Both the position numbers and the translations under genes were made by a program. A stretch of 42,698 nucleotides of DNA from Methanomassiliicoccales archaeon (lineage in GTDB: Archaea > Thermoplasmatota > Thermoplasmata > Methanomassiliicoccales > JACIVX01). The DNA lies in NCBI GenBank assembly GCA_038850735.1, contig JAWCLO010000012.1, positions 1 through 42,698 on the forward strand. Reading direction: 5' to 3'. How positions within the stretch are numbered: the stretch's first letter is position 1; each line of letters opens with the position of its first letter. The notes beneath the pieces were generated by a model. That model saw only the letters and a program-made list of their open reading frames with translations, was not told the DNA's origin and made no database searches. Shown here piece by piece: positions 1 to 42,698 of the stretch.

Positions 1-273
1 AATGGTTTCCTTGACACTACAGGCTGTGGTACATGCAATAACTGGTATCTTTCCTCGCACTGCATCGATGACCGTTTCAAGGACGAGCTTTCTTTCATAT
101 GGCAATAGATGAGGAAATTCTCCATTGCCACCTGTAGTCATGATTCCATGTACACCACTTTCGATATAGAACCTCGCGAGTCTTTCCAGACCCTCTGTGT
201 CCACTTCATCATTTACCGTGAAGGGTGTAACTATTGCAACGACTATGCCTTTGAGATCGGCCGATGTAAGCAT
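1..273 (-). CDS. Dihydrodipicolinate synthase (DapA)/N-acetylneuraminate lyase family protein, partial
   Basis: The first 91 residues are present; the gene runs off the left edge. The N-terminus reads like the class I aldolase TIM-barrel family of DapA and N-acetylneuraminate lyase: GIVVAIVTPF near residue 10, then an SGVHGIMTTGGNGEF stretch matching the family's G-x-x-G-x-x-x-x-G-T-x-GE region, here with TGGNGE in place of GTTGE. The catalytic lysine would lie outside the window. The family makes or breaks C-C bonds with pyruvate as donor (lysine synthesis or sugar-acid breakdown), and the fragment cannot tell which. The ATG at 273 is preceded by a GAGGG run about 7 bases upstream. No operon partner is visible. 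Confidence 0.85.
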   Translation of the reverse strand, partial: MLTSADLKGIVVAIVTPFTVNDEVDTEGLERLARFYIESGVHGIMTTGGNGEFPHLLPYERKLVLETVIDAVRGKIPVIACTTACSVKETI

Positions 274-593
274 AAAGTGCCCTCTTGCTGTTGGCAAATA
301 GCTTCAATTATAATTATTATTACGATGACCAAATCGGCGTATTTGAAAATTTTGGGGTTTAGAATTCTGCAAAAATTCGCGAGCTGGGATGAGAACAATA
401 AAGATTGGCGAAGTTTTTTCAATCATGAAAATTCCAAAAGCTACGATTGAAAGATTAAGAAATTCGATGTGACACGCGCTAGTTAATTTATGCCGTTCAA
501 GAGAATTCCTGAGTAAGGCACTCTAGCTGAGGTATCCTAATAAAGCGCGAGGATGCCATTAGCGACAATCCGATTTGATTTTCACAAGGGGTC
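274..593. other. Intergenic region with probable promoter of the DapA-family gene
   Basis: There is no convincing gene. An AT-rich TATA-like stretch (about 309-325, read on the minus strand) lies 35-50 bases before the DapA-family start at 273 and is a plausible promoter. The motif TTCTGCAAAAATTCGC at 365-380 resembles intergenic copies near 13.1 kb and 21.0 kb. A 113-codon open frame at 109-450 on the plus strand is antisense to the DapA-family gene and was not accepted. Confidence 0.4.
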
Positions 594-3500
594 CTATTTC
601 TTGTTTTGTTTTCCTCTTTTCTGTATGATAATAAATACAATGGCGACTGTGGCGATAATGATGATAACGCCAGTGATCAGTGGTATATGATCTGTATCTT
701 CTGCTCCTCCTTCAATAATAATTTCGGCATTCATCAGATTGGTCCAATTATTGGGATAGATGATCAGCGTTTCATAAGGTCCGATCTTGATTCCAGATTT
801 CCTGCAAGAGGGTAATGCATCTAAGGTTCCATTTATTTCATCCCAAATTAGGTGACATAATACGTTTGTCTGGAATTCCACATCAAACACAAAGCTATGA
901 GGTCCGTTGTTGCGAAAGACAAGGCAGTTGTAATCCGCCGTAACATTAATTACAGCTTCTGAATCACTAAAAATTGTTGCATTGAGAATCTTATAAACTC
1001 GTTCTTCGTGCTGGAAACGCTTTACCTGTGTTGCTGAATATTTCTTAAAATTATCTGAGGTCTCATACTTTATTATTCCCATGAAGGGGTTATTGTTTTC
1101 GTGCACGAGTTGAATGACGTCACTGCTTCCCTCTTCAACTTGAGCGTTCTCAATAGCATAAGCTGCACGAGCGTCGGAAAACATAGTCCAGTTATACGTA
1201 CCTCCTCCTTTTCCAATGACATGTGTTGTGTAGTTTCCCAGCGGAAGGTAGTATGAATTGTATTGCGATCCAACCAAATCTTCATAGAGAACAAACGGAG
1301 TTGCGTTCTCAATCTCTACAACCCAGGTTCCGTCGTCCCTCACCGAAACCTCATTGCCATCCTCATCGGTAACATATCCTGAGGCGCTTCCATAAATCAA
1401 ATTGAATACGCCATCAAGTGTCGTGGGAAGAGTTCTGTCTCCAAGAACTATGCTTGAAGGAAGAAACACCATACCCATTGGTCCACCCCACCATCCTTCT
1501 TCTGGTCCAATATAATAAGACCATTCCCAATAAAGGCCACTTCTATCGACCTCTATATATGGTGGATGATTCATTCGCTCATCGGAACTGTTGAGCTGAT
1601 TTCTTGCATTCCTTAACGTGGACCATTCCGGTTTATTGATATCATACACGTAAATTCGCGTATGAGTTGAATCAACATCAACAACTTCATAAGGCACAAC
1701 CGCGTGACCAGATGCACCTTCCGATAACAATATTATACCGAGATCTCCTGAATCAACGGCTACATTGATCGAGTAAAGTACTAGACCCAACCCAGAAAAA
1801 CCGTATATCGATGGAGCAAGGTTATCAAGATGCTGTGAAATGATATAATGAAGAGATTCAGCTGAAACTTGAACGCCGTGCATGTAATCTATTCGCTCGC
1901 GAAGCGCGCCGGAAAGGACGAAATCATCGATGTTGTAAACCCCAGGTTGCATTTCGCTTGTCTCGATGAGATCATGGTACAATTCAAGACTCACTGCGCT
2001 AAAGCCGACACATTCACCGTGCCTCGCCAAATAACAATATGCTGCTCCATAATACAAAGCAGCAAATGGATCGGGGCATATCGGTTCCTCAACAAGATAT
2101 CCCCAGCAATCCCAACCGTCCCAGGGTGTCCAGTAAGGAAGACCCAAACATATCCACAGATTGATATATACATCGTTACCAAATGTTCTACGGTAATCGC
2201 CATTCTCCCAAACAAGCCATGGGTATGATAGAAAGTATTTGTTTGTATTACTCATATTAAATCCATAATCAAGACAATACCAAGGCTTCGGATAAACATC
2301 GAACTCCTTTTCTGAGACGGCGGTACCCGCTCTCGTCGTGACCGTGATTCGCGAAGGAATTGTTGGGATTCCCGTAACTAATGTGAAGTTGAATTTATGG
2401 TCTGGGTCTGGGTTCAATGAGGTTGGCGCGGTCGGCACGGTGGCAGTTAGAACACCTCCGATTCGGACGGCACCCCCCATGAGATTTGATCCCGAAATCG
2501 ATACCTGCATTCCTTCCCAAGCTCCGCTCGGCGAGAAGCTAGTGATTGAAGGAGCCAATGGAGCGACCCTAACACTTGTGCACTTGATGTTACCTGAATA
2601 ATGATCCACAAGTATCTCCTTACCGTCGCTCACCGTCAGTCTAAATATCAGGATTACCTCGTAATCCAACACGTTTGGCGTAAATGTTGGTGAGTATGCA
2701 GTAGGATCAGAAAGTACTACACGAAAAGGTGTGGTGTCAATCTGCTCCCATAAATATTCTAGAGCATCCCCGTCGGGATCGTTACTATGCGATCCATCAA
2801 GGACAACCATATCTCCTTCGTTGACGGCTATCGAATCTGGAGCTACAGCCTCAGGTGGTCTATTCCAAACGGTTGTCGTAAATATATAGAAAGGATTTGC
2901 ACTCTGAGAGAATTCAATTGACGTGTCAATAAGAATCATTTCAATTTTAATCTTTGCTTCAAAAGTGTCTACCGATGGACTCGTCCATAAATAACTCCTG
3001 GCACCAGGGGTGAGGTCATCAATTTTATTCCATGTGCTTCCGTTATCAATGGATAGTAAAATGCGGAATTTGCATATTCCTCCGTAATAGCAGGTAGCAG
3101 TCCAAAGTACTTCATGAGTCTCACCACCTCTATACACAATCGCACCCGGTACGTAAGGATTGGGACTTATTAACCCCACAGAGGGCACATCCGAGTTTGC
3201 TACGATTCGAAAATCATCGTCACTTGTATCGTTCGCCAGGTGGGTAAATTCCATATAAAGAGCGATGACCTTGATTTTCACATGATCATACGAAGTCACA
3301 CCTGATGGTAACATTGGAACATTCCATTCGTAGACAAAATCATTCTCTGTTGAGGCTACAAGTATATGCCAAGTAGAGCCTCCATTTGTAGAGAATTCGA
3401 TGGAAATCGCAGTTAATACACCTATGGAATCTTCGGATGTAGCCCAGCGAATGTCGTAAATCTCACCCGCAATTAATGCTTCACCGCCGTTCGGCGAGAT

Positions 3501-4238
3501 CAACTGAATCCAGGGCGATCTTATTTCGAATTCGCTGCTCTCAGCATAGGCAAGCAGCACTCCTCCGGGCTCAGTCCAAGCATTAATTTTCAACTGACCG
3601 AAGGCATGCTCAAAATATCGAGGAGTGAACCAGCAACCACCCTGTGATGGATCGATGTTGCTGTACGCTATGCCTACTTCTGTCCAATCGCCCCATATTG
3701 ATCCTTGCCGATAGCGGGCCATTAAACTCAATGATTCCACTTTGCCAATACCATCGTAGAGATACCAGTGAATAGAATAGTACTGTGCGCTGCTCATCAC
3801 GGATGGCAATTCCGCGAATTCTAGCCACACGCCTGGCAAGATTGTGAAAAAGTCATCACTGATGTCCTCACCCAGCACGGTTGATGATGGATCAGACGAC
3901 CGCAATTCAACTCTAACAAGCAACTTTGAGGAATTGATATTGTTGGGAATTTCCCAGGCAAAGAGCTGGCTTCCCCCCGTGTTTGCCTTCTCACCTATAT
4001 AGTTCGGAAAGCTCAACCCCCCGTCCGTTGAGTAATAAATTCCCACCACACCCCCTGTTGATGCTGTTGAAAAAATGACCTTGCGAGTCTCTCCTCCCAT
4101 CCAATTCTCGCCACCATTTGGTGAGGCCAGCGTGATGGGAGGTTCAAGTGCAGCATCCGAAGATGATAACGGTATATTAATAGAAACAAGAAACACAACC
4201 AGACTTATTAGAATGGAATAACATTTGGCGCATGACAT
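594..4238 (-). CDS. Large membrane-anchored extracellular protein with Ig-like, PKD and TIG modules and a Cys/His/Asp papain-like domain
   Basis: 1214 aa. In order: signal peptide (1-29); three Ig-like repeats marked by SPNGGE or related motifs near 39, 248 and 358; a PKD-type module (about 460-550, with DGSHSNDPDGD); an IPT/TIG-type module (about 561-648); a domain with GECVGFS (Cys743), SGHAVVP (His845) and YVYD (Asp866); a C-terminal beta-rich domain (about 1040-1175); and one transmembrane helix (about 1184-1205) ending in a basic tail. The Cys, His, Asp order and spacing resemble papain-fold peptidases (C1/C39-like), but activity is inferred and no standard family was recognised. The same core occurs in the 966-aa protein at 6303-9203, transcribed divergently. 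The ATG at 4238 directly follows a GGGGGT run. Likely role: a cell-surface adhesin-peptidase. Confidence 0.85.
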   Translation of the reverse strand: MSCAKCYSILISLVVFLVSINIPLSSSDAALEPPITLASPNGGENWMGGETRKVIFSTASTGGVVGIYYSTDGGLSFPNYIGEKANTGGSQLFAWEIPNNINSSKLLVRVELRSSDPSSTVLGEDISDDFFTILPGVWLEFAELPSVMSSAQYYSIHWYLYDGIGKVESLSLMARYRQGSIWGDWTEVGIAYSNIDPSQGGCWFTPRYFEHAFGQLKINAWTEPGGVLLAYAESSEFEIRSPWIQLISPNGGEALIAGEIYDIRWATSEDSIGVLTAISIEFSTNGGSTWHILVASTENDFVYEWNVPMLPSGVTSYDHVKIKVIALYMEFTHLANDTSDDDFRIVANSDVPSVGLISPNPYVPGAIVYRGGETHEVLWTATCYYGGICKFRILLSIDNGSTWNKIDDLTPGARSYLWTSPSVDTFEAKIKIEMILIDTSIEFSQSANPFYIFTTTVWNRPPEAVAPDSIAVNEGDMVVLDGSHSNDPDGDALEYLWEQIDTTPFRVVLSDPTAYSPTFTPNVLDYEVILIFRLTVSDGKEILVDHYSGNIKCTSVRVAPLAPSITSFSPSGAWEGMQVSISGSNLMGGAVRIGGVLTATVPTAPTSLNPDPDHKFNFTLVTGIPTIPSRITVTTRAGTAVSEKEFDVYPKPWYCLDYGFNMSNTNKYFLSYPWLVWENGDYRRTFGNDVYINLWICLGLPYWTPWDGWDCWGYLVEEPICPDPFAALYYGAAYCYLARHGECVGFSAVSLELYHDLIETSEMQPGVYNIDDFVLSGALRERIDYMHGVQVSAESLHYIISQHLDNLAPSIYGFSGLGLVLYSINVAVDSGDLGIILLSEGASGHAVVPYEVVDVDSTHTRIYVYDINKPEWSTLRNARNQLNSSDERMNHPPYIEVDRSGLYWEWSYYIGPEEGWWGGPMGMVFLPSSIVLGDRTLPTTLDGVFNLIYGSASGYVTDEDGNEVSVRDDGTWVVEIENATPFVLYEDLVGSQYNSYYLPLGNYTTHVIGKGGGTYNWTMFSDARAAYAIENAQVEEGSSDVIQLVHENNNPFMGIIKYETSDNFKKYSATQVKRFQHEERVYKILNATIFSDSEAVINVTADYNCLVFRNNGPHSFVFDVEFQTNVLCHLIWDEINGTLDALPSCRKSGIKIGPYETLIIYPNNWTNLMNAEIIIEGGAEDTDHIPLITGVIIIIATVAIVFIIIQKRGKQNKK

Positions 4239-4588
4239 ACCCCCAATATCCCCCCTAATCTAGATGACATTCAGAGCTGCCCAGATCTTTCTTATTGGGC
4301 ATAGCCATCCAATAAACAGATGCGATCCAAAAAAGGAAAACATCCGCTTATTGCGGAAAATATAATTTCGAACATTATAAATAATTTTTCTTATGATTGG
4401 GATTCTAATCAGGTTCTAAAAAAATCTTAAGCACTCTAATTCCGTAAGTTCATAACTTTCAACGGAGGCTCAAGAGCAATCAATTAAAAGGTGCTTCCTA
4501 GAGGATACATGATCAATCGAAAACTTTGATTTGAAATTGATGTCTCATATTTCATAACAAATCGGCAGGCAGGCTATTGGGCAACCTC
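4239..4588. other. 5' region of the large surface-protein gene
   Basis: There is no gene. A G-rich leader immediately precedes the start at 4238 (minus strand, AGGGGGGATATTGGGGGT, ending at 4239). A TATA-like TTTATAAT occurs near 4374-4387 on the minus strand, implying a leader of about 100 bases if used. The AGGGGGG-TATT core also occurs before the divergent paralogue at 6303. Confidence 0.4.
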
Positions 4589-4873
4589 TCAAAGAATGTC
4601 GGACCTGTACTGAGTTTCCCGATCGCAATCGTACTGCTGCTGATAAAAAAGAACCCCGACTGTTACGACGAGGAACAGTGTGATGAATGCAATTTGTATG
4701 CTGTATATAAGTGCAATCGATTCCAGCACAATCTGGCGTGAACTAGCGGGACAATAAGTAGCATAATTATTACGGGAATCGATGCAATGGTTGGCATGAC
4801 TACAACCGAAAGCGCAGGACTCGTCGACATGCCCGTACTCCTCATTGATGCAACTGTTTCGGTAGCAAATCAA
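4589..4873 (-). pseudogene. Possible remnant of a small membrane-protein gene with a frameshift
   Basis: Two overlapping minus-strand frames each contain half of what looks like one hydrophobic protein. The frame starting at 4845 gives a helix-like ALSVVVMPTIASIPVIIMLL. About 30 codons on, the other frame continues with SSRQIVLESIALIY and a second helix, AFITLFLVVTVGVLF. Joining them needs one frameshift near 4740-4750. No family is recognised, and two hydrophobic stretches in different frames could be coincidence. It sits inside a 2 kb gene-poor interval, which fits decay. Confidence 0.3.
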
Positions 4874-6302
4874 TCAATGTCCCTTCCATCGAATTCATAA
4901 TGAAACTCGTATTTGGCGATGAAAAAGATCTCATTCCTACTCACGAGGGGAGGAAGCCAGCTAAGATATGGTTTCAAATGATGGTGAGATAAAAGGCATG
5001 CGAAATACCAATTGCGTTGATATACATGCCGCCCTTAGTGAGCACCCTTTCCAATCATCTTTAATGCCATCCGCTGATCAATAGAAGTGGACGTTATGAT
5101 TGGTGTTATATTGAAAAGGCTACAAGCTTCCAATTGTAGAAGCCTTTGAGTACTTTTTAAAGATAGAATGGCATAATGAGATTAGACGGAAAGTACGGGA
5201 TGCAATTTAATAAGACCCAAAAGGGCCTCTTATGGAAGATCGATGAAGGATCAAGCATCATTTTCTTCCTTTTCTTAATTTGGTAAAGATGAAGAGAAAT
5301 AGAATGGGCAATGAAGATGAACAACATGACTTCATAAAGGTTATTATGTCGCAACTCGCCAAGGGGCAGGACGATTGAAAGGCCCACGAAACATTTTGAA
5401 ATTGTGTCATTCTAAAGGAATAAAAATGTTCTAGGTATTTTTCAAAACGACTTTTCTTTAAATCCGAAGCTGGAAAGAGTATGACCGAAAATCCGATATT
5501 CACTTTTGTTAAAAATGGATTCCAACAAAATAAATAAGTAAGTGGCGCATCCCAATATGAGCCCAATCGTTTCTTAGATGCATAGTGTCATAGCATTGAT
5601 GCCCAACGCCCTTTAACACTCGCTACGAGGGGAATATTTCCATCTAGATTGTGGTCGTAGCTGCCGAGACAATACACAACCAGTTCTCTAAGGTATCCCA
5701 AATATAGCCAGTTGCCATCAACTGGTGGCAATGTTTCAAAAGAATGATGCCGTAACAAGATCGCTCATTTAGATACGAAATCCAATGCTTTCCTGCCTGT
5801 GAATCAATTTATTGCTTATGATAAAAAGCAACTAGAAGTGCAAAGAACAATACACGAGATCCGGACGGATCATCGTAAATATCATTCCAAGATCTTTTGC
5901 AATACTGGATGCGAAACGCTGTAAGTAGAGCCGTTAATGGGCACCACCATAGTGCCTATCAATGCTATAGCGATTACTATCCATCAGCATGAATCGTGAC
6001 CTTTTCCGCCAGGACCGTTCTTTATTAATGATCCGAGTTTATAAAGGGTAGAGCATTCTAGATGGTAAATGCCAAAGTGAGGCGGAGTCTTACGGATTCA
6101 TTAGCCCGTTATATTCAATTTAGATGGTAAAAAATGAATCAGACTAAACGTGATTTGTCTTTAATCTCCCTTATGAATTGCTATTTCAAACTTCCTATTC
6201 ATTTACACTAATTTAGTAATATAAAACGCGCCTTTCATCGAAATATTAAAATACGTTATACGAAAAATGTATTCTTGAGGGGGGGTATTAACTATTAGTT
6301 GC
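4874..6302. other. Gene-poor interval; promoter of the 6303 gene at its right end
   Basis: No intact gene could be supported in about 1.4 kb. One plus-strand stretch near 5128-5209 reads as a helical peptide (LPIVEAFEYFLKIEWHNEIR) but has no start codon and follows a stop, so it may be a decayed fragment. The clearest signal is TATAAAA at 6220-6226, which would place transcription start near 6250, followed by a G-rich AGGGGGGGTATT leader at 6279-6290 before the gene at 6303. Confidence 0.35.
6220..6226 (+). promoter_or_regulatory. TATA box for the surface-protein operon
   Basis: TATAAAA in an AT-rich context, about 80 bases before the ATG at 6303. It is the only good TATA-like match in the preceding few hundred bases on this strand. 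The predicted transcript would include the G-run leader. Confidence 0.45.
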
Positions 6303-9203
6303 ATGCCCATTTTAACCTCAAAATTTCATCATTTTTCGAAAATGTGGACTTTTTTGATTTGCGATGCCATTATCATAAGCCTTTTTTGTTCCGGTATTGT
6401 TCTGAAACCTGCAAGTGGTGTTTCATATAGCGAAATAAAAATCTGGGCAGAATGGGACGACACTTATATTTTCGAGCTCCAAAAGGGTCAACATTACGAA
6501 ATGGAAGATTATCTGAAAGTAGGGAATTACACCGAGTTTGAGTTTCCAGGCAGGTACTGCTCTCTTATTCATTTTGATATCAGTGTATTACCAGCTGATT
6601 CCGAAATTCTATTTGCAAGTCTAAATCTATACAAACTTGATGGAATCGATGATGTAAAATTGTATTTGATTTCAGAATTCTGGGAGGGTGCGACGACAAC
6701 ATGGCAAAATCAACCTGACCTATATCTATCTGAACCATATACCCCACTGATTTGGGATATTGGTCATCTTACCGGGGCAATCGGCAAAAACATAACTTCA
6801 TGGGTTAGGGCCTGGTTTAATGAACAGGCTTCGATGAATGGTATTTACATCGAACCTTATCCATACAATATTGTGAGAGAAAGTGGCACTAGATTCTATA
6901 GTTATCAGGGAGCTTCCGTTACTGACGGCAATTATACACCGTATATTTACGTAAGATATAGATCCTCATCTCCTATACAGCAGCCTCCGCCTCCTCAACC
7001 TCCTCCTTGGAGAGATGATGTGACTCCCCCGCAGGTGTCGATTGAGGTGATTCCATCCGAGGATATCAGACCCACAGATACAGTCTCAGTAACAGTTTCT
7101 GCAATTGACGACATATGTCTGTACAGAGTTCAGTTGTTCATCCAAGGGGTAATGGAGGAAGAAATGCTGGTACCATATGAGGAGACCAATATCACCAACT
7201 TAGGAATTACATACGAGTCTGAGTTTTCGTATGGAGAAGTTTATTTAATGGCCGTTGCGATGGATAAAAGGACAAATACGCAGGCGACACAAAAGAACAT
7301 ATATATAGGCAGTCGAACACCACCGACCCTGCAGTTGTATGTTAATCTGGAGAGAGTATTTCCCAATGATGATTCTCAAATAGAGATTACAGTCATAGCG
7401 GACGATCCGGAGGGAATAGTATCAATCACTGTAGGCGCTGGTGCAGGTTATTATTCACCAGAACTTTATCCAGAATATGGTGAAATTCTTGAATTCACGG
7501 ATCCTTTTCCTACTCACGTTGCTCAGAAAATAATCGTAAGGAATTTGAATATCCCCTGGCCATCTGGAACACCGCTACCCGATGCAGTTAACACAAAGCT
7601 TATAAGATGCATGGCTTCCACAGTCGATGTGGAGCACTTGTCCAGCGATGTCGTAACTGAGGAAATTCAAGTGATCAGGCCTTACCAATGGGACTACGGT
7701 ATCCCCTACCACAATCCTGGAAATGAGCGGCTTGGATGGGAAAGAATGGTTGATGTTTTTGGCAGGGGAGAATTGAGGGGGCCCGGTGATCAAGATTGGT
7801 GGTGGACGATTCTTGCGCAACTCTGGAAGAAGGTCTTCGAACTCATGTGTGAACCTGGCGAGTGCTTTGGCATGTCTTCACTCAGCATATGGCATTATGA
7901 TCATCGGGTTCCAATACCAGACAATCTGACAGCACACACTGGTGATCAGCACTGGCCATATCGACCTGGTTACATCGACAACGAATATCAAAATTTGAGC
8001 AATTATGCGAGGAGATTTATTCAGGCACATCAGGGATCTCAAATTTCTCAGGAACTTCTAAGTCTTTATGCAGCTCAAATAAAAAAACAACTTCAGTCAG
8101 GAAACTTGCGTAGCTTCGTCAACAATGAACTGAGACAACTCGTTCGAGATGTTAAATACGGAACACCAGGGATACTATGCGTGGCAGAATATCGAGGGTT
8201 AGATGAGGGGATTATGGAATGCATAGGGGCTCATGCGGTTGTGCCCTGGTATGTAGAAGAGCATCCAGGCTGGTGGAAAATATACGTCTATGACTCCAAT
8301 AGGCCGTATGCCTCGGTCATTTTGGCAACAGATTACTATAATTATTCAAATTATCCTTATATTATCCTTGACGAAAATGGATTTTCATGGATCCACGAAG
8401 GTGGAGAGCTTTGGAATGATTTTATCTGGTATGTGCCATACTCCGTGACAAATCTTACGGATTATGATCTCATCGATGGTTGGCTTGTTGCGGGCACGAT
8501 TTTGACAAGTATCTTTGTCGGAGCGGTGGCAATCACTTTGACACATTTGTTACCAATACCCTTACCTATTCCAATGCAGGCTAATCCATATGGCGGGATT
8601 CAAGGAATGATTCTGCCCTCAGATAGGGTTATTGACCTAGTTGTTAATGATACAGGTCAGGCTGAATACACGTTTATAATGAATGCGGGTCGTTCTGTAT
8701 ATGGCATTTCCAACAAATCAATAGGACATGACAGAGGAGACAATATCAGAATCGATGTTGGCAGCAATCAGTACGGTTTGGGACTTAGGCTTAAGAGCGG
8801 GGTTCAGGACGAGGATTTTTCAATGGGTATTGGTCATCGTCTCGATCTTGTAGAAAGAGAATACATTCTTGAGAATATATCTATGCAAATGGAGGGGGAT
8901 ATTGAGATACTGGCCACGGAAAATTGCATGGGACTGTGTATCAGAAACTATGGAAATTCAGAGATATCTTGTAAGGTTATTCTCCGTAGCAGCGAATCAG
9001 AAACGGTTGGTGAGGAGGAATTGACGATTGCTCCCGGCGAGGAGATCATTGTCACAGGCGATTGGACATCGCTTGGCGATGGACTTTCCATTACGAGAGG
9101 AAAAATTACAACGGGAGAATTCCCCACCGTTTTAATCTTCATTGGGGCGGTCATTGCTGTAACGGCAGTAGCTCTATTAATCTTCATAAGGAGGCGCAAA
9201 TGA
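6303..9203 (+). CDS. Membrane-anchored extracellular protein with DNRLRE-like and Ig-like domains and a Cys/His/Asp papain-like domain
   Basis: 966 aa. In order: signal peptide (about 1-40); a DNRLRE/disaggregatase-repeat-like domain (about 43-218, with SLIHFDIS, WQNQP and YIYVRY); a proline-rich linker (about 224-236); two Ig-like domains (about 243-335 and 340-457); a domain with GECFGMS (Cys521), GAHAVVPW (His644) and YVYDSNRP (Asp664); a hydrophobic stretch (about 727-757); a C-terminal domain alignable with that of the 1214-aa paralogue; and a transmembrane helix (about 942-962) with a basic tail. The conserved Cys/His/Asp suggest a papain-like peptidase; this is inference. The ATG at 6303 has no close Shine-Dalgarno: the G-run lies about 17 bases upstream, so the start is less certain. 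The next gene overlaps by ATGA. Confidence 0.85.
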   Translation: MPILTSKFHHFSKMWTFLICDAIIISLFCSGIVLKPASGVSYSEIKIWAEWDDTYIFELQKGQHYEMEDYLKVGNYTEFEFPGRYCSLIHFDISVLPADSEILFASLNLYKLDGIDDVKLYLISEFWEGATTTWQNQPDLYLSEPYTPLIWDIGHLTGAIGKNITSWVRAWFNEQASMNGIYIEPYPYNIVRESGTRFYSYQGASVTDGNYTPYIYVRYRSSSPIQQPPPPQPPPWRDDVTPPQVSIEVIPSEDIRPTDTVSVTVSAIDDICLYRVQLFIQGVMEEEMLVPYEETNITNLGITYESEFSYGEVYLMAVAMDKRTNTQATQKNIYIGSRTPPTLQLYVNLERVFPNDDSQIEITVIADDPEGIVSITVGAGAGYYSPELYPEYGEILEFTDPFPTHVAQKIIVRNLNIPWPSGTPLPDAVNTKLIRCMASTVDVEHLSSDVVTEEIQVIRPYQWDYGIPYHNPGNERLGWERMVDVFGRGELRGPGDQDWWWTILAQLWKKVFELMCEPGECFGMSSLSIWHYDHRVPIPDNLTAHTGDQHWPYRPGYIDNEYQNLSNYARRFIQAHQGSQISQELLSLYAAQIKKQLQSGNLRSFVNNELRQLVRDVKYGTPGILCVAEYRGLDEGIMECIGAHAVVPWYVEEHPGWWKIYVYDSNRPYASVILATDYYNYSNYPYIILDENGFSWIHEGGELWNDFIWYVPYSVTNLTDYDLIDGWLVAGTILTSIFVGAVAITLTHLLPIPLPIPMQANPYGGIQGMILPSDRVIDLVVNDTGQAEYTFIMNAGRSVYGISNKSIGHDRGDNIRIDVGSNQYGLGLRLKSGVQDEDFSMGIGHRLDLVEREYILENISMQMEGDIEILATENCMGLCIRNYGNSEISCKVILRSSESETVGEEELTIAPGEEIIVTGDWTSLGDGLSITRGKITTGEFPTVLIFIGAVIAVTAVALLIFIRRRK
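9188..9194 (+). promoter_or_regulatory. Strong ribosome binding site fixing the start of the 9200 gene
   Basis: AAGGAGG five bases before the ATG at 9200, inside the last codons of the upstream gene. It rules out a longer frame that would start at 9062 and selects a start followed by a clean signal peptide. The pair is therefore translationally coupled. Confidence 0.8.
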
Positions 9204-10807
9204 CGAGATCTAGCTTGTTTTCGGTCATTAGTATATTCGCTGTCACTGCAATCCTGTTTGTGACAATCTTTCCTGCCATGTCTGGAGTTTCCGAAGCATT
9301 AATAATCGATATGCCAAATGTGATCTTTCAGGACGACTTTGAAGATAACAAATTGGACAGCTGGGAAGTAGGAGATAACAATCCATTGTCTGGTTACGAT
9401 TTTTGGGGCACTTCGCAGTATCGCGCATACAATGGAGATACGAGCGTTTGGTGTGCACAGAATGGGACTTATGGAATTTTATATTTGCCAAACTCCGTTC
9501 TTCATAAATACGATCAGAATATGAGTGCCTTTATGAGGTTGTATGTCGGCGATTTGCGTGGCTATGAATCAGTAAACTTAATATTTTACTACTGGGCACA
9601 AACGGGAACAATAAATCTCAACGATTTTTTTGAAGTAACATGCTGGACGGGGACAACGTGGATTAGGGTTTTTATGCAACCACAACCCATATCTTCTGGC
9701 TGGGAACAGGCAAACATTGAAATTCCTGTTCAGACCCAGTATATACAATTTAACTTCATCAGTGATAGCATAGTGGGATTGGGGCCGTATGAAGGCGTGT
9801 ACATCGATCAAGTCGTCTTGTTAGGCATCGATAAGAATCCGCCTAGTTCTTGCGTTGGAGAGCTTCAACCTTTCTATCGTTCGAATATTATACCAGTATT
9901 CATCTATGCGAATGATATTGGCGGTTCTGGGGTTAAATACTGTAAACTCTACTACAGATTCAATGAGTCATCCTCATATACGCTGTATGTTACTGAAGAA
10001 ACTCCCTCTGGCCTCTGGGAAACAAACGTTATTTTTTTCGATACCAACCTAGCGTGTGGAGAGGGCGTCTACGATTTCTATAGTGTAGCAATTGATTTTT
10101 GTTTGCAGGAAGAGGCGGCACCTGAAGAACCTGATGCCAGAACTGTTGTTGATCATTCAAAACCATTGGTACTTGCAGAAATAGCAGAAGAAAAGAATGA
10201 GTACGGATGGTATCGATCGGAGGTAACCATCGATCTTGCGGTAATCGATGAAATAAGTGTTGGCGGCACAATTTTCTATCGACTGGATTCGGAGGAGTGG
10301 TCAGAATATGAATCAAATATCACAATAACCTCAAGCGGTGAGCACGAGCTCCTTTATTTCGGTACTGATCGAGCGGGCAATCTAGGTATGACGAAGCGCG
10401 AGATTATTAAAATCGATTCTGAGGCACCAGCATTCATAGAGACCTCCTGTTCCGTTGACAAGGAAGAAAGAGCAGTTTCGTTAAACTGGTCTTCCGTCGA
10501 TTCGATCAGTGGCGTGCATCATTTTGAATTAATAATTGACGATGATAGTTTGTATTATAATTCCACCACAGCATCAGCTTTTGTAGACTGGCTAGGGACA
10601 GGTCATCACGAGTTGACGATCCGGGCCGTAGATTATGCGGGAAATCAAGTAGAGAAATACTACGAATTTACTTTTCCAGAAAAAGGAGAGCAGTTAGTTT
10701 TCGCGGGACTTTCAGCTACTGTTTGGGCAATAATAATAATCGCTTTGATAGCATTAACAGTCATCGGTTTCACAATGACAATGAAGTGGCGGAAACGAAA
10801 TAAATAA
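9200..10807 (+). CDS. Membrane-anchored extracellular protein with jelly-roll-like and Ig-like domains
   Basis: 535 aa. Signal peptide (1-33); a jelly-roll or ConA-like domain (about 42-210, opening with FQDDFEDNKLDSWEVG and closing with YIDQVVLLG); an Ig-like domain with paired cysteines (about 215-318); two further Ig-like modules (about 325-407 and 410-492, with RAGN and DYAGN turns typical of bacterial Ig-like repeats); a transmembrane helix (about 504-526); and a basic tail. No catalytic residues are evident, so it is probably a structural or binding partner. Its start overlaps the stop of the preceding gene (ATGA), implying co-expression and perhaps a shared surface complex. Domain names rest on sequence style, not on a profile search. 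Confidence 0.85.
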   Translation: MTRSSLFSVISIFAVTAILFVTIFPAMSGVSEALIIDMPNVIFQDDFEDNKLDSWEVGDNNPLSGYDFWGTSQYRAYNGDTSVWCAQNGTYGILYLPNSVLHKYDQNMSAFMRLYVGDLRGYESVNLIFYYWAQTGTINLNDFFEVTCWTGTTWIRVFMQPQPISSGWEQANIEIPVQTQYIQFNFISDSIVGLGPYEGVYIDQVVLLGIDKNPPSSCVGELQPFYRSNIIPVFIYANDIGGSGVKYCKLYYRFNESSSYTLYVTEETPSGLWETNVIFFDTNLACGEGVYDFYSVAIDFCLQEEAAPEEPDARTVVDHSKPLVLAEIAEEKNEYGWYRSEVTIDLAVIDEISVGGTIFYRLDSEEWSEYESNITITSSGEHELLYFGTDRAGNLGMTKREIIKIDSEAPAFIETSCSVDKEERAVSLNWSSVDSISGVHHFELIIDDDSLYYNSTTASAFVDWLGTGHHELTIRAVDYAGNQVEKYYEFTFPEKGEQLVFAGLSATVWAIIIIALIALTVIGFTMTMKWRKRNK

Positions 10808-11121
10808 CATGGATTAATGAGCTTATAGGAACCCAGGCGGATCCCATTTGACATGGAAACTATCCCTAAGAAAATGATAATATTAGACTTGACGAACTAC
10901 ACATGAAATGATCGCATCAACCTTTGAATTAATGATACTTGCTTAACGATGTTTCAATTAGATCACGAAAGAGTTAGCCTGAATCTCTTGCTCAATTCAG
11001 CGAGTCACTGCGAGAAAAATAAACCAAACGACTCACGATTATCTAGATCCGATTCAATGCACAAAACACTTTTTTCCTCGAGTCACTCAAAAATCGCACT
11101 GTAAAGCTTTCTTCTAAAACT
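10808..11121. other. Intergenic, no gene seen
   Basis: This AT-rich spacer lies downstream of the plus-strand surface-protein operon and of the minus-strand decayed gene. All frames are broken by frequent stops, and no terminator with a clear poly-T run was found. Confidence 0.4.
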
Positions 11122-11460
11122 CTATGCCTGCCACCTTTTAAACATAACAGTTACAGATTCATCCTCCGTTTCTTTTGTAATCACAAGGTTTTCGATCCGG
11201 CCCACAAAATAACCGGGTATTTTACCATCGTAATTAGAAAAAAAGACTGCCGGTTTGTTTTCAACAATCTTGCTCATCAACCAATCAAGATTCTGAAATC
11301 AGCTCTCACGCGCAGCCATTCGATCCACAACGCTCACCTTCAGAAAGCCCTCTTTTGGGATCTGCAATTGTTACAGCGTCGTGAGAAGATCCTCTCCTCA
11401 TTATGATCCTCTTTAATCACCTCTCCGTCTTACAAAATAGGCGCCCACTCGTCGCATCAT
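11122..11460 (-). pseudogene. Decayed gene for a small protein of about 110 aa
   Basis: Read on the minus strand, the last 50 codons are clean and protein-like (SNYDGKIPGYFVGRIENL, then a charged segment ending FKRWQA and TAG at 11122). The same frame extends upstream through one TGA (context AARES-stop-FQNLDW, where a Trp codon would fit) to a PKEGFLKVSVVDRMAARES stretch. Before that, a TAA and apparent frameshifts lead through DGEVIKEDHNEERI to an ATG at 11460 (MMRRVGAYFV). The total of 339 bases equals 113 codons. At least two stops plus frameshifts point to a pseudogene rather than a single sequencing error. I do not recognise the family. Confidence 0.6.
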
Positions 11461-11658
11461 TGCAGGTTGTCCAGTAGATTATTGTGACTGACATGCTTCC
11501 ATAGCATATACATATTCGAATTCGATTGGCTCACAAGGATCAATTATTTGTATTGAATTGACGGAGCGTTCGACTCTGAACAATGCTGATTTGTATCACG
11601 TGATCCATAGATTTGGTTTTAATGGAAATTCCATTTTTGACATTGATGAATCCAGATG

Positions 11659-11691
11659 AATGTTCCAAATGAGAATGAGATCTGGAACATT
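11659..11691 (-). terminator. Hairpin immediately after the dph6 stop codon
   Basis: A perfect 9-base inverted repeat, AATGTTCCA and TGGAACATT, is separated by 15 bases and lies three bases past the TGA of the Dph6-like gene. There is no poly-T tract directly after it on the minus strand, so it could protect or process the 3' end, or mark a protein-binding site, rather than act as a classic terminator. Confidence 0.4.
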
Positions 11692-11693
11692 TG

Positions 11694-12362
11694 TCAATCA
11701 GAAGAAGAAACATCAATGAGCCAATATCCATTAATCCAGACCTTGTCGCCAAGCATAAACCGAACAGGTTGTCGAAAAATAGGTCCATCGAAGACAAATG
11801 TATGGTACTCGCCCATTTCTCCGCAGTAGGTTAGATCCTTTCCAAAATGATCAGCCCTCAACCTATCAAGCAGGTCAATCCATTTCTCATCGACATTTAT
11901 GCCGAGACATTCTTCACCAAAGAATTTGGAATTCGCAGAGACGATTAAGGCCTTGAATCCCGATCGAATAAAATCTATCAACAACTGTTTTTGATCAATA
12001 TTCCATAAAGGGAAATGAGCTTGCAATCCTACATCTGCGCAAACCCTCTCGCACCACCGCCTATTTTGCTCAATATCGATATCACCGAAAATAATACCTC
12101 TTATACCCATTGACTTAAGTTCTTTGAGAGAGTGCTTGAACTGGACTTCGTAATCATCGCCATCGACTTCCACTTGTTTCAAGTCAAATCCGATGCATTC
12201 GGATTGCATCCGGATAAGTGATGCTCTTAATCCATGGAAGGCCACCCTGCCACTTTCCTTCCTATATGTGTTAAGGAGATATTTTACATCAAATCCAAGC
12301 TGTAAACATTTCCAGAGCGCATAACAGCTGTCCTTTCCACCGCTCCATGAGCATGCAAACAC
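11694..12362 (-). CDS. dph6: Diphthine--ammonia ligase family ATP-PPase (Dph6-like)
   Basis: 222 aa, the usual length for archaeal DUF71/COG2102 proteins. The N-terminal PP-loop SGGKDS (residues 7-12) binds ATP. The C-terminal region GEMGEYHTFVFDGPIF is the family signature. The known family member Dph6 adds the amide in the last step of diphthamide formation on elongation factor 2, using ATP and ammonium. The start is GTG at 12362, the only start-type codon shortly before the PP-loop and followed at once by a beta strand; no strong Shine-Dalgarno is visible. It stands alone, with a hairpin right after its stop. Confidence 0.85.
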   Translation of the reverse strand: MFACSWSGGKDSCYALWKCLQLGFDVKYLLNTYRKESGRVAFHGLRASLIRMQSECIGFDLKQVEVDGDDYEVQFKHSLKELKSMGIRGIIFGDIDIEQNRRWCERVCADVGLQAHFPLWNIDQKQLLIDFIRSGFKALIVSANSKFFGEECLGINVDEKWIDLLDRLRADHFGKDLTYCGEMGEYHTFVFDGPIFRQPVRFMLGDKVWINGYWLIDVSSSD

Positions 12363-12603
12363 GAATGTGAAATGGAAGAAACCATAATCATAATTTCGTT
12401 ACGAGAGAGGCGATAAATGAGATTAGCACGGAAAATAGTAAATTTAGCTGCTAGCCTTTGTGCGAAATGAATCTTATCTCCAGATTTTAGAAATTGCATC
12501 TCTGGCATATTTGTTTTTTTTAATAATATTAAGAAAAATCTCGTTTTCTTTGTGTGATGCGGAATCGCTCAAGGAAATTTCGAAAGTAAGCTCCATGCGA
12601 TCT

Positions 12604-12879
12604 TCACTCTGACGATGCTTCCAAACCATGACAATTATATACCATGGCCAAAGCCCGCATATCCACGTTATCAATGGATTCGATTAATGACATCAATTCA
12701 AAAAGATCGAAAGCTTCTACCACACCTACGCTTCCGATATCTTTCGTATGTGCAACCTTGTACCTGATATCGAGAACCGAAAGTCTAGATGCAAAAATTC
12801 TGATAATTGGTGTGGATATCCTCGTTTCTATTACTGGACATGTCGAAAGTTGAGGACAACAATCAATGTGCAGTATCAT
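12604..12879 (-). CDS. Possible small hypothetical protein
   Basis: 91 codons from ATG at 12879. The central part (SVGVVEAFDLFELMSLIESI) looks like a genuine amphipathic helix region and the composition is normal, but no family is recognised. The upstream frame stays open for 15 more codons with no better start. Eight bases after its stop, a 40-codon frame from 12596 to 12474 (MELTFEISLSDS to RDAISKIWR) begins in another frame, so the two might be one frameshifted gene. The antisense frame at 12644-12853 is judged a shadow. Confidence 0.3.
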   Translation of the reverse strand: MILHIDCCPQLSTCPVIETRISTPIIRIFASRLSVLDIRYKVAHTKDIGSVGVVEAFDLFELMSLIESIDNVDMRALAMVYNCHGLEASSE

Positions 12880-13519
12880 AACGAGGATATAACTGAGCAG
12901 TATGATTCATGGCGCTCTTCCACGGACGAATGTACATCTGCTGGGAGATTAGCAAATAAATTACTGAAAAAGTGACTATAAGACTAGGCATTTAATTTCT
13001 TCTATTTCGTAAAATTCGCAGTAAATTTTGCGAGAAAATAGCCGCTTATCATTGTACCATCAGATCGGGAAATTAGCTGCCGTCATCACTTTAAATAAGA
13101 CATCAAAACATCATTGGACAATAAATAAACTCCAGTTGAAAAACTTCTGCAAAATTCGCCGATGTGATTAGTGAACGTAACTTTTTCGAGCGAGTACGCG
13201 GACTCGCGGTTTCCATCAACAACGTGAATTAATGCCTTTGTTCTCATTGCATTGATTACCTTTTTTTAGGTGAAGCGCTACAAGCTCAAAAAATGAGGGG
13301 GTGCAATATTTTATTGAGTACACCTCTGACGAAGTCGCCAATGCAAAATTTGAGATTCAAAACTGAAATAACTAATGGCAAAACCCAAATTCTCCACACA
13401 AATCCAGTGCAGAAAATGTTTTGTTTATTGATTGCTCGACATGTTTGCAATACTCGGATTCATTAATGTGTAGTGGAATCTCTTTAGGCGACGCGGATAA
13501 TGCTATGGGATTTTTTGCG
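12880..13519. other. Intergenic, with a hairpin and two copies of a short motif
   Basis: No gene supported. A short hairpin with 6-base arms GCGAGT and ACTCGC occurs at 13190-13207. TTCTGCAAAATTCGCC at 13145-13160 and the related AAAATTCGCAGTAAATTTTGCGAG at 13011-13034 match intergenic copies elsewhere in the window. Confidence 0.35.
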
Positions 13520-13849
13520 TTATTCCAAATAATCTATTGATATTTTTCCTTTTGAGAGTGCCAAATTTTTTGAGAGCATTCCAGCCTCCAGCCATGCCGC
13601 ATTTATAACCCCAGCTGGACACAGACAAGTCGAGCTCATTTTTGCCTTCTTAAAGCATTCCCATATTCGACTATTTGGTTTGTCTGCTATGTCTGTCAAA
13701 GTTAATCTGCCGAGCATTTCAATAAACTCTCTGACATTATTGCAGTCAGTTTCCACTTCAATTTCAAAATCTCCGTCATCATTTTGTTTGACTGAGATAA
13801 CAGTTGACTTACCGCAGACGCTCATGTTGACACGCACCTTAGACACCAT
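13520..13849 (-). CDS. DUF6951-like small cysteine-containing protein
   Basis: 109 aa. The pattern resembles the archaeal DUF6951 family: an early SVCGKSTVISV strand, a conserved TDCNNVREF segment, and a C-terminal STCLCPAGVINAAWLEAG with a C-x-C pair. Function is unknown; the conserved cysteines suggest metal or Fe-S binding, which is inference. It starts with ATG at 13849 and is divergent from the Fe-S protein at 13984. The 134-base shared promoter region holds a TTTCAA-N5-TTGAAA palindrome 29 bases from this start, so it may belong to the same regulon as the ACR3 and permease operons. Confidence 0.7.
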   Translation of the reverse strand: MVSKVRVNMSVCGKSTVISVKQNDDGDFEIEVETDCNNVREFIEMLGRLTLTDIADKPNSRIWECFKKAKMSSTCLCPAGVINAAWLEAGMLSKNLALSKGKISIDYLE

Positions 13850-13877
13850 CTTTTCACCACGAATTTCCGTCAGGTAT

Positions 13878-13894
13878 TTTCAAAAAAATTGAAA
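13878..13894. promoter_or_regulatory. Palindromic operator candidate between the DUF6951-like and Fe-S protein genes
   Basis: TTTCAA-AAAAA-TTGAAA, a perfect 6-base inverted repeat with a 5-base A-only centre. It is 29 bases before the start of the minus-strand gene, where transcription would begin, and about 90 bases before the plus-strand gene. The same half-sites recur at 16339-16389, 20867-20884 and 21219-21235. Confidence 0.6.
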
Positions 13895-13983
13895 TATCCT
13901 ACCATTACTTAATTCTATTGTAACTGCCAAAATAGTAACGCCGTTTCGGCAAATTATGCTGTAATGGCCGGTGATGATGTTAT

Positions 13984-14532
13984 ATGACGATTCAAAATTG
14001 GATGCTCGAAGAGAGGCTTCCCTGCATTGCTGACGGTAGAAAGATAAGAGTCAGATATCGACTTGAAGGAAATATATGCGTACTTTTGCCATACCTCGCG
14101 AGTGATAAACCAAATTCTAGTTTTGATGAGGATGCTGGTGTGCTTTCCTACAAATATGGACAAAGAGTAATTTCAATTGATAGGTATGGCCGTGTCGGAA
14201 TCACTCAATTGACTGACCTAGAAGAGGCCGAATCAGTCATTAAGGAGATAGCCGCTTGGATTAATGATGTTGAGAGAAGGAAGGATAAGATCGATCCACT
14301 GGGTTACAAGAAAAGGAAACGAGTGACAGTAGTTGATATTCTTAGATTGATGCCAAGGACAAATTGTGGAAAATGCAGGTACCCAACATGTTTAGCTTTC
14401 GTCGTTGACCTTTTAGAAGATAAGGTGCGACTTGAATCGTGCGAGGTCCTCAAAGATCGTAAATACATTGATGCCAGAAAAAGCGTTGCGAAGTTGCTCC
14501 TTGATGCCGGCTTGGATGGTGAGTCTAAATGA
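13984..14532 (+). CDS. Fe-S protein with C-terminal 4Fe-4S domain (PF04060-like)
   Basis: 182 aa. The C-terminal part has the four-cysteine pattern CGKC-x4-C-x16-C (Cys128, 131, 136, 153) of the PF04060 4Fe-4S domain found in corrinoid Fe-S proteins and some reductases. The N-terminal 100 residues contain LPCIADGRKIRVR and a YGQRVISIDRYGRVGI segment typical of an archaeal (Fe-S)-binding protein group of unknown role. The cluster suggests electron transfer or sensing; partners are unknown. It starts with ATG at 13984, and its TGA overlaps the ATG of the next gene, so the two are coupled. It is divergent from the DUF6951-like gene, with a shared palindrome. Confidence 0.75.
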   Translation: MTIQNWMLEERLPCIADGRKIRVRYRLEGNICVLLPYLASDKPNSSFDEDAGVLSYKYGQRVISIDRYGRVGITQLTDLEEAESVIKEIAAWINDVERRKDKIDPLGYKKRKRVTVVDILRLMPRTNCGKCRYPTCLAFVVDLLEDKVRLESCEVLKDRKYIDARKSVAKLLLDAGLDGESK

Positions 14533-14837
14533 CTACTAGTAAATTCGTTTTAAGAAAGCTCTGCTCTGGGATTGAAGAATATGAAGCGACGCCACATGAA
14601 CCCATGAAAATAGATTTGGCGGCCCTCGAATCGCGTATAAAAGAAAGAGGGATTGGAGAGACTTCACTCTCACCGGTTTTCTTGCTTCTGCTTATGGAGA
14701 AAAATGGAGCAGTCTGTCACATATACTCAAATGGGAAAATCCTCATCAAAGCAAACTTGAGAGAAGAAGCATTAGAGGCTTGCGAATTAATCTACAATGT
14801 TGCTGAAGGCTACATGAACTGTCAAATAGATACCTGA
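14529..14837 (+). CDS. Small protein coupled to the Fe-S protein
   Basis: 102 aa. It overlaps the upstream Fe-S gene by ATGA. It contains CHIYSNGKILIKANLREEAL, followed by a helix. This beta-beta-helix pattern resembles the YGQRVISIDRYGRVGI plus EEAESVIKEI segment in its neighbour, so the two may share a fold and pair with each other. No catalytic motif is seen. Function unknown; probably an accessory subunit of the Fe-S protein. Confidence 0.7.
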   Translation: MTTSKFVLRKLCSGIEEYEATPHEPMKIDLAALESRIKERGIGETSLSPVFLLLLMEKNGAVCHIYSNGKILIKANLREEALEACELIYNVAEGYMNCQIDT

Positions 14838-15011
14838 TGCCAAGTTCTAGCTATAAGAAAAGCCAGGATTGCACTTGCCCACTCACCCAATAGATCGCTG
14901 TGCACGAGGCGATTGAAACGGCGATGAGTTTGACGAAATATCTCAAGCATCCAATTAACACCTTGAGGTACGTTACCAATTCAGTATTATCCTCTTGGGC
15001 TGAGCTTTTAT

Positions 15012-15947
15012 CTACGATCTATCAATTTGATATTCTTTTAGTTTCCCCATAGCTTTTCTTAATCCAATCAGACCATTGACAACGGATTGCACACGCACCC
15101 AGGGAATGCCAACATACATTTCGTTATCTCTCAGTTTCCCTGCGTATCTACATCCATAACATCCAAGCGAAAAATTGACATTTCCCGTTTTTATAGGTAT
15201 TGTTGTTGAGTCACCACAGCATGCTTGCATACCGGCAAAGTTTGCGACAATTCGGGGACCACCACTATCGTAAATAAGCGCGTTGGCAATCCACATGGCC
15301 TGTTTCGGGAGGCACGTTAAGATAACAACATCCGGTGGTCTATCATAGCTCTGTAATGGCCCCACCAATGTTCCAACAGCGCTACCAATATCTAACTTCG
15401 GAACTTCTGCCATAATCCTCGCAGCAGCTTCTACAGATGCTGCGAGACCATGCATATAGGGTACCTTTCCGGATTTGACTTTCTCAGGAAGGTCAGATAT
15501 GCCAAAGGCAGCTCGTGCTGCCACGCAAGCATGAGCATCAGCAGGAAGATAGAGAGAAGCCCCTAGGGATGCCATATGGACAGACACGCAATGACGCAAA
15601 GGCATTTCAGCCTTCTTAAAGTGTTGAGGTATTGAATCCGCTGGCTTTAGCAATTTTACACCAACGGGAGCTTTTCGCAGATCTAGCAATCCCACAAAAC
15701 TCTTCGATATTGCAAAGAGTTCCTTGTTGTTAAATTCTTCAGAATTGGTCAGTTCCACAGCGGGTTTGGATGGGATGGTAATTGCATGCACAGGGCATTG
15801 ATCTTCGCAGATGCCGCATAAGGAACATTGATCGGCATTCATTAGATGCGGCATATCCTCCCCTAATTCGATTGCATTATTGGGGCATATGTCGGCACAT
15901 ATTCCGCAGAGAGTACATTTGTCTGGATCAAACAATAATTTTGTCAT
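15012..15947 (-). CDS. Ferredoxin-DUF169 fusion protein
   Basis: 311 aa from the ATG at 15947. Two [4Fe-4S] motifs come first (CTLCGICADIC at 11-21, CSLCGICEDQC at 41-51), then a DUF169 (COG2043) domain with PVGVKLL, HACVAARAAFG and a late cysteine-rich stretch (QACCGD, LGCYGCR). DUF169 proteins are of unknown function and often occur near Fe-S or metal proteins; the added ferredoxin head suggests redox delivery to that domain. A TTG at 15971 is in frame but less likely. It overlaps the upstream DGC-domain gene by 20 bases and is clearly co-transcribed. The stop is TAG. Confidence 0.8.
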   Translation of the reverse strand: MTKLLFDPDKCTLCGICADICPNNAIELGEDMPHLMNADQCSLCGICEDQCPVHAITIPSKPAVELTNSEEFNNKELFAISKSFVGLLDLRKAPVGVKLLKPADSIPQHFKKAEMPLRHCVSVHMASLGASLYLPADAHACVAARAAFGISDLPEKVKSGKVPYMHGLAASVEAAARIMAEVPKLDIGSAVGTLVGPLQSYDRPPDVVILTCLPKQAMWIANALIYDSGGPRIVANFAGMQACCGDSTTIPIKTGNVNFSLGCYGCRYAGKLRDNEMYVGIPWVRVQSVVNGLIGLRKAMGKLKEYQIDRS

Positions 15948-16335
15948 ACCATCGCCTTTCAATTTCCTCAATTACTCTTCTCTTTATTCTCTCAACTTCT
16001 TTCTTATTGAAATCCGGCGTCATGTTCTTTTTAATTCCGCAGTCTTTTGTTAGTTCGATCGATACATCAGGTGATCGTTCTCTTTTTTGCAATATTTCCG
16101 AAGCGCATTTCATCGAGCATCCATCTAAAACAACTACAAAATCAGCGCTCTTCAAATTTTCAAGTGCCGTTTTTCTTCTAAGACCGAGCGCAGGTAAGCA
16201 GAGGAGTTGATAATCATCCAGGTGCTCAAGAACAAGTTCTCTAACTGCATGATCAGACATCGTGCCCGTATTCGATGCACCACTGCAGCTTATGAGTAAA
16301 ATCTTCTTATGGGCTTTTTTTAGAGTTTCTTGCAT
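15928..16335 (-). CDS. DGC-domain putative zinc-binding protein
   Basis: 135 aa. LLISCSGASNTGTMSDHAV near the N-terminus and VVLDGCSMKCASEIL in the middle (the Asp-Gly-Cys that names the DGC family) identify a putative zinc-binding protein. The C-terminus is a charged helix. A paralogue lies at 18848-19267. It is the first gene of a two-gene operon with the ferredoxin-DUF169 fusion. The ATG at 16335 lies about 27 bases from a TTTAAATA box, so the mRNA is probably leaderless. Operator-like half-sites flank that box. Function unknown; metal or sulfur handling is inferred from residues and neighbours. Confidence 0.8.
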   Translation of the reverse strand: MQETLKKAHKKILLISCSGASNTGTMSDHAVRELVLEHLDDYQLLCLPALGLRRKTALENLKSADFVVVLDGCSMKCASEILQKRERSPDVSIELTKDCGIKKNMTPDFNKKEVERIKRRVIEEIERRWYDKIIV

Positions 16336-16338
16336 GGT

Positions 16339-16389
16339 ATTTCAAAATGTTTTGGAGGTATTTAAAAGTATTTAAAATTATTTTGAAAT
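16339..16389 (-). promoter_or_regulatory. TATA boxes flanked by widely spaced operator half-sites upstream of the DGC-DUF169 operon
   Basis: Two TTTAAATA boxes (16359-16366 and 16369-16376, minus strand) lie 27 and 37 bases from the start codon. They are bracketed by a perfect 10-base inverted repeat, ATTTCAAAAT (16339-16348) and ATTTTGAAAT (16380-16389). The arms contain the TTTCAA/TTGAAA half-sites seen at three other promoters, but 31 bases apart instead of 5-6. That layout fits a looped or cooperative repressor, or a degenerate variant. Confidence 0.5.
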
Positions 16390-17028
16390 GACCTTATCAA
16401 TCTTCATCAAAAAAACAACGAGGGCGACCATAGCAGCATGAGAAATTACAAGAATATTTAGATCGGATCCTGATTTTTGATTCAATCTTCAAACTAGGCA
16501 TTCGAATCGCTAGTTTCGTTTCGAAAAATTCGGTTTCACACTACAAGAAAGATGGAAGCCGGTATCAAGACATGAGATTATATGCAACGAGTGAATGAAA
16601 CTGCACATGCTTTACTGTAAATTAAATCTCTATTTCCAATACGTGTTTTGATATATTTGGAATTACGAGACAAATCGTACGTGAAATCAATGCTCAGAAA
16701 ATGATCGGTTTTTAATCATTGCAGATTGATCACAATGCTGAAGAATGGAGTGAGTAGTCACAGATGAATATTGAAGAACGATTTCTGGGTGCTTATGATT
16801 CACCAATTCCATCTAATTAAATCAACAAAGCCATATATTTGAGATGTATTGAAGGAAAAATTCTTAATAGCTAATTCTTAGAACTTGTAGACACGTGTAA
16901 ACCAATGAATGATGTTCGTTTCTACTAAAACTTATGTATTAATCGAAATCGACCTATTAGCGAAAACTTATACACTATCATCGTGGAAAAAAATGATGAA
17001 TAAAGTCATTACAAAAGAGGGACTAACC
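16390..17028. other. Intergenic leader of the cysteine desulfurase gene; no other gene seen
   Basis: No gene supported. A 40-codon in-frame extension of the cysteine desulfurase from 16909 is open but unlike the family and lacks a Shine-Dalgarno. GAGG at 17017-17020, eight bases before the ATG at 17029, supports the shorter start. No operator palindrome like those of the neighbours was found here. Confidence 0.45.
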
Positions 17029-18186
17029 ATGATCAAAAGGGTTTACTTCGACAACAGTGCAACGACTAGAATGGATGATAGGGTACTAGAGGCAATGTTT
17101 CCATTTTTTTGCGAAAAGTTCGGAAACCCCTCAAGTTTGCATTCTTACGGTAGAGATGCGGATGATGCGATTGAGGAAGCTAGAGAGATCATCAGTGAGT
17201 CACTAGGAGCCACGTCGAGGGAGATAGTATTCACATCAAGTGGCACTGAATCGGACAATCTCGCAATAAAAGGGGTGGCTTTTGCTAATCGAAAACAAGG
17301 AAATCATATCATCACGAGTTCAATTGAACATCATGCCGTGCTACATACATGTCAGTACTTGGAATCGTGTGGGTTCAGAATAACATATCTTCCAGTTGGC
17401 AATAATGGGTTAGTCTGTGAAGAGCACCTGAAAGAAGCAATTGATCGTGAGACGATTCTTGTTTCAATAATGGCAGCTAATAATGAAATTGGCACTATTC
17501 AGAAAATTAGAGCTTTTGGAGAAATAGCGCACGACTATGGTGCGCTTTTTCATACAGATGCAGTTCAAGCTTTCCTGAAGATTCCATTAAACGTCCAAAG
17601 GGATGAATTTGACCTCCTTTCGATCTCTTCACACAAGATTCATGGTCCGAAGGGGGTAGGAGCGCTCATGGTCAAGAAGGGTGTGAAAATAGAGCCACTA
17701 CTTCATGGAGGAGGCCATGAAAGGGGTTTGCGTTCATCCACTGAAAACGTAAGCGGCATTGTTGGGTTTGGTAAAGCCGTAGAAATAGGACTAGAAAGCA
17801 TGAGCGCTGATGTAGAAAAAATGAAATCAATGAGAGAACGCATTATAGAAGGGGTTCTTTCTGAAGTCAGCGGCTCACATCTGAACGGTCACAGGTACAA
17901 GAGATTGTGCAATAATGTCAATCTGAGATTTGATTTCACTGAGGGTGAAGCACTAGTATTAGAACTGGATGCGAAAGGGATTGCGACCTCAACAGGATCA
18001 GCGTGTTCTACAAGAGATCCTCGCCCTTCACATGTACTCATCGCGTGCGGATTGAGACCTGAAGAAGCAAGATCTTCTCTTAGAGTAAGTCTAAGTAGGA
18101 TGAATACCCACGACGAAGTTGATTACTTCCTTGAAGTCATGCCAGAAGTTGTTGAAAAAGTGCGTATGGTTTCACACGCAAAATAG
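17029..18186 (+). CDS. nifS: Cysteine desulfurase (NifS/IscS family)
   Basis: 385 aa, normal for the class I NifS/IscS family. It has VYFDNSATT at the start, the PLP lysine in SSHKIHGPKG (Lys203), the SIEHHAV and HTDAVQ cofactor-binding segments, and the catalytic cysteine in STGSACST (Cys326). It takes sulfur from cysteine as a persulfide for Fe-S clusters and tRNA thiolation. No IscU-like scaffold is adjacent. The THUMP-less ThiI-like enzyme at 25050 could be one acceptor, which is inference. The ATG at 17029 was chosen from the GAGG spacing and the family N-terminus. Confidence 0.92.
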   Translation: MIKRVYFDNSATTRMDDRVLEAMFPFFCEKFGNPSSLHSYGRDADDAIEEAREIISESLGATSREIVFTSSGTESDNLAIKGVAFANRKQGNHIITSSIEHHAVLHTCQYLESCGFRITYLPVGNNGLVCEEHLKEAIDRETILVSIMAANNEIGTIQKIRAFGEIAHDYGALFHTDAVQAFLKIPLNVQRDEFDLLSISSHKIHGPKGVGALMVKKGVKIEPLLHGGGHERGLRSSTENVSGIVGFGKAVEIGLESMSADVEKMKSMRERIIEGVLSEVSGSHLNGHRYKRLCNNVNLRFDFTEGEALVLELDAKGIATSTGSACSTRDPRPSHVLIACGLRPEEARSSLRVSLSRMNTHDEVDYFLEVMPEVVEKVRMVSHAK

Positions 18187-18847
18187 CTTTTCTGAAAATA
18201 TGAACAAATAAAAATATAGCTGCTTCGAAAAGCTTCTCTTGTAATTTTTAGAATAGAGAAATAGAATACTGCAATTAATTATTTATGGTACTGTGACTGT
18301 TGTTTCTCGATTGCCTGCGCCATACGGACATAAAACAATGAGGTCACACAAAAGAATGAATTAAACGAATGTTGTATAGGGGAGCACATGAACCTGTTTT
18401 CTTTGCATCATGGAAAAGCATGTAAAGATATGATTATCGCTTCTGAAAAGAAGAGTTCTCATGGCAATTCATATAGAAAAATCAAGATAAAAACAACTTC
18501 CCAGTGCTAGAATTTATAGGATAATTAGATTTTGAACGTCCATTTCCTCCATAGAAGACTTAATAAAGTCAAGGGCAAGTGATTGATAGATAAAAACCCC
18601 CTGTTTCAGAAATTCATTTCTCACGACTGTCAAGTAGCCACATGTGAGTGCGCAATGAGAATCCAAGGCAGGGAAAGGATCATTCGTTGGGCAATAGAAC
18701 CAAAAAATTTCCGTTAAGGCTAAAAACGATCGCACTCGTACTATAAGAGTGATTTTTCTTATAGGAAGAATTCGATCTTAGACTTCCCGCTGCTTGCCCG
18801 CGATATTTCTAACACTATTATTTCTAGATTAGGATTAATATGTAGAA
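18187..18847. other. Intergenic, no gene supported
   Basis: This AT-rich interval lies between the desulfurase gene and the end of the minus-strand permease operon. A 73-codon minus-strand frame at 18514-18735 begins with GTG, has no Shine-Dalgarno and no recognisable family; it was left out. A small repeat of the sequence around GCTTCGAAAAGCTT near 18220-18235, just after the desulfurase stop, might be a weak hairpin. Confidence 0.35.
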
Positions 18848-19267
18848 TCACTCAGTGTTCCGGGATATTGAAATTGCTCTTGATGGCATTGGAAGCAGAC
18901 TAATAACATGTTTTGAAACATGTTCAATATCCTTCTCTACAAAGGCGTTTAGATCGTATGATTTCTTTATCCCAAGATCCGTAATCACTACATGTTTCGT
19001 TGGCACTAACCCATGATGCTCAAAGGATTTCTTCCCACACGCTAATTGACACCCATCAACAACAATAGTGAATTCTGCATTTTCTGCGGATTTTACTATT
19101 CCACTCACGTGCCCTCCAATGCCAGCAATGCATGCCATTCGGGCCTTTCCCTCGGTCGCTAATCTTTTGGCCACCTCGTTCGCAATCTGTCCGACATTCG
19201 ACCCGCCTGAACAAGGATAAATAAGGACTGCACCACCACAGAGACACGCACCCTTATCTTGAGACAT
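18848..19267 (-). CDS. DGC-domain putative zinc-binding protein (second copy)
   Basis: 139 aa. YPCSGGSNVGQIANEVAKRL and VVDGCQLACGKKSF give the DGC signature. An N-terminal CLCGG adds two cysteines not present in the paralogue at 15928-16335. It is the last gene of a four-gene operon: ArsP-like permease, 86-aa protein, redox-active disulfide protein, then this. The context suggests a role in metal or metalloid binding or delivery; no enzymatic role is known. Spacing to the preceding gene is 13 bases. Confidence 0.82.
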   Translation of the reverse strand: MSQDKGACLCGGAVLIYPCSGGSNVGQIANEVAKRLATEGKARMACIAGIGGHVSGIVKSAENAEFTIVVDGCQLACGKKSFEHHGLVPTKHVVITDLGIKKSYDLNAFVEKDIEHVSKHVISLLPMPSRAISISRNTE

Positions 19268-19280
19268 TTATTACCCCCTT

Positions 19281-19520
19281 TCATAATGCTGACTTAATCA
19301 TTGATTTGATTTCATCCAACGAAGGCACCCTACCGACAGCCCTTGCTTCGCCATTAATATAAAGTGCGGGGGTCATCATAATACCCCTTTCTGTAATTTC
19401 GTTCAAATCTTCCACCTTTACCACCTCCGCTACAACTCCCAGCTCTTCAACTGCTTGAAGAACCAATCTCTCTAACCTCTTGCATTTCATGCATCCCATT
19501 CCCAGTACCTCTATCTTCAC
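19281..19520 (-). CDS. Small redox-active disulfide protein (thioredoxin-like fold)
   Basis: 79 aa. C-x-x-C in GMGCMKCKRLE (Cys10, Cys13), then a MTPALYINGE cis-proline loop, match the redox-active disulfide protein 2 family (TIGR00412-like). It is typically found beside ArsP-type permeases, as here. It probably reduces or hands over a thiol-bound ion in the cytosol; the substrate is unknown. It sits in the permease operon, four bases after the 86-aa gene. Confidence 0.88.
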   Translation of the reverse strand: MKIEVLGMGCMKCKRLERLVLQAVEELGVVAEVVKVEDLNEITERGIMMTPALYINGEARAVGRVPSLDEIKSMIKSAL

Positions 19521-19524
19521 AAAA

Positions 19525-19785
19525 TCACCTCCTCTCCCTTTTCTTGAAATATTCCTTCAATAGCGCAGCTTCGTACTCCTTTTCAGCATCAGATGGCACA
19601 TAGTTATAGATTCTCACTCGCTTCAGTAGTTCCTTTCTGAGAGCGTTTTCCTCTTCGATGCCTAACTTCACAACTTGATCTATGACTTCGTCGAGTTGGC
19701 TGATGCCTATCAAGCAACCGCCGATGTCAATCTTTCTCACATTTCTCGCAGATGATTCGGGACAACATGTTCTTTTCTCTGCCAT
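19525..19785 (-). CDS. Small hypothetical protein in the permease operon
   Basis: 86 aa. A CC pair at residues 7-8 and a single Cys in GGCLIGIS precede a long helix and a very basic tail (KKRERR). No family is recognised with confidence. Its fixed place between the permease and the disulfide protein, with gaps of three and four bases, suggests an accessory subunit or metallochaperone for the transporter. Confidence 0.75.
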   Translation of the reverse strand: MAEKRTCCPESSARNVRKIDIGGCLIGISQLDEVIDQVVKLGIEEENALRKELLKRVRIYNYVPSDAEKEYEAALLKEYFKKRERR

Positions 19786-19788
19786 ACT

Positions 19789-20856
19789 TTATCCCACTAT
19801 CATTCCATAGATGAAACCTGCAAGTGCAGACAAGATTACAACAGTAAACCAATATATCGTGGTTTTTTTCGCACCCATGATCCTATACAAAACTGCAATA
19901 GATGGAAGACTAGTTGTTGGACCGCTCAATAAGAGGCTCAATGCTGGACCAGCAGCCATGACACCGCTTGAATAGCCAAAAGTGGTCCCAATGATAGGCA
20001 CTTCAAGAAGCGTTGGCATATAGAGAATTGCACCTATGAATGATGCTAATAGATTTGAAGATATGGAATTGTTGCCGAGATATGGCCTGAACATCTCTGG
20101 TGGTAGGAAATATGCAATTATACCAACAATAAAAGTCCCTGCGATAAGAATCGGAAAAATCTTCTTTGTCAAATCCCACGTTTCATAAGCCCAATTGGTG
20201 ACTTCATCTCGTTCGAAGTAGTATATCAGAAGTGCGGCGATAACAACCGTCAGTAAATAAACTGTCGCGAGTTTTAACACCCAATCAATTTTGGATGCAG
20301 CAATGATCAAAATCAATATGAGAATGACAAAGAACATCGCGGACGCCCATCTTGGTCTAGAATTTGCCGAGGACGCCGGCAAAAATTCCTTCTTTTCTTG
20401 TATTAGAGAGACATCGTGACGCTTAAAAATTGTCGCCATTATTAACCCAACGATTATGGACAGGGCAACAGCACTTGCAGCCCTTGCAAACCCCAGATCA
20501 TATCCGAGAACTTGGGCGGTGTAAACGATTGCAAGGATATTAATGCCAGGTCCAGCGAATAGAAATGTAATCGCCGGCCCTATGCCACTTCCTTTTCTAT
20601 ATATTCCTGCAAACAAGGGCAGAATGGTACAGCTACAAACCGCCAAAACAGCTCCGGAAACTGATGCTACTGAGTATGACTTGTATCTTTTTACGGTAGG
20701 ACCAAAATATCTCAATATGGCATCTTTTTTTACAAATGCAGCAATTGCGCCAGCAATAAAAAATGCTGGAATAAGACAAGTAAGGGTGTGCTCGGAAAGA
20801 TAGTTCATCACGTTGCTTAAACCAGCGATAAGCGCATCAACCAATGGATTCGCCAT
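19789..20856 (-). CDS. ArsP/UPF0718-type permease
   Basis: 355 aa with about eight to ten transmembrane helices. Two half-repeats are visible: the first with VCSCTILPLFAGIYRKGSG (Cys74, Cys76) followed by LFAGPGINILAI, the second with MPTLLEVPIIG and LLSGPTTSLPS. This is the DUF318/COG0701 permease family, which includes ArsP (organoarsenical efflux) and metal exporters. The substrate is likely a thiol-reactive metal or metalloid, given the CSC motif and the divergent ACR3 gene. It is the first gene of a four-gene operon. The ATG at 20856 lies 10 bases from a TTTCAA-N6-TTGAAA palindrome. Confidence 0.88.
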   Translation of the reverse strand: MANPLVDALIAGLSNVMNYLSEHTLTCLIPAFFIAGAIAAFVKKDAILRYFGPTVKRYKSYSVASVSGAVLAVCSCTILPLFAGIYRKGSGIGPAITFLFAGPGINILAIVYTAQVLGYDLGFARAASAVALSIIVGLIMATIFKRHDVSLIQEKKEFLPASSANSRPRWASAMFFVILILILIIAASKIDWVLKLATVYLLTVVIAALLIYYFERDEVTNWAYETWDLTKKIFPILIAGTFIVGIIAYFLPPEMFRPYLGNNSISSNLLASFIGAILYMPTLLEVPIIGTTFGYSSGVMAAGPALSLLLSGPTTSLPSIAVLYRIMGAKKTTIYWFTVVILSALAGFIYGMIVG

Positions 20857-20866
20857 GATCTTACCA

Positions 20867-20884
20867 TTTCAACTTTTTTTGAAA
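20867..20884. promoter_or_regulatory. Operator candidate of the permease operon
   Basis: TTTCAA-CTTTTT-TTGAAA, a perfect 6-base inverted repeat 10 bases before the permease ATG. A TATA-like TTAATAAA on the minus strand near 20897-20905 would place the transcription start inside the palindrome, a position suited to repression. Confidence 0.6.
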
Positions 20885-21199
20885 GTATCCACGTTGTTTA
20901 TTAATGTTTCGCCGAATGACGTGCCTACGACCGAATCAATTGCAGAATCATCTGCGAGAACTTGATCTACATTTACTCTTTGAGTTACCAGACGGATTGT
21001 ACTAATTACGAGCCAGTCGCGATTATCAATCCTTCAAGCGAATTTTGCAGTAAATAATGTAAGAAGCAGCATTCCGCCGTTCAAACTATTGCATTATTCA
21101 ATCTGATCAAATTAAACAACAAGCGCATTTGGAACCCATTATGCTTTTTTGCATAACAATCGATCCCATCAATAATAAGATCGTCCTTTCTGCAAAGCA

Positions 21200-21207
21200 T
21201 TTAAATA
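21200..21207 (+). promoter_or_regulatory. TATA box of the ACR3 gene
   Basis: TTTAAATA on the plus strand. The expected transcription start, about 27 bases on, falls inside the palindrome at 21218-21242, giving a leader of about 60 bases before the ATG at 21295. Confidence 0.55.
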
Positions 21208-21217
21208 GTGTAAATGA

Positions 21218-21242
21218 TTTTCAATTTTTTTGAAATTGAAAA
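21218..21242. promoter_or_regulatory. Operator candidate of the ACR3 gene
   Basis: A 10-base perfect inverted repeat, TTTTCAATTT and AAATTGAAAA, with a 5-base spacer. It contains the same TTTCAA-N5-TTGAAA core (21219-21235) as the site at 13878 and nearly the same as the site at 20867. It overlaps the predicted transcription start. Confidence 0.65.
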
Positions 21243-21294
21243 AGAATTGATATAACCGTTCATTGAACGAATGAAGGAACTAGGTGGAAAAATT

Positions 21295-22383
21295 ATGCCA
21301 GAACAGATTTCAAAGAAGCTTTCATTTCTGGACAGGTTCCTAACATTATGGATATTTTTAGCGATGTTCATTGGTGTAGCTTTGGGAGCAATATTTCCTG
21401 CTGTAGCCGATGTTCTCAATTCGATGAGTATAGGCACGACTTCAATTCCAATCGCAATTGGTCTGATCCTAATGATGTATCCACCACTTGCAAAAGTTAA
21501 GTACGAAGAATTATCAAAGTTGACCAAAATGCCAGAATCTAAATTAATGTTCGGAACCTCTATTGCACTGAATTACTTGGTCGGGCCTTTCTTGATGTTC
21601 ACGCTTGCTTGGATATTCCTTCCAGATCTGCCTGAATACAGAATTGGATTAATTTTAACAGGTTTAGCTCGATGTATTGCCATGGTTCTTGTATGGAATC
21701 AGCTGGCTGAGGGGGATTCAGAGTACGCTGCAATACTTGTGGCCATCAATTCAATTTTCCAGATCATCATGTACTCTTTCTATGCTTACTTCATGATATT
21801 CGTGCTTTCGGAATTTATAGCACCAGGATCTGGAGTTGCAGTTAATATATCGATTTGGGAAGTTGCGCAGTCCGTTCTCATTTATTTAGGGATTCCTTTT
21901 CTTGCAGGGATCATTACACGTTATGCGCTGCTTCCGAGAAAAGGGGCCGAATGGTATGACAAGAAATTCATACCCAAGCTCGGTAAAGTTTCCCTGCTTG
22001 CGCTTCTTTTCACAATAGTGGTTATGTTCTCACTAAAGGGAGAATACATAATTCAGCTCCCGCTCGATGTAATGAGAATTGCAATTCCACTAATCCTCTA
22101 CTTCACAATAATGTTCTTACTTTCGTTCCGACTGTCCATCAAACTCAAATTCGACTATCCACATGCAACTGCTCAGAGTTTCACTGCTGCCAGCAACAAT
22201 TTTGAACTTGCAATTGCTGTTGCCATTGCAATCTTTGGAATTGGATCTGGCGTAGCCTTTGCTACTGTAATAGGTCCTCTTGTTGAGGTACCTGTACTAA
22301 TAAGTCTAGTAAATGTTGCATTTTGGATAAGAAAGAGGTATTATGACTCAAATGGAAAAGTTAAGGTAACTTCCCCAGCATGA
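21295..22383 (+). CDS. acr3: ACR3 family arsenite efflux permease
   Basis: 362 aa from the ATG at 21295, with ten predicted transmembrane helices. ACR3 hallmarks are [14 protein letters not shown] at the start, [18 protein letters not shown] with the conserved cysteine (Cys127), and [18 protein letters not shown] near the end. It exports As(III), and in some members Sb(III), driven by the proton gradient. An in-frame ATG at 21271 exists, but GGTGG seven bases before 21295 and the family N-terminus favour the shorter form. No ArsR or ArsC is visible. It is divergent from the ArsP-like permease operon, and both promoters share a palindrome. Confidence 0.92.
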
Positions 22384-22694
22384 AATCTGAACATGGGATA
22401 TATGCAAAAATAAATTGATGTTTGATGGATATAGCGACTGCATTATTAATGTGATAGCCTATGTTTCTTTGCGGATAAATAATTGAATTATAGCTCGAAA
22501 TCTGGCAATACCGCCTGTGACGTATTCCCTCTATCGAAAAAGAATCCTATATAAGGTTACCATTCGAATAATCATATGTTAAGTACACGCTCGTTTAGCG
22601 GTTTTCTATTCGATAAGTCGACACTTTTGCGGCCGAACTAGAAAAACATAAATTTCTGCAGGCCGAATATCTGCACAGGAGGGAGGATCGTTAG
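22384..22694. other. Intergenic with the promoter of the Lrp/AsnC gene
   Basis: No gene. TATATAAG at 22548-22555 is a good TATA box and would start a transcript near 22578, leaving a leader of about 115 bases. GGGAGG at 22681-22686 is the ribosome binding site. No TTTCAA/TTGAAA palindrome occurs here. Confidence 0.45.
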
Positions 22695-23141
22695 GTGGTG
22701 GTCATTGACGAGATGAATCGCAAGATAATCAAGCTTCTTGCGACTGACGGAAAGATTACCTATAATGAAATTGCGTCGAGGATGCGCAGATCGCCATCAA
22801 CGATCAGAGACAGGATAAAGAGACTTGAAGATAATTCGATTATATTGGGATATGCAGCTATAGTAAATTGCGAACAAATGGGAATGAATACCGATGCTGT
22901 AGTGTTCGCAAATGCAGGAAAGAATGTGACGAGTCAGGATCTTGCAAGACTAAAGAATGTTCCCGGCGTAACAGAAGTGCTGTTTGTAAGCGGTGAGAGG
23001 ACTATCATGATTCGGTTGCATGCCCAGGATAATAAAACACTAAATGAGATATTAACCAAACACATCGCTCCGCTAGGTCTATTCGACATTGAAGTTCAGA
23101 TCGTCCTGGAATCAGTTATGAGATTTCCAGGTATCTGGTAG
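22695..23141 (+). CDS. Lrp/AsnC family transcriptional regulator
   Basis: 148 aa. An N-terminal helix-turn-helix (about 1-55, with EIASRMRRSPSTIRDRIKRL) and a C-terminal RAM domain (about 65-140) give the standard Lrp/AsnC layout. Members form dimers and octamers and bind palindromes with AT-rich centres, often responding to amino acids. The start is GTG at 22695, eight bases after GGGAGG; GTG at 22698 is also possible. It lies downstream of acr3 on the same strand with its own TATA box. It is a candidate reader of the TTTCAA-N5-TTGAAA sites in this window, which is inference. Confidence 0.88.
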   Translation: MVVIDEMNRKIIKLLATDGKITYNEIASRMRRSPSTIRDRIKRLEDNSIILGYAAIVNCEQMGMNTDAVVFANAGKNVTSQDLARLKNVPGVTEVLFVSGERTIMIRLHAQDNKTLNEILTKHIAPLGLFDIEVQIVLESVMRFPGIW

Positions 23142-23468
23142 GATTCGACTTGATGTTTTTTTTGTAAGAGTAAGCTTGGCTTGAATCGATCGATGATTCG
23201 TATAGGCGGAAAGACAATAGATCATTCGTTCATATTTGATGCCGTAGATCACCACCAATATGGTAGAGTGAAAAATGATAATATGGGAAAAGGAAAGATC
23301 TCTCGACAAAAAAGGGATATCCACACCTTCATTTGATTAGAATGTATTTCGGAAAGCAGAATACGAAAGCAGAAATTTGAAAGCTTATTACGGAAAATGC
23401 AGGACTACATATGACCACGGAAAACGTTCATAATCAACAGCGTCCTGATCGTGGGTGGTTAGACAAAT
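23142..23468. other. Intergenic between the Lrp regulator and the methyltransferase
   Basis: It contains the poly-T terminator at 23156-23163. An open plus-strand frame from 23411 is out of frame with the methyltransferase and has no homology. GGTGG about ten bases before 23469 serves the methyltransferase start. Confidence 0.4.
23156..23163 (+). terminator. Poly-T terminator of the Lrp/AsnC gene
   Basis: Eight T bases about 15 bases after the TAG stop. In archaea, oligo-T runs on the coding strand are the usual intrinsic terminators. Confidence 0.5.
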
Positions 23469-24065
23469 ATGAAAAAAAAGAAGCTAGAGATGATTTTACA
23501 GAATCTCCCGCCCCTTGCACATCCAAAACCACATCTGGAGCAGTATACAACACCAGCTCCCATTGCTGCAGAAATTCTTTATCTGGCGTATGCCAAAGGG
23601 GACATACAGGACAAGATTGTCGTCGACTTGGGATGTGGAAATGGAATATTTACAATTGGAGCTTCTTTATTGGGATCAAGAATGGCTATAGGCGTTGATG
23701 CAGATCCCATGGCAATCAGAGTGGCGAAGGTAAATGCAGAGCGAGTCAAATGCGATGCTGAGTTCATACTTGCAATCTTGCCTTTCTTTCACGTGCGAGC
23801 AGATACTGTAATTCAGAATCCGCCATTCGGCGCCCAGAAGAAAGGCGCTGACCGACCCTTCCTGGCCACAGCCATGAATATTGCAGATGTTGTGTATTCT
23901 ATGCACTTATATGAAACAGCCGACTTCGTTACAACGTTCGTAAGGGAGAGAGGTTGGAAGATCACATTTCAGAAGGTTTATAAATTCGAGATACCGTGGA
24001 TGTTTAGTTTCCACAAAAAAGAGAAAAAGGAGTTTAAAGTTCTTCTGATGCGCATTGCGAAGTAA
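23469..24065 (+). CDS. METTL5-like RNA N6-adenine methyltransferase (COG2263)
   Basis: 198 aa, one Rossmann methyltransferase domain. The SAM-binding VVDLGCGNG is at 51-59, and the catalytic NPPFG at 117-121 is the motif of adenine or glutamine N-methylation. The LEQYTTPAPIAAEIL start is characteristic of archaeal COG2263 proteins, relatives of human METTL5, which methylates 18S rRNA. The probable target is a single adenine in small-subunit rRNA. It is followed after 11 bases by csl4, a pairing that fits RNA metabolism. Confidence 0.88.
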   Translation: MKKKKLEMILQNLPPLAHPKPHLEQYTTPAPIAAEILYLAYAKGDIQDKIVVDLGCGNGIFTIGASLLGSRMAIGVDADPMAIRVAKVNAERVKCDAEFILAILPFFHVRADTVIQNPPFGAQKKGADRPFLATAMNIADVVYSMHLYETADFVTTFVRERGWKITFQKVYKFEIPWMFSFHKKEKKEFKVLLMRIAK

Positions 24066-24076
24066 GGTGATAATTG

Positions 24077-24637
24077 ATGAAAGTCAAGAAGTGCGTATTT
24101 CCAGGCGATGAAGTAGCCGTTGTTGAAGAATTTATCCCTGGCGAGGGCACCTATGAAATAGACGGAAAGATTTATTCAGCATATTGTGGACACCTAATAC
24201 TTGATCATGAAGAGAAAGTAGCAAAGGTCTCGGCGAGAAACCCGCCATTAACGTTAAAAGTGGGGGACATTGTGTACGCTGAAATAACTGATGTCAAGAG
24301 CACAATGGCAATATGCGAAGTCATTGCTGTTGAAGGAAGAGAACGCAATATTGCTGGTGAAACAAATGCAACGATACACGTGTCTAAAGTCTCTTCAGGA
24401 TATACACAGGACGTCGGAAAAGAGATCAGACCTAGTGATGTAGTGAGGGCAAGGGTTGTTCAAGTCAAACCCTCTCTTCAACTTTCTACGATTGGACACC
24501 ACTTCGGCGTGATTCTTGCATTATGCAGAAAATGTCGGATGCCACTCAAAAAGAGGGATAAAAAGCTCTATTGCGAGCGATGTGAGAGGTTTGAGGATAG
24601 AAAGGTGGCTGACGACTACGGTGAGGTAAGGTTTTGA
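24077..24637 (+). CDS. csl4: Exosome complex RNA-binding subunit Csl4
   Basis: 186 aa. N-terminal domain with FPGDEVAVVEEF and GTYEIDGKIYSA, a central S1 RNA-binding domain (about 58-145), and a C-terminal zinc ribbon (CRKC and CERC) match archaeal Csl4. It forms part of the RNA-binding cap of the exosome, with Rrp41/Rrp42 as the catalytic ring; those genes are not in the window. The ATG at 24077 has GGTGA seven bases upstream; a TTG one codon earlier is in frame but less likely. It sits 11 bases after the METTL5-like gene. Confidence 0.93.
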   Translation: MKVKKCVFPGDEVAVVEEFIPGEGTYEIDGKIYSAYCGHLILDHEEKVAKVSARNPPLTLKVGDIVYAEITDVKSTMAICEVIAVEGRERNIAGETNATIHVSKVSSGYTQDVGKEIRPSDVVRARVVQVKPSLQLSTIGHHFGVILALCRKCRMPLKKRDKKLYCERCERFEDRKVADDYGEVRF

Positions 24638-24752
24638 ACGAGTCAGAAAATTGCCTCGTTCAACTCACGTCAGTAATCAAAAAACATGAGCGGTTATCAT
24701 TATGCAAAAGGATATATCCCCCATCGATGTTAAACAATAACAGGGAGAACGA

Positions 24753-24935
24753 ATGACAAAGACCACAGAAGATCTGGTCCGCGAAATCAACGAGCTAAGA
24801 AACGAGTTGAAACAGATGAAAGAAATTGTCAATATGCTCTTCAGCCTTGTTGTCGAGGCGGAAGAGGATGATATGGACGAATATATAGAATACCCGATGT
24901 TTGGAGGGGTTGAACAGAATAGGCTAAACAATTGA
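24753..24935 (+). CDS. Small coiled-coil protein
   Basis: 60 aa. Residues 5-35 form a heptad-like helix (EDLVREINELRNELKQMKEI), followed by a strongly acidic segment (VEAEEDDMDEY). GGGAG lies five bases before the ATG. No family is recognised; the compact size and helix suggest a dimeric adaptor. Separated from csl4 by 115 bases, it may have its own promoter. Confidence 0.6.
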   Translation: MTKTTEDLVREINELRNELKQMKEIVNMLFSLVVEAEEDDMDEYIEYPMFGGVEQNRLNN

Positions 24936-25049
24936 ATGTGCACACCTTCTTTTTGCTTTCAGATCAGTAGATTGTCCACAGCCCCGCAATGGAATGATCA
25001 TTTGGCGACGTAATCGATAAGCCAGAATAAATGCTTACTAGGTGACAAA

Positions 25050-25679
25050 GTGAAACTCGTGAGTTTGATTTCAGGAGGAATAGACTCGCCAGTAGCAGCG
25101 TTCCTAATGTTGAGAAGGGGGTTTTGTATCACTTTGTTGCATATGAGTCAACAACCGTTCACCGACGGATCGAATGTTCAAAAGGTCAGGGATGTCGCAA
25201 GAAGGCTTATGGAATTTGGCTCAGATAGGATTGAAGTCTACGTGGCTCCCTTTGGAGAGGGGCAGTCGCACATTGCTGAAAACTGTGATGATGGTTTCCA
25301 ATGTATATTGTGCAAAATGCTGATGTTGAAAATTGCTGAGCACTTTGCACGCAAAATAGGTGCTGAGGGCATTGTTACGGGTGATTCCCTAGGACAAGTG
25401 GCGTCTCAAACTCTTCATAACATCTCGGTAGAACAGCACGACATATCGCTACCGATCTTGAGACCGCTGATAGGATTTGACAAAATGGAAATAGAGAAAA
25501 TTGCAAAATCGATCGGTACATACTCGATTTCAATTCGGCAAGCTATGACATGTCCGTTTGTACCGCGGCGACCTATAACCAAAGGTGATCTCAAAAGCGC
25601 TCTTCAACAGGCAACTAAGATTCAAATTGATTTGCTGGCCAATCAGATCTCTTTGAAGATCACGAAATTAGAGTTCTAA
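25050..25679 (+). CDS. ThiI-like tRNA sulfurtransferase domain protein lacking THUMP
   Basis: 209 aa. The PP-loop SGGIDSPVAAFLM (8-20), a C-x-x-C in QCILCKML, GDSLGQVASQT and a late MTCPFVPRRP cysteine match the ATP-pyrophosphatase half of ThiI, which activates U8 of tRNA by adenylation before sulfur insertion (4-thiouridine). The NFLD and THUMP domains that bind tRNA in full ThiI are absent, so it may act with a separate binding protein or on another substrate. The start is GTG at 25050, preceded by GGTGA. Sulfur could come from the desulfurase at 17029 (inference). Confidence 0.85.
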   Translation: MKLVSLISGGIDSPVAAFLMLRRGFCITLLHMSQQPFTDGSNVQKVRDVARRLMEFGSDRIEVYVAPFGEGQSHIAENCDDGFQCILCKMLMLKIAEHFARKIGAEGIVTGDSLGQVASQTLHNISVEQHDISLPILRPLIGFDKMEIEKIAKSIGTYSISIRQAMTCPFVPRRPITKGDLKSALQQATKIQIDLLANQISLKITKLEF

Positions 25680-25722
25680 ATGAGGAAATAACAGCAATAT
25701 TCCCGAGCTGAGATATACGCTG

Positions 25723-25986
25723 TCAGGGGAGTACTTTGCATTTCTTGCGGGATATTTCATCCACTTCGTACAGCATCGACATGGTTATCCTGGATACATA
25801 CTTCGCCTGTACCGCTGAAATGTATAGGGTATTCTTCCCAATAGCTATTTTCAAGTCAGTATCCTTTGGCGGCTTGACTTCGATTGGAAGTATTACAGGT
25901 CCATAGCAAGTAGTTGATAGTCTGTAGTCTCTTCTTTTTCTTCTGATGAAGTCTATTACTTCTTGATCCACTTGGATATTCTGCAT
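25723..25986 (-). CDS. Small conserved-looking hypothetical protein
   Basis: 87 aa from ATG at 25986. A basic helix (VIDFIRRKRRDYRL) is followed by beta strands (YGPVILPIEVKPP, LKIAIGKNTLYIS) and a basic C-terminus. A TTAAATAC box (26012-26019, minus strand) lies about 27 bases before the ATG, so the mRNA should be leaderless; a longer frame from 26067 would start upstream of this promoter. It is divergent from nob1. No function is recognised. Confidence 0.65.
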   Translation of the reverse strand: MQNIQVDQEVIDFIRRKRRDYRLSTTCYGPVILPIEVKPPKDTDLKIAIGKNTLYISAVQAKYVSRITMSMLYEVDEISRKKCKVLP

Positions 25987-26108
25987 AACCAGGAGGCAAA
26001 TGAGAATGACAGTATTTAACAATGCCTTGGCATAATTTCGAATTAAATGAAAAGAGTTGCATATCAATCAAAAAAGAAAAATGGAAACGAATTGGTATAT
26101 TCAAGAAT

Positions 26109-26600
26109 ATGAACAAATCATCCACAGTGATCTATGTTCTCGACACGTCAGCATTTTTCGCTATGCAAGATCTACCACAGGAGGTAGAATTTGCTGCGCC
26201 ACCGCGAGTAATGGACGAACTAAAGAAGTTTGGAGATAGACGTGCTGAGTATTGGGAATTTAGAATCAAAATCATGTCCCCATCTCCCGAATCGATAAAG
26301 AAGACAACGGATCAGGCGAGGAGAACAGGGGATATCCATCGTCTATCAGAAACGGACCTCGAAGTCCTAGCGCTCGCTTATGATCTTGATGGGATTATTA
26401 TGACTGATGACTATTCAATCCAGAACGTAGCGAAGACGATGAATATCAGCTACGTCAACCTAAATACAAAAGGAATTACAGAAGTCTATAAATGGGTTAT
26501 GAAATGCGAGGGTTGTGGAAGGACCTTTAGGGAAGAAATCCAGAATTGTCCTATATGTGGTTGCACGCTCAAGTGCAAGCGTGTCAGGAAAAGAAAGTAA
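26109..26600 (+). CDS. nob1: Ribosome-maturation endonuclease Nob1
   Basis: 163 aa. PIN domain with VLDTSAFF at the start, SETDLEVLALA and GIIMTDDYS acidic residues that bind metal, then a C-terminal zinc ribbon (CEGCGRTF and CPICGC) and basic tail. Nob1 makes the 3' end of 16S rRNA. The ATG at 26109 fits the family; a longer frame from 26022 adds 29 residues unlike Nob1. It is divergent from the 87-aa gene and followed by a poly-T run. Confidence 0.93.
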   Translation: MNKSSTVIYVLDTSAFFAMQDLPQEVEFAAPPRVMDELKKFGDRRAEYWEFRIKIMSPSPESIKKTTDQARRTGDIHRLSETDLEVLALAYDLDGIIMTDDYSIQNVAKTMNISYVNLNTKGITEVYKWVMKCEGCGRTFREEIQNCPICGCTLKCKRVRKRK

Positions 26601-26663
26601 GAGATGCGATGATAGCTACTAGATATTCTATCAAGTTATAAACGCCCTCGAGTAAAGTCTGAA

Positions 26664-26670
26664 TTTTTTT
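26664..26670 (+). terminator. Poly-T terminator after nob1
   Basis: Seven T bases about 65 bases after the nob1 stop, in the convergent gap between nob1 and the geranylgeranyl reductase gene. Confidence 0.4.
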
Positions 26671-26855
26671 CGTCTTTCGAATTGCATTGCTACTATCGCT
26701 TTCCGTGCAATTGTATGGTCGGATCTTAGAGAAAAATCAAATAAAATAACCACGAGAATTGCAATCATTCTCCTGGGTGCAGTCGATAGCAGAGATAAAT
26801 CCGCAGGCATGAGTGATCGATGTATGAACGAGTCTAGATGAGGATTTCAAATCGA

Positions 26856-27971
26856 CTAAGGTATTAGTGATCGACATCGTATTATTCGTGCCATCCTTCT
26901 TCTTCCAAGTAACCTCATTGCCCACTCCAAACTCCTTTCATTGCCCCAGCACAAGTCGGCGAGCCTCTTAGTAACTAACGCGGTTCTAAGAGGCTTCTCT
27001 ACATGTTTCTTGCATTCTCGGGCGTACCTAGATAGTGATTCTCCCGATAGGACAACTTTTGATGCTACCTCACCAGCAATTCTTCCACAGATCATTGCAG
27101 TAGGGATTCCGCCCCCATTGACTGTCATCACATGCCCTGCCGCATCGCCGACGATCAATACTCTTTCATTAAAGTTCGGTCGCAGTGGTCCGCCCATAGG
27201 TACAAATTTCCCTCTTGGTCTTCTGTTCAAATTGAATTTCTTTCTGTTTGCAAAATTCATTAGATATTCAAATAGAGAACTTTTCGAAAACCTGCGAGCG
27301 ATGCCGACGCCGACATTTGCGCCGTCCCGCTTTGGAAGAATCCATGCATATCCGCCCGGTGCAATATTTCCAAAATACATCTCGGCTACCGGTTCGAATT
27401 GCCCGTTAGCTTGAGAGGTGATTGCTGGGTAAAGCACTTCATTTCTGGGCAGACCAGAACTTTTTGCCACACTAGATAACGGGCCATCGGCACCTATAAT
27501 GATTTTAGCACGTATTCCCCCATGTGAGGTTTCGGCACCATCTGCCGTCATCGAAATGAAAGTGCATCCTGTAATAATTCTTGCGCCTGCTTTGGAAGCT
27601 TCGATCGCTAGGTATTGATCGAATCGGTCGCGGTCGATAGTAAACCCCCTGAAGTCAATTTCATATGTTTTGAGATGCGGTGAATAAAGTCGTATGATAT
27701 CCGTTCGACGTGAAACAAGATGCTTGGGAAAATCGAAAAGCGACTCGACCTCTCCAACATGCGGGAAAATTCTCTTGATTTCTTCTGATTCTGGAAGAAA
27801 TTCTCCGCATGCAAAAGGTACTCCAATCTGCTTCTTGCGTTCAATGAGAACGACTTCAGCCCCGTTCAATGCGGCGTATTTCGCTGCGGTACAACCTGCT
27901 GGGCCACCACCGACGACTAGAATGTCAGCCGACAATTCATCAGCCATACCCAAGCTCCCATCCATTACCAT
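26856..27971 (-). CDS. Geranylgeranyl reductase family FAD-dependent protein
   Basis: 371 aa. The FAD-binding ILVVGGGPAGCTAA (17-30), PFACGEFLP, and RVLIVGDAAGHVMTVNGGGI in the second FAD motif match archaeal geranylgeranyl reductases, which saturate the isoprenoid chains of membrane lipids or of GGPP. The exact substrate cannot be told. ATG at 27971 has GAGGAG seven bases upstream; later in-frame ATGs exist at 27965 and 27947. Downstream of the GGPP synthase by 59 bases, so probably one lipid operon. Confidence 0.9.
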   Translation of the reverse strand: MVMDGSLGMADELSADILVVGGGPAGCTAAKYAALNGAEVVLIERKKQIGVPFACGEFLPESEEIKRIFPHVGEVESLFDFPKHLVSRRTDIIRLYSPHLKTYEIDFRGFTIDRDRFDQYLAIEASKAGARIITGCTFISMTADGAETSHGGIRAKIIIGADGPLSSVAKSSGLPRNEVLYPAITSQANGQFEPVAEMYFGNIAPGGYAWILPKRDGANVGVGIARRFSKSSLFEYLMNFANRKKFNLNRRPRGKFVPMGGPLRPNFNERVLIVGDAAGHVMTVNGGGIPTAMICGRIAGEVASKVVLSGESLSRYARECKKHVEKPLRTALVTKRLADLCWGNERSLEWAMRLLGRRRMARIIRCRSLIP

Positions 27972-28030
27972 TCATTTGCTCCTCTATTCTCGTATCTTTT
28001 GAGTATCATTCCACTGTATCCTAAGCAATT

Positions 28031-28990
28031 TCACGATTCTCTTTCTACCACAGTATTTGCCAGTGATCGTAGCGCCTCGATGTAGACCGATGAATCAAGA
28101 GTGGCCAATGAATCTACAGCTCTCCTGGAGAACTCAACTGCTTTTTCCTTTGATAACCGAATTGCTTCCGATCCGCTCATAATTTTGAGCGCCTCTTCAA
28201 CTTCCTTCTTTCTTTTTTTCTTCTTCTCAAAGAGCTCTGATAACCGCCTTCCCGTAACCCCGTCCTCCATTGCTAAGATGATCGGGAGAGTTGGCGTTCC
28301 ATCATAAAAATCCATCCCTTTTGGTTTCCCCAGAGAATCCTCACGGCCAATGATGTCCAATATGTCATCCATTATCTGGAATGCCATTCCAAGGTTAAGT
28401 CCGTAAGACCCAAAGGCCTCAATAGCCCCAGCGGAGCCACCGCCTAGAAGCGTACCGACTTTTGCACTAGCTTCTATAGGTTTTGCCGTTTTTCCCTCTA
28501 TGATCTTCAAATAAGTCTCTATAGAGGTTGAGGGGTCATTCATATGCTCAACCTGCATAATTTCGCCCTCAGCCATACATGAACACGCGTCTGCGATAAT
28601 CTCTACTACTTCCTTGCTGAAAGATCCGCCCGCCCTGAAGCCCTTTACAAAGAGAAAATCGCCAGCAACTAACGAAAGTTGAACACCATATTTTCTGTGA
28701 GCTGAGATTTTGCCACGTCTCTTAGTGCCACCATCATTGATATCATCGTGGATAAGCGTCGCACTATGTATGAGTTCAAATGCCGCGGCAATCCCAACAA
28801 CCCTAGCAACGTCTACCCCACCAACGGCTCGATAACTGAGAATGGCTACACCAGGACGAATGCGCTTTCCTCCAGCACCTATCACGTGCATTGATATTTC
28901 GGTGAGGAGACGTTGCTTGGAGTGTATGCACCTCCTGATTTCCTCTTCGACCAAATTTAGTTCATTTTTTATTGGCTGGTCCCAGCTCAT
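28031..28990 (-). CDS. idsA: Geranylgeranyl (polyprenyl) diphosphate synthase
   Basis: 319 aa. GGKRIRP (40-46), the first Asp-rich motif HDDIND before GGTKRRG (Asp82, 83, 86), the EGEIMQ helix, and the second Asp-rich motif MDDILD are all present. It condenses isopentenyl diphosphate with allylic diphosphates to make the C15-C20 chain for archaeal lipids. Small residues before the first Asp motif would decide chain length; this was not resolved. Start: a TATA-like AATAAATA at 29024-29031 would begin the mRNA near 29000, favouring ATG 28990 over the in-frame ATG at 29020. Confidence 0.92.
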   Translation of the reverse strand: MSWDQPIKNELNLVEEEIRRCIHSKQRLLTEISMHVIGAGGKRIRPGVAILSYRAVGGVDVARVVGIAAAFELIHSATLIHDDINDGGTKRRGKISAHRKYGVQLSLVAGDFLFVKGFRAGGSFSKEVVEIIADACSCMAEGEIMQVEHMNDPSTSIETYLKIIEGKTAKPIEASAKVGTLLGGGSAGAIEAFGSYGLNLGMAFQIMDDILDIIGREDSLGKPKGMDFYDGTPTLPIILAMEDGVTGRRLSELFEKKKKRKKEVEEALKIMSGSEAIRLSKEKAVEFSRRAVDSLATLDSSVYIEALRSLANTVVERES

Positions 28991-29168
28991 CAATATCGAG
29001 GTGCCTAATGTTGATAACATACTTATTTATTACTTCAGAATTTTTCATTTGTGTTGGTTTAAATCACGATGAATTCGACCAATTTGTCATAGGATTTTCA
29101 TATAGAAAGAATTACGTGGCAAATTTCGGAGAAATATTTATCAGGATGTAGATGCCAAGAGGCACCTT

Positions 29169-29603
29169 ATGAACGTGACAGCTAGAGTTAGAGATTATGT
29201 GAATAGAAATCCCCCAGTGGTTGATTATGGTGCAACCTTGAGAGATGTGGTAAAACTAATGGTGGAAAGTCATCAGACAGGCGTTGTGGTAAAAGAGGAA
29301 GAGATGGTATTAGGGGTAATCACTTCAACAGATGTCACCAGAGTGATTACGCAGGGCAGAGATCCCTCATCAATAAAAGTGAGGGAATTCATGACTGCAT
29401 GCACGCTAGTCGGGCAAAATCCTTGCATACAGATTCACGAGGACGGGTATGTTATTGACGCATTGAGACTCATGTTGGTAGCGGGTGTAAGCAGGGTGCT
29501 TGTTGTTGATTCTAAAGGCGACTTTGTTGGTACAATCTCATTTCTGGATGCTTTACGAGCATACGAAGAAGAGATCTCTCGCATCGAGATGCAAAACAAG
29601 TAA
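29169..29603 (+). CDS. Tandem CBS-domain protein
   Basis: 144 aa, two CBS domains (about 7-68 and 75-138) with no other domain. Marks are GVITSTDVTRVI and GTISFLDALRAY, the usual G-x-[IV]-[TS]-x-x-D turn at each repeat end. CBS pairs bind adenine nucleotides or SAM and act as energy sensors, but free-standing ones have no assignable target. Convergent with nuoN; a TATA-like AAATATTTAT lies about 30-40 bases upstream. Confidence 0.85.
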   Translation: MNVTARVRDYVNRNPPVVDYGATLRDVVKLMVESHQTGVVVKEEEMVLGVITSTDVTRVITQGRDPSSIKVREFMTACTLVGQNPCIQIHEDGYVIDALRLMLVAGVSRVLVVDSKGDFVGTISFLDALRAYEEEISRIEMQNK

Positions 29604-29637
29604 AAAAACAAATGAATAATAAAAAAATCAAAAAAGA
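29604..29637 (-). terminator. Poly-T terminator region of the nuo operon
   Basis: On the minus strand, the 34 bases after the nuoN stop hold three separate runs of six to seven T bases, a typical archaeal oligo-T terminator array. It is shared with the convergent CBS gene only as A runs, so it serves nuo. Confidence 0.6.
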
Positions 29638-31086
29638 TCAAAGAAAGAAAGCCCTCGCCGCTTCTCTACAGAGATCCAGCACCGGCGAAGGATAAATACC
29701 GATTATTATTGTTGCGATCAAAGTAATTGAAATGGCGATCACCATCGAACCTGGCAGGCGTATCGACTCTCCAGAGCCAGATTCAACGTACATGTACTTA
29801 ATCACGCGCACATAATAATATAGTGAAATGGCACTGTTGATAACACCGAAAACTGCCAACCATAGGAGCCAAGCGTGGCCTGGAGTTGCGGCCGCATCGA
29901 CGGCACTGGAGAACAACCAGAATTTACTCGCAAAACCGGATAGAGGCGGAATACCAGCGAGCGACAAAAGAAGCACGCTCATTGAAAACGCAAGGAAAGG
30001 TGATCTCTTTGCAAGTCCCTTGTAATCTGATATACTTTCACCAAATGTTACTGTTGAAAGAGCGGCAACGGCTATGAATGCTCCTCCCTTCATGAAAGCA
30101 TGTGTGACTATGTGGAATATGCCACCAGCTACGGCATACTCCGTTCCTACTGGTAATGCAATCAAGATGTAGCCCGCTTGCGCGATGCTTGAATAAGCTA
30201 GCATTCTCTTGATGTTCGATTGCGATATTGCAATGAGATTGCCCAGGGTCATTGTCATCATCGCAATGATTGCGACTATAACATCCCAGTCAGCCTTGAC
30301 GGCAATAAGACCTATGAGAAAGATTTTGAATAGAGCGACAAAACCCATTTTCTTTGAGCCCGACGCTAACATTGCTGTGATCGTCGTTGGAGCCCCTTCG
30401 TATACATCTGGAGCCCACATATGGAACGGAATGATAGCGACCTTAAATCCGAACCCTGCAATGAGCATTCCTGTGGCAAGCAGAATTGCGGGATCCATTC
30501 CAGAAGCTGTTGCAAGAGATGTCCCGATTTCTGCAAACCCAGTGCTCCCTGCAATACCGTAAATGAGCGATATGCCGTAGAGAGAAATCGCAGAAGAGAA
30601 CGCACCGATAATGAAATACTTGACCGCGGCTTCCATCCCCCGCTTGTCAAATTTCCTAAATCCGACAAGCGCATACGAGCATATGCTCGCGAGTTCAAGT
30701 CCAACGAACAGTGTGATAAGATCAAGAGAGGACGCAACGAGCATCATACCGAGTGTTGCCAAAAGAATCAATGAGTAATACTCAGCAAGATGTCTTTCCC
30801 CGCGCACGTAACGTACCGAGGCGATTATTACATACAACGCAACAGCTAGAAAGACGAGTTTGAATGCCACAGCGAAGGCATCAAGTCTTATCAAACCTCC
30901 TGCGAAAACCACCGGTTCTGATCCACTGATGTAGAACGTAATAAGTGGAATCATTGCCACGATAACCCCAACGGCGGAGATGATGCCCAGAAGCTTTTCT
31001 GACCTCGTTGCAAAGAATATTGCTGGTATGGCAATAGCGATTAAAAGTACGATCATCTCTGAATAGACTGGTGAAAGATCAATCAT
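29638..31086 (-). CDS. nuoN: Complex I-like membrane subunit NuoN (FpoN)
   Basis: 482 aa with about 14 transmembrane helices. This antiporter-like proton-pumping subunit has the conserved lysine/glutamate helices (LASICSYALVGFRKFDKRGMEAAVKY and the GAPTTITAMLASGSKKMG region). It is last in the operon and starts directly after the nuoM stop with no spacer. Distinguished from NuoL and NuoM by order and length. Confidence 0.93.
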   Translation of the reverse strand: MIDLSPVYSEMIVLLIAIAIPAIFFATRSEKLLGIISAVGVIVAMIPLITFYISGSEPVVFAGGLIRLDAFAVAFKLVFLAVALYVIIASVRYVRGERHLAEYYSLILLATLGMMLVASSLDLITLFVGLELASICSYALVGFRKFDKRGMEAAVKYFIIGAFSSAISLYGISLIYGIAGSTGFAEIGTSLATASGMDPAILLATGMLIAGFGFKVAIIPFHMWAPDVYEGAPTTITAMLASGSKKMGFVALFKIFLIGLIAVKADWDVIVAIIAMMTMTLGNLIAISQSNIKRMLAYSSIAQAGYILIALPVGTEYAVAGGIFHIVTHAFMKGGAFIAVAALSTVTFGESISDYKGLAKRSPFLAFSMSVLLLSLAGIPPLSGFASKFWLFSSAVDAAATPGHAWLLWLAVFGVINSAISLYYYVRVIKYMYVESGSGESIRLPGSMVIAISITLIATIIIGIYPSPVLDLCREAARAFFL

Positions 31087-32583
31087 TTATCCCACCCCCA
31101 GAGCGGCAGAAATAACCGATGCAGATGGTGTGATAAAATCCATCACAACAGACGGAAACATTCCAAAGAATACGATGAGAATTGCAAGAATAGCAAGGGG
31201 AATTGCTTCGTACCAATTGGTATCGTGCGCATGGGTAAGATCTATCTTATCGGTAAGCGGTCCAAACATCGTTCGCTGCAGAGCCCAGAGATAGTAACCA
31301 GCCGTAATGGCGACGCTCGCGATGGGCAGAAAGAGAATCCACGCATAGGAGTCAAATGTGGCCACGAAAACCGAAAATTCGGCTACAAACCCAATCATCC
31401 CTGGGAGACCTAAAGAAGCAAGGAATCCGATTGTCATAAAGGTAGCAGCAATGGGCATTTTTTGAGCTAGGCCGCCAAGCAAAGGTATCTCTCTTGTGCC
31501 GACCTTGTGCTGTACTACGCCACACATCATAAAGAGAACAGCAGTGATCAGACCGTGTGAAAACATCTGCAACACTGCAGCTGCGATGCCGAGCTGCGAG
31601 CCCGTTGATATGCCAAGCAGGACGATTCCCATATGACTAATCGAGGAAAATGCAACCATTTTCTTCAAATCCTTTTGAGCAAGACACACCAATGATCCAT
31701 ACAATATCGAGAGAATCGCAATAGCAAGCATAAGCGGCATCAGCGTTGATGCTCCAACAGGAAGCGTTGGTAGTGCAATCCTGATGATACCGTATGAGCC
31801 CATTTTCAGTAGAAGTCCGGCTAGTAATACGCTGCCAGCAGTTGGCGCCTCGACATGCGCATCTGGCAGCCATGTGTGGAAGGGTACTACCGGCATCTTC
31901 ACGCCGAATGCAAAGAAAAGTGCAGCAAAGGCTGCTACTTGAAATACGCCACTGAAATCACCACTCACGGTTGCTATGTCTGTAATACTGAAACTCGCAT
32001 ATCCCAGAAGTGGCTTTGCTTCGAAATAAAGCGCCATTATAGTGATAAGCATCGCTAAACTTGCCACATGCGTATAGATGAAAAACTTGATTGACGCATA
32101 TGCGCGCCGTGGCCCTCCCCATATCGCTATTAGGAAATACATGGGGATGAGTACTACCTCCCAAAATACGTAAAATAAAAAGTAATCGAGAGCGGTAAAT
32201 ACGCCAACCACTCCAACCTCTAGGATAAGCATTAGGCCCATGTATTCCTTTGTTCGATGTTCCACGTCCCAGGAGAAAAGTATCGCTAGAAAACACAGCA
32301 ACGTCGTGAGGAATACCATAGGGGCACTTATGCCATCGATGCCAAGGTAGTAAGATATTCCATAACTTTCAATCCATGTATGTTTTTCGACAAACTGAAT
32401 AGTACTCGTCCCAAGCTGAAAATCAATCAATAGGAGCGCTGATAACACCAGTGGAATTGCTGAGACCACAAGCGCTATGATCGAAGCTCTTCTCTGCGTG
32501 TTTCCGAGCGCAAACACCAAGAATGAGCCAACAAGCGGAACTAGGAGAAGTGCCGTCAGAATTGGGACTTGTTCGAACATCAC
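31087..32583 (-). CDS. nuoM: Complex I-like membrane subunit NuoM (FpoM)
   Basis: 498 aa, about 14 helices. Signature segments include LGIDGISAPMVFLTTLLCFL, the FWEVVLIPMYFLIAIWGG glutamate helix, PFHTWLPDAHVEAPTAGSV and KMGSYGIIR. It is the second antiporter-like proton channel of the complex. Overlaps nuoL by four bases (ATGA). Confidence 0.95.
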   Translation of the reverse strand: MMFEQVPILTALLLVPLVGSFLVFALGNTQRRASIIALVVSAIPLVLSALLLIDFQLGTSTIQFVEKHTWIESYGISYYLGIDGISAPMVFLTTLLCFLAILFSWDVEHRTKEYMGLMLILEVGVVGVFTALDYFLFYVFWEVVLIPMYFLIAIWGGPRRAYASIKFFIYTHVASLAMLITIMALYFEAKPLLGYASFSITDIATVSGDFSGVFQVAAFAALFFAFGVKMPVVPFHTWLPDAHVEAPTAGSVLLAGLLLKMGSYGIIRIALPTLPVGASTLMPLMLAIAILSILYGSLVCLAQKDLKKMVAFSSISHMGIVLLGISTGSQLGIAAAVLQMFSHGLITAVLFMMCGVVQHKVGTREIPLLGGLAQKMPIAATFMTIGFLASLGLPGMIGFVAEFSVFVATFDSYAWILFLPIASVAITAGYYLWALQRTMFGPLTDKIDLTHAHDTNWYEAIPLAILAILIVFFGMFPSVVMDFITPSASVISAALGVG

Positions 32584-34553
32584 CTCAAACCTCCTGCCAG
32601 ATAGAATAGAATTATAATGATTGAAATTGCCAGAACAATGATTACCGCATAGAATCTAACATTGCCTGTCTGGATTTTCCTCGCATAATTGCCGGTTCTC
32701 ACCAGTAACAATGCGATACCGTTGACGATACCGTCTATTACATAACGATCAAAAGCATCGCAGAGAAGTGCAAATCCATACACAACCCTTTCCGCAAATG
32801 CATTATAGCCGGCCGCAAACCCATATCGGTTGATAAGCAGATTGTACATGGCCTTTCTTGACCTCGTTGATACGAAAATCTCTGGCGAAATGATGTGCTT
32901 GTAATATATCGCATAGGCCAGCGCAAATCCACATACTGCGACCACAATTGACAGGTAAGTTAAAGGATTCCCAAATGTCAGCGATATAATTTCTAGCCCT
33001 GATAAAACATGAGGTTCCTCAAAGAAGACTTGAGAGCCAAAGCCCCCTCCGATGAAAAGCACCAAGAAAGAGCCCGCTGCGAGAATGGACAAGATGATGA
33101 GAGGGAATGTCATAATCCTTGGGGATTCATGGGCATGATGGGATGCCTCTCCTTCGCTTCCAGAAAAAGTCATGAACCAGAGTCTGAACATGTAGAATGC
33201 CGTCATAAATGCCGTGGCAATGCCCAAAATGTACAGGATCACAAAGATCCAATGGAGTTCGCCAGCTTCAAAAACGGTAGCAAGGACTTCGTCTTTGCTC
33301 CAGAACCCGCTAAAAGGGGGGATTCCTGAAATGGATAGAGCACCTATGAGCATAGCCAGCGAAGTAATTTTCATCTTCTTGCCCAGCCCACCCATAAGTT
33401 TCATATCTTCAGTGTGTACAGCGTGTATTACACTGCCAGCGCATAGAAAGAGGAGCGCTTTGAAGAATGCATGGTTCATCAAGTGAAACATCGACGCTGT
33501 GTAGCCCTCGGGATTATGCAGGTGATAGAAGAGGTAACCGCCGGCACCTAGCGCCAACATCATGTATCCCAATTGACTTATTGTGGAGTAGGCAAGTACA
33601 CGCTTGATGTTTGGATTGTTGAGTGCCATGGTTGCTGCCATAAAGGCTGTGATACCACCAATTACGGCCACAAATAACAGAATATCTGGGGTTTGAACAA
33701 ATAGAGGAAAGGACCTCGCAACAAGATACACACCGGCTTTCACCATAGTCGCAGCATGAATAAGTGCTGAGACGGTTGTTGGACCCTCCATTGCATCGGG
33801 CAGCCAATCGTGCAACGGGAATTGCGCACTCTTCCCTATCGCCCCGCCAAAGATCATGAAAGTTCCAATAGAAAGCAGACCGAGGTCGCTACCTGATACA
33901 TCCAATTCAAAAAGCTCTCGGAAATTGAGCGTCTTAAATGTTGTAAAGAGTATGATCAGGCCCGCCATGAACATAATATCTCCGACGCGGGTTACAATGA
34001 AGGCTTTCTTCGCTGCCGAAGCAGCAGAGGGCTTGTGATACCAGAATCCGATAAGAAGATAGGAGCATAGACCCACCAATTCCCAGAAAATGAAAAGTTC
34101 TAGGTAGTTGTTGGCAAGAACAAGGCCAAGCATGACGCCTACGAAAAGAGAAATTTCCGTGTAGTACCGTCTTTTTCTTCCGCCTTCCTCGCCCATATAG
34201 GCGATCGAATAGATTATAACGAGCGTTGACACGAGAGAAACAACAATAAGCATCAGCGCCGTCAGCTGATCTATGTAAATTCCAATCTCAAAAGCGTAGG
34301 CTTCGTTAAACACAAGCCAACTTCTTGATTGCTCGAAAATGCCGTCCGCAATCCCATCAGCTAAGTCAAAAGATCCGTCCAAAACTTGCCAGACGACAAC
34401 TGATGTCAACAGCAACGAAATTCCCGAACCGAGTATCGCGATATAGCCTCCGCCTTCTTTCAATCGCGCACCAAAGAGACCAATGATGAGACCTGCAATA
34501 AGGGGAAAAATCGGTATCAACCACGCAAACTCTACTGGTTGCACACTTACCAC
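32580..34553 (-). CDS. nuoL: Complex I-like membrane subunit NuoL (FpoL)
   Basis: 657 aa, long enough to include the C-terminal lateral helix typical of NuoL. Shows FWELVGLCSYLLIGFW, PLHDWLPDAMEGPTTVSALIHA and MVKAGVYL, the core antiporter motifs with essential lysine and glutamate residues. Distal proton channel of the complex. GTG start at 34553, overlapping the nuoK stop by seven bases. Confidence 0.95.
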   Translation of the reverse strand: MVSVQPVEFAWLIPIFPLIAGLIIGLFGARLKEGGGYIAILGSGISLLLTSVVVWQVLDGSFDLADGIADGIFEQSRSWLVFNEAYAFEIGIYIDQLTALMLIVVSLVSTLVIIYSIAYMGEEGGRKRRYYTEISLFVGVMLGLVLANNYLELFIFWELVGLCSYLLIGFWYHKPSAASAAKKAFIVTRVGDIMFMAGLIILFTTFKTLNFRELFELDVSGSDLGLLSIGTFMIFGGAIGKSAQFPLHDWLPDAMEGPTTVSALIHAATMVKAGVYLVARSFPLFVQTPDILLFVAVIGGITAFMAATMALNNPNIKRVLAYSTISQLGYMMLALGAGGYLFYHLHNPEGYTASMFHLMNHAFFKALLFLCAGSVIHAVHTEDMKLMGGLGKKMKITSLAMLIGALSISGIPPFSGFWSKDEVLATVFEAGELHWIFVILYILGIATAFMTAFYMFRLWFMTFSGSEGEASHHAHESPRIMTFPLIILSILAAGSFLVLFIGGGFGSQVFFEEPHVLSGLEIISLTFGNPLTYLSIVVAVCGFALAYAIYYKHIISPEIFVSTRSRKAMYNLLINRYGFAAGYNAFAERVVYGFALLCDAFDRYVIDGIVNGIALLLVRTGNYARKIQTGNVRFYAVIIVLAISIIIILFYLAGGLR

Positions 34554-34849
34554 CTCAGCGCGTCGACTTCATCGATATTTATTGTGTCTCTTGCTTTAGA
34601 TAGAGCCAACAATATGGCCAATCCTACCGCCACCTCAGCAGCTGCTATAGCGATGGAGAACAGAGCAAACACTTGACCACGGAAATCATCATAAAATGCT
34701 GAAAAGGCAACGAAGTTGATATTGGCAGAATTCAGCATCAGCTCAATACACATTAGAACAACGATTGCATTCCGCCTTGTTAGTACACCATAAGTACCTA
34801 TTATAAATAGTACGGCAGCCAAAGCAAGAAAGTATTCCATTGGAATCAT
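34547..34849 (-). CDS. nuoK: Complex I-like membrane subunit NuoK (FpoK)
   Basis: 100 aa, three helices, with VLMCIELMLNSANINFVAFS holding the conserved membrane glutamate and EVAVGLAILLAL carrying the second. It links the proximal proton path to the antiporter subunits. Overlaps nuoJ2 by ATGA. Confidence 0.95.
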   Translation of the reverse strand: MIPMEYFLALAAVLFIIGTYGVLTRRNAIVVLMCIELMLNSANINFVAFSAFYDDFRGQVFALFSIAIAAAEVAVGLAILLALSKARDTINIDEVDALRW

Positions 34850-35076
34850 TTGCTTTCCTCCTTTGCGAGAAAAACGCCACCAAGCATTGCCGCAAACATG
34901 ACTATGCCGATCACAAGAAATGTTATGCCGTAATCCTCGAACAGTGTGACTGCAATCATTCCCATTTCAAAATGAGTAATCTGTCCTGGTATCCAATTAG
35001 TTGAAGAGATAGAGATGACTACGACAAGGAATAATGCGACAGTTGCAACCGCTGCAAGCGCCTTTTGAGGGTTCAA
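34846..35076 (-). CDS. nuoJ2: NuoJ-like subunit, C-terminal half (FpoJ-C)
   Basis: 76 aa, two helices; the second (YGITFLVIGIVMFAAMLGGVFLA) matches the end of NuoJ. In most bacteria NuoJ is one protein of about 165 aa; here, as in archaeal Fpo and Thermoplasma-type complexes, it is made as two genes that overlap by four bases. Not a frameshift: both halves have sound starts and stops. Confidence 0.88.
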   Translation of the reverse strand: MNPQKALAAVATVALFLVVVISISSTNWIPGQITHFEMGMIAVTLFEDYGITFLVIGIVMFAAMLGGVFLAKEESK

Positions 35077-35339
35077 ATCCGTTCACCCCCCATGATTCTT
35101 CTCTTGGTCAGCATGATTCCAAAGAGCATGAGAACAGATACGGCGCCAACATAGATAAGGATCTGAATTATGGCAACATATTCTGCGCTGAGGAAAAAGA
35201 ATACTATCGCAACCCCGATAAACGCCAGAGCCAAATACATCACACTATGGACGATTTCCTTTGATGCAACCACATAGATCGCAGCTGCTACTGTGATTAT
35301 CGCAAATATCAAGAAAAATATGAGATCCCATTCCATCAA
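35073..35339 (-). CDS. nuoJ1: NuoJ-like subunit, N-terminal half (FpoJ-N)
   Basis: 88 aa with three helices, including SVMYLALAFIGVAIVFFFLSAEYVA and the ILIYVGAVSVLMLFGIML helix, which in NuoJ contains the pi-bulge needed for coupling. Starts within the end of nuoI (ATGA). Confidence 0.9.
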   Translation of the reverse strand: MMEWDLIFFLIFAIITVAAAIYVVASKEIVHSVMYLALAFIGVAIVFFFLSAEYVAIIQILIYVGAVSVLMLFGIMLTKRRIMGGERI

Positions 35340-36076
35340 ATCGCCTCCTTCATCGTGAGGGCATCTCTGGGGCAGTTTTCAACGCACTGTTCGCAGCTTA
35401 CGCACTTTTCATAATCGAACTTCGGCCGCTTGATGGGTTTTCCTTTATCGCTCACACCTGCCTGAATCATTTCAATCGCACCTGCAGGGCATACTTTGGC
35501 GCATCTTGAACATCCGATGCATTTTTTGTCGTCCAATTCAGGCTTATCTTTTGATTCTAAGGCTCTCTCAGCTGGCAACTGTTTAAGTCCCTTCCTGAGC
35601 TCTGAAGGTGTAACCTCAGTGAGATGTACTTCGTATCCTGGTTTGTGTTCATATTGCAGCTTAAAGGGGTCATAAATTAGCTCTTCACGGCTGAATGCCG
35701 CAAGTTCATATTCCGGTGTGACGATCATTGCGTTCTTCGGACAGTACTCAGCACAATAACCACACATCATGCATCTGCCAAGATTGACGCTTGGTCGCTT
35801 GATTTTCTTTCCCTCTTTGTCGGCAATTTCCACAAGCTCTATGCAACCTGTTGGACACATTCTCATACAGATGCCACAACCGATACATCGGTCCATGATA
35901 AGACCTGGGCGTCCTCTATAATTATCGGGCAAAACAAGTTTCTCCCATGGATATAAAACGGTATTAGGGCGGTGAACCGTGGCTCTAAGCGTCTCTTTGA
36001 GGGTAGCGTACATCGGCATAATCACATACCCAGTGATTCCGATGTTTTTCTTCTTCCTCTTTTCTTGCTCAGGCAA
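35336..36076 (-). CDS. nuoI: NuoI-like subunit with four [4Fe-4S] motifs
   Basis: 246 aa, versus about 140-180 in typical NuoI/FpoI. Two classic clusters (CIGCGICMRMC at 64-74, CMMCGYCAEYC at 102-112) are followed by a linker and a second pair (CIGCSRCAKVC at 186-196, CVSCEQCVENC at 225-235). The two halves align with each other, including a shared KIKRP or PIKRP spacer, so the extra half looks like an internal duplication. With no NuoEFG or FpoF in the operon, the added clusters may accept electrons from a free ferredoxin or other donor (inference). Starts directly after nuoH. Confidence 0.92.
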   Translation of the reverse strand: MPEQEKRKKKNIGITGYVIMPMYATLKETLRATVHRPNTVLYPWEKLVLPDNYRGRPGLIMDRCIGCGICMRMCPTGCIELVEIADKEGKKIKRPSVNLGRCMMCGYCAEYCPKNAMIVTPEYELAAFSREELIYDPFKLQYEHKPGYEVHLTEVTPSELRKGLKQLPAERALESKDKPELDDKKCIGCSRCAKVCPAGAIEMIQAGVSDKGKPIKRPKFDYEKCVSCEQCVENCPRDALTMKEAI

Positions 36077-37150
36077 TCACAACCACCCCATGGATTTTAT
36101 CAAAACTGCAATGAGAATATTGATTAGCGAGAGCGGAATCAATCGCTTCCATCCAATGTTCAAAATCTGATCGATGCGCACTCTCGTAAGTGATCCTCGG
36201 ATCCAAATGAATACAAAGAAGACGATGAACACCTTGATCAGGAACCATATCTCGGGTGGCAGAATTGGACCGTTCCATCCTCCCAAAAACAGAAGAACAC
36301 CGACGGCTGCACCAGCGTAGCCTCTAAAGTATTCGGCAAGCATCAATAAGCCAAATCGCATTCCTCCGTATTCTGTCCACCATCCTTCCACCAGTTCAGC
36401 TTCTGCCTCAGGTAAGTCAAACGGGATTCTTTCGACTTCGGCCACGATTGTAATAAGAAATATAACAAAACCAATAAATTGGGGGATAACGAACCATATC
36501 GATTCCTGCTGAGCCCTCACTATATCAGAAAGATTCAGGCTTCCTGCGAGTATCACTACCCCAACAATCGATAGAAGCAGTGGAACTTCATAGCTAATGA
36601 GTTGCGCGGCAGACCGCATTCCTCCAATAAGAGAATACTTGTTGTTCGATGCCCACCCACCGATAAGAATTGCAAAGGGTGTTATACTAAATATGGCGAA
36701 CAAGAAGATTAAGCCGCCATCAAGATCCGCCAGATAAAAACGTTCGCTTATTGGGATCAAACCGATAAGGAGAATTGAAGAGCCGATAATGATTATTGGC
36801 GACCAATTGTATCCCTTTTTGTCCGCTTTTTCGGGGATGATTATCTCTTTAAGGAAGGTCTTCAGCCCATCAGCAATATTCTGAAAATATCCCGCAGGGC
36901 CAACAACCATCGCTCCCCTTCTATCCATAAGTCTGCCCAATGTTTTCCGTTCTTGCCATATCATCGTTATGGCTATTAGGAAACCGACTATGAAAAGGAT
37001 CAGAGCTACACCTAAGATCGTGAGGAAATCTATTACACTCTGACTTTCCAGCCATGATGCAAATCTGTGAAATCCTAGCCAATCAATAAAATAACTTATG
37101 ATGCCAACGAGCCAGTCTACGATCATCTCAGTGAAACCGTAAATGTCCAT
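36077..37150 (-). CDS. nuoH: Complex I-like membrane subunit NuoH (FpoH)
   Basis: 357 aa, eight helices. Contains the ERKTLGRLMDRRGAMVVGPAG loop, the EIIIPEKADK amphipathic segment, and ERIPFDLPEAEAELVEG, the quinone-chamber loop of acidic residues. It connects the quinone site to the membrane arm. Four bases after nuoD. Confidence 0.95.
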   Translation of the reverse strand: MDIYGFTEMIVDWLVGIISYFIDWLGFHRFASWLESQSVIDFLTILGVALILFIVGFLIAITMIWQERKTLGRLMDRRGAMVVGPAGYFQNIADGLKTFLKEIIIPEKADKKGYNWSPIIIIGSSILLIGLIPISERFYLADLDGGLIFLFAIFSITPFAILIGGWASNNKYSLIGGMRSAAQLISYEVPLLLSIVGVVILAGSLNLSDIVRAQQESIWFVIPQFIGFVIFLITIVAEVERIPFDLPEAEAELVEGWWTEYGGMRFGLLMLAEYFRGYAGAAVGVLLFLGGWNGPILPPEIWFLIKVFIVFFVFIWIRGSLTRVRIDQILNIGWKRLIPLSLINILIAVLIKSMGWL

Positions 37151-37154
37151 TCGC

Positions 37155-38237
37155 TCACCTGTCCGTTTCCCCTAAGCACATGTCAACTGAACCCATGATT
37201 GCGGGGACATCCGCAACCTTATAACCCTTTAGCATGATTGGAACCGCGGAAACTGTTACAAAAATTGGACTTCTTACCTTCAGTCTAAATGGTTTATCTG
37301 TTCCGTCGCCTATAACATACATGAGGGCTTCACCTCTTGGATCTTCCACTCTGGCAAATGCTGTTCTTTTCGGCGCATGCCGTGGCGCCTTGACGCGCAC
37401 TGGTCCATCAGGCATTTTCTTGAAGGCTTCCCTAATGATGTGGCAACTCATTCTCATTTCATCCATGCGAACCTTGTACCGCGCATAGCAGTCGCAATCT
37501 GGATGGGTACATATGTCCCAGTCCAACTCATCATAAACTGAATAAGGATCGTGATCTCTGATATCAATTCTCACACCGCTCCCTCTCAGGCTGGGACCTG
37601 TCACGCCTAGATTAATGGCATCGGCAGCCTTGAGGATCCCTACACCCTCAGTTCTCAATCGGAAGATCGCGCTCTTATCGTATATCTGTTCATACTCATC
37701 GAGCTTCTTCTCGAAGAAGTCGAGTGTTCTCAAACAATCTCTTTCAAAATTCGGGGGGAGATCATTCCTTACCCCTCCAATCCTCATGTAATTGTAAGTC
37801 ATTCTAGCTCCCGAGACACTTTGCAGGAGATCTAAAAACAATTCTCTTTCTCTCATTGCGTAGACAAATCCCGTTAGAAGGCCAAGATCCGTACCATATG
37901 CCGCAAGCCACATAAGGTGACTTGCAATCCTTTGCAACTCAAGGACGATCACTCGAATATACTCAGCCCTTTCTGGAACCTCAACATCCATTAACTCTTC
38001 AACTGCAAGGCAGTAAAGGTGGCTCCAGGACATTGATGCTCCATAACAGAGCCTGTCAGACATGGGGATGATCTGTGGATACATCCTGTTTTCTGTCAGC
38101 TTTTCCCAACCCCTATGTAAGTATCCAACAACAGGTTCTGCATCGACGATGGTTTCGCCATCCACTTTTACCCGAAGATTCCACAGTCCGTGAGTCATCG
38201 GGTGTTGTGGTCCCATGTTGATCCACATTTCGGCCAT
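37155..38237 (-). CDS. nuoD: Complex I-like subunit NuoD (FpoD, 49 kDa)
   Basis: 360 aa. NMGPQHPMTHGLWNLRV and YLHRGWEKLTENR form the quinone-site face, with HPMTH bearing the conserved histidine; the NiFe-hydrogenase cysteines are absent, as normal for NuoD. A stretch near residue 240-255 reads ICTHPDCDCYARYKVRMDEM, where most homologues have a short cysteine-poor loop. It follows nuoC by one base. Confidence 0.94.
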   Translation of the reverse strand: MAEMWINMGPQHPMTHGLWNLRVKVDGETIVDAEPVVGYLHRGWEKLTENRMYPQIIPMSDRLCYGASMSWSHLYCLAVEELMDVEVPERAEYIRVIVLELQRIASHLMWLAAYGTDLGLLTGFVYAMRERELFLDLLQSVSGARMTYNYMRIGGVRNDLPPNFERDCLRTLDFFEKKLDEYEQIYDKSAIFRLRTEGVGILKAADAINLGVTGPSLRGSGVRIDIRDHDPYSVYDELDWDICTHPDCDCYARYKVRMDEMRMSCHIIREAFKKMPDGPVRVKAPRHAPKRTAFARVEDPRGEALMYVIGDGTDKPFRLKVRSPIFVTVSAVPIMLKGYKVADVPAIMGSVDMCLGETDR

Positions 38238-38238
38238 T

Positions 38239-38715
38239 CTAAGTCCCCCTCAGCTTGAAGTCCTTTCTGAACGGGAAATACTGGGCGTCTTCTGGTAGGA
38301 ATATTCGCTCAAGCCTCGGATGGTTTCTGAAACGGATTCCAAACATGTCGTATGTTTCTCGCTCATGCCAATTGGCTCCTCCCCAAAGAGGTGTTATAGA
38401 ATCTATTTCTGGTTCCTCTCGCGGAATGTCCACCGTAATCTCCAATACACACTGATTCTGATAAGACGAAATGTGATAAACAACCTGAAACCGATCAATT
38501 CTATCAACGCCAGTTACACACGATACGTGTTCGAAGCTCAATTGATCTTTCAAGAATTGACAGAGCTTGTAAAAAACAAATCTATCGGCCCTCGCAAAAA
38601 TCCGTCTTGGCGCTAGTCCCCCGATAGTCACCCCATCGGGGAACTCCTTTCTAACAGCATTTACAATATCACTTTCCGACATCTTCTTGGTAGGATGCTC
38701 GCCAGCTTCTTTCAA
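38239..38715 (-). CDS. nuoC: Complex I-like subunit NuoC (FpoC, 30 kDa)
   Basis: 158 aa. SFEHVSCVTGVDRID, PEIDSITPLWGGANWHERE and YDMFGIRFRNHPRLERIFLPED are the NuoC signature. It packs against NuoD in the peripheral arm. The start is TTG at 38715, preceded by GGTGA; an ATG 11 codons on (38682) is the alternative. Confidence 0.93.
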   Translation of the reverse strand: MKEAGEHPTKKMSESDIVNAVRKEFPDGVTIGGLAPRRIFARADRFVFYKLCQFLKDQLSFEHVSCVTGVDRIDRFQVVYHISSYQNQCVLEITVDIPREEPEIDSITPLWGGANWHERETYDMFGIRFRNHPRLERIFLPEDAQYFPFRKDFKLRGT

Positions 38716-38724
38716 AGTTTCACC

Positions 38725-39288
38725 TCAGTCTTCTAAGAACCTACCCTTCGTTGATTTCCGAATCATGTCCTGGAGCTTGAGGAACCCGTCGAGCAGGGCT
38801 TCGGGCCTTGGCGGGCAGCCAGGAATGTAAATATCGACAGGTATGAAAGTGTCTACCCCCTGCACAACTGTTGGCGAATCATACCATGGACCCCCTGAGA
38901 TCGCACATTCACCCATTGCAATAACCCATTTTGGCTCTGGCATCTGCTCATACAGCCTTCTTAGGTCCGGCCTGAGTTTCGTGGTCACCCATCCATTTAC
39001 GAGCAAAACATCGCATTGTCTTGGCGATGATCTGTAGACAATTCCGAATCTTTCGGCGTCCCATCGCGGAGCGGAAGAAGCTGCCATTTCGAGAGCACAA
39101 CATGCAATTCCGAAATGAAGCGGGAATATGGAATTTCTCAAGGACCAGCTCCAAATGGGTGTCGTGATCTTATCAACAGCTTTTTTTATGCCTGTAGCTC
39201 TCATGATGTCATCAAAAACAGTTGAAGACCATTTCGCAAACTCCTTAACGCTCATTGCAATAGCATTCGGTGCGAGGCTCAAATCCAT
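38725..39288 (-). CDS. nuoB: Complex I-like subunit NuoB (FpoB)
   Basis: 187 aa. [21 protein letters not shown] and [15 protein letters not shown] supply the cysteines (CC, C, C) of the N2 [4Fe-4S] cluster, the last electron carrier before quinone. Overlaps nuoA by ten bases. Confidence 0.95.
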
Positions 39289-39638
39289 AGAAATTCCTCC
39301 TTCTTGAGCGCATACGCAAGCCCGATCAATAAAACTACAATAAAGATTCCCATGTATATCTTCGCGGTAATCGTCAGGTCAGTGAAGGCAAGAGCCCAAA
39401 GCATCAAAAATACAGTAATAATATCAAAAATGACAAAAATTATACCAAATATATAATATTGGAAGTGAAATTGAATTTGCGCTTCGCCTATAGGTACTTC
39501 TCCGCATTCATATGTAAGTGTCTTTTGCGCCATCTTTTTCGTAGGTCTGAAGAATCGTGATAGGTAAAATGCGATTGCTGGGAAAAGTATTGTTACCAAT
39601 GCGAAAACCGCAACGGGCAAATACTTCTCAAGTAACAT
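39279..39638 (-). CDS. nuoA: Complex I-like membrane subunit NuoA (FpoA)
   Basis: 119 aa, three helices. [21 protein letters not shown] is the conserved loop, followed by the [11 protein letters not shown] helix. First gene of the operon. ATG 39638 lies about 27 bases from a TTTAAATA box at 39661-39668, so it is probably leaderless; a GTG three codons earlier (39647) is also in frame. Confidence 0.92.
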
Positions 39639-39660
39639 CGGAGGCACAATATACTGCCTT

Positions 39661-39668
39661 TATTTAAA
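39661..39668 (-). promoter_or_regulatory. TATA box of the nuo operon
   Basis: TTTAAATA on the minus strand, centred about 26 bases before the nuoA ATG at 39638. This is the only clear promoter for the twelve-gene operon, since all internal gene junctions overlap or have gaps under 10 bases. Confidence 0.6.
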
Positions 39669-39909
39669 TTTTCCATGAAAATGCTTTCGACAAATCGCGA
39701 AACTTTTGAAGCCAGAAAGAACCCGAGGTAACGATAGACAATTATATTCTGAAACCACAATATTTTAGATACCTCATAAATTGGAGGGGATCCTTCCCCG
39801 AAATTCGAAACTTGCCGCTTTGAAAATCTAGCAGGCGGGAATATATGTATTGAAAGCGGAATAGTTAAGTGTATAATTTACGTGCTCTGTAGATGCTTCG
39901 GGTGATCTA

Positions 39910-40431
39910 TTGCCGAAAAAAATCGCGATTCTCGTGGAAAATGATTATGAAGATCTCGAACTCTGGTATCCTTTGCTGAGACTGATCGAAGAGGGCTACA
40001 CACCAGTAGTAATCGGTACTGGGAGCGACGAGGTGTACCACAGCAAGCACGGTTACGAAGTTAAAGCAGAGTTGCAGATCTCTCAAGCAAACGCAGCGGA
40101 TTTTGATGGTGTGATTATTCCTGGAGGATGGGCACCGGACCGACTGAGGAGGTATCCGCCGATTAATGATTTCGTAAGGGAATTATTCGAATCAAAAAAA
40201 CTCGTGGCTGCTATTTGTCATGGGGGTTCAGTTCTCATATCTGCAGGTATTCTAAAAGGAAAGAAAGTAACGGGAGTCATAGCGATTAAGGACGATCTCA
40301 TTAATGCAGGTGCACGGTATAAAAATGAGGAGGTTGTCGTCGATAACAATATCATAACATCCAGAAGACCATCAGATCTGCCTGCATTCATGAGGGAAAT
40401 ACTTAGATTTCTTAGAAAAATGGGAGAATAA
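39910..40431 (+). CDS. DJ-1/PfpI family protein
   Basis: 173 aa. The nucleophile elbow AAICHGG (Cys103, His104) with Glu14 in VENDYEDLE and VIIPGGWAPD matches the DJ-1/PfpI class. Members are intracellular peptidases, glyoxalases or deglycases; the sequence does not decide which. TTG start at 39910 supported by GGGTGA four bases upstream; no ATG lies nearby. Alone, divergent from nuo. Confidence 0.88.
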   Translation: MPKKIAILVENDYEDLELWYPLLRLIEEGYTPVVIGTGSDEVYHSKHGYEVKAELQISQANAADFDGVIIPGGWAPDRLRRYPPINDFVRELFESKKLVAAICHGGSVLISAGILKGKKVTGVIAIKDDLINAGARYKNEEVVVDNNIITSRRPSDLPAFMREILRFLRKMGE

Positions 40432-40704
40432 TATACGAAATCGCCAAATTTGCCCTTTCGCGTATGAGAACGCTCAAAGGCAAATTCTTTACAACAGAAA
40501 GCCATTTGGATTTTGCAGAATGTTGAAAGGACATTATGGAATAGTTATAGGAATATGTATATTGCAGACAACCGCAACGGAATCGAGCTAAATTGATTCA
40601 AATAAATAATGCTAAATTATTTAAGGACTTCCAACATGTTAGTAGCTCTTACAAACACGTGAAACAACCTGGATGCACGATTAAGGTTAAGTTGGGGTGG
40701 CTAG

Positions 40705-41520
40705 ATGAAAAAGGTCGGATTCATCGGCGCTGGAAACATGGCTGAAGCTCTCATAAATGGGATTATATCCGTTGGACTCGCAGAAAGAGAAGGTATAGTT
40801 GCAAGCGAAATTATTCCGGAAAGAAGGGAATACATTTCAAAGGCTCTTGGAATTCTTACAACTGATAGCAATACAGAGGTTGTTAAATCTTGTGATATAA
40901 TCATTCTTGCCGTAAAGCCTAACGTGGTTGGATCGGTTCTTGAGGAGCTAAGACCCTATATCACGCAAGATAAGCTGGTTATATCGATCGCAGCTGGTAT
41001 TCGCATTAAATTTATCGAATCAAAACTCAAACCTGGTAGCAGAGTTGTGAGAGTCATGCCAAATCATGCATGCCTAGTCGGCGCATCGGCTTCTGGATTT
41101 GCACTTGGAAGCCACGCTACACCAGAGGATAGGGACACCGTACAGAGGATCCTTGAGTCTGTAGGAATCGCCTTTTGCCTTGATGAGAAGCTTCTCGACG
41201 CCGTAACAGGGCTCAGCGGAAGCGGACCGGCTTTCGTTTATCTCGTCATTGAAGCCCTTGCTGATGGTGGAGTCCGCGCTGGACTTCCACGTGATGTATC
41301 ACTGGCATTAGCTGCTCAAACGGTACTTGGTTCCGCAAAGGTCGTCCTCACGAGTAAGAAGCATCCTGGCGAACTCAAAGATCAGGTTGCTTCCCCAGCA
41401 GGAACAACGATAGAAGGATTGTCAATATTAGAAGCGGCCGGTGTGAGAGGCGCTTTGATAGAGGCTGTGTTCGCGGCTTCTCAGAGATCCGTGGAGTTAG
41501 GACAAGAAAAGAATCATTAA
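40705..41520 (+). CDS. proC: Pyrroline-5-carboxylate reductase
   Basis: 271 aa. [15 protein letters not shown] is the dinucleotide-binding start, AVKPNVV and VVRVMPN follow, and [28 protein letters not shown] is the proline-site signature. Makes proline from pyrroline-5-carboxylate with NAD(P)H. The VVRVMPN segment continues [11 protein letters not shown] where bacterial enzymes have TPALVGEG, a modest change. Convergent with the radical SAM gene. Confidence 0.93.
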
Positions 41521-41554
41521 CTTTTCATCAGTCACGAAAAGAGGGCACACAAGT

Positions 41555-42698
41555 TCATCGCATTTTTTTACCCTTCAAGATGCCGAATAGAGCGCGGGGT
41601 ACTGACCTGAGAATTCCTTCAGCTTCCCATTCAAGATCTCTTTTTTTACAAATAGTTGATTCCATTAGCGCACGAACCTCATCCCTGAGAGATTGAAGCT
41701 GATTTCTTCTTTCCTGCATGTCTCTTATAAGCATGATTGACTCGATTTTAGCATCGAGTTTTCTTGCAAGCGTTATCCTGTCAACAAGCGACTCATAGGC
41801 TTCACGAGAAATCAATCCTGACTCAAACCTTCTCGCGTTAATCCGCTCAGCCACATCATATGACGAACGAACGATTTCCGATCGAGTCATCCATATCGTT
41901 TCATATGACAGAACATCTTTCCAACTCGGATTCAACAGCCTCACGCGATGGTCCTCAAGCGTTCGAGCAAATAGCCTATATCCATAGACCTCGGGGTTTT
42001 CAAATGCCTGGCTACCTGGATCAAGAAATGGTGCAAGGGGAGAGGCATAGAAAAATAGTTTTTCTTTTTCGGCAGATTCAATAGTGCGGTAGAAGTGGTC
42101 GATGTAATCCGCTATCGCGAATACTGAGGCCAGTGTTTGTTGCGGAAGGCCGATCATGAAGAATAAATCGAATCGTTTACATCCATGTTTGAAAGACTTT
42201 AAAACAGTGGATTCTAAGGAAGCGTTATCAAAGCATCTGCCTAATGCATAGCGGACTTTTTCATCTTGTGAATCGGGAGAAAACTGAACAGAATAACTGC
42301 CGAGAGACTTCGATGCCATGGAAAAAAATTCGTTTTGGGCGGGCGTGAATATCTCGAGTACGATATGATTTTCCACGCCCAATTTCTTCACCTCATTGAA
42401 AAACCTCTCAGGGTAATCCTTGCCTCCTTGGCGTAGATCTCCGACAATGAAGATTGGGGACTTCAAATGACAGTAGATATTGTAAACATCGAGAGCAAGC
42501 AGTTCTGGCGACCTGTAAGCTGGCCTCTTTCTGCAGAACACACTCCTCATAGCACTGCATGAACCGCCACAGATCGCACAATTCATGGTGCAGCCCCTGG
42601 CGGAAAAAACGGCCGTAAGCGGATATCTATCCCAATCTCTGAATGGTTTGAAACCATTGAGATCGAGATGTCTAATTACTGACCTAATTACCCAACCA
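41555..42698 (-). CDS. Radical SAM protein of the B12-binding MJ_0865-like type, partial
   Basis: The reading frame continues past an internal ATG (42586) to the right edge, so the start lies outside; 380 residues are visible. The radical SAM motif is C-T-M-N-C-A-I-C, preceded by AVFSARG; its first cysteine lies before that ATG, so a start there would destroy the motif. RSPELLALDV, FIVGDLRQGG and LFFMIGLPQQ fit the TIGR04190-like group, whose N-terminal B12-binding domain would be beyond the window. Reaction unknown. The C-terminus is helical and basic. Confidence 0.85.
   Translation of the reverse strand, partial: GWVIRSVIRHLDLNGFKPFRDWDRYPLTAVFSARGCTMNCAICGGSCSAMRSVFCRKRPAYRSPELLALDVYNIYCHLKSPIFIVGDLRQGGKDYPERFFNEVKKLGVENHIVLEIFTPAQNEFFSMASKSLGSYSVQFSPDSQDEKVRYALGRCFDNASLESTVLKSFKHGCKRFDLFFMIGLPQQTLASVFAIADYIDHFYRTIESAEKEKLFFYASPLAPFLDPGSQAFENPEVYGYRLFARTLEDHRVRLLNPSWKDVLSYETIWMTRSEIVRSSYDVAERINARRFESGLISREAYESLVDRITLARKLDAKIESIMLIRDMQERRNQLQSLRDEVRALMESTICKKRDLEWEAEGILRSVPRALFGILKGKKMR

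Follow-up and report, generated by a model that had tools for sequence, protein, structure and literature searches.

In the papain-like superfamily the N-terminus of the core helix always holds the Cys, the canonical His lies on strand 2 and strand 3 usually carries the third residue; transglutaminases, acyltransferases and deamidases are among its members (PMC10318531). Peptidase C39 and Peptidase_C39_2 (PF03412, PF13529) show the order Cys-His-Asp, with a G-H His strand followed by the Asp strand. MEROPS C58 (PF03543), with its AvrPphB-type, C58-like MARTX MCF and lymphostatin protease domains, is found in injected effectors and carries AHA or GHA and then a YDPN-like Asp strand, with a Cys-His spacing of ~100–112 and a His-Asp spacing of 15–19. 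The C58 triad predicted for the MARTX MCF effector is C3351/H3463/D3482 (PMC6315884), and the oxyanion-hole Gln that papain and C58 enzymes have ahead of the Cys is Q1470 in lymphostatin, where the Cys is C1480 (PMC12198386). Within the order Methanomassiliicoccales itself, papain family C1 is represented by very large, secreted surface proteins that combine a papain-like enzyme with extra modules (L077, L079 and relatives).

The window analysed here is a whole contig of 42,698 nt (JAWCLO010000012.1) from a Methanomassiliicoccales genome of 1.66 Mb (GCA_038850735.1) in which McrA is present. The original prediction described two divergent ORFs, 1214 aa on the minus strand and 966 aa on the plus strand, and these were confirmed at 594–4238 and 6303–9203. 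They are referred to as proteins A and B, and the gene following B as gene C. The features are as follows.

594–4238 (−): protein A, 1214 aa, with signal peptide, Ig-like repeats, PKD domain, papain-like core, C-terminal domain and C-terminal transmembrane (TM) segment (ORF list, profiles, BLASTP and hydropathy)
4149–4238 (−): protein A N-terminal hydrophobic segment, residues 6–24, signal peptide-like (hydropathy)
2619–2837 (−): protein A PKD domain, residues 468–540 (PF22352, score above the cut-off)
1389–2171 (−): protein A putative papain-like core, residues ~690–950 (alignments of homologues)
2010–2012 (−): protein A Cys743 codon, putative catalytic (BLASTP and alignments)
1704–1706 (−): protein A His845 codon, putative catalytic (BLASTP and alignments)
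1641–1643 (−): protein A Asp866 codon, putative catalytic (BLASTP and alignments)
684–1388 (−): protein A C-terminal domain common to B, residues ~951–1185 (BLASTP)
624–680 (−): protein A C-terminal TM anchor, residues 1187–1205, basic tail KRGKQNKK (hydropathy)
6303–9203 (+): protein B, 966 aa, with signal peptide, DNRLRE/CBM96 domain, Ig-like domain, papain-like core, C-terminal domain and TM segment (ORF list, profiles, BLASTP and hydropathy)
6456–6950 (+): protein B DNRLRE domain, residues 52–216 (NF033679 and CBM96, both above the cut-off)
7800–8537 (+): protein B putative papain-like core, residues ~500–745 (alignments of homologues)
7863–7865 (+): protein B Cys521 codon, putative catalytic (BLASTP and alignments)
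8232–8234 (+): protein B His644 codon, putative catalytic (BLASTP and alignments)
8292–8294 (+): protein B Asp664 codon, putative catalytic (BLASTP and alignments)
8484–8540 (+): protein B internal TM-like hydrophobic segment, residues 728–746, with none seen in A (hydropathy)
8580–9131 (+): protein B C-terminal domain common to A, residues ~760–943 (BLASTP)
9132–9188 (+): protein B C-terminal TM anchor, residues 944–962, tail RRRK (hydropathy)
9200–10807 (+): gene C, a surface protein with OmpL47-type repeats and a C-terminal TM segment (start placed at 9200; the ORF as listed begins upstream, at 9062)

The probable ATG of gene C (9200) overlaps the stop codon of protein B (ATGA) and is preceded by GGAGG; given the overlap, B and C are likely to be translationally coupled. 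The divergent A and B genes are separated by ~2 kb (4239–6302) with no convincing gene, tRNA or Rfam match, and no RNA gene or tRNA was found anywhere in the window.

BLASTP aligns residues 727–1210 of A with 505–966 of B (E 2e-7, 21 % identity). The C-terminal halves alone score 43.1 bits; when the C-terminal half of B was shuffled 1000 times, the highest score was 27.3 bits. By these comparisons A and B are true homologues across the core and the C-terminal domain. The motifs on which the original prediction was built lie where it had placed them, GEC at 741/519, HAVVP at 845/644 and YVYD at 863/661 (A/B), and thus the numbering Cys743/His845/Asp866 and Cys521/His644/Asp664 is exact, as are the His-Asp gaps of 21 and 20. 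Two of the five motifs claimed to be shared are nevertheless judged spurious once homologues are added to the alignment. The supposed GM-[VI]-[FL]-LPS element falls out of register: GMVFLPS of A aligns to FIWYVPYSV of B, and ILPSD, from the ‘GMILPS’ of B, aligns to YYLPLGNYT inside the C-terminal domain of A. As for the NC-x-x-[LF] segment, the domain around it is homologous in A and B, but the Cys is missing from orthologues (e.g. ‘GIMIYNNGPHKF’, ‘SLVFFNNGPHSF’). The N-terminal modules do differ as described, with PKD and weak Ig-like matches in A and DNRLRE/CBM96 in B, although the TIG domain proposed for A could not be recovered: the TIG profile gave no match in A and no more than a sub-threshold match in an orthologue.

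Cys, His and Asp occur in this order in all 30 complete homologous domains inspected, even where identity elsewhere in the domain is ~20 %; a homologue lacking the Cys or the His would have spoken against the original prediction, and none was seen among the 30. The Cys-His spacing is 91–123 residues and the His-Asp spacing 20–22, except for ~16 in the L058 type. A 17-row alignment of the core has 13 invariant columns (G93, C95, G97, G140, Q142, G186, H197, V200, P201, Y215, D218, N220 and P245), while G10, C12, G14, P35, H120 and D141 are invariant when near and remote members are aligned together in 10 rows. Six remote homologues keep GxCxG, H and YD, and the triad is also kept in seven complete matches outside the profile-building set. 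A conserved succession of Cys, then His, then a third residue is that of the non-permuted papain-like (clan CA type) superfamily, and both order and spacing in the A/B core fit such enzymes. No conserved Gln or Asn suited to an oxyanion hole was found shortly upstream of the Cys among 23 sequences; the invariant Gln of A and B sits downstream of the Cys and is lost in several remote members. An upstream oxyanion-hole Gln is not universal in the papain-like superfamily, so its absence does not exclude membership.

Pfam and NCBIfam searches of A, B and their homologues returned no family covering the core, in agreement with the original prediction that it could not be assigned to a named family. 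Peptidase_C39_2 was the only Pfam family to match several members of the mixed near/remote set (3 of 10, best E 0.0077; 0.0058 elsewhere), and the curated cut-off of PF13529 was reached by no member, the best values of 0.0058–0.0077 belonging to some members only. In hhalign comparisons with four C39 peptidases of the same order, the remote set scored 37.0 against 10.6–14.0 for shuffled or reversed C39, and the whole set 27.6 against controls of 10.7–20.7; the reversed controls gave 13.8 and 20.7, respectively. The aligned part runs from a helix through a turn into the His strand and the Asp strand, both in register, with a helix-turn (‘G.P’) ahead of the His strand aligning as well. Only this His-Asp half aligns, and in it the His and Asp strands appear homologous to those of Peptidase_C39_2. 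However, C39 domains are shorter, have a CG[AP]-type helix start and belong to an ABC transporter or double-glycine leader context that the A/B core lacks. The C39 likeness is best regarded as a lead rather than as membership. A C39 role on bacteriocin leaders was rejected for A and B, no transporter or precursor gene having been seen alongside.

Likeness to C58 lies in the AHA/GHA and YDPN-like strands and in the spacing. Four weak matches were obtained in the PDB with the mixed profile (E 0.18–0.58, not significant alone), the best being RTX effector proteins aligned at ...GHA...YDPN; protein B and the 17-row profile gave none by sequence. Unlike C58, the A/B core has no Gln ahead of the Cys, no member searched matched PF03543, the best PDB E value is 0.18, and the hosts are archaea with membrane-anchored surface proteins. 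The C1 papains differ in their Cys-His-Asn arrangement (NSWG) and in being recognised by PF00112, which did not match the A/B core; there the third residue is the Asp of YVYDxN and no Asn (NSW) is present. Hhalign scores with C1 papains were near background. In several genomes of the order, very large surface proteins (L075–L077, L079, L081, L083) combine a papain-type (C1, NSWG) domain with additional modules, fn3- or MAM-like stretches among them. All individual links to known papain-like families are weak (E 0.006–0.2). AlphaFold models from the two sequences of A and B placed His and Asp on successive strands, at pLDDT values of 36 and 39, too low for use; Foldseek with the pLDDT 39 model returned nothing below E 0.3, a result without meaning on a model of such low confidence.

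The reading favoured here, at a probability of roughly two in three, is that A and B are enzymes exported to the cell surface and anchored in the membrane, which have a papain-like (clan CA type) Cys-His-Asp core and act as peptidases. The surface-anchored papain-like enzyme of the original prediction is thereby retained on the strength of the signal peptide, the C-terminal TM segment, the kept triad and the C39 profile likeness, though without two of its motifs and without a recent module swap. The N-terminal stalk and the carbohydrate- or protein-binding modules would hold a substrate close to the cell. The Cys that opens the core helix (GxCxG[MF]S) would lose its proton to the His of the HAVVP strand, held in orientation by the Asp of the following strand (YVYDxN). 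The Cys would then attack a peptide (or isopeptide) bond to give a thioacyl-enzyme released by water. The core most likely represents an apparently undescribed enzyme family within a known superfamily, and no new principle is implied. Searches of titles and abstracts on papain-like or Methanomassiliicoccales surface peptidases found no description of it.

The same chemistry could in principle join surface proteins instead of cutting them, the core being an active papain-like transferase such as a transglutaminase-like or transpeptidase-like cross-linker or an acyltransferase. The breadth of the superfamily allows for this, a cross-linker would suit fixed multi-domain surface anchoring, and one genome of the order encodes a papain-like acyltransferase of the BtrH type, for which C39_2 gives a score as well. 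Still, no transglutaminase or acyltransferase family was matched in the profile searches, and C39 peptidases come closest in profile comparison, which makes a transferase unlikely.

Across its homologues the core comes with six or more different accessory modules. Several families of the phylum have full-length A-type proteins (Ig-like, PKD, C-terminal TM). By hydropathy, A, B and nearly all complete orthologues carry a signal-peptide-like segment and a TM segment at the C-terminus. Among remote homologues the modules are PD40 propellers (L061, L062), SBBP-type propellers (L063) and parallel beta-helices (L064, L066), with none recognised in L058. The seven further complete matches add zinc-ribbon plus TM and an apparent LamG-like module (modules named by eye). 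In L106–L110, L112 and L114 the cores lie in proteins of ~735–831 aa, one of them partial; several have a zinc-ribbon (CxxCG...CxxCG) or a Pro/Gln-rich stretch at the N-terminus, followed by one TM helix, and from this layout they are taken as a second topology of the same enzyme domain. As the same core occurs with different modules across the phylum, it is probably the modules that determine the substrate.

This variability also bears on an autoprocessing or shedding protease, which would act solely on its own polypeptide or a neighbouring surface protein and so free the N-terminal binding modules. In both A and B the core does sit between binding modules and membrane anchor, and the nearest PDB sequence matches are RTX effectors, of which the MARTX MCF effector autoprocesses (PMC6315884). 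Yet no conserved cleavage-like site was identified, and the free variation of accessory modules from one homologue to the next points to no fixed cis-substrate; such a restricted role is very unlikely. Least probable is a binding module without catalysis in which Cys, His and Asp are structural or metal-binding: fold and activity are predictions and the canonical oxyanion Gln is absent, but at ~20 % identity little survives besides the triad and nearby glycines, one Cys, one His and one Asp spaced by ~100 and 20 are typical of papain-like enzymes, and the strands with His and Asp can be aligned to those of C39.

As to the exchangeable modules, the original prediction supposed that binding modules had been swapped. 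No recent exchange between the two genes is indicated, as the A and B architectures each recur elsewhere in the phylum. In a genome of another class (G119), a DNRLRE-plus-Ig protein reaches the start of the core and is then broken (L036:1309–2841), and the remainder of the core lies on a separate contig directly behind an apparent transposase fragment (L035:262–984). Apparently these are one B-type gene broken by an insertion element; with its halves on different contigs, the single gene is a reconstruction. The core of G119 groups with B in the tree (support 95/91), both branches being long. Protein B is accordingly taken as an old lineage rather than a fresh swap.

Relatives were sought by profile in 390 genomes of the phylum: a two-row profile found them in 15, a 17-row profile in 20 and the mixed near/remote profile in 28, belonging to 23 genera. 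One of the 15 (L017, genome G098) was a chance match to a beta-propeller and was dropped. No relatives were found in the genome contigs collection, with either a single-protein or a two-row alignment query, and no credible relative was found in the viral contigs, phages and plasmids searched. Within the order the near form is confined to 5 of 147 genomes, and both genomes of the same genus lack it. In one of these (G003) gene order is conserved up to the match of window positions 11.7–12.4 kb, beyond which unrelated genes stand in place of C, B and A. Together these observations make the A/B/C locus look like a lineage-specific island of surface proteins at the contig end. No synteny was found between the window locus and other homologue loci, nor any gene neighbours hinting at a substrate. 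Further along the window, positions 15000–22400 encode a ferredoxin-type protein, a class-V aminotransferase (cysteine desulfurase-like), small Cys-rich proteins, an ArsP-type permease and an SBF-family transporter, a cluster resembling an arsenic/sulfur handling island. A Nuo/Fpo-like complex is also encoded in the window, and McrA was found in 26 of 31 sampled genomes of the order.

More tentatively, A and B may belong to an unnamed family of surface cysteine enzymes that extends through the phylum of Thermoplasmatota-type archaea, with methanogens among the hosts. A single papain-like core would there be fitted with exchangeable heads for binding (Ig/PKD, DNRLRE, PD40 or SBBP propellers, beta-helix, LamG-like, zinc-ribbon plus TM) and serve as a general surface tool against external proteins or other cells. 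For uncultured archaea, MEROPS and Pfam matches are the usual grounds for inferring extracellular proteolysis; in Thermoprofundales, for example, C11, C25, C10, C13 and M09B extracellular peptidases were recognised in this way (PMC6461988). A surface cysteine-enzyme family invisible to these libraries would escape such surveys. The A/B family is found in a methanogen order for which protein digestion would not be expected, and presents a reusable, putatively catalytic core with exchangeable accessory modules.

Follow-up and report, generated by a model that had tools for sequence, protein, structure and literature searches.

The palindrome TTTCAA-N(5-6)-TTGAAA, found ahead of four neighbouring operons in a 42,698-nt window of a Methanomassiliicoccales genome (G000), probably represents the operator of an arsenite-sensing ArsR/SmtB-type repressor, and the ArsR protein of G000 would act on it in trans. 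We put the probability of this reading at about 0.83. Computation established that the site exists, that it is conserved and that it is linked specifically to ArsR homologues. The sequence-only reading of the window had proposed a single regulator with a signal such as arsenite or thiol stress. Comparative evidence supported this idea, since it made an ArsR/SmtB-family protein the likely binder and arsenic the likely signal. The arsenite part was retained, while thiol stress lost ground as an alternative, given that the regulon includes arsP, acr3, an ArsE-family thioredoxin gene and, in a relative, an arsC-like gene.

Palindromic sites in the window and the genome

Three of the four palindromes previously described were exact matches (Table 1), compared with 0.04 expected, and none of 100 shuffles reached 3. 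As had also been noted, the window held no further exact copies. Its 22 intergenic pieces (9,532 bases, 62% AT, according to the gene calls of the present analysis) contained the 3 exact sites, whereas 2,000 dinucleotide shuffles averaged 0.011 and never reached 3. The spacer was not 6 bp throughout, with N5 at 13878 and 21219 and N6 at 20867.

The fourth palindrome was described as a widely spaced pair at the promoter of the DGC1 operon. Its arms, ATTTCAAAAT (16339) and ATTTTGAAAT (16380), were indeed present but did not form a single wide palindrome; they were the intact outer halves of two imperfect sites. Read along the gene, the promoter consisted of TTTCAA-N6-TTtAAA, then TTTTAAATA, then cTcCAA-N6-TTGAAA, and the proximal site aligned with a perfect compact TTTCAA-N6-TTGAAA in the relatives G003 and G002. 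On the grounds of the mismatch scans and this perfect orthologous site, the wide-pair operator was dropped in favour of two imperfect compact 18-bp sites. The site was kept in relatives at DUF6951, DGC1, arsP and acr3, in part in degenerate form; at acr3 it was TTTCTA-N6-TTGAAA in G003 and G002 and ATTCCA-N6-TTGAAA in G001.

Table 1. Sites and genes of the putative regulon (positions in the window)
Feature	Position	Strand	Evidence or remark
Operator TTTCAA-N5-TTGAAA, between divergent DUF6951 and Fe-S genes	13878..13894	.	exact match; same place and same N5 in G003 (L023:18770)
Operator TTTCAA-N6-TTGAAA, 11 bp before arsP	20867..20884	-	exact match; TTCAA-N6-TTGAA at same place in G003 and G002
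Operator TTTCAA-N5-TTGAAA, 36 bp before acr3	21219..21235	+	exact match; degenerate versions in G003, G002, G001
TATA-like box of acr3, TTTAAATA	21200..21207	+	begins 19 bp ahead of operator
Start-proximal imperfect operator of DGC1 operon, cTcCAA-N6-TTGAAA	16340..16357	-	2 mismatches; orthologous site perfect in G003 and G002
Distal imperfect operator of DGC1 operon, TTTCAA-N6-TTtAAA	16371..16388	-	1 mismatch
DUF6951 protein, 109 aa	13520..13849	-	Pfam PF22263 E=3.2e-19; three invariant Cys; IscU-like model
Protein with C-terminal Fe-S motif	13984..14532	+	PF04060
102-aa protein, weak TBP-like match	14529..14837	+	PF00352 E=1.6e-4, below cut-off
Ferredoxin-DUF169 fusion	15012..15947	-	PF02596, Fer4; start taken at ATG 15947
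DGC protein 1	15928..16335	-	PF08859 E=4.1e-24
DGC protein 2	18848..19267	-	PF08859 E=1.5e-34
MTH895/ArsE-family thioredoxin-like protein	19281..19520	-	PF13192; TIGR00412 96.3 bits, cut-off 62
86-aa protein (P86)	19525..19785	-	no family match in profile searches
ArsP_1 permease	19789..20856	-	PF03773 E=7.2e-72
ACR3 arsenite efflux transporter	21271..22383	+	TIGR00832 equivalog HMM 434 bits, cut-off 282.8

Scanning the whole genome with TTTCAA-N(5,6)-TTGAAA produced 6 sites versus 0 for the reversed-pattern control. The comparison of promoters with coding regions, suggested in the sequence-only reading, did not refute its idea, as 1 of the 6 exact sites was inside a gene. Three sites were the window promoters, and the others were located at C11:2222 (~180 bp upstream of arsM), C2:100805 (24 bp beyond the stop of a gene) and C8:2596 (within an ORF). 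The last two were rejected as regulon sites and were probably due to chance. Membership of arsM in the G000 regulon was unsupported as well: its site was far from the start and had a less AT-rich spacer (4/6), and the arsM genes of 4 relatives had no site with up to 2 mismatches allowed. No site was found for nifS (17029-18186) at the same tolerance. Scans with one mismatch (33 matches versus 6 in the control) and with relaxed 5+5 half-sites (63 versus 17) were unspecific, and because of this background no regulon members were added from them.

That some sites have a TATA-like box roughly 20 bp ahead of them was partly shown. With neighbouring operator copies masked, 12 of 42 start-near sites had a TATA-like 8-mer (>=7/8) in the 50 bp preceding them, at a distance of 14-30 bp in 11 cases; base-shuffled stretches averaged 5.5, and 3 of 500 reached 12. 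The unmasked count was 21/42, inflated by pieces of those copies, and because of the fall on masking, occlusion of the start site was no more than moderately supported.

Association of the site with ArsR homologues

The regulator is very probably the 122-aa ArsR encoded at G000:C4:47716-48081, unlinked to the window operons. Its sequence matched the winged-helix HTH of the family (PF01022, 46.5 bits, cut-off 22; NF033788, 71.9 bits, cut-off 55) and included a metal box, PLCVCLIKEL, with a Cys-x-Cys pair. This pair was kept in 34/34 aligned homologues, among them the G000 protein and its counterparts in G002-G005, and the HTH segment of these proteins was SKLSYH(L/I), with SRLSYHL once.

We searched 30 loci of ArsR homologues (out of 47 matches listed; 95,139 bases) and found 25 exact TTTCAA-N6-TTGAAA sites in 17 of them; the other 13 loci had no exact site. 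All other spacings from 0 to 12 gave 0 exact sites each, and the reversed control gave 0 at N6 and 3 at N9. In relatives the sites preceded arsR, arsP, acr3 and thioredoxin genes, that is, the same operator stood at arsR and at ars genes. Counting against the proposed reading, two of the three exact window sites had the N5 spacing that was absent from these 30 loci; sites with 5-bp spacers are putative operators.

The association extended to 150 genomes, in which the presence of ArsR was defined by E<=1e-10. The exact N6 motif was found in 34/45 genomes with ArsR and 26/105 without it (Fisher p 7.7e-9), and within the order in 7/9 versus 1/12 (p 0.002). Placement was assessed for 70 exact N6 sites in 60 regions, among the places listed for the class: 32/56 sites from genomes with ArsR stood ahead of an ars-type gene at a distance of -20 to 220 bp, compared with 0/14 from genomes without it (29/52 instead of 32/56 when L263-L266, chosen for their ArsR match, were left out). 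The AT fraction of the spacer was 0.87 at the 32 ars-linked sites versus 0.61-0.66 at the remaining ones. The reversed control was too low a background, as ArsR-lacking genomes had 49 forward matches versus 7 control ones.

Several observations departed from this pattern. In the 400 bp ahead of the G000 arsR gene, neither an N5 nor an N6 site was found even with 3 mismatches allowed, so there was no sign of autoregulation, a common but not universal trait of arsR genes. The 15 kb around this gene contained no other gene of the set. G001, whose genome was just 73% complete, had no ArsR match, and its sole site was the degenerate one at acr3. In G004 and G005 ArsR was present and the exact site was absent. 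Further exact sites in G003 and G002 (L268, L269, L270, L273) were within genes, or at the borders of genes, that the query set does not link to arsenic. Finally, we scanned mostly bacterial ACR3 loci, namely those of the 80 best among 483 relatives in genome contigs (774,025 bases). Exact N6 sites numbered 5, and two Methanomassiliicoccales loci accounted for 3 of these; thus the motif was not general.

Proposed mechanism and alternative explanations

We infer that the system would work as follows, from DNA binding and repression to the inducer and the tasks of the uncharacterised proteins. An ArsR dimer would occupy TTTCAA-N(5-6)-TTGAAA near the gene start, probably covering the site where transcription begins, and would block initiation at acr3, arsP-P86-arsE-DGC2, DGC1-ferredoxin/DUF169 and the divergent DUF6951 / Fe-S genes. 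Binding of As(III), and perhaps of Sb(III), at the CxC pair would then release ArsR, allowing export (Acr3, ArsP) and thiol/disulfide handling (ArsE-type thioredoxin). The DUF6951, DGC and ferredoxin proteins may protect or rebuild Fe-S or thiol centres.

It was rather unlikely that the same ArsR-family repressor responds to a different ion (Zn, Cd, Cu) or to redox conditions instead of arsenite. ArsR/SmtB proteins sense many metals, and the ArsP permease also gave matches below the cut-off to SaoE and a Cu/Zn efflux family, in favour of this possibility. However, acr3 encodes an equivalog-level arsenite exporter, and G111 had both acr3 and an arsC-like phosphatase gene in a single row of genes following the site, with an ArsR-ArsM fusion gene in the same region. 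Binding of the palindromes by the Lrp/AsnC-type regulator whose gene (22695-23141) closely follows acr3 appeared improbable. Homologues of Lrp (E<=1e-4) were found in 0/60 motif-holding class regions compared with ArsR matches in 19/60 (four of the 60 chosen for their ArsR match), and the window's lrp had no upstream site with up to 3 mismatches. Moreover, the G003 orthologue had no Cys, making thiol-based arsenite sensing by Lrp unlikely. These data outweighed the adjacency of lrp and acr3 in the window and G003 (~2.6 kb apart in G001) and the AT-rich centre of the palindromes, which would suit Lrp-type sites, as archaeal ones are often palindromes with such centres. A chance origin as AT-rich inverted repeats, or as transcription-start architecture without a specific regulator, was barely credible in view of the intergenic shuffles, the single spacing in ArsR loci and the fact that relatives keep the site at these genes, even though promoters are AT-rich and relaxed motif versions were common genome-wide.

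Uncharacterised families and known arsenic systems

The ArsR reading would place families without known function under likely arsenic control, as DUF6951, DGC and ferredoxin-DUF169 genes recurred behind the site, which is likely a new link of these families to the arsenic response. A ferredoxin-DUF169 relative, 53% identical, was behind a perfect site in G130 (L248), and 9/19 DGC loci had an ArsP, Trx, ACR3 or ArsR match nearby. The DGC structure model gave no convincing PDB fold.

In 61 DUF6951 sequences the invariant columns were C12, C36 and C75 only. For the structure model (pLDDT 97.1), the best 32 aligner rows were IscU, SufU or NifU-type entries or Fe-S assembly complexes at Z 6.0-7.5 (<8), with the sole exception of 1su0, titled hypothetical protein; the best Foldseek E was 0.017. 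Sequence comparison with known IscU/NifU families gave no match at E<=1 among 25 of 35 Pfam families, and the profile had no match to PDB chains at E<=10. A purely arsenic role of the family was rejected, as 4 of 71 matches (in 21 of 150 genomes) were in ars clusters (the window, L239, L246 and L250). Near the other 67 there was no exact N6 site; a one-mismatch N6 site was found in five stretches, one directly upstream of the gene (L297).

We tentatively suggest, as a possibility that we would not favour, that the Methanomassiliicoccales arsenic regulon has an Fe-S/thiol-repair arm. The ArsR-controlled DUF6951 subset might be an IscU-like scaffold or a three-cysteine arsenite chaperone that, with DGC, ferredoxin-DUF169 and Fe-S proteins, rebuilds or shields As(III)-attacked Fe-S centres. 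Such an arm would serve methanogens that are rich in Fe-S centres. The three invariant cysteines and the IscU-like model make the function of DUF6951 directly testable.

Although ArsR regulons are well known, a single operator word appeared to be common to much of an archaeal class and could be used for mining its other genomes for arsenic genes. We found no literature on DUF6951 by name, none on topic tying DGC, DUF169 or DUF6951 to arsenic, and no description of the present operator (half-sites with ArsR) among the matches listed. One of the closest known systems was that of TtSmtB of Thermus thermophilus, an ArsR/SmtB repressor that, in the available text of PMC5658604, has a palindromic site over basal promoter elements and chromosomally dispersed ars genes. 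The predicted system likewise combines a palindromic site near the promoter or start, an ArsR/SmtB-type repressor and scattered ars genes, but differs in its archaeal TATA-type promoters and in a gene set with DUF6951, DGC and ferredoxin-DUF169. In Bacillus subtilis, an ArsR dimer (ArsR/AseR) binds an inverted repeat and is released by As(III); the AseR repeat TATATAACGATTTGCTTATATA differs in sequence from ours, and the Bacillus ars repeat is just upstream of -35 (available text of PMC12607644). Redox-active disulfide protein 2 was reported in ars operons, forming a redox trio with CcdA and thioredoxin (PMC2963123, as available). The same thioredoxin-like family was found amid ars genes in both cases; 'DGC' was absent from the main text of that source.

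For Methanomassiliicoccales, the available text of PMC7824343 describes acr3 replacing arsB and, for two MAGs, a complete arsRDABC operon; it reports no arsM. In the genome studied here, from the same order, arsR was unlinked, arsM was present and a shared operator was described. In a separate locus (L081), arsM and acr3 were divergently oriented and two sites lay between or at these genes.

Palindromes and their genes in the window and its relatives

The source genome comprised 1.66 Mb in 24 contigs (98% complete), one of which, C12, was the window. The sequence-only reading had placed one palindrome at four promoters, and the three exact copies that it described were confirmed at an occurrence far above chance. 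They preceded the divergent pair of DUF6951 and Fe-S genes, the ArsP_1 permease operon, and acr3 (an equivalog-level assignment). At the fourth promoter, that of DGC1 and ferredoxin-DUF169, the proposed single widely spaced pair gave way to two imperfect compact copies, of which the start-proximal one was perfect in the family members G003 and G002. The N5 spacing at 13878, also seen in G003, and at 21219 departed from the N6 rule of the class; it may reflect a tolerated loss of one base in an A/T run, or these may be weaker sites.

G003 carried sites at all four promoters, namely N5 at DUF6951/Fe-S as in the window, N6 at DGC1, TTCAA-N6-TTGAA at arsP, and TTTCTA-N6-TTGAAA at acr3. Sites were also present at DGC1, arsP and acr3 of G002. 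In G001, acr3, thioredoxin and DGC genes followed each other on one strand behind a degenerate site. Further gene rows came from other genomes of the class Thermoplasmata. G043 had a divergent arsR, a site, acr3, a CMD gene, a second site, and then arsP, thioredoxin, DGC and DUF6951. In G111, the acr3 site was followed by acr3, an Fe-S/CdhD-like protein, an arsC-like phosphatase, DUF6951, thioredoxin and CMD. G050 had acr3 and then DGC and ferredoxin-DUF169 genes on the same strand; G130 had a perfect site ahead of a ferredoxin-DUF169 gene. The Fe-S/CdhD-like protein of G111 showed weak similarity, scoring below cut-off, with HgcA, a corrinoid protein of mercury methylation, and an ArsR-ArsM fusion gene lay behind arsP in the same genome.

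Locations of the features discussed (window positions unless a locus or contig is named)
Feature	Location	Note
Palindrome	13878-13894	N5
Palindrome	20867-20884	N6
Palindrome	21219-21235	N5
arsR	G000:C4:47716-48081	source genome; 122 aa
arsM (arsenite methyltransferase)	L003:459-1322	source genome, contig C11
Fe-S/CdhD-like gene	L239:8534-9202	G111, acr3-arsC row
ArsR-ArsM fusion gene	L239:5774-6853	G111
Half TBP-like gene	14529-14837	102 aa; after Fe-S gene
86-aa protein gene	19525-19785	between arsP and thioredoxin
Lrp/AsnC-type regulator gene	22695-23141	adjoining acr3
Large ORF	594-4238	1214 aa
Large ORF	6303-9203	966 aa

The ArsR protein and the motif

A PF01022 search of the source genome gave 10 matches in nine proteins (two within one ORF), and a single one of these was a classic metal-box ArsR, carrying PLCVCLIKEL. 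Its gene lacked a site of its own, and the 15 kb retrieved for this region contained no other gene of the query set. Orthologues were present in 4 of 5 family members; G001 (73% complete) yielded no ArsR match, and G004 and G005 had ArsR with no exact site found. Homologues (E<=1e-10) occurred in 45 of the 150 class genomes sampled. Thirty of these loci (95,139 bases) were scanned at spacings 0-12: exact TTTCAA-N6-TTGAAA was found in 25 copies at 17 loci, chiefly in arsR-arsP and acr3 promoters, while every other spacing and the reversed pattern at N6 gave none. Across 34 aligned homologues, CxC was always kept, and linked and unlinked proteins shared the HTH segment SKLSYH(L/I), once SRLSYHL.

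ArsR and the motif tended to co-occur across these 150 genomes, the motif being present in 34 of 45 genomes with ArsR versus 26 of 105 without. Since the latter 105 held 49 copies against 7 for the reversed control, a single exact match proves little; the likely real sites were set apart by an AT-rich spacer and by their gene context. Its distribution seems to be mostly limited to this class: the 80 acr3 loci examined on genome contigs (best 80 of 483 relatives) had only 5 exact N6 sites.

Promoter architecture

A TATA-like match (7 of 8) lay within 50 bp upstream of 12 of 42 sites near gene starts when neighbouring operator copies were masked; the unmasked count of 21 took in pieces of them. 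The base-shuffled control averaged 5.5 and reached 12 in 3 of 500 runs. Eleven of the 12 matches were 14-30 bp from the site (median over all 12, 18.5 bp). Since archaeal transcription starts about 25 bp downstream of the TATA box, ArsR on the site would cover the start and block initiation, a moderately supported proposal. By analogy with its family, As(III) binding at the CxC pair would release the protein.

DUF6951, arsM and neighbouring genes

Of the 150 class genomes, 21 had DUF6951, with 71 matches in total; these were all 21 sampled Methanomassiliicoccales. Most paralogues had no nearby site. In the tree, the window protein fell in a half of 38 rows, to which the ars-linked members also belonged. 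The best 32 aligner rows for its model (pLDDT 97.1) belonged to the IscU/SufU/NifU group or Fe-S assembly complexes, with one exception titled hypothetical protein. The only invariant residues were three cysteines, and IscU likewise uses three. Since these rows had Z of 6.0-7.5, under 8 (79-101 residues aligned), Foldseek gave a best E of 0.017, and no sequence link was found, an IscU-like function is a lead from the model and membership is not claimed.

The source genome and 4 of 5 family members searched had arsM, whereas PMC7824343, which compared genomes of Methanomassiliicoccales, reported that they had ars genes and reported no arsM among them. Among the literature matches listed, which mostly left subscription journals uncovered, neither this operator nor DUF6951 in arsenic operons was described.

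The 102-aa protein resembled half a TBP domain (PF00352 E=1.6e-4, just below the cut-off). The synteny of the Lrp/AsnC-type gene was kept in G003, and it lay near acr3 in G001. The 86-aa protein had no family in Pfam or NCBIfam; in other genomes, genes for its weak relatives lay close to arsP, acr3 or a thioredoxin gene. By eye, both large ORFs ended in a C-terminal hydrophobic stretch and a basic tail, and their products look like exported surface proteins.
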